From Burkholderiaceae bacterium (GTDB lineage: Bacteria > Pseudomonadota > Gammaproteobacteria > Burkholderiales > Burkholderiaceae_A), in the NCBI GenBank assembly GCA_023261135.1, contig JALRJP010000006.1, positions 1 through 44,353 of the forward strand: 44,353 nucleotides of DNA, written 5' to 3'. Positions 1-44,353 of the stretch are shown here, piece by piece. Under the pieces are notes generated by a model that saw only the letters and a program-made list of their open reading frames with translations, ran no database searches and was not told where the DNA came from. A program made the position numbers and the translations under genes. How positions within the stretch are numbered: the first letter of the stretch is position 1; every line of letters begins with the position of its first letter.

Positions 1-65
1 CGGGTTTGCATGGGGTGACTGTACTGCGGGCCCTTGGCCACACCCCGGGGATAATGACGCCATGA
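1..65 (+). CDS. Possible 3' end of an upstream gene, truncated by the window start
   Basis: Reading frame 3 is open from the left edge and ends at a TGA (63-65) that overlaps the mnmA ATG as ATGA. The 20 or so visible residues show no recognisable motif. Start/stop overlaps of this ATGA type recur in this window (parD-parE, rlmH-bioY, the MBL and YciI pairs), so a translationally coupled upstream gene is plausible. In many proteobacteria a NUDIX hydrolase precedes mnmA, but nothing here proves that. The frame could equally be open by chance. Confidence 0.25.
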
Positions 66-1321
66 GCGCAAAACAACGGGTGGTGGTCGGTTTGAGCGGG
101 GGCGTGGACTCGGCGGTCAGCGCGCACCTGCTCAAACAACAGGGCCATGAGGTCATCGGCATCTTCATGAAAAACTGGGAGGACGATGACGACTCCGAGT
201 ACTGTTCCACCCGACAAGACTTTCTGGACGCTGCCGCGGTTGCAGACCGGCTTAGCATTGAGCTGCAGGCCGTTAACTTTGCCGCAGACTACAAAGATCG
301 CGTGTTTGCCGAGTTCCTGCGCGAGTACGAGGCGGGCCGCACCCCCAACCCCGATGTCCTTTGCAATGCCGAGATCAAGTTCAAGGCCTTCTTAGACCAT
401 GCCTTCGAACAAGGGGCCGACTTCATTGCCACAGGCCACTACGCACGGGTTCGACGCAACCCCGAAGGCAAGGTGGAGCTGCTCCGCGGGCTCGACGAGA
501 CCAAAGACCAGAGCTACTTTCTGTATCGCCTGAATCAAGACCAGCTCGACCGTGTTCTTTTCCCCGTGGGTGAACTTCGCAAGACCCAGGTGCGGGCCAT
601 TGCTGAGTCTTTAGCGCTTCCCAACGCCAAGAAGAAAGATTCCACCGGTATTTGCTTTATTGGGGAGCGGCCCTTTCGTGAGTTCCTGAGCCGTTACCTG
701 CAGACCAAGCCTGGCCCCATTTGTACGCCTGATGGCGTTCAGGTGGGCCGGCATCAGGGACTCTCGTTCTACACCCTAGGCCAGCGCAAGGGTCTGGGCA
801 TTGGCGGCGTGCGCAAAGAAGTTTCCAAACGGTCTTTGAACCGCAGCCCATTGGTGAGTGAAGAAGGCAAGGGCTGGTTTGTTGCCAAGAAGGATCTGGA
901 GACCAACACACTTTATGTGTCCCAAGACCATGATCATCCGTGGCTTATGAGTCGTGCGCTAACGACCATAGACAGTTGCTGGGTGAGTGGGGTGGCGCCA
1001 GGCGAGGCCCAGCATGTGCGTTCTCGTCCCATGTCTGGGCCAGGTCACAGCAATGATGCTGAACGTTTCGGGGTCAAAACCCGTTATCGGCAGCCCGATG
1101 CCCCGGCTAGGGTCGTACCAATGACGGCGCAGAGTATTAGGCGTGAGCTTCGCGACGAACCAAATCGCCCCGTCTCACCGGCATCTGAAGCGGCAGACCA
1201 GGGTTTTACTCTGCAGTTTGAAGAAAGCCAATGGGCCGTCACTCCAGGGCAGTCAGCCGTAGTCTACGACGGCGAAATCTGTCTTGGCGGCGGCATTATT
1301 GCATCGACAGACAAGACATAG
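62..1321 (+). CDS. mnmA: tRNA-specific 2-thiouridylase MnmA
   Basis: Cytosolic enzyme that adenylates U34 of tRNA Lys/Glu/Gln and transfers sulfur to form 2-thiouridine. The ATP-pyrophosphatase P-loop SGGVDS is at residues 12-17. The two catalytic cysteines are C101 (in the LCNAEIKF context) and C198 (in [12 protein letters not shown]), both conserved in the family. The ATG at 62 gives the usual N-terminus directly before the PP-loop strand. The protein has 419 residues against roughly 360-370 in typical members. The excess lies in three low-conservation stretches of the C-terminal half, about residues 251-268, 314-336 and 353-379, which look like surface-loop insertions in the beta-barrel domains. 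Both catalytic cysteines and the P-loop are intact, so activity is expected. Confidence 0.97.
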
Positions 1322-1337
1322 GGGACAAGCAGCGACC

Positions 1338-1949
1338 CTACCCCTTTGGTGGAACAGTCTCCTGAAAGGAGGGCCGCGCCATCATACGGCCGTAGAAATC
1401 GAGCAAATTGGGGTAGGCCTGCTTCCAAGTGTTCTCAGGGAACCGAAATTCAAGGTACCCCAGGGCGACTCCGCAGGCAATATCACCCAGCGAAAAAGCC
1501 CGCCCGTTCATAAACTGGTCTTTACCAAGCGTCTGACTCATAACAGCAAGCCCCCGGTCGACCTTCGAGGCTTGACGCTCCATCCAGTCGCGACTTAGGG
1601 CTTTTTCGTCATGAAAACGTCTTTCGGCAATCATGGAGATGGCGGCATCACAAATGCCGTCGGCAAGCGCCTCCAGAGTCTTGACAGTGGTTCGCTCACG
1701 GTTACCCTCTGGAATAAGTCGCTGCGTAGGCGCCCGAGAATCGAGGTATTCGGCAATGACGCGAGAATCATAAACGCAGCCGTCTTCAAGAAGAAGCACA
1801 GGCACCTTGCCCAATGGGTTTTGAGCGCCAATGCTAGTGCCAGCGGCCCAGACATCTTCCGTGATGAACTGATAATCAAGCCGCTTTTCGACGGCAACAA
1901 TGCGAACCTTACGAACGTAAGGGCTGGTGTAAGAGCCAATGATTTTCAT
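1338..1949 (-). CDS. Glutathione S-transferase family protein
   Basis: A 203-residue cytosolic GST-fold protein. The N-terminal thioredoxin-like domain (about 1-80) carries the SPYVRKVR helix start, the cis-proline strand KVPVLLLEDG and the glutathione-contacting YDSRVIAEYLD segment. An all-helical C-terminal domain follows, with the usual SLGDIACG helix-cap motif near residue 152. The Ser-Pro at residues 8-10 suggests a serine-type (beta/zeta-like) active site. It lies between mnmA and purB on the opposite strand, converging with mnmA (gap 16 bp) and divergent from purB (about 80 bp). Substrate unknown; a detoxification role is only a family-level expectation. Confidence 0.9.
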   Translation of the reverse strand: MKIIGSYTSPYVRKVRIVAVEKRLDYQFITEDVWAAGTSIGAQNPLGKVPVLLLEDGCVYDSRVIAEYLDSRAPTQRLIPEGNRERTTVKTLEALADGICDAAISMIAERRFHDEKALSRDWMERQASKVDRGLAVMSQTLGKDQFMNGRAFSLGDIACGVALGYLEFRFPENTWKQAYPNLLDFYGRMMARPSFQETVPPKG

Positions 1950-1995
1950 AGAAAGGTATTCAGACAGGAGGCGTCGAAGTATAGCGTCTCGCTGA

Positions 1996-3414
<1,419 letters not shown>

Positions 3415-3655
3415 TGCAAACAATTGGCGGCTTCGCAGCCCAGAATGAGTTGAACACTTGCGTTTTGGGATGTTGTTCTTAAACAACAAGCTCGAATCCC
3501 GCGTTTTAATCATTTTCGATGTCCGCAGAAGTAATTCTTCATTCTTGTAAATACACCGACGCTGGTGATCTCAGCTATTTAGGAAAACTGAACACCGAGA
3601 AATAAGAGGCTTCTTATGCAGGCATTCAGCATTCAACGCCTTAGGAGAATACTGA

Positions 3656-4639
3656 ATGAAAAAGCATCTTATTGCTGCTGCTGTGGCCGGAGTCTTGGCT
3701 GCTCCTGCAATGGCGCAGGTCACTGTTTACGGTGTTGTTGAGCTCGGCGTAGCCAACACTGACGCTGCTACCAACACCACAAAAATGGGTTCGGGCGCCA
3801 TCAATACCTCGCGCCTGGGCTTTAGTGGTTCGGAAGATCTCGGCGGTGGCATGAAGGCCATTTTTGGACTTGAAATGCGTCTAGATCCTTCGAACGGTGC
3901 CAATCAGGAATCAGCTGGTGCAGCTGGGGGAACAACCTCCACCGCATTTTTCGAGCGTGGCGCCTACGTGGGTCTCTCGGGTGGTTTCGGTACTGTCAAA
4001 CTCGGTCGTATTGACCATCAGGGCGGTGAAAACAACGACGCTTCTTTCTTCGACAGCATGGGTAACCAGGGCCTCATCAATGGAAACGTTGAAATTGGCT
4101 CGGACATGAATGACACCATTTCTTACGACACTCCTAAGTTTGGTGGTTTTGGACTGAACATCTCCCATTCTTTGGCCGATGACGGTGCAGCCGCGACTGG
4201 CACAAATCAAAAGCATGACGGCGTGACATCAGCTCAGCTTTCAGGTGCCATCTCTGGTGTGGGTGTAAAGCTTGGTTACGCGAAGCAGGATCTTGCTGGC
4301 GGCGGCGATAACAAGTCGCAAGGTATTAGCGTGTCTTACGACGCTGGAATGTTCAAAGCAGGTCTCGCCTATCAAAAGCGTGAGAACGCCAGCGGTACCG
4401 AGCCCACCTACACAGTGCTAAATGCAGTTATTCCTGTGGGCGGCCTGAACCTTGGTCTTCAGTACGGCACTTACGATGCAGACACAACCGCATCAGCGGA
4501 TTACGATCGCACAGGTGTTTACCTTTCTAAGGCTCTGAGCAAGCGCACTGCGGTCACTGGTTACTACCAGAGCAACGACTTTGGTACCGGTGGAACCGAC
4601 TCCGACACCATGGCTTTCTATATCACCCACAAATTCTAA
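3656..4639 (+). CDS. Outer-membrane porin, Gram-negative trimeric type
   Basis: A 327-residue outer-membrane beta-barrel porin of the Burkholderiales/Neisseriales general-diffusion family. A Sec signal peptide (MKK, hydrophobic core, APAMA) is cleaved after A20. The mature protein opens with QVTVYGVVELG and ends in FYITHKF, whose terminal Phe is the BAM recognition residue. Characteristic porin segments include SRLGFSGSEDLGGGMKAIF and GLSGGFGTVKLGR. AGGAGA (3643-3648) is a good ribosome-binding site for the ATG at 3656, and an intrinsic terminator follows the stop. It is monocistronic. The 241 bp upstream of it hold only unassigned promoter-type sequence. Confidence 0.95.
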   Translation: MKKHLIAAAVAGVLAAPAMAQVTVYGVVELGVANTDAATNTTKMGSGAINTSRLGFSGSEDLGGGMKAIFGLEMRLDPSNGANQESAGAAGGTTSTAFFERGAYVGLSGGFGTVKLGRIDHQGGENNDASFFDSMGNQGLINGNVEIGSDMNDTISYDTPKFGGFGLNISHSLADDGAAATGTNQKHDGVTSAQLSGAISGVGVKLGYAKQDLAGGGDNKSQGISVSYDAGMFKAGLAYQKRENASGTEPTYTVLNAVIPVGGLNLGLQYGTYDADTTASADYDRTGVYLSKALSKRTAVTGYYQSNDFGTGGTDSDTMAFYITHKF

Positions 4640-4664
4640 ATCGAGCTACCGTTTCGATTTGTTT

Positions 4665-4698
4665 TAAAAAACCCCCGCTCACAAGGTGGGGGTTTTTA
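4665..4698 (+). terminator. Intrinsic terminator of the porin gene
   Basis: An A-run leads into ACCCCC, a short loop, GGGGG and a T-run, forming a GC-rich hairpin flanked by A and T tracts about 25 bp after the porin stop. The following 4700-4760 is very AT-rich and holds no gene; it may include promoter elements for the recombinase gene. Confidence 0.88.
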
Positions 4699-4874
4699 TT
4701 TTAAATTTATATTGATATAAATATTTGTATTAATTTTTATTTTTACTAAAAAGACGTATAAGACATAAGCAAAAACAGATGAGTACCCGACTCTCATACT
4801 CGGACATACACCTGACCCGGGGCAGGGTTTGAAAAATTCACACTCAAGCCACTTCATCTGAAGAAGTTTTATAA

Positions 4875-5900
4875 ATGGAAAGACAAACGGCCACCCGATT
4901 CACCAACTGCTGTCTCGAGACAATAGAGGCCGAGCGCGCCCGCGCATCTCGGCACGAGGTAAGTGCACAAACGGTACGCATGTTTGAGATGCGCTGTGAG
5001 AAGCATCTTTTGCCATTCTTCGGCGGCATGGCCATTGACGCGGTTCAGTACCCTCAGCTGATGCGTTTCGTCGATGAGCTTTCACGCCAGAAGCTTCACA
5101 ACGCCACCATCCGTCAGCTATTAATTGCAGTGCGAAAGGTCTTGAACTGGGCCCTGGTGCATGAGCATATTGCAGGGCTGCCCGCCTTTCCCAAGGTGCG
5201 CAGCGAGAGCACACCTCGCGGCGGTTTCACACCCCACGAGCTCTTGGAGCTCTGGCACTGCGCCAAGCAGCAGTCCACCCTGGTGCGGCCCGAAGGTGGC
5301 TACACCCCCTCGCACCGAGACCGCCAAGGCGGGCTCTTTGCCAAAGACATGCCAACACCGGTCTGGTTTCGTTGGCTCATTGCCTTCATGGTGAACAGCT
5401 TCATTCGCCCCACCGACCTGCGAAACATTCAGCACCAACATGTTCAGGTGGTGCGTGGCCGGCACACCTACCTGCGCCTGGTGTTGCCCGAGAGTAAAAA
5501 GCATACCGAAAAGATCATTACGCTGCGGCCTGCTGTTCGCATCTACGAGCAACTGCTGGCTTACGCCCACATGCATGGCCATGCCGCACCAGACGACTAC
5601 CTTTTCTATCCCGAGGTGTCTAACCGGAAGACGGCCATGATGCTTATGGATGTGCAGTTCCGTCGCATCCTTGAAGCAGCAGGCTTGCGCCAAGGCGCAC
5701 GCGGCCAGAACCGTACGCTGTATAGCCTGCGCCACACCGCCATTACCTTTAGGCTACTTTACGGACAAGGCATTGACCTTCTTACCCTGGCCAAGAATGC
5801 ACGCACCTCGGTGGAAATGATTGAAAAGTTCTATGCCTCGGAGCTCAACCCCGAGATGAACGTGGCCATGCTGCAGAGCCGGCGGCAGAGGATGGCATAA
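4875..5900 (+). CDS. Tyrosine recombinase / phage-type integrase
   Basis: A 341-residue site-specific recombinase. The N-terminal SAM-like core-binding domain spans about residues 25-110. In the catalytic domain the first Arg is R178 (IRPTDLRNI), the beta-hairpin Lys is about K208/K209 (ESKKHTEK), the second Arg is R286 in LYSLRHT (Tyr replaces the first His of HxxR, as in many phage integrases), and the nucleophile is Y320 in EKFYASEL. All core residues are present, so the protein is probably active. It sits alone between a core porin and a toxin-antitoxin pair with no tRNA nearby. No att repeats were found, so it may be the remnant of a small integrated element. Confidence 0.93.
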   Translation: MERQTATRFTNCCLETIEAERARASRHEVSAQTVRMFEMRCEKHLLPFFGGMAIDAVQYPQLMRFVDELSRQKLHNATIRQLLIAVRKVLNWALVHEHIAGLPAFPKVRSESTPRGGFTPHELLELWHCAKQQSTLVRPEGGYTPSHRDRQGGLFAKDMPTPVWFRWLIAFMVNSFIRPTDLRNIQHQHVQVVRGRHTYLRLVLPESKKHTEKIITLRPAVRIYEQLLAYAHMHGHAAPDDYLFYPEVSNRKTAMMLMDVQFRRILEAAGLRQGARGQNRTLYSLRHTAITFRLLYGQGIDLLTLAKNARTSVEMIEKFYASELNPEMNVAMLQSRRQRMA

Positions 5901-5946
5901 GTTTTACTTCGTCTGAGTGAGGATGAGCAATTGCTGGAAGGTTAGC

Positions 5947-6267
5947 CTACTCGTCACGCAGCCACACCGGGATATCCCTGTAACTGTTGAGCACCCGCCA
6001 GACGTCGATGTGATCGTCTTGCTCGACGTAAAAAACCAAGTAGGGGTAGCGCTTGAGCGACCACATGCGTAGCCCCGGCAAATTCAGTTCGTGATCATAG
6101 CGTGGCAAGCCCGTTTGTGGATGCCTGCCAATGAAATCGTAGGTCTTTTGCAGCGACTCAATGAAGCCTAAGGCCACTTGATTACCGGCCTCCTGGAGGT
6201 AGTAATCGACCGCGTCCTCAGCATCCCTGCCCGCGAGTTCGCGGGGGATGACCGGTTTGGTTTTCAA
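5947..6267 (-). CDS. parE: ParE/RelE-superfamily toxin
   Basis: A 106-residue protein of the RelE/ParE fold: an N-terminal helical pair (about 12-55) then a beta-sheet with LRMWSLKRYPYLVFYV and VWRVLNSYRDIP, the usual ParE C-terminal core with RVLN. Family members poison gyrase (ParE) or cleave ribosome-bound mRNA (RelE); sequence features favour ParE-like, but the target is not proven. Its start overlaps the end of the antitoxin gene by 4 bp (ATGA), the usual order and coupling for type II systems. It converges on the integrase gene with 46 bp between stops. Confidence 0.9.
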   Translation of the reverse strand: MKTKPVIPRELAGRDAEDAVDYYLQEAGNQVALGFIESLQKTYDFIGRHPQTGLPRYDHELNLPGLRMWSLKRYPYLVFYVEQDDHIDVWRVLNSYRDIPVWLRDE

Positions 6268-6503
6268 ACCAAACCGCTTTTTTTAACTCGGCTACGCAGT
6301 GCGTCGAAGTAGTTGGCATCTGCCACTTTGCCCGGCCTCGACTTGGCACCGGCCAGCAGCAGGGTACGCAAATTCTGTCGATCCTGGTCTTTGCGAATCA
6401 ACTCGCGTACATACTCGCTGCTCGTGCCGTAGCCGCGTTCGACGACTTGCTCGTCAACAAAGGATTTGAGCGTTTCTGGCAGGGAAATGTTCATGGTCGT
6501 CAT
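6264..6503 (-). CDS. parD: ParD-type antitoxin
   Basis: A 79-residue ribbon-helix-helix antitoxin. The N-terminal strand MTTMNISLPETL is followed by two helices (FVDEQVVERGYGTSSEYVRELIRKDQ), the standard ParD/CopG DNA-binding fold. The C-terminal tail (about 50-79) would wrap the toxin. The neighbouring toxin gene and 4 bp overlap support the assignment. The ATG at 6503 has no visible Shine-Dalgarno and lies just after a plausible promoter, so the mRNA may be leaderless; an in-frame ATG at 6494 is an alternative start. Confidence 0.92.
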   Translation of the reverse strand: MTTMNISLPETLKSFVDEQVVERGYGTSSEYVRELIRKDQDRQNLRTLLLAGAKSRPGKVADANYFDALRSRVKKSGLV

Positions 6504-6512
6504 GAGGGAAGA

Positions 6513-6539
6513 CTAACCATTTTGGCAAAATTTGGCAAG
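6513..6539 (-). promoter_or_regulatory. Candidate parDE promoter and autoregulatory operator
   Basis: On the minus strand TTGCCA, a 17 bp spacer and TAGTCT form a plausible sigma-70 promoter immediately upstream of parD. Two direct copies of TTTGGCAA (6521-6528 and 6531-6538, plus-strand reading) are spaced exactly 10 bp and overlap its -35 and spacer. One-helical-turn repeats suit cooperative binding by ribbon-helix-helix dimers, so autorepression is the simplest reading (inference). Confidence 0.55.
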
Positions 6540-6593
6540 CCTTTTCTCAGGAACTACTACACCCTTGAGGCCGAAGCGAGGGGCAGACCAGCC

Positions 6594-7064
6594 CTAAGGG
6601 CGATGGTAAGGGTGCCCGACCAGCAAGGAATAAGCGCGGTAAAGCTGCTCAGCCAGCAGAAGCTTCGCAAGCCCGTGAGGCAGGGTCATGTCCGACAAAC
6701 GCAGCTTTGTATGGGCAGCCTCTTTCACCGAAGACGCAAGGCCGTCAGGGCCACCAATAATAAAAGCAATGCAGCCGTGGCTTTGCTGCCAGGCCTGAAG
6801 CTTCTCGGCAAATTGCTTTGTAGACAGCCCCTGCCCTTTTTCGTCCAGCACTACGCGCCAGGCGCCCGCAGGTGAAACGTTCTCAATACGCTGAGCCTCA
6901 AGGGCCATCATCTGCTCCACGGTTTTTCCGGTCTGCCGGGATTCCGGCTTCACAATTTTTATCTCAACGGACCAATCTTTAGGAAGCCGTTGCAGATATT
7001 GACTGACTCCGTCTTCAAGCCAGGCAGGCTGCCGCGCGGTGACCGCAATAATGAGTAACTTCAC
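6594..7064 (-). CDS. rlmH: 23S rRNA (pseudouridine-1915-N3)-methyltransferase RlmH
   Basis: A SPOUT-class methyltransferase that uses SAM to methylate pseudouridine 1915 of 23S rRNA in the assembled 70S ribosome. Its 156 residues match the family length. Visible features are the N-terminal MKLLIIAV strand, the conserved LDEKGQGLSTKQFA region, IIGGPDGL (SAM-binding knot) and the C-terminal LLAEQLYRAYSLLVGHPYHRP, which is nearly invariant in RlmH. Usually it follows rsfS/nadD; here it instead ends an operon with bioY (4 bp ATGA overlap), so the local gene order is unusual. Confidence 0.97.
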   Translation of the reverse strand: MKLLIIAVTARQPAWLEDGVSQYLQRLPKDWSVEIKIVKPESRQTGKTVEQMMALEAQRIENVSPAGAWRVVLDEKGQGLSTKQFAEKLQAWQQSHGCIAFIIGGPDGLASSVKEAAHTKLRLSDMTLPHGLAKLLLAEQLYRAYSLLVGHPYHRP

Positions 7065-7681
7065 TCGCCATTACCCTCGTTGTCATAGGAAGGCGGGCTG
7101 TGAAGAGCACGTGCAATGCTCGCGGCAACAAACATTTTCAGAGTATCGCCTGGTAAAAAGGCAAGGCTTACCGCAGCAGCCTGCTCAAGCGCCATATTGG
7201 CTCGCCAGGCAAGCATAGGAATACCAAGCGCGTAAATCACCAGAACTCCACCAATAAAACTTGCTAGTGCCGCAGCAAAGAAAATAGAAAACCCCCGACG
7301 CGGTACGCGATACTTCCGTGAGTTTTGCGCAGGCTGAGTAAGACCCATGTACACAAAACCCACCACCAATGCCCCAGGAATCCAGCCCAGCAAGAAGCCA
7401 ACCGTAGGGCCAAACAGAACGCCTAGGCCACCGCGACCACCCGCTAAAAACGGCGCACCTAGTAGCACCATGAATAAGAACAAAAGCACCGACAAAGCGG
7501 CAAGGCGCGGTCCAAGCAGAAGCCCCGCAAGCATGACACCCAAGGTTTGCACCGTAATGGGCACACCTGCTAAGAAGGGAAGATCAATGCGGGGCACCAA
7601 GCCAAACAAAGCAATCAGTGCGGCGAATAAGGCCACATTCACCACATCGCGCGTTGAATGGGTCGGCGTCTGGCTAGGCAC
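7061..7681 (-). CDS. bioY: Biotin transporter S component BioY
   Basis: Integral membrane substrate-binding subunit of an ECF-type (or solitary) biotin importer. The 206-residue protein has about six hydrophobic segments and the BioY landmarks VPITVQTLGVMLAGLLLGPR and GGRGGLGVLFGPTVGFLLGWIPGA, with LPGDTLKM near the C-terminus. No bioM (ATPase) or bioN (transmembrane) gene lies in the window, so it either works alone or uses components encoded elsewhere. It overlaps the upstream gene by 8 bp and rlmH by 4 bp, indicating translational coupling. No biotin operator was seen. Confidence 0.94.
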   Translation of the reverse strand: MPSQTPTHSTRDVVNVALFAALIALFGLVPRIDLPFLAGVPITVQTLGVMLAGLLLGPRLAALSVLLFLFMVLLGAPFLAGGRGGLGVLFGPTVGFLLGWIPGALVVGFVYMGLTQPAQNSRKYRVPRRGFSIFFAAALASFIGGVLVIYALGIPMLAWRANMALEQAAAVSLAFLPGDTLKMFVAASIARALHSPPSYDNEGNGE

Positions 7682-8081
7682 AGCTCATCACAAACTTATG
7701 GCTGCACTTCTGGCAGGTGCAGCTAAGAACTCGGTCGAGGGTTTGGGTATCGAGCCGCTCGTCGTCCACGACCAAGCGGCCATAGGCCTTACAGTTTGTG
7801 CAAACAGCCTGGTTCGCAAGAAGTTCTGCCCGTGCAATGAGGCTTGAGAACTTCAGCCAACAAAGCCCTGCCAGAAAAACGCCACCAAGGCTTGAGGCAA
7901 GCGCAGCCAGTCGCTCAACAGGCCATCCAGGACCCAGGTTGAAAAACACCTCGAGTGCGCTGACACCTAAAACAAGAAGCAAGACACCCAGCGCCATTAA
8001 TCCAAAGGCTCGAATAAGCTCGCCTTCGTACCAATGACGAAAGCCGTCTTCATTAATGAGATCTTTTAGAGACTTCTGCAT
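7674..8081 (-). CDS. Membrane protein with C-terminal zinc ribbon, function unknown
   Basis: I do not recognise this family. Starting from the ATG at 8081 it has 135 residues: an N-terminal helix (MQKSLKDLINEDGFRHWYEG), two transmembrane helices (about 25-45 and 62-82), then a cytosolic tail with a CxxC pair (VCTNCKAYG) and a CxCxxC group (SCTCQKCSHKF) that together look like a zinc ribbon. It is the first gene of the operon with bioY and rlmH, overlapping bioY by 8 bp. A role in sensing, protein-protein contact or metal binding is possible, but nothing specific can be claimed. Confidence 0.72.
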   Translation of the reverse strand: MQKSLKDLINEDGFRHWYEGELIRAFGLMALGVLLLVLGVSALEVFFNLGPGWPVERLAALASSLGGVFLAGLCWLKFSSLIARAELLANQAVCTNCKAYGRLVVDDERLDTQTLDRVLSCTCQKCSHKFVMSCA

Positions 8082-8242
8082 TGCAACATGCAACAAGCCG
8101 CATAAAGGAGAACAATAGGCGTCATAAACCGCTTAGGCGCATGGGCACCTGCAAGGTCTTCATGCCAACGAAGAAAAACAATCGAATGCTGACCAAGTTG
8201 AAAAAGCGATGCAGAGTCGATGAAAAAGGGAGAAACCACAGT

Positions 8243-9244
8243 ATGAACAATTTGTTGGGTCGCGCAAGGCAGTCCGCCCTTGGCCTTCTTGGATATTTAA
8301 CCCTTGCCGCGGTCACTCCCACCTTCGCCGCGACGGACGACCTGCCAGCCATGGAACTTCAGCGCTTCGGTGAGCACGTCTACGTGGTGCAGGGGCAGGC
8401 GGGCCAGGCCAGTTCGGCGAATGCGGGGTTCATTTCCAATGCGGGGGCAGTCGCCACGGGCGAAGGCCTTGTAGTCTTTGATACGCTGGGCACCCCTGCC
8501 CTGGGGGCGAAGTTTCGAAAGCTTATCGAAGAGGCCAGTGGCGAAAAGGTCAAGGTGGTGGTGGTTTCCCACTACCACGCAGACCATTTTTACGGCATTC
8601 AGAGTTTTATGGGACCCGGCATTGAAGTCATTGCCCACCCAATGGCAAAGAATGTTTTTAACGACGCCAATACAAAGGCTCGGCTGGAGCAACGACGTAA
8701 CGACCTTTTTCCTTGGGTGAATGAGGATACCAAGCTCGTGCTCGCCGCCCGCCAAGCCAAGGTGTCAGCCAGTCAGAACGAGAGCTTTAAGCTTGGCCGC
8801 TACACCTTCACGCTTATTGATGGTCTGGGCGCCCACGCCCCAGATGACCTAATGATGCGCGTCGATGAGCTTGGCCTTGTCTTTGCGGGTGACCTCTTTT
8901 TTACAGGCCGTGTCCCCTTTGTCGGTAATGCGCATCCAGGCCTTTGGCTCAAGGCTCTAAACCGAATGGCAGAAACGCCGCCTAAAGTGGCTGTGCCCGG
9001 GCACGGAAAAATTTCGACAGCGCCCGAGAAAGATCTTGAACTTACCCGGCGGTACCTTGATCACCTGTGGAAGGTCATGACCGAGGCAGTGGCAAACTTA
9101 CAAAGCTTTGATGAGGCCTATGCCAGCGCCGATTGGTCCAGCTTTAAAAAGCTACCTGCTTTTGATGCGGCTAACCGCCTAAATGCCTACGGCGCCTTTT
9201 TGCATGCCGAGCGCGAGGCCCTGGCCAAGGAGAAGACACAATGA
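8243..9244 (+). CDS. Secreted metallo-beta-lactamase-fold hydrolase
   Basis: A 333-residue exported MBL-fold protein related to the SoxH / quinoprotein-relay group of periplasmic MBL proteins. The ATG at 8243 is chosen because it gives a clean Sec signal peptide (cleavage near TFAA, residue 30) and has GGGAGA about 9 bp upstream. The zinc site is visible: SHYHADHFYG (HxHxDH, residues about 110-116), later FAGDLFF (bridging Asp) and VPGHG (last His). The family includes hydrolases of unknown periplasmic substrates; beta-lactam hydrolysis is not implied. It overlaps the next gene as ATGA, so the two are probably co-translated. Confidence 0.9.
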   Translation: MNNLLGRARQSALGLLGYLTLAAVTPTFAATDDLPAMELQRFGEHVYVVQGQAGQASSANAGFISNAGAVATGEGLVVFDTLGTPALGAKFRKLIEEASGEKVKVVVVSHYHADHFYGIQSFMGPGIEVIAHPMAKNVFNDANTKARLEQRRNDLFPWVNEDTKLVLAARQAKVSASQNESFKLGRYTFTLIDGLGAHAPDDLMMRVDELGLVFAGDLFFTGRVPFVGNAHPGLWLKALNRMAETPPKVAVPGHGKISTAPEKDLELTRRYLDHLWKVMTEAVANLQSFDEAYASADWSSFKKLPAFDAANRLNAYGAFLHAEREALAKEKTQ

Positions 9245-10008
9245 TTGCCGTAAGTGCGAACCTTCCTCTCACCTCTGCCTTTCGCTGGCTCAAGCAGGGC
9301 TGGGGGGAATTCATGTGCAGTGGCATGCGCGGCGCCTATTACGGAGCCTTCTTTGCGCTCATGGGTTACGCGATTAGTTATATCTACGGAAGTTTTTGGC
9401 AGGCTACCATGGGCATTACTGCGGGCTTTTTTCTTATGGGGCCCTTCATTTGTTGTGGCGTCTACGACCTTTCCCGACAGCGGGAGCGCGGGGAACCGCA
9501 GAGCCTTGTTAAAAGCTGGTTCAGCTGGACACGCAACTGGAAGTCCATTGCATTTTTCGCCGCAATGCTGACCTTTTTTATGATTATCTGGGCCCGGGTG
9601 TCAGTGGTTCTTTTTGCTCTTTTTGCGAGTCACGATTACCCCACGCTGCAGTCCATGCTGGCGCAAATTGTCTCGGTTGAAAATTTGGAGTTCTTGCTGG
9701 TCTGGGCCGGCGTTGGCTTTGTCTTTGCCAGCATTGTCTTTGCCGTTTCAGTGGTCTCGGTCCCCTTGCTGCTCGACCGCGACGCTGACACCATGATGGC
9801 CGTTTTTGCCAGTGTCCGTGCTCTCTGGGCGAACCCAGGCACTTGCCTAATCTGGGGGCTGTGCATTGTTGTTCTTATTGGAGGCAGCCTAGCTCTCTTT
9901 ATGCCCTTGCTCATTATTACCGCGCCTTGGGTGGGGCATGCCACGTGGATGGCCTATAAAGCTATGGTGGGGAAGGACGATGAAGAAACATCCAGGCTAT
10001 TGATTTAA
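9241..10008 (+). CDS. DUF2189-like integral membrane protein
   Basis: A 255-residue inner-membrane protein with about six hydrophobic segments (roughly 27-50, 52-75, 100-126, 150-177, 205-235 and flanks). The signature VSVPLLLDRDADTMMAVFASVRA and the overall profile match the DUF2189 family of proteobacterial membrane proteins, whose function is unknown. Its start overlaps the end of the MBL-fold gene by 4 bp, suggesting coupled expression. No catalytic motif is visible. Confidence 0.82.
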   Translation: MIAVSANLPLTSAFRWLKQGWGEFMCSGMRGAYYGAFFALMGYAISYIYGSFWQATMGITAGFFLMGPFICCGVYDLSRQRERGEPQSLVKSWFSWTRNWKSIAFFAAMLTFFMIIWARVSVVLFALFASHDYPTLQSMLAQIVSVENLEFLLVWAGVGFVFASIVFAVSVVSVPLLLDRDADTMMAVFASVRALWANPGTCLIWGLCIVVLIGGSLALFMPLLIITAPWVGHATWMAYKAMVGKDDEETSRLLI

Positions 10009-10087
10009 AAGAACTTAGCAATAAAGCTATTAAGCTTCTTGTGTTCGAGCCGACTCCTAAAACACTATCTAATGTGGGAGTCTACCC

Positions 10088-10420
10088 ATGGCGCTTTATC
10101 GGTCATTAGCCACCGCAGCTCTTTGCTTGGCCGCCTCTGGCATTACGGGCTGTGCAAATACCGGCATCCAATCTCAAACAGGGGCTGCACTTTTCTTCCA
10201 ATCGAATGCTGAAGCTGTCACAGCCACGGGACTTCCAACTGGACCAAAGCGCGGCGTGAGTTGTTCGAAGAATTACCTCGGGGCAGCTACGCTTGGCGAC
10301 GCCTCTATTGAAGCTGCAAAACGCAGCGCTGGCATCGCGACTGTAACCACCGTAGATCGCTACTATCACCGGATCTTGGGCTTCTACGGGGAGCTCTGTA
10401 CGGTTGTCACTGGCCACTAG
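10088..10420 (+). CDS. TRL-like family lipoprotein
   Basis: A 110-residue secreted lipoprotein. The signal peptide ends in a lipobox I-T-G-C with the acylated Cys at residue 22. The mature part is a single small domain containing CSKNYLGAATLGDASIEAAKRSAGIATVTTVDRYY and ending in CTVVTGH, resembling the TRL-like lipoproteins found in spirochaetes and many Gram-negative bacteria. Two mature-region cysteines (in GVSCSK and GELCTV) could form a disulphide. Function unknown. It is preceded by a probable promoter region rather than by overlap with DUF2189. Confidence 0.75.
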   Translation: MALYRSLATAALCLAASGITGCANTGIQSQTGAALFFQSNAEAVTATGLPTGPKRGVSCSKNYLGAATLGDASIEAAKRSAGIATVTTVDRYYHRILGFYGELCTVVTGH

Positions 10421-10456
10421 GAAAGCAATAGGCCTGTCACTACTGGCATGTACTAA

Positions 10457-10470
10457 TGAGCAGTTGCTCA
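10457..10470. promoter_or_regulatory. 14 bp inverted repeat upstream of the CMD-like gene
   Basis: TGAGCA-GT-TGCTCA, a perfect 6-2-6 palindrome, lies in the 112 bp between the lipoprotein and the start of the next operon. It is a possible operator. A second, looser inverted repeat (GGGTTG...CAACCC, 10488-10511) follows and could be a weak hairpin. Confidence 0.3.
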
Positions 10471-10532
10471 ATATGGATTTATAGTATGGGTTGAAGTATT
10501 GAAACCAACCCTTCTTAAAGTCCATAACATCC

Positions 10533-11063
10533 ATGCCCTTGCTCGAGCCTCTTCCTGCGGACACCGCAGAACCCACCGACCTCGTTAATGCGATTCGTCT
10601 TCGTCGTGGAGGCGGGCTGCTTAAGCTCGACCGTATGCTTTTGCATAGCCCCGCCTTTGCCGAAGGCTGGAACGGCCACCTTGCAAAAGTAAGGCAGGGT
10701 CTAGACCTTGATGGCCAGTTACGCGAACTTGCCATCTGCGTCGTAGCGGTTCTTAATCAGGCCCATTACGAAATGGAACAGCACCTCCCGGTCTATCAAA
10801 AAGAAGGGGGTAGCGATGAAAAATGCCGTTTCCTCCCCCGCCTCGACAAAACTATCAATCTACCGGAGTTCTTCAGCCCTCTCGAGGCCGATGTTATTGC
10901 TATGGCGAGGCAGATGACCCAGGCAATCGAGGTCGAGCTGAACCTCAAAGCCCGACTGCTTGAGGCCTTAGGCCCACGAAAGTTCGTTGAACTTGTCGGT
11001 GTGGTCTCGACTTACAACATGGTCTCGCGATTTCTGGTTGCGCTCGATCTTCACGAAGAATGA
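10533..11063 (+). CDS. Carboxymuconolactone decarboxylase / AhpD-like protein
   Basis: A 176-residue all-helical protein of the CMD/AhpD fold. The core RELAICVVAVLNQAHYEMEQH corresponds to the conserved CMD helix with its Glu and terminal His, but only one Cys is present, so the AhpD CxxC redox pair is absent and peroxidase-type activity is unlikely. The second half (ADVIAMARQMTQAIEV...GPRKFVELVGVVSTYNMVSRF) matches the usual C-terminal helices. It heads an operon with a YciI-like protein and a NodB-fold hydrolase. CMD-like proteins often accompany ring-cleavage pathways, sometimes as isomerases or decarboxylases; the reaction here is unknown. Confidence 0.82.
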   Translation: MPLLEPLPADTAEPTDLVNAIRLRRGGGLLKLDRMLLHSPAFAEGWNGHLAKVRQGLDLDGQLRELAICVVAVLNQAHYEMEQHLPVYQKEGGSDEKCRFLPRLDKTINLPEFFSPLEADVIAMARQMTQAIEVELNLKARLLEALGPRKFVELVGVVSTYNMVSRFLVALDLHEE

Positions 11064-11109
11064 TCCTTCCTGACTCTTTTTGACCGCTCTAACCCCCAGG
11101 AGAATTCCC

Positions 11110-11418
11110 ATGCTTTGCGCCTGCATTCTTATCGACAAACCAAATTCCAGTGCTTTGCGGCAAGAACATCGGCCGTCCCACAAGCTTTACCTGGGTCAAG
11201 TGGCTAACCAGGTTGCCTTTGCGGGCCCTCTCCACGCCGACGATGGCATCACCATGATTGGCAGTCTGCTCGTTATTGACTTTCCTTCTGTATCTGAGGC
11301 TAAGACATGGCTTGCGGATGAGCCATTTACGAAGGTGGGCCTTTACGCACGCACAGAGGTTTTTCCCTTCTCTAATTTGTGGCCCCAAAAGGCCGGCTTT
11401 CCTCAGGAGACAACATGA
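11110..11418 (+). CDS. YciI-like domain protein
   Basis: A 102-residue ferredoxin-like protein of the YciI family. Recognisable elements are SHKLYLGQV (conserved His and helix), AFAGPL, the central strand GSLLVIDF, and SVSEAKTWLADEPFTKVGLY. The start at 11110 is supported by AGGAGA (11098-11103). The stop overlaps the next start as ATGA. YciI relatives include muconolactone-isomerase-like and dehydrochlorinase-like enzymes in aromatic pathways, so an isomerase or lyase role in this operon is possible, not shown. Confidence 0.85.
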   Translation: MLCACILIDKPNSSALRQEHRPSHKLYLGQVANQVAFAGPLHADDGITMIGSLLVIDFPSVSEAKTWLADEPFTKVGLYARTEVFPFSNLWPQKAGFPQETT

Positions 11419-12293
11419 ATACTAAACGTGCCCTTTTAAGCGATCGCGCCCCATACAACCCCATCGCGGGCAGGCCCTCGCTCAAGCTGCCCAGCGGTAA
11501 GAAGCTGGCTGTCTGGGTCATCGTGAACGTCGAACATTGGACCATTGCCAATGCCATGCCGCGCACTGTGCTTCCGCCACCCATGGGCCAGCCCCTTATG
11601 CCCGATCTCGCGAACTGGGCTTGGCATGAATACGGAATGCGTGTTGGATTCTGGCGTATTTTTGACGCGCTTAAAGAAAGAAAAATCACGCCCACCATGG
11701 CCATTAACGGGATCGTGTGCTCGAGCTACCCGGCCATTGCCCAGGCCGCATTCAAAGAAAACTGGGAGTTCATGGGCCACGGTTACGTACAGGGCCCCAT
11801 GCATCGACTCGAAGATCAGTATCGCGAAATTGAAAAGACCGTTGAGGCCATTACATCGATCACAGGAAAAGGCCCTGTTGGATGGGAGAGTCCTGGACTC
11901 ACCGAGACTGATTCAACCTTGGACTATTTGTCTGCGAATGGAATTCGCTACGTTGCTGATTGGGTTATTGACGACCAGCCCTGCTGGCTTGATGCACAAC
12001 CTCAGAAAATGGTCTCAGTGCCCTATACAGTGGAACTTAACGACATCCCCGTCTTTGCCCTTCAGAATCACAGCTCCGATGAGTTTTATCAGCGTGGGTT
12101 GTTGCAGCTCGAAAGAATGATCAAGGACAGCCAAGAATCCACCCGTGTGATGGCCATTAGCGTGCACCCCTACCTTACCGGGGTACCCCACCGAATTGCT
12201 GGCTTTGAAAAATTGCTTGATGCGGTGCTTAAAGAAAAAGACGTGGAAGTGATGACCGGAGAGGCCATTTATAACTGGTTCATCAACCAGTAG
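11415..12293 (+). CDS. NodB-fold hydrolase, allantoinase PuuE-like / polysaccharide deacetylase family
   Basis: A 292-residue cytosolic protein of the carbohydrate-esterase-4 (NodB) fold, closest in style to PuuE-type allantoinases and related cyclic-amide hydrolases rather than secreted deacetylases: there is no signal peptide. Features are VNVEHW (metal/acid position), WHEYGMRVGFWRIFDAL, WEFMGHGYVQGPMHRL (metal His), GWESPGLTETDSTLDYL and ISVHPYLTGVPHR (late His). AGGAGA at 11405-11410 serves the ATG at 11415. PuuE hydrolyses a hydantoin-like ring, so this protein could open a cyclic amide in the nearby pathway (inference). It converges on the luciferase-like gene across a bidirectional terminator. 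Confidence 0.8.
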   Translation: MNTKRALLSDRAPYNPIAGRPSLKLPSGKKLAVWVIVNVEHWTIANAMPRTVLPPPMGQPLMPDLANWAWHEYGMRVGFWRIFDALKERKITPTMAINGIVCSSYPAIAQAAFKENWEFMGHGYVQGPMHRLEDQYREIEKTVEAITSITGKGPVGWESPGLTETDSTLDYLSANGIRYVADWVIDDQPCWLDAQPQKMVSVPYTVELNDIPVFALQNHSSDEFYQRGLLQLERMIKDSQESTRVMAISVHPYLTGVPHRIAGFEKLLDAVLKEKDVEVMTGEAIYNWFINQ

Positions 12294-12343
12294 GCTTTTA
12301 GCAAGCCAGGCCAATCGCGGTCTGGCTTGGTCTTAATTGCCAT

Positions 12344-12375
12344 AAAAAAGGGCTTTGTTTCCAAAGCCCTTTTTT
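12344..12375. terminator. Bidirectional intrinsic terminator
   Basis: Six A, GGGCTTTG, loop TTTC, CAAAGCCC and six T form a symmetrical hairpin (stem 12350-12357 with 12362-12369) between the convergent NodB-fold and luciferase-like genes. It can end transcripts from both sides. Confidence 0.92.
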
Positions 12376-12397
12376 ACTTCAGCATCCGAAGGAACAA

Positions 12398-13525
12398 CTA
12401 GGCAGCTTGCGCCACAGGTGAACCTTTCTTCTCTTTAGCAATGGCCGCATTAACGCGAGGCATGACCTGCTCAGCCATAAGCTGCATCGACTTCTTGCCA
12501 AGAACGGGGTCCTGCCAATCGTGGCAAGGGTAAAGCAAGGTGCCGAAGTCGCCAACCTTCTCGCGGAAGGCAAGAATCTGATCCACGACGCTGTCAACGG
12601 AACCAGTTAACACGAGCTCCTTGGTCATTCGCTCAGGCGTAATGTTTTCGTCAGGCTCACTTTGATCGAGCTTAAACAAGTTTGACCGGCCACCACCCAC
12701 CAACTTCTTGGTCAGTTGCTTGAAATAGAAATGATAGGGGCCCTCGGAGGAGTGTCCATAACGCTCGGCGAGTTTGTCATCGTTTTCCGTCACAAAGATG
12801 CTTCGCGCAACGCGCCAATTGGCAGGGTCGGCCGGACGGCCCGCCTGCTTACAGCCCTCTTCGTAACTCGGCCAGTGTGACTTAACCCACTCTGGCAGAA
12901 GGAAGTTTGCCGAAATGGGCTCCCAGCCACGTGCTGCCGCGCTTGCAACCCCCTTCGAGAAAGGAGCAACGGCTGTAACCACAATAAGAGGATGCGGCTT
13001 TTGATAGGGCTTAAGAATGAATCCCTGACCGATTTCAGGGATCATGGTGCGTTCCGTTGTGACGTTGAAGTATTTCCCCTTGAGCTTGTAGGGCGCCTCG
13101 GACTCCCAGATCTTCAGAACCATATTGATTCCTTCGACAAACATCTCAAGGCGATTCTCGACATCTAAGTTGCCAAAAACTTCCATGTCAGATTTCAAGC
13201 CGCCAGGGCTGATTCCCATAATAAATCGACCCTGAAGCATATGGTCGAGCATCGCCACCTGGGCAGCAATGGCCGCCGGATGGCTGTTGGGAACATTAAT
13301 GGTCCCGCTTCCAAGCATGATCTGCTTCGTGCTGTAAGCCAGACTGCTTAAAAACATAAGGCAATGGGTTACATTTTCGGCCAAGTCTGTGACGTGCTCT
13401 CCAACGTACGCCTCGCTGTAGCCAAGTTGGTCGGCAAGAATAATCGCCTCGCGGTCTTCTGCCAGGGTTTCGAAAGGTTTTCTTGAAGGTGGGTGAAGCG
13501 GCATCATGAAGGTTCCGAGCTTCAT
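12398..13525 (-). CDS. Luciferase-like flavin-dependent monooxygenase (LLM class)
   Basis: A 375-residue TIM-barrel monooxygenase using reduced FMN, of the LimB / bacterial-luciferase type. Diagnostic segments: EAIILADQLGYSEAYVGEH, GSGTINVPNSHPAAIAAQVAMLDHMLQGRFIMGISPGG and the substrate-side region KPHPLIVVTAVAPFSKGVASAAARGWEPIS. AAGGAG (13535-13540, reverse strand) sets the start. The divergent neighbour operon encodes a flavin reductase that could supply the reduced flavin. Sequence does not match the pyrimidine oxygenase RutA closely; oxidation of a cyclic or carbonyl substrate in the local pathway is inferred. The Ala/Lys-rich tail (about 355-375) is probably disordered. Confidence 0.9.
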   Translation of the reverse strand: MKLGTFMMPLHPPSRKPFETLAEDREAIILADQLGYSEAYVGEHVTDLAENVTHCLMFLSSLAYSTKQIMLGSGTINVPNSHPAAIAAQVAMLDHMLQGRFIMGISPGGLKSDMEVFGNLDVENRLEMFVEGINMVLKIWESEAPYKLKGKYFNVTTERTMIPEIGQGFILKPYQKPHPLIVVTAVAPFSKGVASAAARGWEPISANFLLPEWVKSHWPSYEEGCKQAGRPADPANWRVARSIFVTENDDKLAERYGHSSEGPYHFYFKQLTKKLVGGGRSNLFKLDQSEPDENITPERMTKELVLTGSVDSVVDQILAFREKVGDFGTLLYPCHDWQDPVLGKKSMQLMAEQVMPRVNAAIAKEKKGSPVAQAA

Positions 13526-13576
13526 TGCTTTTTACTCCTTAAAAAAATTGTCTCCGGTTAGGACTCACCTACCTAG

Positions 13577-13647
13577 CGAAATCCCGATATACAACTTGAA
13601 GAAATCATCGTATTCTCTGTTGATCTAAAGATCAATAACGAAATCCC
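13577..13647. promoter_or_regulatory. Divergent control region with palindrome and flanking direct repeats
   Basis: The 141 bp between the divergent luciferase-like and beta-hydroxyacid dehydrogenase genes holds TTGATCT-AA-AGATCAA (13620-13635), a perfect 7-2-7 palindrome, and two direct copies of CGAAATCCC (13577-13585 and 13639-13647), 62 bp apart. These look like operator sites that could coordinate both operons. No regulator in the window can be tied to them from sequence. Confidence 0.55.
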
Positions 13648-13666
13648 TTATTTCTTAGGAATTCTA

Positions 13667-14623
13667 ATGCAGCGCAATAAAAATACGGTCGGAATGGTAG
13701 GTCTGGGTATTATGGGGTCAGCGATGAGCGTCAACCTGCAAAAAGCCGGGTTTTCAGTTGCAGGAAGCGATCCACGAGCCAGTCAGCGTCGCATTCTCAA
13801 AGATAAACTCACCGCCGTTACCGCCCGAAATGCCGAACTATTAGGGCATTCCCCACTCCTCATCACGTCCCTACCCTCAGCCCAGGCCTTGTTTGACGTC
13901 GCAGACGAATTGGCTGAGGCAGTCATGGCAAGCAAAGCGCCCAAAAAAGCATCAAAAATCATCGTGGCCGAGACCAGTACGCTTACGCTTGAAGATAAAC
14001 AAGAAGCACGGCGCCGTTTCGAGAAGGCCGGGATAGAAATGCTGGACTGCCCCCTTTCAGGTACGGGTGCTCAGGCTGTCCACAGGGACCTTACTGTTTT
14101 TGCAAGCGGTTCACAGGCTGCAATCAAGAGCTTTATGCCCATTTTTAAGGGCTTCTCGAAAACACAATTTAATGTAGGTGAATTCGGCAACGGCATTAAG
14201 ACCAAGTGGGTGGCTAACCTCCTGGTGGCAATCCATAACATTTCGACAGCCGAGGCCCTGCTGTTCGCCAATAAACTCGGGCTGGACATGTCAACCATTG
14301 TTGACGTTCTTGCCGATGGAGCCGGCTCCTCCCGAATGCTTCAGATCCGCGGGCCCATGATGGTCTCCCGCAACTGGAGGCCCGCCACCATGCGGGTTGG
14401 TATTTGGAAAAAGGATATGACGATTATCCAGTCGGCAATTCAGGCACTCGACGTTCCCGCGCCTCTCTTTCAAGCCGGCCTACCCATTTACGCGGCCGCC
14501 ATGTCTCTGGGCATGGAGGCAGACGATACGGCAGCCGTGTACGAGGTGCTTGAAAAAATGTCAAAGCCAGGCAAGACCAATCAAAGTCCAAAGAAACGCG
14601 TTCGCAAACAGGAGAAGTCATGA
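13667..14623 (+). CDS. Beta-hydroxyacid dehydrogenase family, 2-hydroxy-3-oxopropionate reductase-like
   Basis: A 318-residue NAD(P)-dependent dehydrogenase. The Rossmann motif GLGIMGSAM is at residues 12-20, the substrate-binding segment CPLSGTGAQA at 128-137 (Thr where most relatives have Gly), and the catalytic GNGIKTKWVANLL gives K180 and N184. The C-terminus is a Lys/Arg-rich tail. AGGA at 13656-13659 supports the start. It overlaps the flavin reductase gene by 4 bp. A close paralogue lies at 32709-33599. Members reduce tartronate semialdehyde, succinic semialdehyde and similar C3-C5 compounds; the exact substrate is not predictable. Confidence 0.9.
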   Translation: MQRNKNTVGMVGLGIMGSAMSVNLQKAGFSVAGSDPRASQRRILKDKLTAVTARNAELLGHSPLLITSLPSAQALFDVADELAEAVMASKAPKKASKIIVAETSTLTLEDKQEARRRFEKAGIEMLDCPLSGTGAQAVHRDLTVFASGSQAAIKSFMPIFKGFSKTQFNVGEFGNGIKTKWVANLLVAIHNISTAEALLFANKLGLDMSTIVDVLADGAGSSRMLQIRGPMMVSRNWRPATMRVGIWKKDMTIIQSAIQALDVPAPLFQAGLPIYAAAMSLGMEADDTAAVYEVLEKMSKPGKTNQSPKKRVRKQEKS

Positions 14624-15150
14624 GTCAAGAAAGCATGAAGGCGGGCGTGCAGGACAACGGAAAGGCGTTTCGGGGGGCGTTGGGCCGTTTTCCCACCGGG
14701 GTCACAGTGATTACGGCACGCGCCCCTGAGACCGATCTTCCGATTGGCTTGACCGTAAGCAGCTTTAATTCTGTGTCGTTAAATCCGCCCCTTGTGATGT
14801 GGGCAATCTCAAATAAATCGCCCAATCTCTCAGCCTTTTCAGTAGGCAAAACGCATTTCATTCACGTTTTGAACTCGGCCCAGGTGGAGCTTGCAAAACA
14901 CTTTGCCACTCCAAAAGAAGACAAATTCACAGGTGTTCCTGTGCAAACACGCGCCAACGCTTCGGACCCCCCCCGACTTGCTGATGTCTGCGTCTGGTTC
15001 AGATGCACCACAGATCAGCTCATACAAGCGGGAGATCACGCTGTTGTTATAGCAAGCGTTCAGGACTATGAGGTGTACGAAGGCGATTCGCTTGTGTTTT
15101 GTAAAAGCTCGTTCTTTTCCTCGGATGCGCTCGAGAGAATTTCTGGATAA
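14620..15150 (+). CDS. Flavin reductase domain protein (RutF/HpaC type)
   Basis: A 176-residue split-barrel FMN reductase of the kind that serves two-component monooxygenases. Motifs: FPTGVTVITA (residues about 25-34), GLTVSSFNSVSLNPPLVMWAI (flavin contact) and SPNLSAFSVGKTHFIHVLN. It is coupled to the beta-hydroxyacid dehydrogenase by ATGA. The likely partner is the luciferase-like monooxygenase divergent to this operon. Its last 85 bp overlap the convergent tetR gene, so both ends are encoded on opposite strands of the same DNA. Confidence 0.92.
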   Translation: MSQESMKAGVQDNGKAFRGALGRFPTGVTVITARAPETDLPIGLTVSSFNSVSLNPPLVMWAISNKSPNLSAFSVGKTHFIHVLNSAQVELAKHFATPKEDKFTGVPVQTRANASDPPRLADVCVWFRCTTDQLIQAGDHAVVIASVQDYEVYEGDSLVFCKSSFFSSDALERISG

Positions 15151-15791
15151 ATAGACTTAGCTCCCATTAGGAAAAGATTAATTGCGTCTCGAGACTTCTG
15201 ATCAAAACTGAAGCGACTGCCCGCCTTAAAAATATTTGTTCGAACTGCCCAATAAAACATACTCCCATGAAGATTCCAGGCCATTTCAATTTCTCTTGGA
15301 GAAATCGGTGCTCCGATGAGCCTGGATTTTCGAGGATTACCGCGCAAAAACTCCTCCCGAAATTCCTCGCACATCACGACCAAAAGCCTATCTCGGACGA
15401 TTTGCAGGTACTTCCTGTTCAAGGGCATGCCGGCCAAGCCCGCGTACATGTAAATACGTATCCATTCAGGGCGATAAGTTGCCTTGGCGTAACGCCTGTA
15501 AAAATCAACAAGTCTCTCTTCAAGCGAAACCTGCCGAGCCCTCAGGGTGTCAATCCAGAGGGGGTCCCATTGGTTGAGAAAAACAACCTGAAAGACCTCA
15601 TCAATAAGTTCTTGCTTGGATTTGAAGTAGCGATACAGCAACGGCTGGGAGATGCCTATTCGTTTAGAGAGTTCTCTGGTTTGGCTGGCAAACCCAGCTT
15701 CCGAGAAATATTCAATGGCTGCGCTAAGTATTTGAGCCCGTCTATCTTCTGGTGTCATTCGTCGAAGCGACGGATTTTCTATTTTTTTCAT
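15066..15791 (-). CDS. TetR-family transcriptional regulator
   Basis: A 241-residue repressor-type protein. The N-terminal helix-turn-helix domain (about 12-60) shows RAQILSAAIEYFSEAGFASQTRELSKRIGISQPLLYRYFKSKQELIDEVF, a typical TetR pattern, summarised here by its ILSAA, ISQPLLYRYF and SKQEL elements. The C-terminal ligand domain is Arg- and aromatic-rich and not assignable. The start at 15791 is 24 bp from the divergent FAD-monooxygenase start; an in-frame Met at 15758 is an alternative that would widen the promoter region. It is the only regulator in the window and most likely controls the adjacent monooxygenase-hyuAB operon and itself. Confidence 0.92.
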   Translation of the reverse strand: MKKIENPSLRRMTPEDRRAQILSAAIEYFSEAGFASQTRELSKRIGISQPLLYRYFKSKQELIDEVFQVVFLNQWDPLWIDTLRARQVSLEERLVDFYRRYAKATYRPEWIRIYMYAGLAGMPLNRKYLQIVRDRLLVVMCEEFREEFLRGNPRKSRLIGAPISPREIEMAWNLHGSMFYWAVRTNIFKAGSRFSFDQKSRDAINLFLMGAKSIYPEILSSASEEKNELLQNTSESPSYTS

Positions 15792-15815
15792 GATCCACGA
15801 AGTTTAATTTAGAAA

Positions 15816-17060
15816 ATGCCTATAAAAAAAGCAGTGGTTATTGGGGGTTCCATGGCTGGACTATTCGCAGCGAATCTGCTTAACCGCAGTGGCTGGGATG
15901 TGCATGTCTTCGAGCGCTCAAAGTCAGAGTTGTCCGGCCGAGGAGCGGGTATCGTCACCCACGATGGCCTGCTTTATGCGCTATCCGCCTGCGGAGCACA
16001 GGTCGATGATCAGCTTGGAGTGGAAATTCATAAACGCCTTGCCATTGCAAAAGAAGGCGACCGACTCGCGCAGTGCGACTTTCAACAGGTCCTTACCTCT
16101 TGGTCGCGGTTGCTGGATTACCTAAAGGTGGCATTTCCGTCCGAAAACTACCATCTTGATCAAGAAGTGGTAAGTATTAACCCTGGCGATCAAAAAGCGC
16201 TTGCAACTGTGCAGTTTGCAAATGGAAGCTCTGTGTCTGCAGATCTTGTTGTCGCAGCCGACGGCTTAAAATCAACCTGCCGTCGAATCTTAGAGGTGGA
16301 TTCTCACCAAGTTTATGCCGGGTATGTCGCATGGCGTGCTGTCTGTGATCTTTCGCGTTTATCGCAAGCGTCGCAGACTCTTATGGGAGACACATTCTTA
16401 TTCTCGCAGCGCCCTGGCGAACAAATTCTTGCCTACCCCATTGCGGGACCAGACAGCGCAGACCAAGTCTTAGTTAACCTGGTCTGGTATCGAAAGACCA
16501 ATGAAGAAAAGCTTAAAGATCTGCTAACGGGTCACGATGGCACTCACTACGCCGATGGCATTCCGCCACAAAAAATTCAAAGCAGTCATATCAATGACAT
16601 ACAGGCGTCTGCCGACGAACTGTTTCATCCTTGCTGGGCTGAGCATTTACGGCAGGCAGAGTCCATTATTCTTCAGCCCATTTTTGACAGTGAAATTCAG
16701 TCTATGTGTGCGGGACGCGTGGCCTTTATTGGTGACTCAGCCTTCGTTGCACGCCCTCACGTGGGTCAGGGCGTAACCAAAGCAGCGGGTGACGCCTTAT
16801 GCCTAGATCGCCATTTGCGTGGAACAGCCATTGAAGAAATTCCCACCAGCCTTCGGTCTTTTTCAGAAGAACGACTGGCTGTAGGCAGGATGGCGGTGGA
16901 GCATGCCCGCCAGATGGGAGCCCCGGTAGTCATTAGTCCCTTTCTCAAAGATGGAGGGCATTGGGAGAACTACTACTCGCAACCCGAGAACCTCATTCGA
17001 GATACCGCGGTTGAGCTTGAAGGGGTGGTCACAAAAGATGAAGCATCCGCATTCGAATAA
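15816..17060 (+). CDS. FAD-dependent monooxygenase, 2,6-dihydroxypyridine 3-monooxygenase-like
   Basis: A 414-residue class-A flavoprotein hydroxylase using NAD(P)H and O2. FAD-binding GGSMAGLFAANLL near the N-terminus, VVAADG (about 145), and FIGDSAFVARPHVGQGVTKAAGDA (about 307-330) are present. From memory, the YAGYVAWRAV segment and the RPH after the GD motif resemble 2,6-dihydroxypyridine 3-hydroxylase of Arthrobacter pAO1 (which has YAGYVTWRG and RPH at the same places), not the HpxO urate group. It probably hydroxylates an electron-rich hydroxypyridine-like ring (inference). No clear ribosome-binding site is seen. It leads the operon with hyuA and hyuB. Confidence 0.9.
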   Translation: MPIKKAVVIGGSMAGLFAANLLNRSGWDVHVFERSKSELSGRGAGIVTHDGLLYALSACGAQVDDQLGVEIHKRLAIAKEGDRLAQCDFQQVLTSWSRLLDYLKVAFPSENYHLDQEVVSINPGDQKALATVQFANGSSVSADLVVAADGLKSTCRRILEVDSHQVYAGYVAWRAVCDLSRLSQASQTLMGDTFLFSQRPGEQILAYPIAGPDSADQVLVNLVWYRKTNEEKLKDLLTGHDGTHYADGIPPQKIQSSHINDIQASADELFHPCWAEHLRQAESIILQPIFDSEIQSMCAGRVAFIGDSAFVARPHVGQGVTKAAGDALCLDRHLRGTAIEEIPTSLRSFSEERLAVGRMAVEHARQMGAPVVISPFLKDGGHWENYYSQPENLIRDTAVELEGVVTKDEASAFE

Positions 17061-17082
17061 TTGTTAAAAAAGGAGATTGTTT

Positions 17083-19206
17083 ATGGCAGGGCTACATGTT
17101 GGAGTTGATATTGGGGGGACTTTTACAGACTGCGTTGTGATTAACGAGAAGGGGTCGGTGATCACAACAAAGTCTCCCTCTACACCTCCGCACTTCGCCG
17201 ACGGTATGGTTGCAGCGCTCGAGGCGGCCAGCAAAGAGCTTAACCTGAAGTTCAGCGATTTCTGCGAAAAAATTTCAGTACTCACCCATGGGACAACGGT
17301 GGGTACGAATGCCCTCATTCAAAGACGTGGCGCTAAAGTCGGGCTTATCACCACCAAGGGCCATGAAGACGCCATTCACATCATGCGCGGCTCACGGGGC
17401 GTGACCTCGCGAAACCTCAACCAAGTGGTTCACTTTCCAGAGAGTCAAAAACCGGTTCCGATCGTCCCAAAGAAATGGGTGCGAGGCATTTCCGAGCGGG
17501 TTGACTGCATGGGTGCGGTTGTCGTTCCTATTAATAAAGAGGATGTCGAAACGGCCATTACGGAGCTCTTAGAGCAAGGGGTCGAAGCCATTGCGGTCTG
17601 TCTTCTTTGGTCTTTTAAAACACCCGAGCACGAGCTCTATGTTAAGGAGCGCATCCTAAAGCGAGCGCCTCATGTCTTTGTTAGCTGCTCTGTTGACCTA
17701 GCCCCCAAATGGGGCGAATACGAGCGGATGACCGCAACGGCCCTAAACGCTTACATTGGGCCCATCACCTCCGACTATCTAAGGAAACTCGATAAGCGGC
17801 TGAAACTCGCGGGCTACAAAAAGCCACTTCAAATCACCCAATGTGGAGGAGGCTCCATTTCCGTTGAAAGAGCCATCGAGGCCCCGCTGCTTACGCTTGA
17901 CTCGGGCCCTGTTTCTGGTGTGACCGGCTCTCAATTCCTTGGTCGCATTCTAAACATGAACAATGTTATTACGACCGACATGGGTGGTACATCGTTTGAC
18001 GTAGGCATCATTCATGAAGGCCAGCCATCGTTTAGCTTTATGGCAAATGTGGCTCAGTACGAATATTTCATTCCCAAGGTCGACATTCAGGCAATTGGAT
18101 CCGGAGGTGGGTCGTTAGCGGTTGTGGATCAGTTAACCAAGACGCTTAGAGTAGGGCCCGAGTCTGCCGGTGCAAACCCAGGACCCGCCTGTTACGGAAA
18201 AGGCAATACCACGCCAACCGTGACCGATGCTGATTTGGTGCTCGGCTACATTGACCCCAATAATTTTCTTGGCGGGAAGATCGTTCTTGACAAAGAGAAG
18301 TCCGTTGCGGCTGTGCAGGCTGTTGCAGACCAACTCGGCCTCGGGCTCTATGAGACAGCCGCAGGTATTGCGAAGATTGCCGAATTTAAAATGGCGGACA
18401 TTATTCGTAAAACCACGGTTGAAAAAGGCCTGGATCCCCGCGATTTCTCGCTCTTTGCCTTTGGGGGCGCAGGACCTGTTCATGCTGGAATCTTTGCAAG
18501 AGAGCTTGGTGCCCAGAAAGTGCTTGTTCCGCTGAATCGAGTTGCTTCAACCTGGTGCGCGTTTGGAGCCGCAACGGCGAGTCTGCTTCACATTCATGAG
18601 CGCGTTGAAATCATCTCATCGCCCTTCGATCTTAAAGTGGTGAATAAAGTCATTGGCGAGCTCTACAAGGTTGCCAGTGCTCAGATGAAATCCGATGGCA
18701 TTCCCGCCTCGGGTCAACAGTTTCAGTTCTCTGTTGACATGCGCCACCGCGGGCAGATTAACGAGGTGGAAGTCCCCTTAACAAAATCGCCATCCAAGGC
18801 CGGGCTTAAGCTGGCCGACAAGGACCTTGAAAGTCTTATCGAAAGGTTCTACGAACGATACGAAGCCATCTACGGTCGCGGCTCTTCCTATCGGGATTCG
18901 AGACTTGAAATGGTGACCTTTAGGCTTCGAGCCATGGGTGCCTCGAGAACCGTCACGCTTCCAAAAGCCAAGAAAACAGCCTCGGCAATTAAAGACTCGG
19001 CGAAGACAGGCAAGCGCAAAGTCTACTGGACGGACCTTGGCAAACAGTTGCCCACCCAAATTTATAACGGTGAAGCGCTTGCCTGCGGAAACACGGTTGC
19101 GGGGCCCGCCATTGTTGAAACAAGCCACACGACCATTGTCGTCCATCCACAGCAAAAGCTCATTGTGGATGCTTACGGAAACTTTGAATTGAAGCTCGGG
19201 AGATAA
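17083..19206 (+). CDS. hyuA: Hydantoinase/oxoprolinase/carboxylase family subunit A (HyuA)
   Basis: A 707-residue ATP-binding subunit of the hydantoinase A / 5-oxoprolinase / acetone carboxylase superfamily. The actin/ASKHA phosphate loop GVDIGGTFTD is at residues 7-16, HGTTVGTNALI follows, a second phosphate motif DMGGTSFDVG begins at D299, and FGGAGPVHA is at about 460-468. The ATG at 17083 is chosen because AGGAGA lies just before it. Such proteins phosphorylate a carbonyl or enol oxygen to drive cyclic-amide hydrolysis or ketone carboxylation together with HyuB. Only 22 bp separate it from the monooxygenase gene, and 3 bp from hyuB. Confidence 0.93.
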   Translation: MAGLHVGVDIGGTFTDCVVINEKGSVITTKSPSTPPHFADGMVAALEAASKELNLKFSDFCEKISVLTHGTTVGTNALIQRRGAKVGLITTKGHEDAIHIMRGSRGVTSRNLNQVVHFPESQKPVPIVPKKWVRGISERVDCMGAVVVPINKEDVETAITELLEQGVEAIAVCLLWSFKTPEHELYVKERILKRAPHVFVSCSVDLAPKWGEYERMTATALNAYIGPITSDYLRKLDKRLKLAGYKKPLQITQCGGGSISVERAIEAPLLTLDSGPVSGVTGSQFLGRILNMNNVITTDMGGTSFDVGIIHEGQPSFSFMANVAQYEYFIPKVDIQAIGSGGGSLAVVDQLTKTLRVGPESAGANPGPACYGKGNTTPTVTDADLVLGYIDPNNFLGGKIVLDKEKSVAAVQAVADQLGLGLYETAAGIAKIAEFKMADIIRKTTVEKGLDPRDFSLFAFGGAGPVHAGIFARELGAQKVLVPLNRVASTWCAFGAATASLLHIHERVEIISSPFDLKVVNKVIGELYKVASAQMKSDGIPASGQQFQFSVDMRHRGQINEVEVPLTKSPSKAGLKLADKDLESLIERFYERYEAIYGRGSSYRDSRLEMVTFRLRAMGASRTVTLPKAKKTASAIKDSAKTGKRKVYWTDLGKQLPTQIYNGEALACGNTVAGPAIVETSHTTIVVHPQQKLIVDAYGNFELKLGR

Positions 19207-19209
19207 ATC

Positions 19210-21528
19210 ATGCTGAAAGTAAGTGAGTTAAAGGATGTTTCTTTTAATGGCCGTGACACAGGCTATGTACCCCCAGAGAAGCTTCGTATTTCTAAGAAGC
19301 TCAAATTGCACACGCGCGCAAGTAAAAAACTTGATCCAATTACGTATGAGGTGATTCGCCATAGCCTCTGGAACGTGAACGAGGAGCATGGGGCGACCAT
19401 TCAAAGGCTCTCGGGATCTCCCGTGGCCATGTATGCGCTCGACCTTAACCCGTCTATTCTCACGGAAGACGGCGAGTTCGTTTACTTCGGTCCTTATATG
19501 CAGTACATGTCAGGAGTGACAGATACTCAGGTCAAATGGATTCTCGAGAATCGCTCAGAGAATCCTGGCATTAAAGACGGCGACATGTTTCTGGCGAACG
19601 ACCCCTGGGTGGGTGCTGCCCACCAGCAGGACGTTATGTTGATATGCCCTGTTTTTCACGAGGGAGAGCTTTTCTGCTGGGTCACCAATTGTTTGCACCA
19701 ATACGATATTGGTGGCATCACGCCGTCCAGTTTCTGCATGTCAGCAAAAGATGCCTTTGAGGAGGGCATTCTCATTCCACCCGTCAAGATTGTGGAAGGT
19801 GGTGAGATTCGCAAAGATATTGAAGATCTTTATCTCCGTTCATCCCGTAAGCCAGACTCTGTCGCCCTGGATTTCCGTGCGCAACTGGCCGGTAATACAA
19901 CCGCCAAGGAACGCGTAGAGAGCCTACTGAAAAAATACGGGGCAGATACCGTCAAGGCTGTCATGCGAAAAATCTTAGACGATGGCGAGGCAGCCTTCCT
20001 CGACAAGATGTCGAGACTTCCCGATGGTGTTTGGCGTGACCGCACCTATGTGGAGTGCTCACGTCCAGGAGACCGGAAGACACACGCTGTCCAGCTCACA
20101 CTACGCAAGGCTGGTAATACGCTTATTTTTGAGAACGACGGGACAGCCGAGCAAGAAGGCGCAATGAACGCGACCTTTTCCGGGTGGCGCGGCTCCATTA
20201 TGGTTGCCCTAAACCAGCTACTCTGTTGGGATCAGTATTTCGCAATTGGGGGTGCTTTGCGTCATGTGAAGTTTGATCCAAGCCCAGGCACCATGAACTG
20301 CGCCAACTTCCCTGCATCGGTCTCTACAGCACCTGTTCAGGCCATGGAAATTTCGCTTTATCCCACCTATAACGTGCTCGCCAAAATGATTTTCTCTGAC
20401 AAAAAAATGCGCGAGGACATTATGTGCATTGGTGGAACAAGCCAATGGCCAGCAACTATTTTTAGGGGCAAGGATCAGTGGGGTGAGAACTTTGGCTACA
20501 TTCTGGTCGATCCCATCGGTGGCGCTATTGGAGCATTTTCTACGGGTGATGGCATTTCAACAGGGGGGCAGTCACGAACCCCTATCTGTAAGCTTCCCAA
20601 TATTGAGCACACGGAACAGACCTTTCCTGTTTTGTTCCTTTATAGAAAGGAGCTTGTCGATTCGGGGGGCGCAGGCCTGCACCGTGGGGGCATGTCGGCA
20701 GAGACCTGCTTCATTCCACACAACACACCTACGATCACCCACGACACACTTTCATCGGGTAATGCCGTTCCTACGTCAACCGGCATGATGGGTGGCTACC
20801 CCGCGACGGTTAATGTCTACAAGTTCCGTAAGAACACAGATATCCTCGACCGTCTCAAGGCGGCTAACCTGCCCTCGGATATCTCTGAAGTGCCTGGCGA
20901 GGAGGTTACCCTTGCCTTACGGCAGCAAAACTTCCAGCAAGACCCCGCCGATGTTTACTCGGTGGTCTGGACAGGTGGCGGTGGCTTTGGTGATCCGCTT
21001 CGCCGTGACCCCGCAAAGGTGGCAGAAGACGTCAATGACAGTCGCGCCGTGTCGGTGGAAGCTGCAAAGAACATTTATGGAGTTCTGCTTCAGTCCAATG
21101 GCGAAGTGGACACAGCAAAGACAAACGCGCTACGTACCTCCATGTTCAACCAGCGTAAGACCTATCCGGTTAATGGCAAACGTGATCACAAGGCACTTCG
21201 TCTTGGGGGAAAGATTTTCAAAGAAGTCACTGAAAACCTTTGCCTTCAATACGCGGAGGCTGGTAAGACAACGAAGACATCAATTCGTTGGTCTTGCCGC
21301 CATTGCCAGACTGACCTCGGCCCAGCCTCGGAGAACTACAAATTAGGCTGCGCACGACACGACGCCCCCATTGCCGCCTCTAACCCCAATATTGGGGACT
21401 GGAGGCGCTATGTGGATGATGAGCCCTTCTTCAGGCAGTTCTTCTGCCCGGGTTGCGGATCGTTAATTGAGAACGAGGTTGCTCGCGACGGAGACCCCTT
21501 GCTTCAGGACGTTCATATCAAAGTCTAG
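19210..21528 (+). CDS. hyuB: HyuB family subunit with C-terminal zinc ribbon
   Basis: A 772-residue partner of HyuA. Residues about 40-600 form the HyuB domain (DPITYEVIRHSLWNVNEEHG, NDPWVGAAHQQDV with metal ligands, GGGGFGDPLRRDP). The remaining ~170 residues are an added domain containing C696-x2-C699, C714 and C746-x2-C749, a zinc-ribbon-like pattern. In acetone carboxylases a separate small gamma subunit carries a zinc-binding domain; here a comparable domain appears fused (inference). The pair may be a carboxylase or an ATP-dependent lactamase/cyclic-amide hydrolase. GGGAGA (19198-19203) precedes the start. A strong terminator follows. Confidence 0.9.
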   Translation: MLKVSELKDVSFNGRDTGYVPPEKLRISKKLKLHTRASKKLDPITYEVIRHSLWNVNEEHGATIQRLSGSPVAMYALDLNPSILTEDGEFVYFGPYMQYMSGVTDTQVKWILENRSENPGIKDGDMFLANDPWVGAAHQQDVMLICPVFHEGELFCWVTNCLHQYDIGGITPSSFCMSAKDAFEEGILIPPVKIVEGGEIRKDIEDLYLRSSRKPDSVALDFRAQLAGNTTAKERVESLLKKYGADTVKAVMRKILDDGEAAFLDKMSRLPDGVWRDRTYVECSRPGDRKTHAVQLTLRKAGNTLIFENDGTAEQEGAMNATFSGWRGSIMVALNQLLCWDQYFAIGGALRHVKFDPSPGTMNCANFPASVSTAPVQAMEISLYPTYNVLAKMIFSDKKMREDIMCIGGTSQWPATIFRGKDQWGENFGYILVDPIGGAIGAFSTGDGISTGGQSRTPICKLPNIEHTEQTFPVLFLYRKELVDSGGAGLHRGGMSAETCFIPHNTPTITHDTLSSGNAVPTSTGMMGGYPATVNVYKFRKNTDILDRLKAANLPSDISEVPGEEVTLALRQQNFQQDPADVYSVVWTGGGGFGDPLRRDPAKVAEDVNDSRAVSVEAAKNIYGVLLQSNGEVDTAKTNALRTSMFNQRKTYPVNGKRDHKALRLGGKIFKEVTENLCLQYAEAGKTTKTSIRWSCRHCQTDLGPASENYKLGCARHDAPIAASNPNIGDWRRYVDDEPFFRQFFCPGCGSLIENEVARDGDPLLQDVHIKV

Positions 21529-21553
21529 GGGCAGCGAGTTTATTCATAAAAAA

Positions 21554-21587
21554 AGCGCCTGCGGAAGCAGGCGCTCTATTTCTTTTT
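21554..21587 (+). terminator. Intrinsic terminator after hyuB
   Basis: AGCGCCTGC-GGAA-GCAGGCGCT (21554-21575), a perfect 9 bp stem with a GGAA tetraloop, preceded by an A-run and followed by a T-rich tract about 26 bp after the hyuB stop. The A-run lets it also act for minus-strand transcripts. Confidence 0.9.
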
Positions 21588-21598
21588 CCTCCCTCTGG

Positions 21599-21634
21599 CC
21601 CCGGTCATCAAGAAAGATGCCGGGGTTCTTTTTT
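21599..21634 (+). terminator. Second intrinsic terminator between convergent operons
   Basis: CCCCGG with CATC and one bulged T pairs with GATG and CCGGGG around an AAGAAA loop, followed by TTCTTTTTT. It is a second stop for plus-strand transcription reaching from hyuB. Its T-run touches the stop codon of the convergent molybdopterin-subunit gene. Confidence 0.8.
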
Positions 21635-24035
21635 ACCCGTCTACTGGAACCTTACCTAGAGCCTGAAGCACACGCTGTGGCGTAAAAGGCTGCATGTTCA
21701 AAGAGGCATTAAAGGGGCTCAGGGCGTCGTTCAGTGCATTCATGAGTGCGCCAGGTGCGCCGGCTGTTCCCGCCTCCCCCGCGCCTTTTGCACCTAGCTC
21801 GGACTGCCTGGTTGGAGTCTGAACGTGACCAACAACAATGTCAGGCATTTCGGCGGCCATAGGAACAAGGTAGTCAGCCATGGTGCCGTTAATCATTTGT
21901 CCGTTTTCATCGTAAAGGCACTCTTCGAGCAATGCTCCGCCAATGCCCTGAACCACACCGCCTCGAATCTGTTCATCGACAAGCATTGGGTTAAGCACCG
22001 TGCCGCAGTCCTCGACACACCAATGTTTCAACAATTTAATCTCGCCCGTTTCAACATCGACTTCCAGATAAGAGGCTTGAATGCCATTGGTGAACGTAAA
22101 ACCATACTCCCGAGGCGTGTAGTGTCTGGTGACAGTAAGTTCAGACTGAAAGTTCATGGGAAGGGTATCGGGTCGGAAGTAAGCCACGCGCCCAACCTCA
22201 GAGAGAGGCATCTTGACTTCAGACGTTAATCTGTCAACAACATTGTTATCGCGAATATCAAGTGTGGCTTTTTCTACAGCCAAGATCGCGGCCGCAACAT
22301 CTAACAGGTTGCTCTTTAGAGCCTTGCCCGACTGAAGAACTGCCTCGCCACCAATACCCGCACCGCGCGAGGCCCATGTTCCACCTCCGTAGGGCATTAA
22401 GGACGTATCCCCCGTAAACACTTTAACTTTGTCGATGCTCACGCCCACTGCATCAGCAGCAACTTGAGCAAACACAGCCTCATTGCCCTGCCCTTGCTCA
22501 GTCACACTGCAGGTCACGGTGATCATGCCCTGAGGATCAAACTTAATGGTCGCACCGTCCTGAGCCGAAATGCGTGCCCCGCCTACCCCGTAGAATGCTG
22601 GCGATGGATTCGTGACCTCGATCATGGCAGCAAGCCCAATACCGCGGAAGATGCCCTTTTTTCTCAGTTCGGCCTGCTCAGCCCTTAGCTTGTCGTACTC
22701 CATAAGGGTAAGCAGCTTTTCAAGGGATTTTTGATGAGAAAGACACTCAAACTTGATGCCTGAGGGAAAGCTTAGGTAAGGATAGGCATCGTCGGGAATA
22801 AAATTAATACGACGAAACTCTGCAGGATCCATGTTAAGTTCACGGGCTGCCTCGTCAACAATACCCTCGGTAATGGCGACTGCAATAGGATGCCCGACCG
22901 CCCTGTACTGGCAGGTTACGTTCTTGTTGGTAAAGACGACATTAAGCTTGGCACGATAGTGCTTATGGCGGTACGGACCTCCGGTTAGATTGACAACCTG
23001 GTTGCCCTCAATCCCGCTGGTACGTGGATAGACCGAGTACGGTCCTATGCCTGTTAAATCATCGAGATCAAATCCAACAATCTCTCCGTTTTGCTTTACA
23101 GCGATGCGAACAGTCGCCTCATGCTCTCTTGCATGAATATCTGTTAAGAAAGACTCCATCCGGTCTGCAAGAAACTTTACCGGCCGCTTCAGCGCAACCG
23201 AAATCGCTGCAGTAGCCATTTCGTCGGCATAGACGTGGACCTTAATACCAAAAGAGCCTCCAATGTCTTTGCAAATAATTCGAACATTAGACTCAGGAAT
23301 ATTTAGATGCTTCGAGAAAATATCTTGCATCATGTGCGGTGCCTGAGTTGCATGATGCACCGTGAGGCTGTGGTCGGCAGGGTTGTAATCGGCCAAGATG
23401 GCTCTTGGCTCAAGGCACACGCCCGTATGCCTTGAAAAACGATAGGTTCGCTCAATAACTCGATCGGCCTGCGCCCAGGCTTCGTCAAACCCTTCTGTCT
23501 TTAGCTCTCGGCTAAAACAGATGTTGTCCTGAAGATCGGGATGAATAACGTACTTGGCCTCAAGTGCGCTGCGCATATCTACAACCGCTGGAAGCAGGTC
23601 GAAATCTGCCTCAATAAATTCAAGCGCGTCCTCGGCCTGACGCCTTGTCTCGGCTACTACTGCAGCAACGGCCTCGCCCTGCCAACAGACCCGATCAACC
23701 GCAATTGGATGTTGAGGTGCAGATTTAATTCCCTTCAGATGGCCGAGCACGCCCACCCATGGTGTACAAAACTCTTGCAGGTCTCTGCCATTGAAGACAG
23801 CAATAACACCTGGGGCAGACTTGGCCTTTAAGAGATTAAGAGACTTGATTCGCGCATGCGCATGGGGGCTTCGGAAGAAGACGACATGCGCCAGACGTGG
23901 AAGCCGAATATCGTCCAAGTAACAACCCCGGCCTTGAACAAGGCGCCTGGCGTTTGAACGAGGAACAGACTTTCCAACATAGCCTGTTTTTTGATCGGTG
24001 GGTAAGTCGAAAGGTATTTCAGACCGGGCATTCAT
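21633..24035 (-). CDS. Xanthine dehydrogenase family, molybdopterin-binding large subunit
   Basis: An 800-residue catalytic subunit of a molybdenum hydroxylase. It has the N-terminal a/b hammerhead domain (about 15-140), the molybdopterin loops (GGSFGIK, GQGNEAVFAQVAADA, WASRGAGIGGEA) and the base E754 in GAKGAGEAGT. At the active-site loop it reads Y377-RAVGHP, not the AYRCSFR of form-I CO dehydrogenase, so CO oxidation is unlikely. The family hydroxylates carbons next to ring nitrogens using water; NAD+, O2 or another acceptor takes electrons. AAGGAG precedes the ATG. It is the last gene of the operon, 1 bp after the 2Fe-2S subunit. No XdhC-type maturase is in the window. Confidence 0.95.
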   Translation of the reverse strand: MNARSEIPFDLPTDQKTGYVGKSVPRSNARRLVQGRGCYLDDIRLPRLAHVVFFRSPHAHARIKSLNLLKAKSAPGVIAVFNGRDLQEFCTPWVGVLGHLKGIKSAPQHPIAVDRVCWQGEAVAAVVAETRRQAEDALEFIEADFDLLPAVVDMRSALEAKYVIHPDLQDNICFSRELKTEGFDEAWAQADRVIERTYRFSRHTGVCLEPRAILADYNPADHSLTVHHATQAPHMMQDIFSKHLNIPESNVRIICKDIGGSFGIKVHVYADEMATAAISVALKRPVKFLADRMESFLTDIHAREHEATVRIAVKQNGEIVGFDLDDLTGIGPYSVYPRTSGIEGNQVVNLTGGPYRHKHYRAKLNVVFTNKNVTCQYRAVGHPIAVAITEGIVDEAARELNMDPAEFRRINFIPDDAYPYLSFPSGIKFECLSHQKSLEKLLTLMEYDKLRAEQAELRKKGIFRGIGLAAMIEVTNPSPAFYGVGGARISAQDGATIKFDPQGMITVTCSVTEQGQGNEAVFAQVAADAVGVSIDKVKVFTGDTSLMPYGGGTWASRGAGIGGEAVLQSGKALKSNLLDVAAAILAVEKATLDIRDNNVVDRLTSEVKMPLSEVGRVAYFRPDTLPMNFQSELTVTRHYTPREYGFTFTNGIQASYLEVDVETGEIKLLKHWCVEDCGTVLNPMLVDEQIRGGVVQGIGGALLEECLYDENGQMINGTMADYLVPMAAEMPDIVVGHVQTPTRQSELGAKGAGEAGTAGAPGALMNALNDALSPFNASLNMQPFTPQRVLQALGKVPVDG

Positions 24036-24036
24036 A

Positions 24037-24531
24037 TTACTGAACTCCTTGTTTCACGCCTTGCTCCGCGATGACTGACTCCACCGCATCAACAATGGCT
24101 TGGTAGCCTGTGCATCGGCAGTAATTTCCAGAGATGTACTCACGTATCTCGTCGCGGCCTGCCTTAGGATTATTCTTTATAAGATCGTAGGCAGTGGCCA
24201 ACATGCCCGGCGTGCAAAACCCGCACTGCAGAGCATTATGTTTTAGAAACGCTTGTTGCAGAACATCAAGTTCACCCGATTCGGATAGTCCCTCAATGGT
24301 GCTTACCTCTGCGCCTTCCAGTTGAGCAACCAAAACCAGGCAGCCCCGAATCAACTTGCCGTTTACGAACAATGAGCAGGCGCCGCAGACACCGTGCTCG
24401 CAACCGAGATGCGAGCCGGTTAACCCAAGCTCCTCACGGAGAAAGTCAACCAGATGCATACGAACGGGTACATCTTTACTGACCTTCTGGCCATTTACAG
24501 TTAAATTCACCAAGCAACGTGTCTCATTCAT
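24037..24531 (-). CDS. Xanthine dehydrogenase family, 2Fe-2S small subunit
   Basis: A 164-residue electron-transfer subunit carrying two [2Fe-2S] clusters. The plant-ferredoxin-type cluster is bound by C44, C49, C52 and C64 (CEHGVCGAC...C) and the second by C103, C106, C138 and C140 (CGFC...CRC), the complete family set. The start at 24531 is selected because MNETRCLVNL begins the ferredoxin fold and AAGGA lies 8 bp upstream; a longer reading to 24627 would overlap the FAD-subunit gene. It lies between the FAD and molybdopterin subunit genes with gaps of 4 and 1 bp. Confidence 0.96.
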   Translation of the reverse strand: MNETRCLVNLTVNGQKVSKDVPVRMHLVDFLREELGLTGSHLGCEHGVCGACSLFVNGKLIRGCLVLVAQLEGAEVSTIEGLSESGELDVLQQAFLKHNALQCGFCTPGMLATAYDLIKNNPKAGRDEIREYISGNYCRCTGYQAIVDAVESVIAEQGVKQGVQ

Positions 24532-24535
24532 GGGC

Positions 24536-25387
24536 TTATCCTTGCTTAAAAAGTGCGCGGACCAATAAAGTTTTGGCGAGGTGAAGTTTCGTATGGCGAT
24601 TCGCTTGAAGATCGGGCATTGGGTCAAGGTCCCCGTCGAGCAACTGGACGGCTTTTTCTAGGCTGGACTTATCAGCGATGTCACAGCCCGTAAGCGCCTT
24701 CGCGGCTTGCTCTGCAAGCACAGGCTGGCTCCCCACGGCGAAGAACACAATGCGAGCAGATTCAATAGTGGTGCCACTGACCACTACGGAACCAGCAAGC
24801 CCGACCGTGGCATAGTCGCCCTTCCGGCGTGCGAACTCCTCGAAAATAAAGGTCTCGTTCGGCCTAGGCTGCTGAAATTCAACAGCCGTAAGAATGTCGC
24901 TGGCTTCTAAATCGGTTGTGTAAAGGCCCTTGAAAAAGCTCGAGGCATTGATTTTGCGAAGACCTTCTGGTCCCTGTATCTCAATAACGGCATCTGAGGC
25001 CACCACAACTGCAGGGTATTCTGCAGCAGGGTCTGCAAGAGAGAGGCTTCCTCCAATCGTGCCTCGATTACGTATTCCAACATGCGCGACATAAGGAACT
25101 GCTCTTGCAAGCAACGGTGCCTTGCGCTTGACCAGATCGCTTGCCTGAATCTCTCCATGGGTGACTAAAGCCCCAATGCGTAGACCCTTCTCTGTTTCTT
25201 CGATCGACCTAAGGCCAGGTATATCCTGAATGTCAACCAGCATCTCGGGAGTGGCCAGTCGCATGTTCATTGCAGGCAAGAGGCTTTGGCCGCCCGCGAG
25301 TACGCGGGCATCGGGCGAGCTCGAAAGAAGTTGTATTGCCTGAGTAAGCGTGTTCGGACGCTCGTATTGAAAACCCGCAGCCTTCAT
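24536..25387 (-). CDS. Xanthine dehydrogenase family, FAD-binding medium subunit
   Basis: A 283-residue FAD subunit (CoxM/CutM type) completing the three-subunit hydroxylase. FAD-binding motifs are AGGQSLLPAMNMRLA (about 33-47) and GTIGGSLSLADPAAEYP (about 108-124); the C-terminal CO-dehydrogenase-flavoprotein domain follows. The start at 25387 gives the canonical MKAAGFQYERP N-terminus and has GAGGAA upstream inside the end of the preceding gene. Gene order is FAD, 2Fe-2S, Mo, as in many aerobic heteroaromatic hydroxylase operons. Confidence 0.94.
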   Translation of the reverse strand: MKAAGFQYERPNTLTQAIQLLSSSPDARVLAGGQSLLPAMNMRLATPEMLVDIQDIPGLRSIEETEKGLRIGALVTHGEIQASDLVKRKAPLLARAVPYVAHVGIRNRGTIGGSLSLADPAAEYPAVVVASDAVIEIQGPEGLRKINASSFFKGLYTTDLEASDILTAVEFQQPRPNETFIFEEFARRKGDYATVGLAGSVVVSGTTIESARIVFFAVGSQPVLAEQAAKALTGCDIADKSSLEKAVQLLDGDLDPMPDLQANRHTKLHLAKTLLVRALFKQG

Positions 25388-25391
25388 AGCG

Positions 25392-26252
25392 CTATTCCTC
25401 TGCGACGATTCCGTTGGAAAGGATACCAAGGCCATCTGCCTCGACCTCAACAATATCCCCTGGCTTCATAAAGATTGGGGGCTTACGAGCAAAGCCCACT
25501 CCGGAGGGCGTTCCAGAAATAATAATGTCACCTGGAACAAGCCTGAATATTTCGGAACAGGTTGAGATCAGGGTAACGACATCGAAAATCATGTCATTAG
25601 TATTTGCTTTCTGAAGCTCCTGACCATTCAAACGCGTACGGAGTGTGAGGTTCGCTGCGCCATCAGGGAGCTCGTCCGCAGTCACGATGTAAGGACCAAA
25701 GCTTCCCGATGCATCAAAGTTCTTGCCCATCATCCATTGGTGTGACTTGAACTGATAGTCTCGAATGGAACCGTCGTTGAAGAGTGAATAGCCAAAAACG
25801 TGATCTAGCGCATTCTCCTTTAATATATGGCGGCCTGGCTTCCCAATAACCACCGCAATCTCTCCCTCGTAATCAAACTCTTTAGAAACCTTCGGTGCGA
25901 CAAGGTCAGTGTTATGGCCAACCCAAGAAGAGGGAAATCGATGGAAAAGTATGGGGTAAGTGGGAGCATCTTTGTAGGGGCTCTCTGCCGCGTGGTCGAC
26001 ATAATTAAGTCCGACTGCAATGGCCTTGGATGGATTCAGAATGGGCGGAAGGTACTTCAGGTCTTCGAGGGATCGCGAGGGCTTCATATTCTCCCAGTCA
26101 GCTTTAAGCACGTTCATCAACGTGTCTCCCGCTTGAAGCAGCCCATCCAGTGACGTGGGGAAGCCCAGTTCGCTTAGATCGACCACCTTACCGTCCTTGA
26201 TCGCGCCAAGGTGAGAGCTTTGGTCTTCGTGTAAAAAGTTAAGGAATTTCAT
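25392..26252 (-). CDS. Fumarylacetoacetate hydrolase family protein
   Basis: A 286-residue FAH-fold metal-dependent C-C hydrolase, decarboxylase or hydratase. The core IAVGLNYVDHAAE begins the domain, the metal-binding acids E129 and E131 lie in DYEGEIAVVIG, D160 in LFNDGSIRDYQ, and KNFDASGSFGPYIV and GDIISGTPSGVGFARKPP complete the site. The 70-residue N-terminal region is the usual small domain. The family cleaves 3-acylpyruvates or acts on 2-keto-4-pentenoates and related ring-opening products, so it would fit after the neighbouring extradiol-type dioxygenase. Gaps of 16 and 4 bp place it in the same operon. Confidence 0.92.
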   Translation of the reverse strand: MKFLNFLHEDQSSHLGAIKDGKVVDLSELGFPTSLDGLLQAGDTLMNVLKADWENMKPSRSLEDLKYLPPILNPSKAIAVGLNYVDHAAESPYKDAPTYPILFHRFPSSWVGHNTDLVAPKVSKEFDYEGEIAVVIGKPGRHILKENALDHVFGYSLFNDGSIRDYQFKSHQWMMGKNFDASGSFGPYIVTADELPDGAANLTLRTRLNGQELQKANTNDMIFDVVTLISTCSEIFRLVPGDIIISGTPSGVGFARKPPIFMKPGDIVEVEADGLGILSNGIVAEE

Positions 26253-26268
26253 TTTGTTGCCTTTCTAG

Positions 26269-27228
26269 TTAAGCGGAGGTGGCCTCTGTGTTTTCACCAA
26301 AGTACTCGGGTACACCGGGCCCCCATAGATACAAGGAACTTTCGGGAAGATAGTCTGCGGCGGGCCATTGCGTCTCGACACCAATAAAATCGATGTCATA
26401 GGAATACTCTGTGAAGCTTCCCCAGGGATCACGCACGTAATAAAAATAATTTGATCCAATGACATGTCGGCCCACACCCCAGCCTTCTTTATGACCGGCC
26501 GCGAGCATCTGCTCCATACCTAGACCAACTTCGTCAAGGTTGGCCACGGCCCAGCTGGTGTGATGAAGACCCGGGGCAGAGGACTTCAGAAAGGCAAGCA
26601 GATGATGGTCACTGGAATGGGCGCCATGAGTAAAGGCAACGATATCGGCTGACTTGTCGGAAAGACGCAGACCTAGTGCATCGGAATAAAAGGCAACCGA
26701 ACGCGCAACGTCGGTTGAGAATAATAGTATGTGCGAAAGCCTTTGGGGCCTTACCTGAGGAGTCTCGCCGCGCGCATGCGCAATAGGAACCTTGATAGCA
26801 TTCTCTTTGTAAAGGATTGCGTTGCCCTTAGCCTTCTCGTTTGGGGTGACTTTTTCACGAACAGCAATCTGGAGAAGGTTGTTGTCTGGGTCACGAATCC
26901 AGAATCCATCGCTGGTTACAGAACTGGGATGTGCATCTGCAGGCTTAGCTCCATTGGCCATCGTCTGACGCTGAAGGTCGTCCAAATCTTCGGCATAGGC
27001 ACCGAGTGTCAAGTACTCTAGGCGCTTTTTTTGACCCCGGCCATCAAGCACGTATCCCCAAGTGTGTGGGCTATGGTAAGTGGCAAGTGCGAGGCGATCG
27101 CCCTGATGGTCAACCTTCAAACCAAACTGCTTGTAGTACACCTCTGCGACAGAGAGGTCTGGAACACTAAAGCAAAACTGAAAGGCTGAATGAATAGCTG
27201 TGACACCAGCGCGCCGGGGGGTTTTCAT
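26269..27228 (-). CDS. VOC-fold extradiol-type ring-cleavage dioxygenase
   Basis: A 319-residue protein with two tandem VOC domains (about 10-125 and 163-280), the architecture of type I extradiol dioxygenases. The C-terminal module keeps the Fe(II) triad: H166 (RLSHILLF), H222 or H223 (GLHHTSWAV) and E274 (SFTEYSYDID), with the aromatic-rich YFYYVRDPWG before it. The N-terminal module has lost these ligands, as expected. It probably cleaves a catechol-like dihydroxylated ring, possibly a dihydroxypyridine (inference). It is 16 bp upstream of the FAH-family gene, which would act on a ring-fission product. Confidence 0.88.
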   Translation of the reverse strand: MKTPRRAGVTAIHSAFQFCFSVPDLSVAEVYYKQFGLKVDHQGDRLALATYHSPHTWGYVLDGRGQKKRLEYLTLGAYAEDLDDLQRQTMANGAKPADAHPSSVTSDGFWIRDPDNNLLQIAVREKVTPNEKAKGNAILYKENAIKVPIAHARGETPQVRPQRLSHILLFSTDVARSVAFYSDALGLRLSDKSADIVAFTHGAHSSDHHLLAFLKSSAPGLHHTSWAVANLDEVGLGMEQMLAAGHKEGWGVGRHVIGSNYFYYVRDPWGSFTEYSYDIDFIGVETQWPAADYLPESSLYLWGPGVPEYFGENTEATSA

Positions 27229-27289
27229 AACGATCTTCCCTATAGAGTGACGGCAATAAAGGGGCTATCTGGCCAGTTCAACCACCTGC

Positions 27290-27874
27290 CTAGAGAAGTT
27301 GGCAGGCCTGTTCGAAACTGAGACGAGGGTTCCTTGGAAACTCCTTCGACCTGTCTGCATAACCCAAATTAAGAAGAAAGTTCACTTGGAAGCGGCCATC
27401 CGGAAAGAACTCGTGGTTCACCTTTGCGGGGTCGAAACCGCTCATTGGGCCGCAGTCAAGGCCTAGGGCCCGGCAAGCCATTATGAAATAGCCCCCCGTG
27501 AGGGTGGAATTTCTTGTCGCTGTCGAAGCGGCAAGGGCCTCGTTGTTTTCGAACATCTTTGCGGCATCCGGTACATGCCAGGTTGTTTGCAAGTGCTCAT
27601 AGAAGCGAGAGTCGCTTGCAACAATGACTGTCACCGGGGCCAACCGAGTTTTGTCGACATTTCCAGGAAGTAGCGCAGGCATGAGGCGCTCTTTTTGCTC
27701 GGGGGTTCTTAAAAAGATAAAGCGGGCCGGCTGGGTGTTCATAGAAGTAGGACCCATGCAGGCAATTTCGTACGCCTTGATAAGCAAACTGTCTTCTACG
27801 GGATTTGGAAGAAAACCGTTTGCCGTTCTTGCCTTCAGAAAAAGTGTCTCAAGAGCCTCTTGCGAGAAAGCCAT
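27290..27874 (-). CDS. rutE: Malonic semialdehyde reductase RutE-like nitroreductase family protein
   Basis: A 194-residue FMN/NADPH-dependent reductase. From memory it aligns with E. coli RutE along its whole length, with shared landmarks NGF/NGW near residue 19, MGPTSMNTQPARFIFLRT, LAPVTVIVASDSRFYE, TATRNSTLTGGYFIMACRALGLDCGPMSGFD and RLSFEQACQLL. RutE reduces malonic semialdehyde to 3-hydroxypropionate at the end of pyrimidine breakdown. None of RutA, RutB or RutC is in the window, so here it probably handles the same or a similar semialdehyde from another pathway. GGGAG lies just before the ATG. Confidence 0.88.
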   Translation of the reverse strand: MAFSQEALETLFLKARTANGFLPNPVEDSLLIKAYEIACMGPTSMNTQPARFIFLRTPEQKERLMPALLPGNVDKTRLAPVTVIVASDSRFYEHLQTTWHVPDAAKMFENNEALAASTATRNSTLTGGYFIMACRALGLDCGPMSGFDPAKVNHEFFPDGRFQVNFLLNLGYADRSKEFPRNPRLSFEQACQLL

Positions 27875-27977
27875 ATCAAACTCCCGAATAAGATTATTTA
27901 GAAAAACGAGATCCTAAACTTTGGAAATGCCTATAAAAACCAACTCGACCACCTGAATTCATACGCAACGCCTTAGC

Positions 27978-28709
27978 CTATGCAACTCCGAGGTAGTAAC
28001 TTTTCACCAACTCGTTTTCCTTGAGCGTGCTTACGTCACCATGAAAAACGATCTCACCATGCACAATGATGTGGCCATAATCGGCGATTCGCATAGCCTG
28101 ATTAAAGTTTTGCTCGGCCATTAAAACCGTAAGCTTGTAGTCATCTTTCAGTTCTTTAAGCTTGGTAATGGTCTGAGAGACGAGAAGGGGAGATAGCCCA
28201 ACCGAGGGCTCATCAACCAGAAGCAACTTAGGAGCCGACATAATGGCCCGAGCAATGGCCAACATTTGCTGCTGACCACCAGACATAGAGCCGGCCAACT
28301 GATTTTTACGTTCTGCAAGAATGGGAAATGCCTCAAGGCAATGCTCCAAATTTTCCTTGATCTTCTCGCGGGCGTCTTTTCTGAACGCACCAAGTAAAAG
28401 ATTTTCTTCAACCGTAAGCTTAGGAAAGAGGCGCCTTCCCTCGGGAACCAAGGCAACTCCCAGATTAACAATGTCTTCTGTGCTCAAGGCAGTGAGATCG
28501 TGTTGGACACCATCAATCTCTAAAATAATTTCACCCTGGCTTGGTCGGACCATTGCCATAAGGCACTTCATAAGTGTGCTCTTGCCATTGCCGTTTGTTC
28601 CAAGCAGAGCTACGGTTTGGCCCGCGTGAAGCCCAAGGGACACCCCCTGCAGAGCCTTAACCGCTCCGTAGCCGGCGTGAACATTATTAACCTTAAGATT
28701 AATCTCCAA
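27978..28709 (-). CDS. livF: Branched-chain amino acid-type ABC transporter ATPase LivF
   Basis: A 243-residue ATP-binding subunit. Walker A GTNGNGKST, signature MSGGQQQMLAIARA, and Walker B LLLVDEPSVGL are all intact, with the LivF-type C-terminus. Its first 11 bp overlap livG. It follows LivH-M-G in the standard order. The amino-acid-type family (HAAT) also imports amides, urea and aromatic acids, so the substrate may be the compound degraded by this region. Confidence 0.95.
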   Translation of the reverse strand: MEINLKVNNVHAGYGAVKALQGVSLGLHAGQTVALLGTNGNGKSTLMKCLMAMVRPSQGEIILEIDGVQHDLTALSTEDIVNLGVALVPEGRRLFPKLTVEENLLLGAFRKDAREKIKENLEHCLEAFPILAERKNQLAGSMSGGQQQMLAIARAIMSAPKLLLVDEPSVGLSPLLVSQTITKLKELKDDYKLTVLMAEQNFNQAMRIADYGHIIVHGEIVFHGDVSTLKENELVKSYYLGVA

Positions 28710-29415
28710 GATAAGCCCTTTGAACGTACTCGTTTGCTACAACCTCGTGAGGCGTTCCTTCACAAATAATTTGTCCGGCGTCAAGGCAAACGACGCGCTG
28801 AGAAAACGCCATAACCGCCTGCATGATGTGTTCAATCATGATGATCGTGATGCCCTGCTCATTCAGGGAGAACAGAATAGCAAGGACCTCATCAATTTCT
28901 GCGCCAGCAAGACCGGCCATGGCCTCATCGGAAATGAGGAGCTCAGGCTTCGCCGCCATGGCTCTCGCAAGCTCTAACTTGCGTAGCTCAACTTGAGAAA
29001 GTTGGCTGCATTCGGCAAGAATCTTGTCGGAAAAGCCCATTCCCACCAGGATTTCTTCGGCAGCCTGTGTGGCCGCCTGCCCTGAGACTCCCCGAACATA
29101 AGACAAAGGAACCAGAAGATTCTCAAGGACGGTCATGCTACGGAATGGCTTCGGTATCTGAAAGCTCCGAGCAATTCCCTTACGGGTTCGCTGATAGGCG
29201 GGTAGCTTAGAGATGGGCTCTCCCTTAAACCCTATAGACCCCTCTTCGTTGAAGAGGGCCCCAGAGATACAGTTAATGAGCGTGGTCTTGCCTGAACCAT
29301 TAGGTCCGATGAGACCAAGCCTCTCCCCCTTAGGAACATTCAAACTCACCCCACTGAGTGCGGTAAAACCTCCAAAGTGCTTGGAGACCGATACTATTTC
29401 GAGGAGGTTTTCCAT
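28699..29415 (-). CDS. livG: Branched-chain amino acid-type ABC transporter ATPase LivG
   Basis: A 238-residue ATP-binding subunit. Walker A GPNGSGKTT is normal. The signature reads LSQVELRKLELARAMA, in which LSQVE replaces the usual LSGGQ/LSYGQ, and Walker B reads LLISDEAMAGL, with Ala for the common Pro but the catalytic Glu retained. The long C-terminal segment with IEHIMQAVMAFSQRVVCLDAGQIICEG is typical of LivG. It overlaps livM by 22 bp and livF by 11 bp. Confidence 0.95.
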   Translation of the reverse strand: MENLLEIVSVSKHFGGFTALSGVSLNVPKGERLGLIGPNGSGKTTLINCISGALFNEEGSIGFKGEPISKLPAYQRTRKGIARSFQIPKPFRSMTVLENLLVPLSYVRGVSGQAATQAAEEILVGMGFSDKILAECSQLSQVELRKLELARAMAAKPELLISDEAMAGLAGAEIDEVLAILFSLNEQGITIIMIEHIMQAVMAFSQRVVCLDAGQIICEGTPHEVVANEYVQRAYLGD

Positions 29416-30326
29416 CTCTTTACTAATCCAAGAATGCCATCAGGGGCGGCTACGACAAAGAAAACGAGCAAGACTCCAACAACCAACACGTTCATCTCAC
29501 TCGAAATAGTGACCGTTACGATCTGCTGCAGAGTGGCGAGGATAAGAGCCCCGATAACAGGACCAATCCAGTGCGACATGCCTCCTATGATTGGCATTGC
29601 TAATGCAGAAACTGCATACAAAAGATTGAAGGTTGACGCAGGCTCAATGTAGCTAAGGTACATCGGCATGGGAGCTCCCGCAGCTCCCAAAAACGCGCCT
29701 GAAACAGAACATGCAAGGAGCTTGAGTTTAAGCGTTGGAACACCTGAACACTCCGCCGCCTCCTCCGAGTCTCTCACAGCACGCAGGCCTCTGCCTATGT
29801 AGGACTCCTGTATAAACCGTGCCGCTGCAACCGATAGAATGGCCAGAATTACCATTACGACGACCAGATAACGGGTATATGTCTCGAACACGGGAATATC
29901 TGTAGGGCGAGCAAGTTGATGGCCCGTCGCCCCACCGAGGAACGACGAATTCATAACCAGCGTCTCAAAAATAAAAACCAACGAGACCGTAGCAATCGAA
30001 AAGAATATACCTCTGAGTCTCACGGTCAGAAGCCCCGTAAGGAACCCTACAACGCCGGCAAAAATGGCGCCACACAAAATTTGAACGACAAGAGGGGCAT
30101 CGAACGCCAGATGCAGGGCAAGCGCGGTATACGCCCCCGCACCCACAAAAGCAGGTACTCCAAAATTCACGTAGCCCGCGTACCCGCCGAGAATATTCCA
30201 TGCCGATGCCAGAACCACAGCCTGGAGAATCACGAATCCGGCAAAGAAGAGATAATTGTTAGCATCCGACAGCGCAAGGCCAACCGTAACAGCGAAAATG
30301 ATCGCAGAACTAATCCAAAACCTCAT
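29394..30326 (-). CDS. livM: Branched-chain amino acid-type ABC transporter permease LivM
   Basis: A 310-residue inner-membrane permease with about nine to ten hydrophobic helices. Family landmarks are NILGGYAGYVNFGVPAFVGAGAY and the coupling-helix region ESYIGRGLRAVRDSEEAAECSGV that contacts the ATPases. The start at 30326 (MRFWISSAI) is chosen because AGGAG lies 7 bp upstream; the longer reading would begin with TTG and overlap livH. It is 16 bp downstream of livH. Confidence 0.94.
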   Translation of the reverse strand: MRFWISSAIIFAVTVGLALSDANNYLFFAGFVILQAVVLASAWNILGGYAGYVNFGVPAFVGAGAYTALALHLAFDAPLVVQILCGAIFAGVVGFLTGLLTVRLRGIFFSIATVSLVFIFETLVMNSSFLGGATGHQLARPTDIPVFETYTRYLVVVMVILAILSVAAARFIQESYIGRGLRAVRDSEEAAECSGVPTLKLKLLACSVSGAFLGAAGAPMPMYLSYIEPASTFNLLYAVSALAMPIIGGMSHWIGPVIGALILATLQQIVTVTISSEMNVLVVGVLLVFFVVAAPDGILGLVKRWKTSSK

Positions 30327-30342
30327 TAATTGGCTCCTGGGA

Positions 30343-31221
30343 CTAGCGTCCAAAAAGGCCCTGAGGCCGTAGACCTAACATCACAAGTAGTAGGCCAAAC
30401 GCCACAGCCGGGGCCCAAGATGTTCCGAAGAACATTAAAACGATGGATTCGGTAATGCCGAGCAGTAAGCCAGCAAACACGGTGCCTGACATGCTCCCGA
30501 GTCCCGCCAAGACCACCACACAGAAAGTGCGGCCAATGTAAATTCGATCCATGGTGGGTTCCACTGGCGCAACGATAAGCAAAACCGCACCCGCCAATGC
30601 ATTCACTGAAGTTCCGATACCAAACGCGAGTGTCTTGACCGAGATTGGGTTAACCCCCATTAATCGCAGCGCCCCCTCGTCTTGGCCAACCGCCTTGATC
30701 GCACGACCGTAGAATGTCCTACCAAGATAGTTTGAAAGAATGACCGCCGCCGAGATCGCGACTAAAAAGGCAACGATGAGCCTGTATGGGATCCGAAGTT
30801 CCCCCAACTCCATGCTTCCACCAATATAAGGCGCCTCGGCTGACTGCTGATCTACCCCGAAAAAGATAACAAGCAAAACCTCGATGATGAAGGCGACACC
30901 AAAGAAAAAAGCGAGCCCGTTGACAGCCACATTATCCCCACCGCGACTCTCAAATATTGAATAGTAGACTCGATAGAAGCCTGCACCGAAAGCGAAAAAG
31001 AGGGGAATAAGAAGAAGTCCCGCAACAATTGGGTCGAGACCATATTGACCTAATAGAAATGCTCCATAGGCACCCAACAAGAGAATAGCCGGGTGAGCCA
31101 CGTGAGGGATATCGAGTAGGCCAAAAGTGACGGAAAGCCCAAGACTGACCGCCGCATAGAATCCACCCAAAAGCACACCAAATAATATGGCCTCAAAAAG
31201 CAGGTCCCAAGAAAAGAACAT
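30343..31221 (-). CDS. livH: Branched-chain amino acid-type ABC transporter permease LivH
   Basis: A 292-residue inner-membrane permease. SLGLSVTFGLLDIPHVAHPAILLLGAY near the N-terminus and the coupling segment GRTFYGRAIKAVGQDEGALRLMGVN (summarised by AIKAVGQDEGALRLMG) are typical of LivH, as is VVVLAGLGSMSGTVFAGLLLG. GAGGAACG upstream is the ribosome-binding site. It is separated from the binding-protein gene by an intrinsic terminator, so transporter genes would be expressed at lower level than the receptor. Confidence 0.95.
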   Translation of the reverse strand: MFFSWDLLFEAILFGVLLGGFYAAVSLGLSVTFGLLDIPHVAHPAILLLGAYGAFLLGQYGLDPIVAGLLLIPLFFAFGAGFYRVYYSIFESRGGDNVAVNGLAFFFGVAFIIEVLLVIFFGVDQQSAEAPYIGGSMELGELRIPYRLIVAFLVAISAAVILSNYLGRTFYGRAIKAVGQDEGALRLMGVNPISVKTLAFGIGTSVNALAGAVLLIVAPVEPTMDRIYIGRTFCVVVLAGLGSMSGTVFAGLLLGITESIVLMFFGTSWAPAVAFGLLLVMLGLRPQGLFGR

Positions 31222-31249
31222 TCGTTCCTCGTCAATCTACAGTCAGAGT

Positions 31250-31293
31250 AAAACAAAAAAACGCCTAAACTGCACTCGCAGCAGTTTAGGCGT
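31250..31293 (-). terminator. Intrinsic terminator between the receptor gene and livH
   Basis: ACGCCTAAACTGC (31261-31273) pairs perfectly over 13 bp with GCAGTTTAGGCGT (31281-31293). On the minus strand a run of seven T follows the stem. Placed 12 bp after the receptor stop, it would reduce read-through into livHMGF. Confidence 0.93.
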
Positions 31294-31305
31294 CCGACTA
31301 CCTAC

Positions 31306-32565
31306 TTAGGCCTTACGCGCTTTATCGTACGGAGCGATAAGGTTACCGGTCTTATCCGCGGCGGGGTGAAGAATTACCTGCCTTTCCGCGGAGCGGAACT
31401 GATCGGTATCCTTGTCCTTAACCCCCCGAAGTTGAACAGTAAGTACTCGAGGGTTCGACCGTTCTCCCAACGCGTCGAACCGGATATCACCCACAATGGT
31501 CTTCATCGTGTTCTTATGGAGATAGTCGGCAAGTTTCTTATCGTCGATTGACTTGGTCGCATTCACAGCCTGCTCGAGCATCTGTCCGATTGCGTAGTTA
31601 AACGGGGGAAGGTAGTACCCGAGCGGATCGACCTTCTCTTCAATCGCCCTTGGGGTGTAGCGCTTGAAGAAATCCTCAATGCCTTCTGCCTTCATGCCGG
31701 GAACATAGGTGTTGTAGTTAACGATCCCGTTAAGTTTGCTACCGAGGTTAACCATAATGGGCGTGAACTGCAGCCCCACCATACCCCCACCGAACACCTT
31801 CAGCTGCGAGCCCAGGCCGATCTCGTGAGCAGCATTTACAAACCCCACCGAGTCGCCCGGATATGAGGCTACGAATACAACATCTGGCTTCACTGCCCGA
31901 ATGGACCTTACGATGGTCGAGAAATCTTTGGTCGTTGGAGGGTAGTTCTGGTCGTAAACGGACTTCAGCCCAGTCCGATCAAGGCCCGCACGAACACCGT
32001 TGGCAAGGTTTTGACCAAACTCCTGGTCGGATGCAGCGATAGCAATGGTCTTAGCCCCCGCCTGCTTGGCCGCCTCGAGGAAGCCCGCGAACCATCCTTC
32101 CGCGTCATTCCAAGGCGAATTGTTGAACCACATATCATGCTGAACCTTATGATTCACCTGAAATGAGAAATTACCCATCAATAATTTGCCGCGTTGCTTA
32201 ACCAAAGGCATGAGTGGCGCGGTTGGGACAGTCGCGTATGGTGCAATGAGCAGGTCCACTTTATCCACGTCAAGAAGCTTCGAATAAATTCCCGGTGTAT
32301 TCGCGGGGTTCCCCTGGTCGTCATAAACAGTGAAGTCAACCTTCTTGCCAAGCAGCCCACCGCGCTTGTTGACGTCTTCCACCCACATATTGAGCGCCAC
32401 AAGAGCAGCCTTACCCCCGGCGCCTAGTGGCCCCGTCTGGGGCATACTCATACCAACCTTGACCATCTTTCCGTGATGGTCCGCCCATGCAGGAATAGAG
32501 GGTACTGACGTTACGACCGCCGCAGCACCGGCGGCTCCAATTACCTTTCGACGCGATAGATCCAT
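31306..32565 (-). CDS. Periplasmic binding protein of branched-chain amino acid/amide-type ABC transporter
   Basis: A 419-residue type-I periplasmic receptor (Peripla_BP_6 fold) of the LivJ/amide group. The N-terminus has a Tat-type signal (SRRKVIGAAGA) with cleavage near AWA, residue 28. The mature protein opens VKVGMSMPQTGPLGAGGKAALVALNMWVEDVN and contains LIAPYATVPTAPLMPLV and ASDQEFGQN, expected at the ligand cleft. It is the first gene of the transporter operon and probably defines the imported compound. The 143 bp upstream should contain its promoter, but no convincing element was fixed. Confidence 0.93.
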   Translation of the reverse strand: MDLSRRKVIGAAGAAAVVTSVPSIPAWADHHGKMVKVGMSMPQTGPLGAGGKAALVALNMWVEDVNKRGGLLGKKVDFTVYDDQGNPANTPGIYSKLLDVDKVDLLIAPYATVPTAPLMPLVKQRGKLLMGNFSFQVNHKVQHDMWFNNSPWNDAEGWFAGFLEAAKQAGAKTIAIAASDQEFGQNLANGVRAGLDRTGLKSVYDQNYPPTTKDFSTIVRSIRAVKPDVVFVASYPGDSVGFVNAAHEIGLGSQLKVFGGGMVGLQFTPIMVNLGSKLNGIVNYNTYVPGMKAEGIEDFFKRYTPRAIEEKVDPLGYYLPPFNYAIGQMLEQAVNATKSIDDKKLADYLHKNTMKTIVGDIRFDALGERSNPRVLTVQLRGVKDKDTDQFRSAERQVILHPAADKTGNLIAPYDKARKA

Positions 32566-32708
32566 GAGAACTCTTCTCCTCTGGTGAGCAAAAACAATCG
32601 GGTGAGCATAAACTTTACTTGGATACGTTCATAAGCCTAGGTTATCTAGTACTGTAAGTACGAGTATCGCCAAAGGCAAATCAAGTGTCTACCGGGTAAC
32701 TACTAAAT

Positions 32709-33599
32709 TTATCCCCCCCTCTTAAGCCCATTACGTCTCTCCATCACGGCACAGACCGAGGCCGTGTCCTGCATTTCAAATCCCTGAGCGATTGCCTCGT
32801 CGTGAATAGTGGCGGCGATATCAAAGAGTGGCGTCTGCGCGCCAAGCCCCTGAATATAAGAGGAGATAATCGAGATGTCCTTGTGCATAAGGCGGTGAGT
32901 TGCTGAAAGGCCGGTCTCATAATCCCCAGCCACCATCATTGGGCCACGAATCTCAAAAATTCGAGAGCTTCCTGCGCTTCCATGCAGCACCCTGTATACG
33001 GACTCGGGCGCAATGCCCGCCTTCTGCGCAAAGGCGAAGGCCTCGGCTGCAGAGACGTTGTGAATCGCAACGAGAAGATTCGCAACGTACTTCATTTTCG
33101 AGCCGTTACCAAAAGTGCCAAGCTCATGGGTGATACGACCAATTGCGGCAAAGGCAGGTTTCATTCGCTCAATGCCAAGATCATTTCCACTTGCAAAAAC
33201 AGTCAGGTCGGCCCTAGCCGCCTGTGCGCCCGTTCCACTGACTGGACAATCCAGCAGGCAGCCGCCTGCTTTTTCTATCACCGCCATTGCGCTGAATTTA
33301 TCTTCGAGGGTAAGAGTGCAGGTGTCTGCAATCACTATCTCACGAAGCCTCGGGCCCATTTTAGAAAGCTCCTGAGCAACGTCATGCAGGGCCTGAGGAT
33401 TGGGTAACGACGTAATGATTTCTGAGGCCCGCTCTGCCACAGAGGCAGCGCTTTTACAGGCCTGAATCCCCTCTGCTACCAAAGCCTCCGTGCGGGTTGA
33501 ATCAAGGTCAAATCCGAAGACTGTGAACCCCTTACCCAATAAGTTACGCACGTACGCTGAGCCCATGATTCCAAGGCCAATAACGCCAATTGATTTCAA
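32709..33599 (-). CDS. Beta-hydroxyacid dehydrogenase family, second paralogue
   Basis: A 296-residue NAD(P)-dependent dehydrogenase. It shares with the protein at 13667-14623 the Rossmann motif GLGIMGSA, TLTLEDK, DCPVSGTGAQA, the unusual DLTVFASG, the catalytic-Lys block KYVANLLVAIHN and RGPMMV, so the two are clear paralogues in one subfamily. The Lys/Arg-rich tail of the other copy is absent. It is divergent from the 2-oxoglutarate oxygenase gene. Reduction or oxidation of a hydroxymethyl- or semialdehyde-type intermediate is likely; the two copies may handle different intermediates. Confidence 0.9.
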   Translation of the reverse strand: MKSIGVIGLGIMGSAYVRNLLGKGFTVFGFDLDSTRTEALVAEGIQACKSAASVAERASEIITSLPNPQALHDVAQELSKMGPRLREIVIADTCTLTLEDKFSAMAVIEKAGGCLLDCPVSGTGAQAARADLTVFASGNDLGIERMKPAFAAIGRITHELGTFGNGSKMKYVANLLVAIHNVSAAEAFAFAQKAGIAPESVYRVLHGSAGSSRIFEIRGPMMVAGDYETGLSATHRLMHKDISIISSYIQGLGAQTPLFDIAATIHDEAIAQGFEMQDTASVCAVMERRNGLKRGG

Positions 33600-33638
33600 T
33601 TTCCCCTCCCCCTTCGGTGGCTCTATGTAAACAAGCGT

Positions 33639-33658
33639 CTAATTCATGATCGAATTAG
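33639..33658. promoter_or_regulatory. 20 bp inverted repeat in the divergent promoter region
   Basis: CTAATTC-ATGATC-GAATTAG, with perfect 7 bp arms. A related half-site pair, CTAATTCGTTAG, lies downstream at 33725-33736. They sit between the divergent beta-hydroxyacid dehydrogenase and 2-oxoglutarate oxygenase genes. An ATG inside the repeat (33646) opens the oxygenase reading frame but is unlikely to be the real start. Confidence 0.55.
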
Positions 33659-33774
33659 TCTGTTTTTGTTGGCAACTTCTAAAAAATAGAGAACAATTTG
33701 CGAGTGTTGTTGATCAGAAGATTACTAATTCGTTAGAAATAATATCGCGTTCAAGCGTTGCTGAGGAGGCAGGC

Positions 33775-34884
33775 ATGGGAGATATAAGGGAAATTACTGG
33801 GCTCAAGGAAGTCGAAGGTATGGATGCCTCCGAAGGGCCTGATGCACGTACCGCAAATACTGACTGCCGGGCAATTCCAGTTGTTGATCTTGGCCCATTG
33901 ATAAGAGGCGAGAAGGATGCCATTGCGAAAATCGCAGTGCCCTGGAGAGACGCCTGCGAAAACCTAGGCTTTTTATGCATCATCAACCATGGTATTGACA
34001 CTCGGCTTATTGAAGACATGGAAACCCAGTCCCGCCGGTTTCATGATGATTTGTCCGCTGATCAGAAAATGCAGGTGCGGGTCACAAAAGACCAGAAAGG
34101 CTTTATCCCCTCAAAGGCTACGATCCTTACCCACTCCTCGTACCATTCGCATACCAAACTCGACAGCGTTGAGTGTTATGTCGTTGCAACCGATTTTCCC
34201 GATGATCAGAAAGAAGTCGTAAAAGGCACGCAGTTTTATGGGCCAACGCCCTGGCCGCCAGAAAAAGAACTGCCAGGTTTCAAAGATTCAGTGACCCGTT
34301 ACATGAGGGCTATTGAATCGCTTGGCCTGTCCTTACTTCCCGTTTGGGAGGCTGCACTTGACTTGTCGCCAGGATATTTCAAGACCTATTTTGAAAAACC
34401 CTATTGTTACCTGCGTATTGCCAAGTACCCGAAGGTCGACTTCGTACAGGAAAACGAGTTCGGCTTGGGTGCCCATGCCGACACGGGCTTTATGACATTT
34501 TTACCTCCTGCCCTTGAGCCCGGGCTACAGATTCTCGACAAGGAGAAAAACTGGTTTTGGCCTTCGGTTCCCAAAGGCGCAATCCTCGTGAATATCGGAC
34601 AGTTTTTAGCCAGGTGGACAAACGACCGGTTTCGTGCAACCCCGCATCGTGTCCTGCCCCCAAAGAACAACGATCGCTACTCTTTTGCATGTTTCGTCAA
34701 TACCAGCCTGGATGCGGTTGCAGAATGCCTGCCAAGCTGTAAGCCACCCGACTCCCCGCCCAAATACGAGGCCCAGAGTTACTGGTCATTCTTTGAGTGG
34801 TACATGAAGCGTACCTACGTGCACTACGACGACTTCACGGACTCTGACTCAAAAGCAGCAGAAACACCAAAAAGCGCTTCGTGA
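33775..34884 (+). CDS. 2-oxoglutarate/Fe(II)-dependent oxygenase, isopenicillin-N-synthase-like
   Basis: A 369-residue double-stranded beta-helix oxygenase. The N-terminal non-haem dioxygenase region begins IPVVDLGPLIRGEKDAI. The iron triad is H234-x-D236 (GAHADTG) and H291 (TPHRVLPP). R301-Y-S303 is the usual RxS that binds 2-oxoglutarate. The start at 33775 is chosen because GAGGAGG (33763-33769) lies 5 bp upstream and the earlier ATG at 33646 falls in an operator-like palindrome. The family hydroxylates or demethylates many small molecules with release of succinate and CO2. It is followed by an alpha/beta hydrolase 90 bp downstream. Confidence 0.9.
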   Translation: MGDIREITGLKEVEGMDASEGPDARTANTDCRAIPVVDLGPLIRGEKDAIAKIAVPWRDACENLGFLCIINHGIDTRLIEDMETQSRRFHDDLSADQKMQVRVTKDQKGFIPSKATILTHSSYHSHTKLDSVECYVVATDFPDDQKEVVKGTQFYGPTPWPPEKELPGFKDSVTRYMRAIESLGLSLLPVWEAALDLSPGYFKTYFEKPYCYLRIAKYPKVDFVQENEFGLGAHADTGFMTFLPPALEPGLQILDKEKNWFWPSVPKGAILVNIGQFLARWTNDRFRATPHRVLPPKNNDRYSFACFVNTSLDAVAECLPSCKPPDSPPKYEAQSYWSFFEWYMKRTYVHYDDFTDSDSKAAETPKSAS

Positions 34885-34974
34885 GGTTTGTAAGGCGTGT
34901 AATGAGCTCATACCATTGGTCCAGCTGAAGGTCTGGGCGGGCCTTTTGATGCGTGGACAACAGGAGGCGCTGGA

Positions 34975-35826
34975 ATGTTAAAACCCTCGCTCGAGCTTAT
35001 CGAAATAAAAACCGATACAGAGCCGCTGGTCGGGCTCCTTTACCGCCCGCCTGGGGAGCGCCTCGTCCCCAACGCCCGGCGACGCTGCGCAGTCCTATTT
35101 CATGGCAACACCATGAATTTTTATTCGGGCGCGTTGCGATTCCTGCCTCCTCGGCTGGTTTCAATGGGCTACACCTGCCTTGCATTTAACCGTCGTGGTC
35201 ACGATATTCTAACAACCCGCAATAGCCGCAACCCAGAGGGAGGAGCTTTTCAGTCTACTGCGCAGGCGATCGAGGACAACGAACTGGCTGTCGCCTACCT
35301 GCGTAGTCTCAATCTCCCCGCCCCCGTGGTTATTGGGCATAGTAACGGGGGAATGTTGGCTGTGGAATTTGTGTCAAGGCATCCAGAGACGCCCGGGATG
35401 GTACTTTTATCTGCGCACCGGGGCGGCGAAGGCCTTTTGCCTGATGCATCCTCATCCGGACTTTTAGCCTGCGATCAATTGCAAAGCATTACAGAAAAAG
35501 CTGCGGCACTTGTAGAGGCGGGTAAAGGCCAGGCACTCATACAACTGCCTGGCTGGTGGTGGGTGATATCGGCCCAGAGCTTTTTAGATCTAACAAAAAC
35601 CTTACCAGACACCTTGGCTCTTGCGCCCTCCATTCAGTGCCCAACGCTCTTCCTGGTCGGCGACTCGGAACCAACATCGCGTTATCCTGCTCAGGCCTTC
35701 GCCGGAAAAACCCAAGGCAGCTGTACAGTGACAGTGATCGAAGACTGCGATCATTTTTACAACGACCGCGAAGCCCAGGTTTCCGACGAAGTCTGCAGAT
35801 GGCTTACGAGTACATTAGATTCCTAG
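34975..35826 (+). CDS. Alpha/beta hydrolase
   Basis: A 283-residue serine hydrolase. The oxyanion region CAVLFHGNT (about 41-49), nucleophile elbow GHSNGG, acid in LVGDSEPT and His in EDCDHFYND give a complete triad. AGGAGG (34962-34967) precedes the ATG. The lid region is Trp-rich (LPGWWWVISA). It follows the 2-oxoglutarate oxygenase gene and its final 12 bp overlap the convergent aldo-keto reductase gene. The substrate is unknown: ester, lactone or C-C hydrolysis are all possible for this fold. Confidence 0.9.
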   Translation: MLKPSLELIEIKTDTEPLVGLLYRPPGERLVPNARRRCAVLFHGNTMNFYSGALRFLPPRLVSMGYTCLAFNRRGHDILTTRNSRNPEGGAFQSTAQAIEDNELAVAYLRSLNLPAPVVIGHSNGGMLAVEFVSRHPETPGMVLLSAHRGGEGLLPDASSSGLLACDQLQSITEKAAALVEAGKGQALIQLPGWWWVISAQSFLDLTKTLPDTLALAPSIQCPTLFLVGDSEPTSRYPAQAFAGKTQGSCTVTVIEDCDHFYNDREAQVSDEVCRWLTSTLDS

Positions 35827-36804
35827 AGTACCCATCATCTTTTCTGGATAACGCGTTCCAGCGATTTGGGTTGGTGGAAAGGCCTCATCGAGTTGCGCAA
35901 GCTCCGCGGCTGACAACTTAAGATCGATGGCTGCAAGGTTCTCTTCGAGATACTTAACACGCTTAGTCCCCGGAATTGGAATGACGTCGGCTCCTTTGGC
36001 ATGCACCCAGGCAAGAGCAACCTGCGCAGTCGTTGCGCTATGGTTGGAGGCAATTATCCGAACAGACTCGAGCAGCGCAAGATTCTGATCGAGGCTTCCT
36101 CCAGCAAACCGCGGATGGTTAATACGCATATCGCCATCCGACAAAGACGTGAGGTCTTTAATCGTTCCACTTAAAAATCCCCGGCCCAATGGGGCATAGG
36201 CCATGAGCGCCACTCCGAGCTCTCTGCAGGCAGGAAGTATTTCTGGCTCAATGTCGCGACTCCAAAGTGAGTACTCTGTCTCGACGGCCGCGATTGGATG
36301 CACCTTACTGGCTCGGCGTATGGTTTCTGCACCCGACTCAGACAAGCCTAAAAACCGTACCTTCCCCTGCTCTACCAACTGAGCCATAGCGCCCACGGTA
36401 TCCTCAATAGGGACCTCTGGATCAACGCGATGCAGCGCATAGAGATCAATCACCTCTTCACCTAAGCGCTTCAAGGAGTTCTCACAGGCTTTTATCACCC
36501 ATTTAGGATGCCCGCCCGAGAGACCAAGCTCGTTGGCGCCGCCCAGCGCCAAGTTGCCGAATTTTGTCGCAAGAAAAACCTCATCCCTACGGCCCTTGAT
36601 GGCTCTGCCAACGAGCTCTTCATTCGCTCCCTTGCCATAAGCATCAGAGGTCACGATAAGATTCGCCCCCAAATCAATCGCTTTATGAATAGTCTGAGTC
36701 GATGATTCGTCATCGGGCTTTCCATAAAAGATCGACATTCCCATACATCCCAAGCCCTGCGTTGAGACCAAGGGGCCATTTCTTCCTAGTACAACTTTTC
36801 TCAT
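35815..36804 (-). CDS. Aldo-keto reductase lacking the usual catalytic Asp
   Basis: A 329-residue TIM-barrel NADPH reductase of the AKR superfamily (yakc / AKR13-like). The tetrad normally is Asp, Tyr, Lys, His. Y56 (SDAYGKGANEELVG), K81 (LATKFGN) and H125 (YALHRVD) are present, but the Asp expected five residues before the Tyr is V51 (codon GTG): NLIVTSDAY replaces the usual FDTAxxY. Cofactor motifs LGLSESG and IPIPGTKRVKYLEENL are intact, so NADPH should still bind. Activity may be reduced or altered. It ends the minus-strand series amidase, hydrolase, DctP-like receptor, AKR. Confidence 0.9.
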   Translation of the reverse strand: MRKVVLGRNGPLVSTQGLGCMGMSIFYGKPDDESSTQTIHKAIDLGANLIVTSDAYGKGANEELVGRAIKGRRDEVFLATKFGNLALGGANELGLSGGHPKWVIKACENSLKRLGEEVIDLYALHRVDPEVPIEDTVGAMAQLVEQGKVRFLGLSESGAETIRRASKVHPIAAVETEYSLWSRDIEPEILPACRELGVALMAYAPLGRGFLSGTIKDLTSLSDGDMRINHPRFAGGSLDQNLALLESVRIIASNHSATTAQVALAWVHAKGADVIPIPGTKRVKYLEENLAAIDLKLSAAELAQLDEAFPPTQIAGTRYPEKMMGTLGI

Positions 36805-36902
36805 CAGTTTTTCCTCTAAAAATAAAACCTGGAGTCTGGTGGGTGAAGCGCTCTACGCTAAAAATCTAATCTCGCTCGCCCGCCAGGCTTACATCTACAC
36901 AA

Positions 36903-37979
36903 TTAGGAAGCTTCGTATTTCTGACGAGCCTTTAAGAAATATTCCCAGACCTTTCGAACATTCTTGAACCCTTGATCCTCTTGCTTCTTGAACATGACGT
37001 CGTTTGCAGCATCACCACCCTTCTTAATAAAGGTCGCGTCAGACGGGCTGCTCTTGTGAAACTGTATGTTGTTGCTCTTCGCCCAGGCCGCTTTTACATC
37101 AGCCTCGTCGTTCATCAGAGTCTGCCCATATTTAATGGCGTACTCCATACGAAGATCGATAAGCATTTTTTGGAGTTCAGGCGATAGCGCCCTAAACTTT
37201 TTCCCGGAGACAAAAAGTCCCGAGGCGAGAGCCCCACCATTACCGCCTGCTCCGGGCGGGTTTACATAGTGCACATGGTTAACCACTTCGTTAAGTTTGA
37301 AGGCGTTACTAAGAACGATGGCCATGTCACCAAGCGCATCAATGGTCCCGCGATCAATCGCCTGATACATGTCATTGAAGGGCATGAAGATGGGGTTTGC
37401 GCCGAGGCTCTTGTAATAGTCAACGCGAACCCCGCCGTAGGTTCGCAGAGACTTGCCGGACAACTCTTTAACCGAGTTCAGCTTATTTTTAGTGCCTACC
37501 GGAGCGTGCCCGCTTATGTGTGGCATAAGAAAAACAATGTCAGCTTTTTGAATTTCCGCCTTCACATCGGGCTGATTTTCCATCGTATCAATGGCGGCCT
37601 TTAATGCAGCAACGTAGTTGTCTCCGAAATTAAAAACGTTGTCGAGCATAAGATAGTTAGGGAACTGGGTAGGGTAATAGGTACTGCTCACCCAAGCCAT
37701 GTCCGCAATTCCGGATTGAATACCAGGCAAGGCATCTGCCCACTTCACCAAAGAATTTGCCCAGAAGAACTGCACCTTAATTTGACCATTCGATCGCTTC
37801 TCAACCTCTGCAGCCCACCACTTGTGTAGATTTCCAAACCAAGATTTCTCGGGGATCGGCTCCGCGATTTTCCAGACATGCGTCTGTTGGGCTATGGCCG
37901 TTGAAGGAGAAAGCAATACGAAAAATGAAGAAACCAGACCAGCAATTCCTGCACTAACACAACGTCGAGATAATCTCAT
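36903..37979 (-). CDS. Orphan TRAP-type DctP-like solute receptor
   Basis: A 358-residue periplasmic binding protein with a Sec signal peptide cleaved near residue 30 (STAIA). The DctP fold is indicated by WWAAEVEKRSNGQIKVQFFWANSL, GIQSGIADMAWVSSTYYPTQFPNYLMLDNVFN, LSGKSLRTYGGVRVDYYKSLGANPIFMPFNDMYQAIDRGTIDALGD, summarised by the RTYGG and ALGD elements. No DctQ or DctM membrane gene lies in the window, so it either works with a distant transporter or acts as a sensor-type receptor. It is downstream of an alpha/beta hydrolase and an amidase gene on the same strand. Confidence 0.9.
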   Translation of the reverse strand: MRLSRRCVSAGIAGLVSSFFVLLSPSTAIAQQTHVWKIAEPIPEKSWFGNLHKWWAAEVEKRSNGQIKVQFFWANSLVKWADALPGIQSGIADMAWVSSTYYPTQFPNYLMLDNVFNFGDNYVAALKAAIDTMENQPDVKAEIQKADIVFLMPHISGHAPVGTKNKLNSVKELSGKSLRTYGGVRVDYYKSLGANPIFMPFNDMYQAIDRGTIDALGDMAIVLSNAFKLNEVVNHVHYVNPPGAGGNGGALASGLFVSGKKFRALSPELQKMLIDLRMEYAIKYGQTLMNDEADVKAAWAKSNNIQFHKSSPSDATFIKKGGDAANDVMFKKQEDQGFKNVRKVWEYFLKARQKYEAS

Positions 37980-38066
37980 TGTCGCCTCACTTTAGTAGAA
38001 AAAGAGTCCAATTGAACGCTTGCCCATCCTAGGGTTCCTTATCCCAGATGTGATCTAGGGAAAACG

Positions 38067-38080
38067 TTAATAATTATTAA
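38067..38080. promoter_or_regulatory. AT-only palindrome upstream of the DctP-like gene
   Basis: TTAATAATTATTAA is a perfect 14 bp palindrome, embedded in AACGTTAATAATTATTAAACG. It lies in the 114 bp upstream of the DctP-like gene and could be an operator or an AT-rich promoter element. Confidence 0.3.
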
Positions 38081-38093
38081 ACGATCAGTTAGT

Positions 38094-38900
38094 TCACTTA
38101 AAGTGATGCGTGAGTAAGGCGTTAAATTCCTTAGGATTTTGTATGTTGGGAAGGTGGCCAGCATTAGGCACCCCAGCATAACGCGCAGATGGCAGAAGCG
38201 GGGCAAGTTCCAAAAGCGCCTTGGGGAAGGGACCATCGTTCTCTCCCGAAATGAACAAGGTTCGCGGTGTGATTTTGTTAACCAAGGGAAGGTAGGCGAG
38301 TTTCTGAATAGCTTGTGCACAACCGACAAAGCCGTTAACAGTAGTCTTACCAATTTGGTCTTTAAAGCGAGACATGACGGCCACATTGGCGGAATCATTC
38401 GCATACCCTTCACCGAACCAACGCTCCACAGTCGCCTGAGCCATGGCAGTGCATCCTTTGTCCAAAGCAAGCTGAATGCGGGGGTTCCACGAGTCTGCCA
38501 TCTCCTGCGGCATATCGGCCCGTGTATCGCAGATCACGAGGCTTTCGAATCTCGAGGCATGATGAATTCCGAGGCCCAAGCCAATCATCCCGCCAAGCGA
38601 GAGCCCCACGAAATGGGCCTTTGGAATTGCAAGCGTGTCGAGCACTCTCACGCAGTCTTGGGCAAGATCATTCAAGGTAAATCCCAGGCCCGTTGGTCCA
38701 GAAGACCCGTGCCCACGCGTATCCATGCCAAGTACGCGATAGCCTAAAGAACTAAGTAATGTTGCCTGCTCCTCCCACATCATGGAGGAAGAGAGTATAG
38801 AGTGCGAAAGAAGGACCGTTCCCCTGCCTCCCGTCTCGGTGTCATACACCGCAATGGACTGCTCATTGACTTGTAGGATTTTGCAGTTACCAAAACTCAT
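38094..38900 (-). CDS. Alpha/beta hydrolase, 3-oxoadipate enol-lactonase-like
   Basis: A 268-residue serine hydrolase of the PcaD-like group. Triad elements: GLSLGGMIGLGL (nucleophile Ser), SGENDGPFP (Asp) and PNAGHLPNIQNP (His). The oxyanion segment VLLSHSILSSSMMW and GMDTRGHGSS are typical. AGGAGT lies before the ATG. It follows the amidase gene by 27 bp in the same operon. It may hydrolyse a lactone or ester intermediate; the resemblance to enol-lactonases fixes the fold, not the substrate. Confidence 0.9.
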   Translation of the reverse strand: MSFGNCKILQVNEQSIAVYDTETGGRGTVLLSHSILSSSMMWEEQATLLSSLGYRVLGMDTRGHGSSGPTGLGFTLNDLAQDCVRVLDTLAIPKAHFVGLSLGGMIGLGLGIHHASRFESLVICDTRADMPQEMADSWNPRIQLALDKGCTAMAQATVERWFGEGYANDSANVAVMSRFKDQIGKTTVNGFVGCAQAIQKLAYLPLVNKITPRTLFISGENDGPFPKALLELAPLLPSARYAGVPNAGHLPNIQNPKEFNALLTHHFK

Positions 38901-38927
38901 GGTTCACTCCTGTAAAGAATTACGGTT

Positions 38928-41240
38928 TTAATACGCCTTGCCTAGCGGTCCAAATTTGGGAGGCGGCCTACGGCGGCACGAGACCTTTTCATAAGCAGAT
39001 GCCAGCTTCAAAAGCTCAGCCTCGCGACCAATTTCACCTCGAAAAACCAGTGAGAAAGGAAGTCCCACACCATCAACTTTTTGCAGGCTCGTTCCTGGCT
39101 TTGCCTTGTAGGACTGACCATCTTCAGCAAGGGCGAACTCAGCATCGCAGACTTCGTTAACGTAACCTGCAGGCACAAGAATTTCGGTAAGTCCTGCATT
39201 GGGTCCATGGAAAGACTCAAAGAAGTAATGTCGCGCCAAACCAGGTTCTTCTGGATAACCAATGCGGGCTGGCGGAAGCACGGTATGAACACGCACCAGA
39301 GCTTCGAGCTTGTTCTCATGCAACACCATCATGTCAACACGCCTTAGAAGTTCGCGAAGCATAATCCGCTCATCAACACCCTGCCGTCCGCCTAGAGGAT
39401 TTCGAGGATCTGACGTTTCCTGCCAGTTGAGAAAGGCCGCCCGCTGATCATCACCCCAAAAGCTTGATCGCTTATTCAACTCTTCCCAGTTGGTAAGCGT
39501 TTCTTTAATTCCCCAGCGCCCCCAGTCTTCAGCCCTTCGACGTAAATATTGGCTAATGTGAAAGCGGAATGCATGCGCAAGGATCTGGTCTTGAACAGTG
39601 GCCAGGTCAAGGTTTCGCGGGGCAGGCAGCTTGAGATCTGACAGACCAACAAGGTAGTCAATGGGCTCCATGTCTCCGGCCCCAAAGAATTTCCCAGGCT
39701 GGAACTCTGTGGGCTTAATTGCATTTGCAAAATCCGGAAAAACAGGCTCGCCCGCAGGATTAAGACGAAACAAGAGATCTGGCATAAAAACTGGGATAAG
39801 CCGGCAGAGGGCTTCGCTGAAACTGGTCTTCAACTGCTCAATATCAGGGTCAGCCTTCCAATGTGGATGCCTCGACTCCACCAAGGTCAGCCCTAGTCGC
39901 CCTCCGAGCATTTCTTTTATTTCTCTCGAGGCCGCTGCAACAATGGGCTTAACGGCAAGAGTGTCTCCGGGATCGAGCATTGATTCACGAACCACGCCAA
40001 TGCGACGACCGCGAAGAGCAAGAATACTTTGCTCGGATGCCAGATGGGGAACCAAACCCTCAGGGGGTGGATAGCTTGCTCGAGGAACTGTCGTGTAAGG
40101 ATCTCTCGGGTCGTAATAGCCACCCTCCTCGTCCCGCAAGGCATCAAGGATATGGGCACAGTCCTCGAGTGACTTCGCCATGACTCCAGTGCGATCGCAA
40201 TAAATATCGGCGCCAATTGCGCCACCATCAAACCCAAGCATGGCCTTATGAGGAAGGATTAACGCAATGGCATTGTGGTTAGAAGGTCCTCGAGTTGACA
40301 TTCGGGTTTCCTCCCCGAGACTCGCCATGACCATATTGGTAGAGACGGACACGCCAGAACCCGAGCTTGACCCCAGGGATGCTGACCGACTGGTGTCGTA
40401 GGGATTTGCGGGATTCCCACCCCAGGTTGACCGCTGATAGCCTGAGACGGAGGGCAAGATCTTCACCGGCTTATTTCGTCCGCCTGGGTCGCCAGCTCGA
40501 CCGTTGTACTCCGTCATGACTGACTTTGCGAAAATGATGGCGCCCTTCTCGCGCAGGCGTTCAACCAAGAGATGATCCCTTGCCGGGAAGTCGGCATCAA
40601 ACCGAGCGTCGGCTCCGCCTGTGGACCGCATGTCTTTGGTATCGAAGGCGTCCTTAAATGAAAACACCACCCCGTAAAGCGGCATAGCTTGAAGATCGGG
40701 CTTCGCGCCGTACTTTGCATCCAAGTACCTCGCCTGCTCGAGCGCATCAGGATACCGACGAAAGATTTCGCAGACGGCTGGCGCTCCCTCGGGAAGCGGG
40801 CCATCGTCTGGATGTCGGTCGAAATCTCCGTAACAGACAACAGACCTCTCTCCTCGAATATTCAAGGTTGACAGCGCATTGACCTGGTCGGACTTTCCAT
40901 CGCCCACAAGCATGCCGTATTGCTGATAAGCCGTGGGATCGGAGGCCGTCGGCCGCATCTCCCCAAACTCCAAAGGAGGCCCCTTATAGCCCGCAAGATC
41001 TGGAAAGAGTTCCGAGGCGGGGATTGTCTGGCTTGGAAACCTAAGGCGCTCGCCCCCCCGAACGGTACCCGGCACCTCCGGCGCCTTGTCCCCAGTTGGG
41101 GTAACAAGCAGACTGGACGGACCGTTGAAAGCTCGGACACGCTCGAGATACTGGAGAACAACCTGCTCACAAGTGATCTCGGCGTTTTTGATTGCGGCAT
41201 GAAGGTCGCTTATTGATGCTTCAAAGACAGAAAATGACAT
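38928..41240 (-). CDS. Long amidase-signature family hydrolase with variant active-site loop
   Basis: A 770-residue amidase; most members have 450-550. The Ser-cisSer-Lys triad is recognisable: K196 (FSFKDAFDTKD), the cis-Ser at about S292/S293 (GSSSGSGVSV) and the nucleophile S315 in GEETRMSTRGPS, where the usual GSDTGGSIRxP has become GEETRM-S-TRGP. The core sits between a ~150-residue N-terminal part and a long C-terminal extension (about 450-770) with no domain I recognise. There is no signal peptide, so it is cytosolic. It heads a minus-strand operon with the hydrolase at 38094 and probably releases ammonia from an amide intermediate (inference). Confidence 0.88.
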   Translation of the reverse strand: MSFSVFEASISDLHAAIKNAEITCEQVVLQYLERVRAFNGPSSLLVTPTGDKAPEVPGTVRGGERLRFPSQTIPASELFPDLAGYKGPPLEFGEMRPTASDPTAYQQYGMLVGDGKSDQVNALSTLNIRGERSVVCYGDFDRHPDDGPLPEGAPAVCEIFRRYPDALEQARYLDAKYGAKPDLQAMPLYGVVFSFKDAFDTKDMRSTGGADARFDADFPARDHLLVERLREKGAIIFAKSVMTEYNGRAGDPGGRNKPVKILPSVSGYQRSTWGGNPANPYDTSRSASLGSSSGSGVSVSTNMVMASLGEETRMSTRGPSNHNAIALILPHKAMLGFDGGAIGADIYCDRTGVMAKSLEDCAHILDALRDEEGGYYDPRDPYTTVPRASYPPPEGLVPHLASEQSILALRGRRIGVVRESMLDPGDTLAVKPIVAAASREIKEMLGGRLGLTLVESRHPHWKADPDIEQLKTSFSEALCRLIPVFMPDLLFRLNPAGEPVFPDFANAIKPTEFQPGKFFGAGDMEPIDYLVGLSDLKLPAPRNLDLATVQDQILAHAFRFHISQYLRRRAEDWGRWGIKETLTNWEELNKRSSFWGDDQRAAFLNWQETSDPRNPLGGRQGVDERIMLRELLRRVDMMVLHENKLEALVRVHTVLPPARIGYPEEPGLARHYFFESFHGPNAGLTEILVPAGYVNEVCDAEFALAEDGQSYKAKPGTSLQKVDGVGLPFSLVFRGEIGREAELLKLASAYEKVSCRRRPPPKFGPLGKAY

Positions 41241-41352
41241 GCTTCATAATTCCCTTTACTGAACAAATGATAAACAGCATTCTTGGGTTTGCAAGGTATG
41301 AGAACTACTAATATCCGAACTATAAAAATTCTGTTGCATTAACGGTCATGGC

Positions 41353-41366
41353 GAGACACCTGTCTC
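41353..41366. promoter_or_regulatory. 14 bp inverted repeat between divergent amidase and hydrolase genes
   Basis: GAGACA-CC-TGTCTC, a perfect 6-2-6 palindrome, sits in the roughly 170 bp intergenic region upstream of both divergent genes. It is a candidate operator. It has the same spacing as the repeat at 10457-10470, but a different sequence. Confidence 0.45.
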
Positions 41367-41410
41367 TTTACTAGCCTTTTAAACACACTATGGAAGGAGT
41401 TACATCTGTT

Positions 41411-42181
41411 ATGCCAACGCTTGAACATTCTCTGGGAGCCACCGACTTTGAAAGAGCCGGGCCAACTCAACAAAGACCGCTGGTGCTCTTTCATACCCTT
41501 CTTGCCGATCGCAGCGTTTACGATGGCATTTTTCCGGTGCTGGCAAAGACACGCGATGTCATTCGTTTTCAATTCCCCGGGTTTGGTGATTCCAAGGGCC
41601 GATGCGAATCCATTGACGATTACGCCAGCTGGACCATTTCCTTTCTTAAAGCACTGGCATTGCCATGTCCTGTGGACGTTTTCTCCAATGGCTTTGGCGG
41701 TTTCGTCTCTGTTGGGGTGGTAAGTCGTGCACCCGAATTAGTCAATAAACTTACCATTGCAAACAGCGGGGCGGCCTTTCCTGATGAGCGCAAGCCGCCC
41801 CTTCTCAAGATGGCGGAACTCGTTGAGACTAAGGGAATTGAGTCGGTTCTTGACACGGCCATCTCGCGAATGTTTCCAGAGGAATTTGCAACCGCCAACC
41901 CTGAAATCGTGAAACAGAGAAAAGAGGCACTTTCTAAAACGAACCCCCAGCAATTTGCCGTAGCCTGTCGGGCACTTGAAAAACTTGACTATCGCGCGCT
42001 TGCAAAGGGCATAAGTAAGCCCGTTCATATTGTTGCTGGCCTTAACGATGCAACGACACCACCCGCCATGTCCCAGGAGTTGCACAAAATTATCCAAGGG
42101 TCGGAGTACTCCGAGATTGACGATTGCGGCCACTGCCCTCAAATTCAGCAGCCGCAAAAAACTTTGCAACTACTGAGCTAG
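41411..42181 (+). CDS. Alpha/beta-hydrolase-fold protein without the catalytic nucleophile
   Basis: A 256-residue protein in which the nucleophile elbow reads F-S-N-G-F-G-G: the serine of GxSxG is replaced by G94 (codon GGC). The acid D213 (GLNDATTPP) and H241 (DCGHCPQIQQP) remain. The oxyanion segment LVLFHTLLADRSVYD and FPGFGDSKG keep the fold. The start at 41411 is preferred because AAGGAG lies 11 bp upstream; an in-frame ATG at 41390 is possible. From memory the pyrimidine-pathway protein RutD has Ala at this position, so a nucleophile-free member acting on a labile carbamate or similar compound has precedent. It lies 85 bp before the next hydrolase. Confidence 0.88.
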   Translation: MPTLEHSLGATDFERAGPTQQRPLVLFHTLLADRSVYDGIFPVLAKTRDVIRFQFPGFGDSKGRCESIDDYASWTISFLKALALPCPVDVFSNGFGGFVSVGVVSRAPELVNKLTIANSGAAFPDERKPPLLKMAELVETKGIESVLDTAISRMFPEEFATANPEIVKQRKEALSKTNPQQFAVACRALEKLDYRALAKGISKPVHIVAGLNDATTPPAMSQELHKIIQGSEYSEIDDCGHCPQIQQPQKTLQLLS

Positions 42182-42265
42182 AGGCTTGGCCCGAAAAGGA
42201 CCTTATGTCCTCGAAATTAACGTTGACAAAATTTTTAAACGTTCCAAACCGGAAGGAAGATTGTT

Positions 42266-43495
42266 ATGGCACAAGACAACCTCATCGAGGTTATTACTGA
42301 AAATAAACTGCCTCATTACGAGCCCTACGGATGGCATCACTGGCCTGAGCACCCTTGGCTTGCGTATCAGTTTAGGCGGGGACTTGGCGAGACTCAGGAG
42401 GGCGGGGGCGCAGTCAGTGAGGTATTCCAAGCAGCAAGTCGAATGATCCCAGGTGATCTGGAGAGCTGGCACAAAGAATGGAAGCACATTGCAGACCGCA
42501 ACTGGACAAGAGGTTCGGAGGCTGAGGCGAGTGGTCACATACGAACCGCAATGAACTGCTTCCTGCGGGCGGCTGACTACTATCGACAAGCCGAGTTTTT
42601 TCTAAAACCGGACGACAAACGCCGGCTAGCAACCTTTGAAAAAATGGAGGCCTGTAGCCATCGCTTTCTTAAGTCCCTTAACCCACCCGGAGAGATCGTC
42701 GATATTCCTTACGAGAACGGAGTGCCGATATGCGGATATTTCGTTCGCAGCCCCTACCCTGTCGCGAAGCAGCCGGTGCTTATCTGCATGGGCGGACTTG
42801 ACTCCATTAAGGACGAAATGTGGTTCATGCAGGCAAAAGGCGCCTTGCAGAGAGGGATTGCTGTCTTAATGATCGACGGGCCTGGCCAGGGTGGAACTTT
42901 AAGGCGACATGGGGTTCCGAACCGGGTAGATACCGAGGTTCCGATCGGCAAGTGTATTGATTGGCTTGAGGCGCGCTCGGATATTGACGCAAGCCGAATC
43001 GCCGTGTGCGGATCGAGCCTCGGGGGCTACTATGCGGCCCGTGCAGGATGCTACGAGCATCGCCTAGCGGCCTGTATTGCGCACGGCGCCATTTGGGCAA
43101 TTACGGACCTCTGGGGTGAGGCCTCCGAAGACCACGGGTTATCCGAACACATTAAGTGGGTCTTCGGCTGTGGTTCCATGAAAGAGTCCATGAAGAAGGC
43201 CAAGGACTTCACGCTTGATGGGCACCTTGACCATATGCAATGCCCGTTTCTTGTAATGCACGGTGGGCACGATGTGCTCACCGTATCACAGGCTCAGAAG
43301 GTCTATGACTACGGCAAAGCCAAGGGCAAGGACGTAACGCTTCGGTTACTTAACGAGGAGGAGACGGGGGCGGAGCACTGCCAACACGACAACCCCACCA
43401 TTGGCCAGGAAATTCTTGGTGACTGGCTCGCCGATCGATTCGGTATCGACCAGCGAGCCTTAATGAACAGTGGGAGTACACCCTTTTCCCTCTAA
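42266..43495 (+). CDS. Alpha/beta hydrolase related to 2,6-dihydroxypseudooxynicotine hydrolase
   Basis: A 409-residue serine hydrolase with an N-terminal helical cap (about 1-150) before the alpha/beta core, the architecture of 2,6-dihydroxypseudooxynicotine hydrolase and fungal pigment hydrolases. The triad is S251 (CGSSLGGYYA), D336 (HGGHDVLTV) and H371 (GAEHCQHD). Other landmarks: GGLDSIKDEMWFM and IDGPGQGGTLRRHG. In nicotine breakdown the related enzyme cleaves a C-C bond next to a dihydroxypyridine ring; the same chemistry here is inferred. AAGGAAG precedes the ATG. It converges with the ACMSD-like gene (24 bp between stops). Confidence 0.88.
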   Translation: MAQDNLIEVITENKLPHYEPYGWHHWPEHPWLAYQFRRGLGETQEGGGAVSEVFQAASRMIPGDLESWHKEWKHIADRNWTRGSEAEASGHIRTAMNCFLRAADYYRQAEFFLKPDDKRRLATFEKMEACSHRFLKSLNPPGEIVDIPYENGVPICGYFVRSPYPVAKQPVLICMGGLDSIKDEMWFMQAKGALQRGIAVLMIDGPGQGGTLRRHGVPNRVDTEVPIGKCIDWLEARSDIDASRIAVCGSSLGGYYAARAGCYEHRLAACIAHGAIWAITDLWGEASEDHGLSEHIKWVFGCGSMKESMKKAKDFTLDGHLDHMQCPFLVMHGGHDVLTVSQAQKVYDYGKAKGKDVTLRLLNEEETGAEHCQHDNPTIGQEILGDWLADRFGIDQRALMNSGSTPFSL

Positions 43496-43519
43496 GAAAA
43501 AAGGCGGGGCACCCAGAAA

Positions 43520-44353
43520 CTAGGGCTTTAGTTTGAATAGTTTCTGGGCATTACCGCCCATGATCATTTTCGCGTCGGCGCGCGACAACTTAGGTACCGA
43601 CGATATTAAACCCACCGGATCTGTCTCTCCCATGTCGTAAGGGTAGTCGGTGCCGAGCATGACATGATTGGCACCAAACCTTGCAATTAAGCTTTGCAGC
43701 ATTCCGGGATCAAACGTGATGGTGTCGAAGTAAAACTTCTCAAGGTACTTCGAAGGCTTGGTCGTAATCACCGTACGCACATCAGGTCTCTTATGGCCGT
43801 GATCCATTCTCGCCCAGTAATGGGCCAGGTACCCGCCCGAATGCGCCAGAATAATCTTAAGCTTGGGGAATCGCTTCATAAAGCCATCAAAGATCAGATG
43901 GCTTACTGCGATGGTTGTTTCAAGAGGATTGCCAATGATGTTGTTCAAGTAATGATCGGTGAGGCGCTCTGCATGACTAAAGCCGTTGGGATGCATAAAT
44001 AGAACGGCTCCCAGCTCTTCTGCCTTGGCAAAAAAAGCATCCAGCCCTAGGGAGGGGTCGGTTAGGTCCTTGCCGTTGACATTGGTTCCAATTTCAACCC
44101 CCTTTAACCCCAGCACTTTAACCGCCCGCTCAAGCTCCTTCACAGCGAATTTTGCATTCTGAAGGGGAACGGTCCCCATTCCAGCCAACCTTTTAGGGTA
44201 TTGCGCCACGATGCCAGCAATCCCCTCGTTAACGCTCTTTGATAGCTCTAGGCCAAAATCGGGTTCGGCGAAGTAGTAATACTGAAAAGGCGCGGGTGAA
44301 ACGACCTGCACGTCCACGCCCATCTTATCCATGTCCTTGATACGTGTTGGAAT
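43520..44353 (-). CDS. Amidohydrolase family, ACMSD-type decarboxylase/hydrolase (5' end beyond window)
   Basis: A TIM-barrel metal enzyme of the amidohydrolase-2 / ACMSD family, cut at the right edge. The frame stays open to the last base (IPTRIKDMDKMGVDVQVVSP), so the Met at 44332 is internal and the N-terminal HxH metal motif lies outside. Visible ligands are the His in LFMHPNG, the His in AHSGGYLAHYWARMDHG and the catalytic Asp in GTDYPYDMGE. The C-terminus MIMGGNAQKLF is typical. Relatives decarboxylate 2-amino-3-carboxymuconate semialdehyde or hydroxypicolinates, fitting a nitrogen-ring pathway (inference). Confidence 0.92.
   Translation of the reverse strand: MPTRIKDMDKMGVDVQVVSPAPFQYYYFAEPDFGLELSKSVNEGIAGIVAQYPKRLAGMGTVPLQNAKFAVKELERAVKVLGLKGVEIGTNVNGKDLTDPSLGLDAFFAKAEELGAVLFMHPNGFSHAERLTDHYLNNIIGNPLETTIAVSHLIFDGFMKRFPKLKIILAHSGGYLAHYWARMDHGHKRPDVRTVITTKPSKYLEKFYFDTITFDPGMLQSLIARFGANHVMLGTDYPYDMGETDPVGLISSVPKLSRADAKMIMGGNAQKLFKLKP

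Follow-up and report, generated by a model that had tools for sequence, protein, structure and literature searches.

The window, meaning the whole stretch of 44,353 nucleotides analysed here, carries a gene for a PcaD-like protein of the alpha/beta-hydrolase fold in which the nucleophile position of the elbow is occupied by glycine. The frame is intact, with zero internal stops. An alternative in-frame ATG lies upstream at 41390 and would give a protein of 263 residues; in a 77% identical homologue (genome G001) the sole start codon found near that end corresponds to 41411. The genes around it and the codons that bear on the argument are listed below, where 'members' are the 49 distinct proteins of the Gly-elbow clade and 'background' the 25 nearest PcaD-like relatives outside it. 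The codon coordinates of Gly94, Asp213 and His241 were derived by hand from the sequence.

38094–38900, minus strand: PcaD-like paralogue with a Ser elbow, GLSLGG (TIGR02427, 190.8 bits against a cut-off of 255.85)
38928–41240, minus strand: amidase-family protein, divergent from the Gly-elbow gene and in the same place in G001 (Pfam PF01425, synteny)
41411–42181, plus strand: Gly-elbow alpha/beta-hydrolase-fold protein, PcaD-like, 256 aa (open frame, Pfam and NCBIfam matches, homologues, model and fold match)
41492–41494, plus strand: His28 codon, in the loop after the first core strands, putatively on the oxyanion side by homology (His in 49/49 members and 25/25 background)
41687–41689, plus strand: Asn93 codon, clade-specific (Asn in 49/49 members; Leu, Ile or Met in 25/25 background)
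41690–41692, plus strand: Gly94 codon GGC at the nucleophile position, elbow S92-N93-G94-F95-G96-G97 (Gly in 49/49 members; Ser in 25/25 background)
41867–41869, plus strand: Arg153 codon, common to PcaD-like proteins, of putative function (Arg in 49/49 members and 25/25 background)
41918–41920, plus strand: Arg170 codon, clade-specific, of putative function (Arg in 48/49 members, 0/25 background)
42047–42049, plus strand: Asp213 codon, catalytic acid position (Asp in 49/49 members and 25/25 background)
42131–42133, plus strand: His241 codon, catalytic base position (His in 49/49 members and 25/25 background)
42266–43495, plus strand: FrsA-like hydrolase with a Ser elbow, GSSLGG, the next gene downstream (Pfam PF06500; best PDB match 2jbw)
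43520–44332, minus strand: Amidohydrolase_2-family protein, frame open to the contig end, kept beside the pair in G001 (Pfam PF04909)

The window and G001 share one gene order: the PcaD-like Ser enzyme (minus), the amidase (minus), the Gly-elbow gene (plus), the FrsA-like gene (plus) and the amidohydrolase (minus). Past the point at which the contig of the window ends, G001 continues with a homologue of CocE/NonD-type hydrolases, a MaiA-type GST and a 3-hydroxyisobutyrate-dehydrogenase-like gene. The PcaD-like paralogue is 25% identical to the Gly-elbow protein, and the PDB entry closest to the FrsA-like hydrolase, 2jbw, is a 2,6-dihydroxy-pseudo-oxynicotine hydrolase. Between the window and G001 the FrsA-like protein is 91% identical, and is thus more conserved than the Gly-elbow protein (77%). 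The amidase-family protein (770 aa) matched 24 NCBIfam models, all far under their cut-offs, the best score being 120.4 against 534.

Elsewhere in the window, a hydantoinase/oxoprolinase A and B pair (17083–21528, plus strand; 707 and 772 aa) is also found in G001, and the end of the B protein matches the acetone carboxylase gamma subunit. The large subunit of a molybdenum hydroxylase is encoded at 21633–24035 on the minus strand; homologues of it and of its two adjoining genes lie near the Gly-elbow gene of a further genome (G035, locus L084), in which the adjoining pair are FAD and 2Fe-2S subunits. A gene with a fumarylacetoacetate-hydrolase (FAH) domain (25407–26024, minus strand; PF01557, 234.8 bits) is situated 15 kb from the Gly-elbow gene.

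Membership of the alpha/beta-hydrolase superfamily follows from Pfam PF00561 (Abhydrolase_1; 54.1 bits over 25.8), and the fold matches agree. The named models that match best are of the PcaD kind, and the protein scores 129.3 bits with the NCBIfam model for PcaD (TIGR02427) and 38.9 bits with that for RutD (TIGR03611), below the curated cut-offs of 255.85 and 238.5, respectively. Its best PDB sequence match is the 3-oxoadipate enol-lactonase 2xua. A structure predicted from a four-row alignment (the window protein, the 77% homologue and two Ser-type paralogues) reached a pLDDT of 78.8 and a pTM of 0.79; an earlier model from a two-row alignment had a mean pLDDT of 43 and was discarded. The best fold match of the model is again 2xua (query-normalised TM 0.89 and 0.90 for two chains; Z 32.5; rmsd 1.9 over 250 residues), and comparison with RutD (3v48) gives a Z of 28.0. 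Loops 120–123 and 214–217 are poorly modelled, the latter, which adjoins Asp213, with a pLDDT below 50, and pocket geometry is therefore not claimed.

Distribution and conservation of the Gly-elbow clade

Homologues were separated into Gly and Ser groups by the motif NG[FY]G. Among 100 related genomes the matches form two tiers: six genomes, that of the window included, score at least 174 bits and show the elbow N-G-F-G, and the rest score at most 78 bits, the loci with a readable elbow being of the Ser type. In the order, class, phylum and distant-family searches scoring was limited to the best candidates per genome. Within the order of the window, 17 of 399 genomes (its own included) reach at least 346 bits, followed by G244 at 220 bits, which is of the Gly type, and by a Ser-type match at 162 bits. 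At E 1e-45 the class sample yielded one genome of 369, the window's own, and the phylum sample nine of 398, six of the Gly type and three of the Ser type. One more distant family of the phylum harbours a member in 28 of 149 genomes at E 1e-60, with a Gly-type elbow in every one of the 28. The gene is present in nine of the 11 genomes of the G037 family and is patchy in the window's own genus, as one of ten other genomes, several of them incomplete, carries a member.

Plasmids contributed 436 records with a match, the top five at 34.8 to 32.2% identity. Three of these five were read, two from Methylobacterium and one from Sinorhizobium, and all are of the Gly type; the public annotation of the five is merely 'alpha/beta fold hydrolase' or 'alpha/beta hydrolase'. 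A named strain that carries the gene is Methylobacterium radiotolerans JCM 2831 (MRAD2831_RS61285). The viral contigs scanned contained neither clade members nor PcaD-like proteins. A literature search by title and abstract opening in a limited collection returned nothing on the Gly-elbow clade, which does not prove its absence from print.

The 49 distinct members come from 18 genomes in the order of the window, 28 in another Pseudomonadota family and three plasmid records, and the background consists of 25 Ser-type loci with a tblastn E of at most 1e-25 to either of two clade members. All members are identical at Asn93, Gly94, Gly96, His28, Arg153, Asp213, Thr216 and His241, among others, with Arg170 in 48 of 49. 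The elbow follows the pattern G/S/A-N-G-[FY]-G, and Gly94 is written with three codons (GGC in 36 members, GGT in nine and GGG in four). Aligned with PcaD-like relatives, Gly94 occupies the Ser column, and Asp213 and His241 occupy the conserved Asp and His columns; the background has Ser at position 94 throughout and shares Asp213, His241, His28 and Arg153 with the clade. Across the 74 aligned rows no residue besides Gly or Ser occurs at the nucleophile position. The original prediction, a hydrolase fold with Gly in place of the catalytic Ser and with Asp213 and His241 kept, is thereby confirmed.

Eleven positions are fixed in the clade (at least 47 of 49) and nearly absent outside it: Leu31, Leu55, Pro56, Asn93, Gly94, Phe123, Met134, Arg170, Ala185, Leu189 and Pro243. 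At position 55 the window protein itself has Phe. The ten positions that changed together with Gly94, the new Arg170 among them, have the appearance of a re-tuned site and not of a lone lesion.

A tree with 25 members shows the Gly clade as a single branch with support 100/100, drawn within the Ser-type proteins (the midpoint root serves for drawing only). It is again a single branch in the tree with 49 members, from which the elbow columns were left out (SH-aLRT 100, stem 1.75). The tree length inside the 49-member clade amounts to 18.4 changes per site, with zero changes at Gly94. The drawn topology fits a single ancient loss of Ser; since the root is a midpoint, we infer the direction, from Ser to Gly and not the reverse. 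Comparison of the window gene with its 77% homologue gives a pN of 0.16 and a saturated pS of 0.88, and the neighbouring amidase is similar (0.17 and 0.83). Judged by its residues, codons and tree, the Gly-elbow clade is an old, maintained branch and not a broken copy.

Genes that accompany the clade

Neighbours were counted by tblastn of chosen representatives, because some automatic gene calls in these GC-rich loci had been placed on the wrong strand: clusters of such calls (3, 18, 19, 21 and 32, for instance) have no Pfam match, with cluster 32 situated opposite the Gly-elbow gene. With the window limited to 33001–44353, the first 25 member loci contain aldehyde dehydrogenase (ALDH) in 16 cases, GntR in 15, a MaiA-type GST in 11, TctC in ten, the FrsA-like gene in nine (window included) and RidA in eight. 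The 19 Ser-type loci contain ALDH once, TctC 12 times and none of GntR, MaiA-type GST, FrsA-like or RidA genes, a comparison that leans towards members, as the queries were drawn from member loci or the window, and in which several contigs are short. In 20 further member loci ALDH occurs in seven, GntR in ten and TctC in two, and the FrsA-like, MaiA-type GST and RidA genes in none; ALDH is thus present in 23 and GntR in 25 of all 45 member loci. Many of these loci are closely related, with nine from a single genus, and the counts are therefore descriptive and not independent. The TctC carboxylate receptors are no commoner beside members (10/25) than beside Ser-type relatives (12/19).

For the ALDH beside the gene, identity between a Methylobacterium plasmid and G084, which belongs to the order of the window, is 68%; the Gly-elbow proteins of the window and Methylobacterium share 35%. 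The genome of the window has its best match to the member-locus ALDH on another contig, at 37% identity. The MaiA-type GST scores above the TIGR01262 maiA cut-off in all three cases tested. In one subclade the loci L125, L128 and L130 have a gentisate 1,2-dioxygenase gene in the vicinity of the Gly-elbow gene (above the TIGR02272 cut-off in both of the two tested), and the gentisate-type link comprises these three loci with a dioxygenase. A maleylacetate-reductase-like Fe-ADH gene is directly upstream of the Gly-elbow gene in L126 and L128. Nine loci (L124, L132–L137, L140 and L141) have a branched-chain-type ABC transporter operon adjoining the Gly-elbow gene, and in L090 such an operon lies beyond the GntR and ALDH genes. 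Taken together, the neighbours, which vary by subclade, suggest that ring acids, aromatic or other, are taken up and broken down.

Measured from the Gly-elbow gene, FAH-family genes lie at a distance of 4.4 kb in G1245, about 5 kb in G1160, 9.5 kb in G1211 and 23 kb in G001, and in G084 one shares its contig, 98 kb away. They are absent from the 148-kb contig of G1135 and the 4.8-kb contig of G1145 and occur elsewhere in both genomes. In the chosen part of the neighbour proteins that was searched with Pfam or NCBIfam, neither RutA nor RutB was reported.

Other neighbours are confined to a few loci. An FGE-sulfatase-domain gene (L127:9686–11041) and a histidine-specific methyltransferase gene (L129:5083–6054) are placed near members, and we take both to be of the ergothioneine-synthesis type. 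A guanine deaminase that scores above its cut-off is encoded at L091:11109–12503, with a 97% identical gene at L113:10712–12106; an MFS transporter gene stands between the deaminase gene and the Gly-elbow gene.

Proposed catalysis, its alternatives and known relatives

Alpha/beta-hydrolases are usually read by means of the Ser-His-Asp triad, and members devoid of Ser are easily labelled as hydrolases or dismissed as broken. The clade described here is well bounded and widely sampled, and combines a single loss of the nucleophile with retention of the remaining machinery, definite co-changed residues and a named carrier strain. What becomes of a hydrolase site once its nucleophile is gone can thus be tested directly, and the clade may provide a step in ring-acid breakdown that has so far escaped recognition.

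On balance we consider it probable that the clade is an active PcaD-like branch that lost its nucleophile Ser once, long ago, and that works without an acyl-enzyme, with the His-Asp pair as general base. The Asp213–His241 pair would either activate water for direct attack or deprotonate an enolisable substrate. The site emptied by the loss of Ser (Gly94), with the adjacent Asn93, might leave room for water, or for an oxygen of the substrate, close to the oxyanion hole, and Arg153 and the new Arg170 may hold the carboxylate or carboxylates of the substrate. As substrate, a carboxylated and enolisable intermediate from the ring cleavage of aromatic acids is probable, which names a class of compound only, and the reaction would belong to the class of proton transfer or direct water attack on such an intermediate. 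We infer activity, the general-base role, the parts given to Asn93 and the arginines, and the substrate class alike. A bolder extension, which is possible though doubtful, would make the N-G-[FY]-G clade an undescribed metal- and cofactor-free class, in which a covalent lactonase would have become a general-base catalyst that performs a C–C or tautomer/isomer step on products of gentisate-type ring cleavage, in the company of MaiA, gentisate dioxygenase or a dedicated ALDH, in two Pseudomonadota classes.

Several other explanations have to be weighed. The probability that the glycine stems from a recent mutation or a sequencing or assembly error is negligible. Its codon is, as had been pointed out, one change from AGC, yet this change maps to one old branch and not to a recent step. 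Whether Gly is conserved or all relatives have Ser had been proposed as the deciding check, and the 49 distinct members, from 46 genomes and three plasmid records, all have Gly, in three codons. With a pN of 0.16 beside a saturated pS, decay is rejected along with mutation and error, and the view that this is not a decaying copy holds. A pseudoenzyme, that is a non-catalytic sensor or a partner of the neighbouring enzymes, is unlikely. The classical nucleophile is gone, a GntR gene is present in 25 of 45 member loci, and non-enzymatic proteins with an alpha/beta-hydrolase fold and no working nucleophile do exist in the NDRG family, NDRG3 being an example in one account (PMC7022630). As that account describes it, however, NDRG3 has its triad replaced throughout and its site obstructed (PMC7022630), whereas the clade is without the nucleophile only and keeps Asp213, His241, His28 and Arg153 in 49 of 49 members. 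As only the nucleophile is lost, and Asp, His, His28 and Arg153 are kept, general-base catalysis fits better than a dead fold. The suggestion that the protein acts without covalent catalysis or as a binding partner accordingly divides: the fixed Asp, His and His28 fit its first half, and the partner role is the less likely of the two, given an Asp-His pair that has stayed invariant over a divergence of 18 changes per site.

It is improbable that another side chain, most plausibly Ser/Thr29 after His28, has taken over covalent catalysis. A hydroxyl is found at position 29 in 49/49 members compared with 17/25 Ser-type relatives, but Ser29 is already there in those 17 and hence is no new feature; the other conserved Ser, Thr and Cys residues (Ser61, Cys186 and Thr216) are also common in the Ser-type set. 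A special case of the favoured general-base reading, to which we give only a slender chance, is a metal-free acylpyruvate (maleylpyruvate/fumarylpyruvate) hydrolase in place of the usual FAH-family enzyme. In its favour are the loci with a gentisate dioxygenase close to the gene (L125, L128 and L130), those with a maleylacetate-reductase-like Fe-ADH immediately upstream (L126 and L128) and the MaiA-type GST of 11 of 25 loci. Nonetheless, FAH genes are close by in G1245, G1211, G1160 and the window and occur elsewhere in the genomes of G1135 and G1145; since FAH genes are still nearby, the Gly-elbow enzyme is no simple FAH replacement and this special case is weakened.

Alpha/beta-hydrolase folds without the nucleophile Ser are already known, as in RutD, the HOD-type dioxygenases and NDRG. 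PcaD (TIGR02427; 2xua) is the closest fold and sequence match to the Gly-elbow protein, of similar length and with the same frame of Asp, His and Arg153. The two differ in that the 25 PcaD-like relatives have the elbow Ser, Arg56 and Arg134, whereas the clade has Gly94, Pro56 and Met134 (48/49) and has gained Asn93 and Arg170. RutD (TIGR03611; 3v48) resembles the clade in a Ser-less elbow after a polar residue (G-H-A-L-G in Escherichia coli) and in its surroundings, as the rut operon includes the Rid-family rutC and a RidA-like gene occurs in eight of the first 25 member loci. In contrast, its elbow has Ala and His where the clade has Gly and Asn, and RidA is found in none of the 20 further member loci. 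The reaction of RutD is itself unsettled, the protein being dispensable for growth on uridine in the account of one report (PMC8113886).

In the HOD-type dioxygenases, as one source presents them (PMC10548524), a His-Asp pair takes a proton from the substrate, catalysis can do without the nucleophile, and Ser-to-Ala replacements occur naturally. The residue pattern of the clade would fit a His-Asp dyad with a dispensable nucleophile of the kind used by these cofactor-free enzymes (HOD, QDO and AqdC). The acid of HOD, Asp126, probably lies after strand 6, whereas that of the clade, Asp213, is in the PcaD position. In the meta-cleavage C–C hydrolases of the BphD and MhpC kind Asn precedes the nucleophile, within an elbow G-N-S-M-G, and a water-attack mechanism has been proposed; these enzymes keep Ser. 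Their structures fit the clade profile worse (1j1i at 79.6 and 2wud at 60.9 bits) than does PcaD 2xua, at 128.7 bits.
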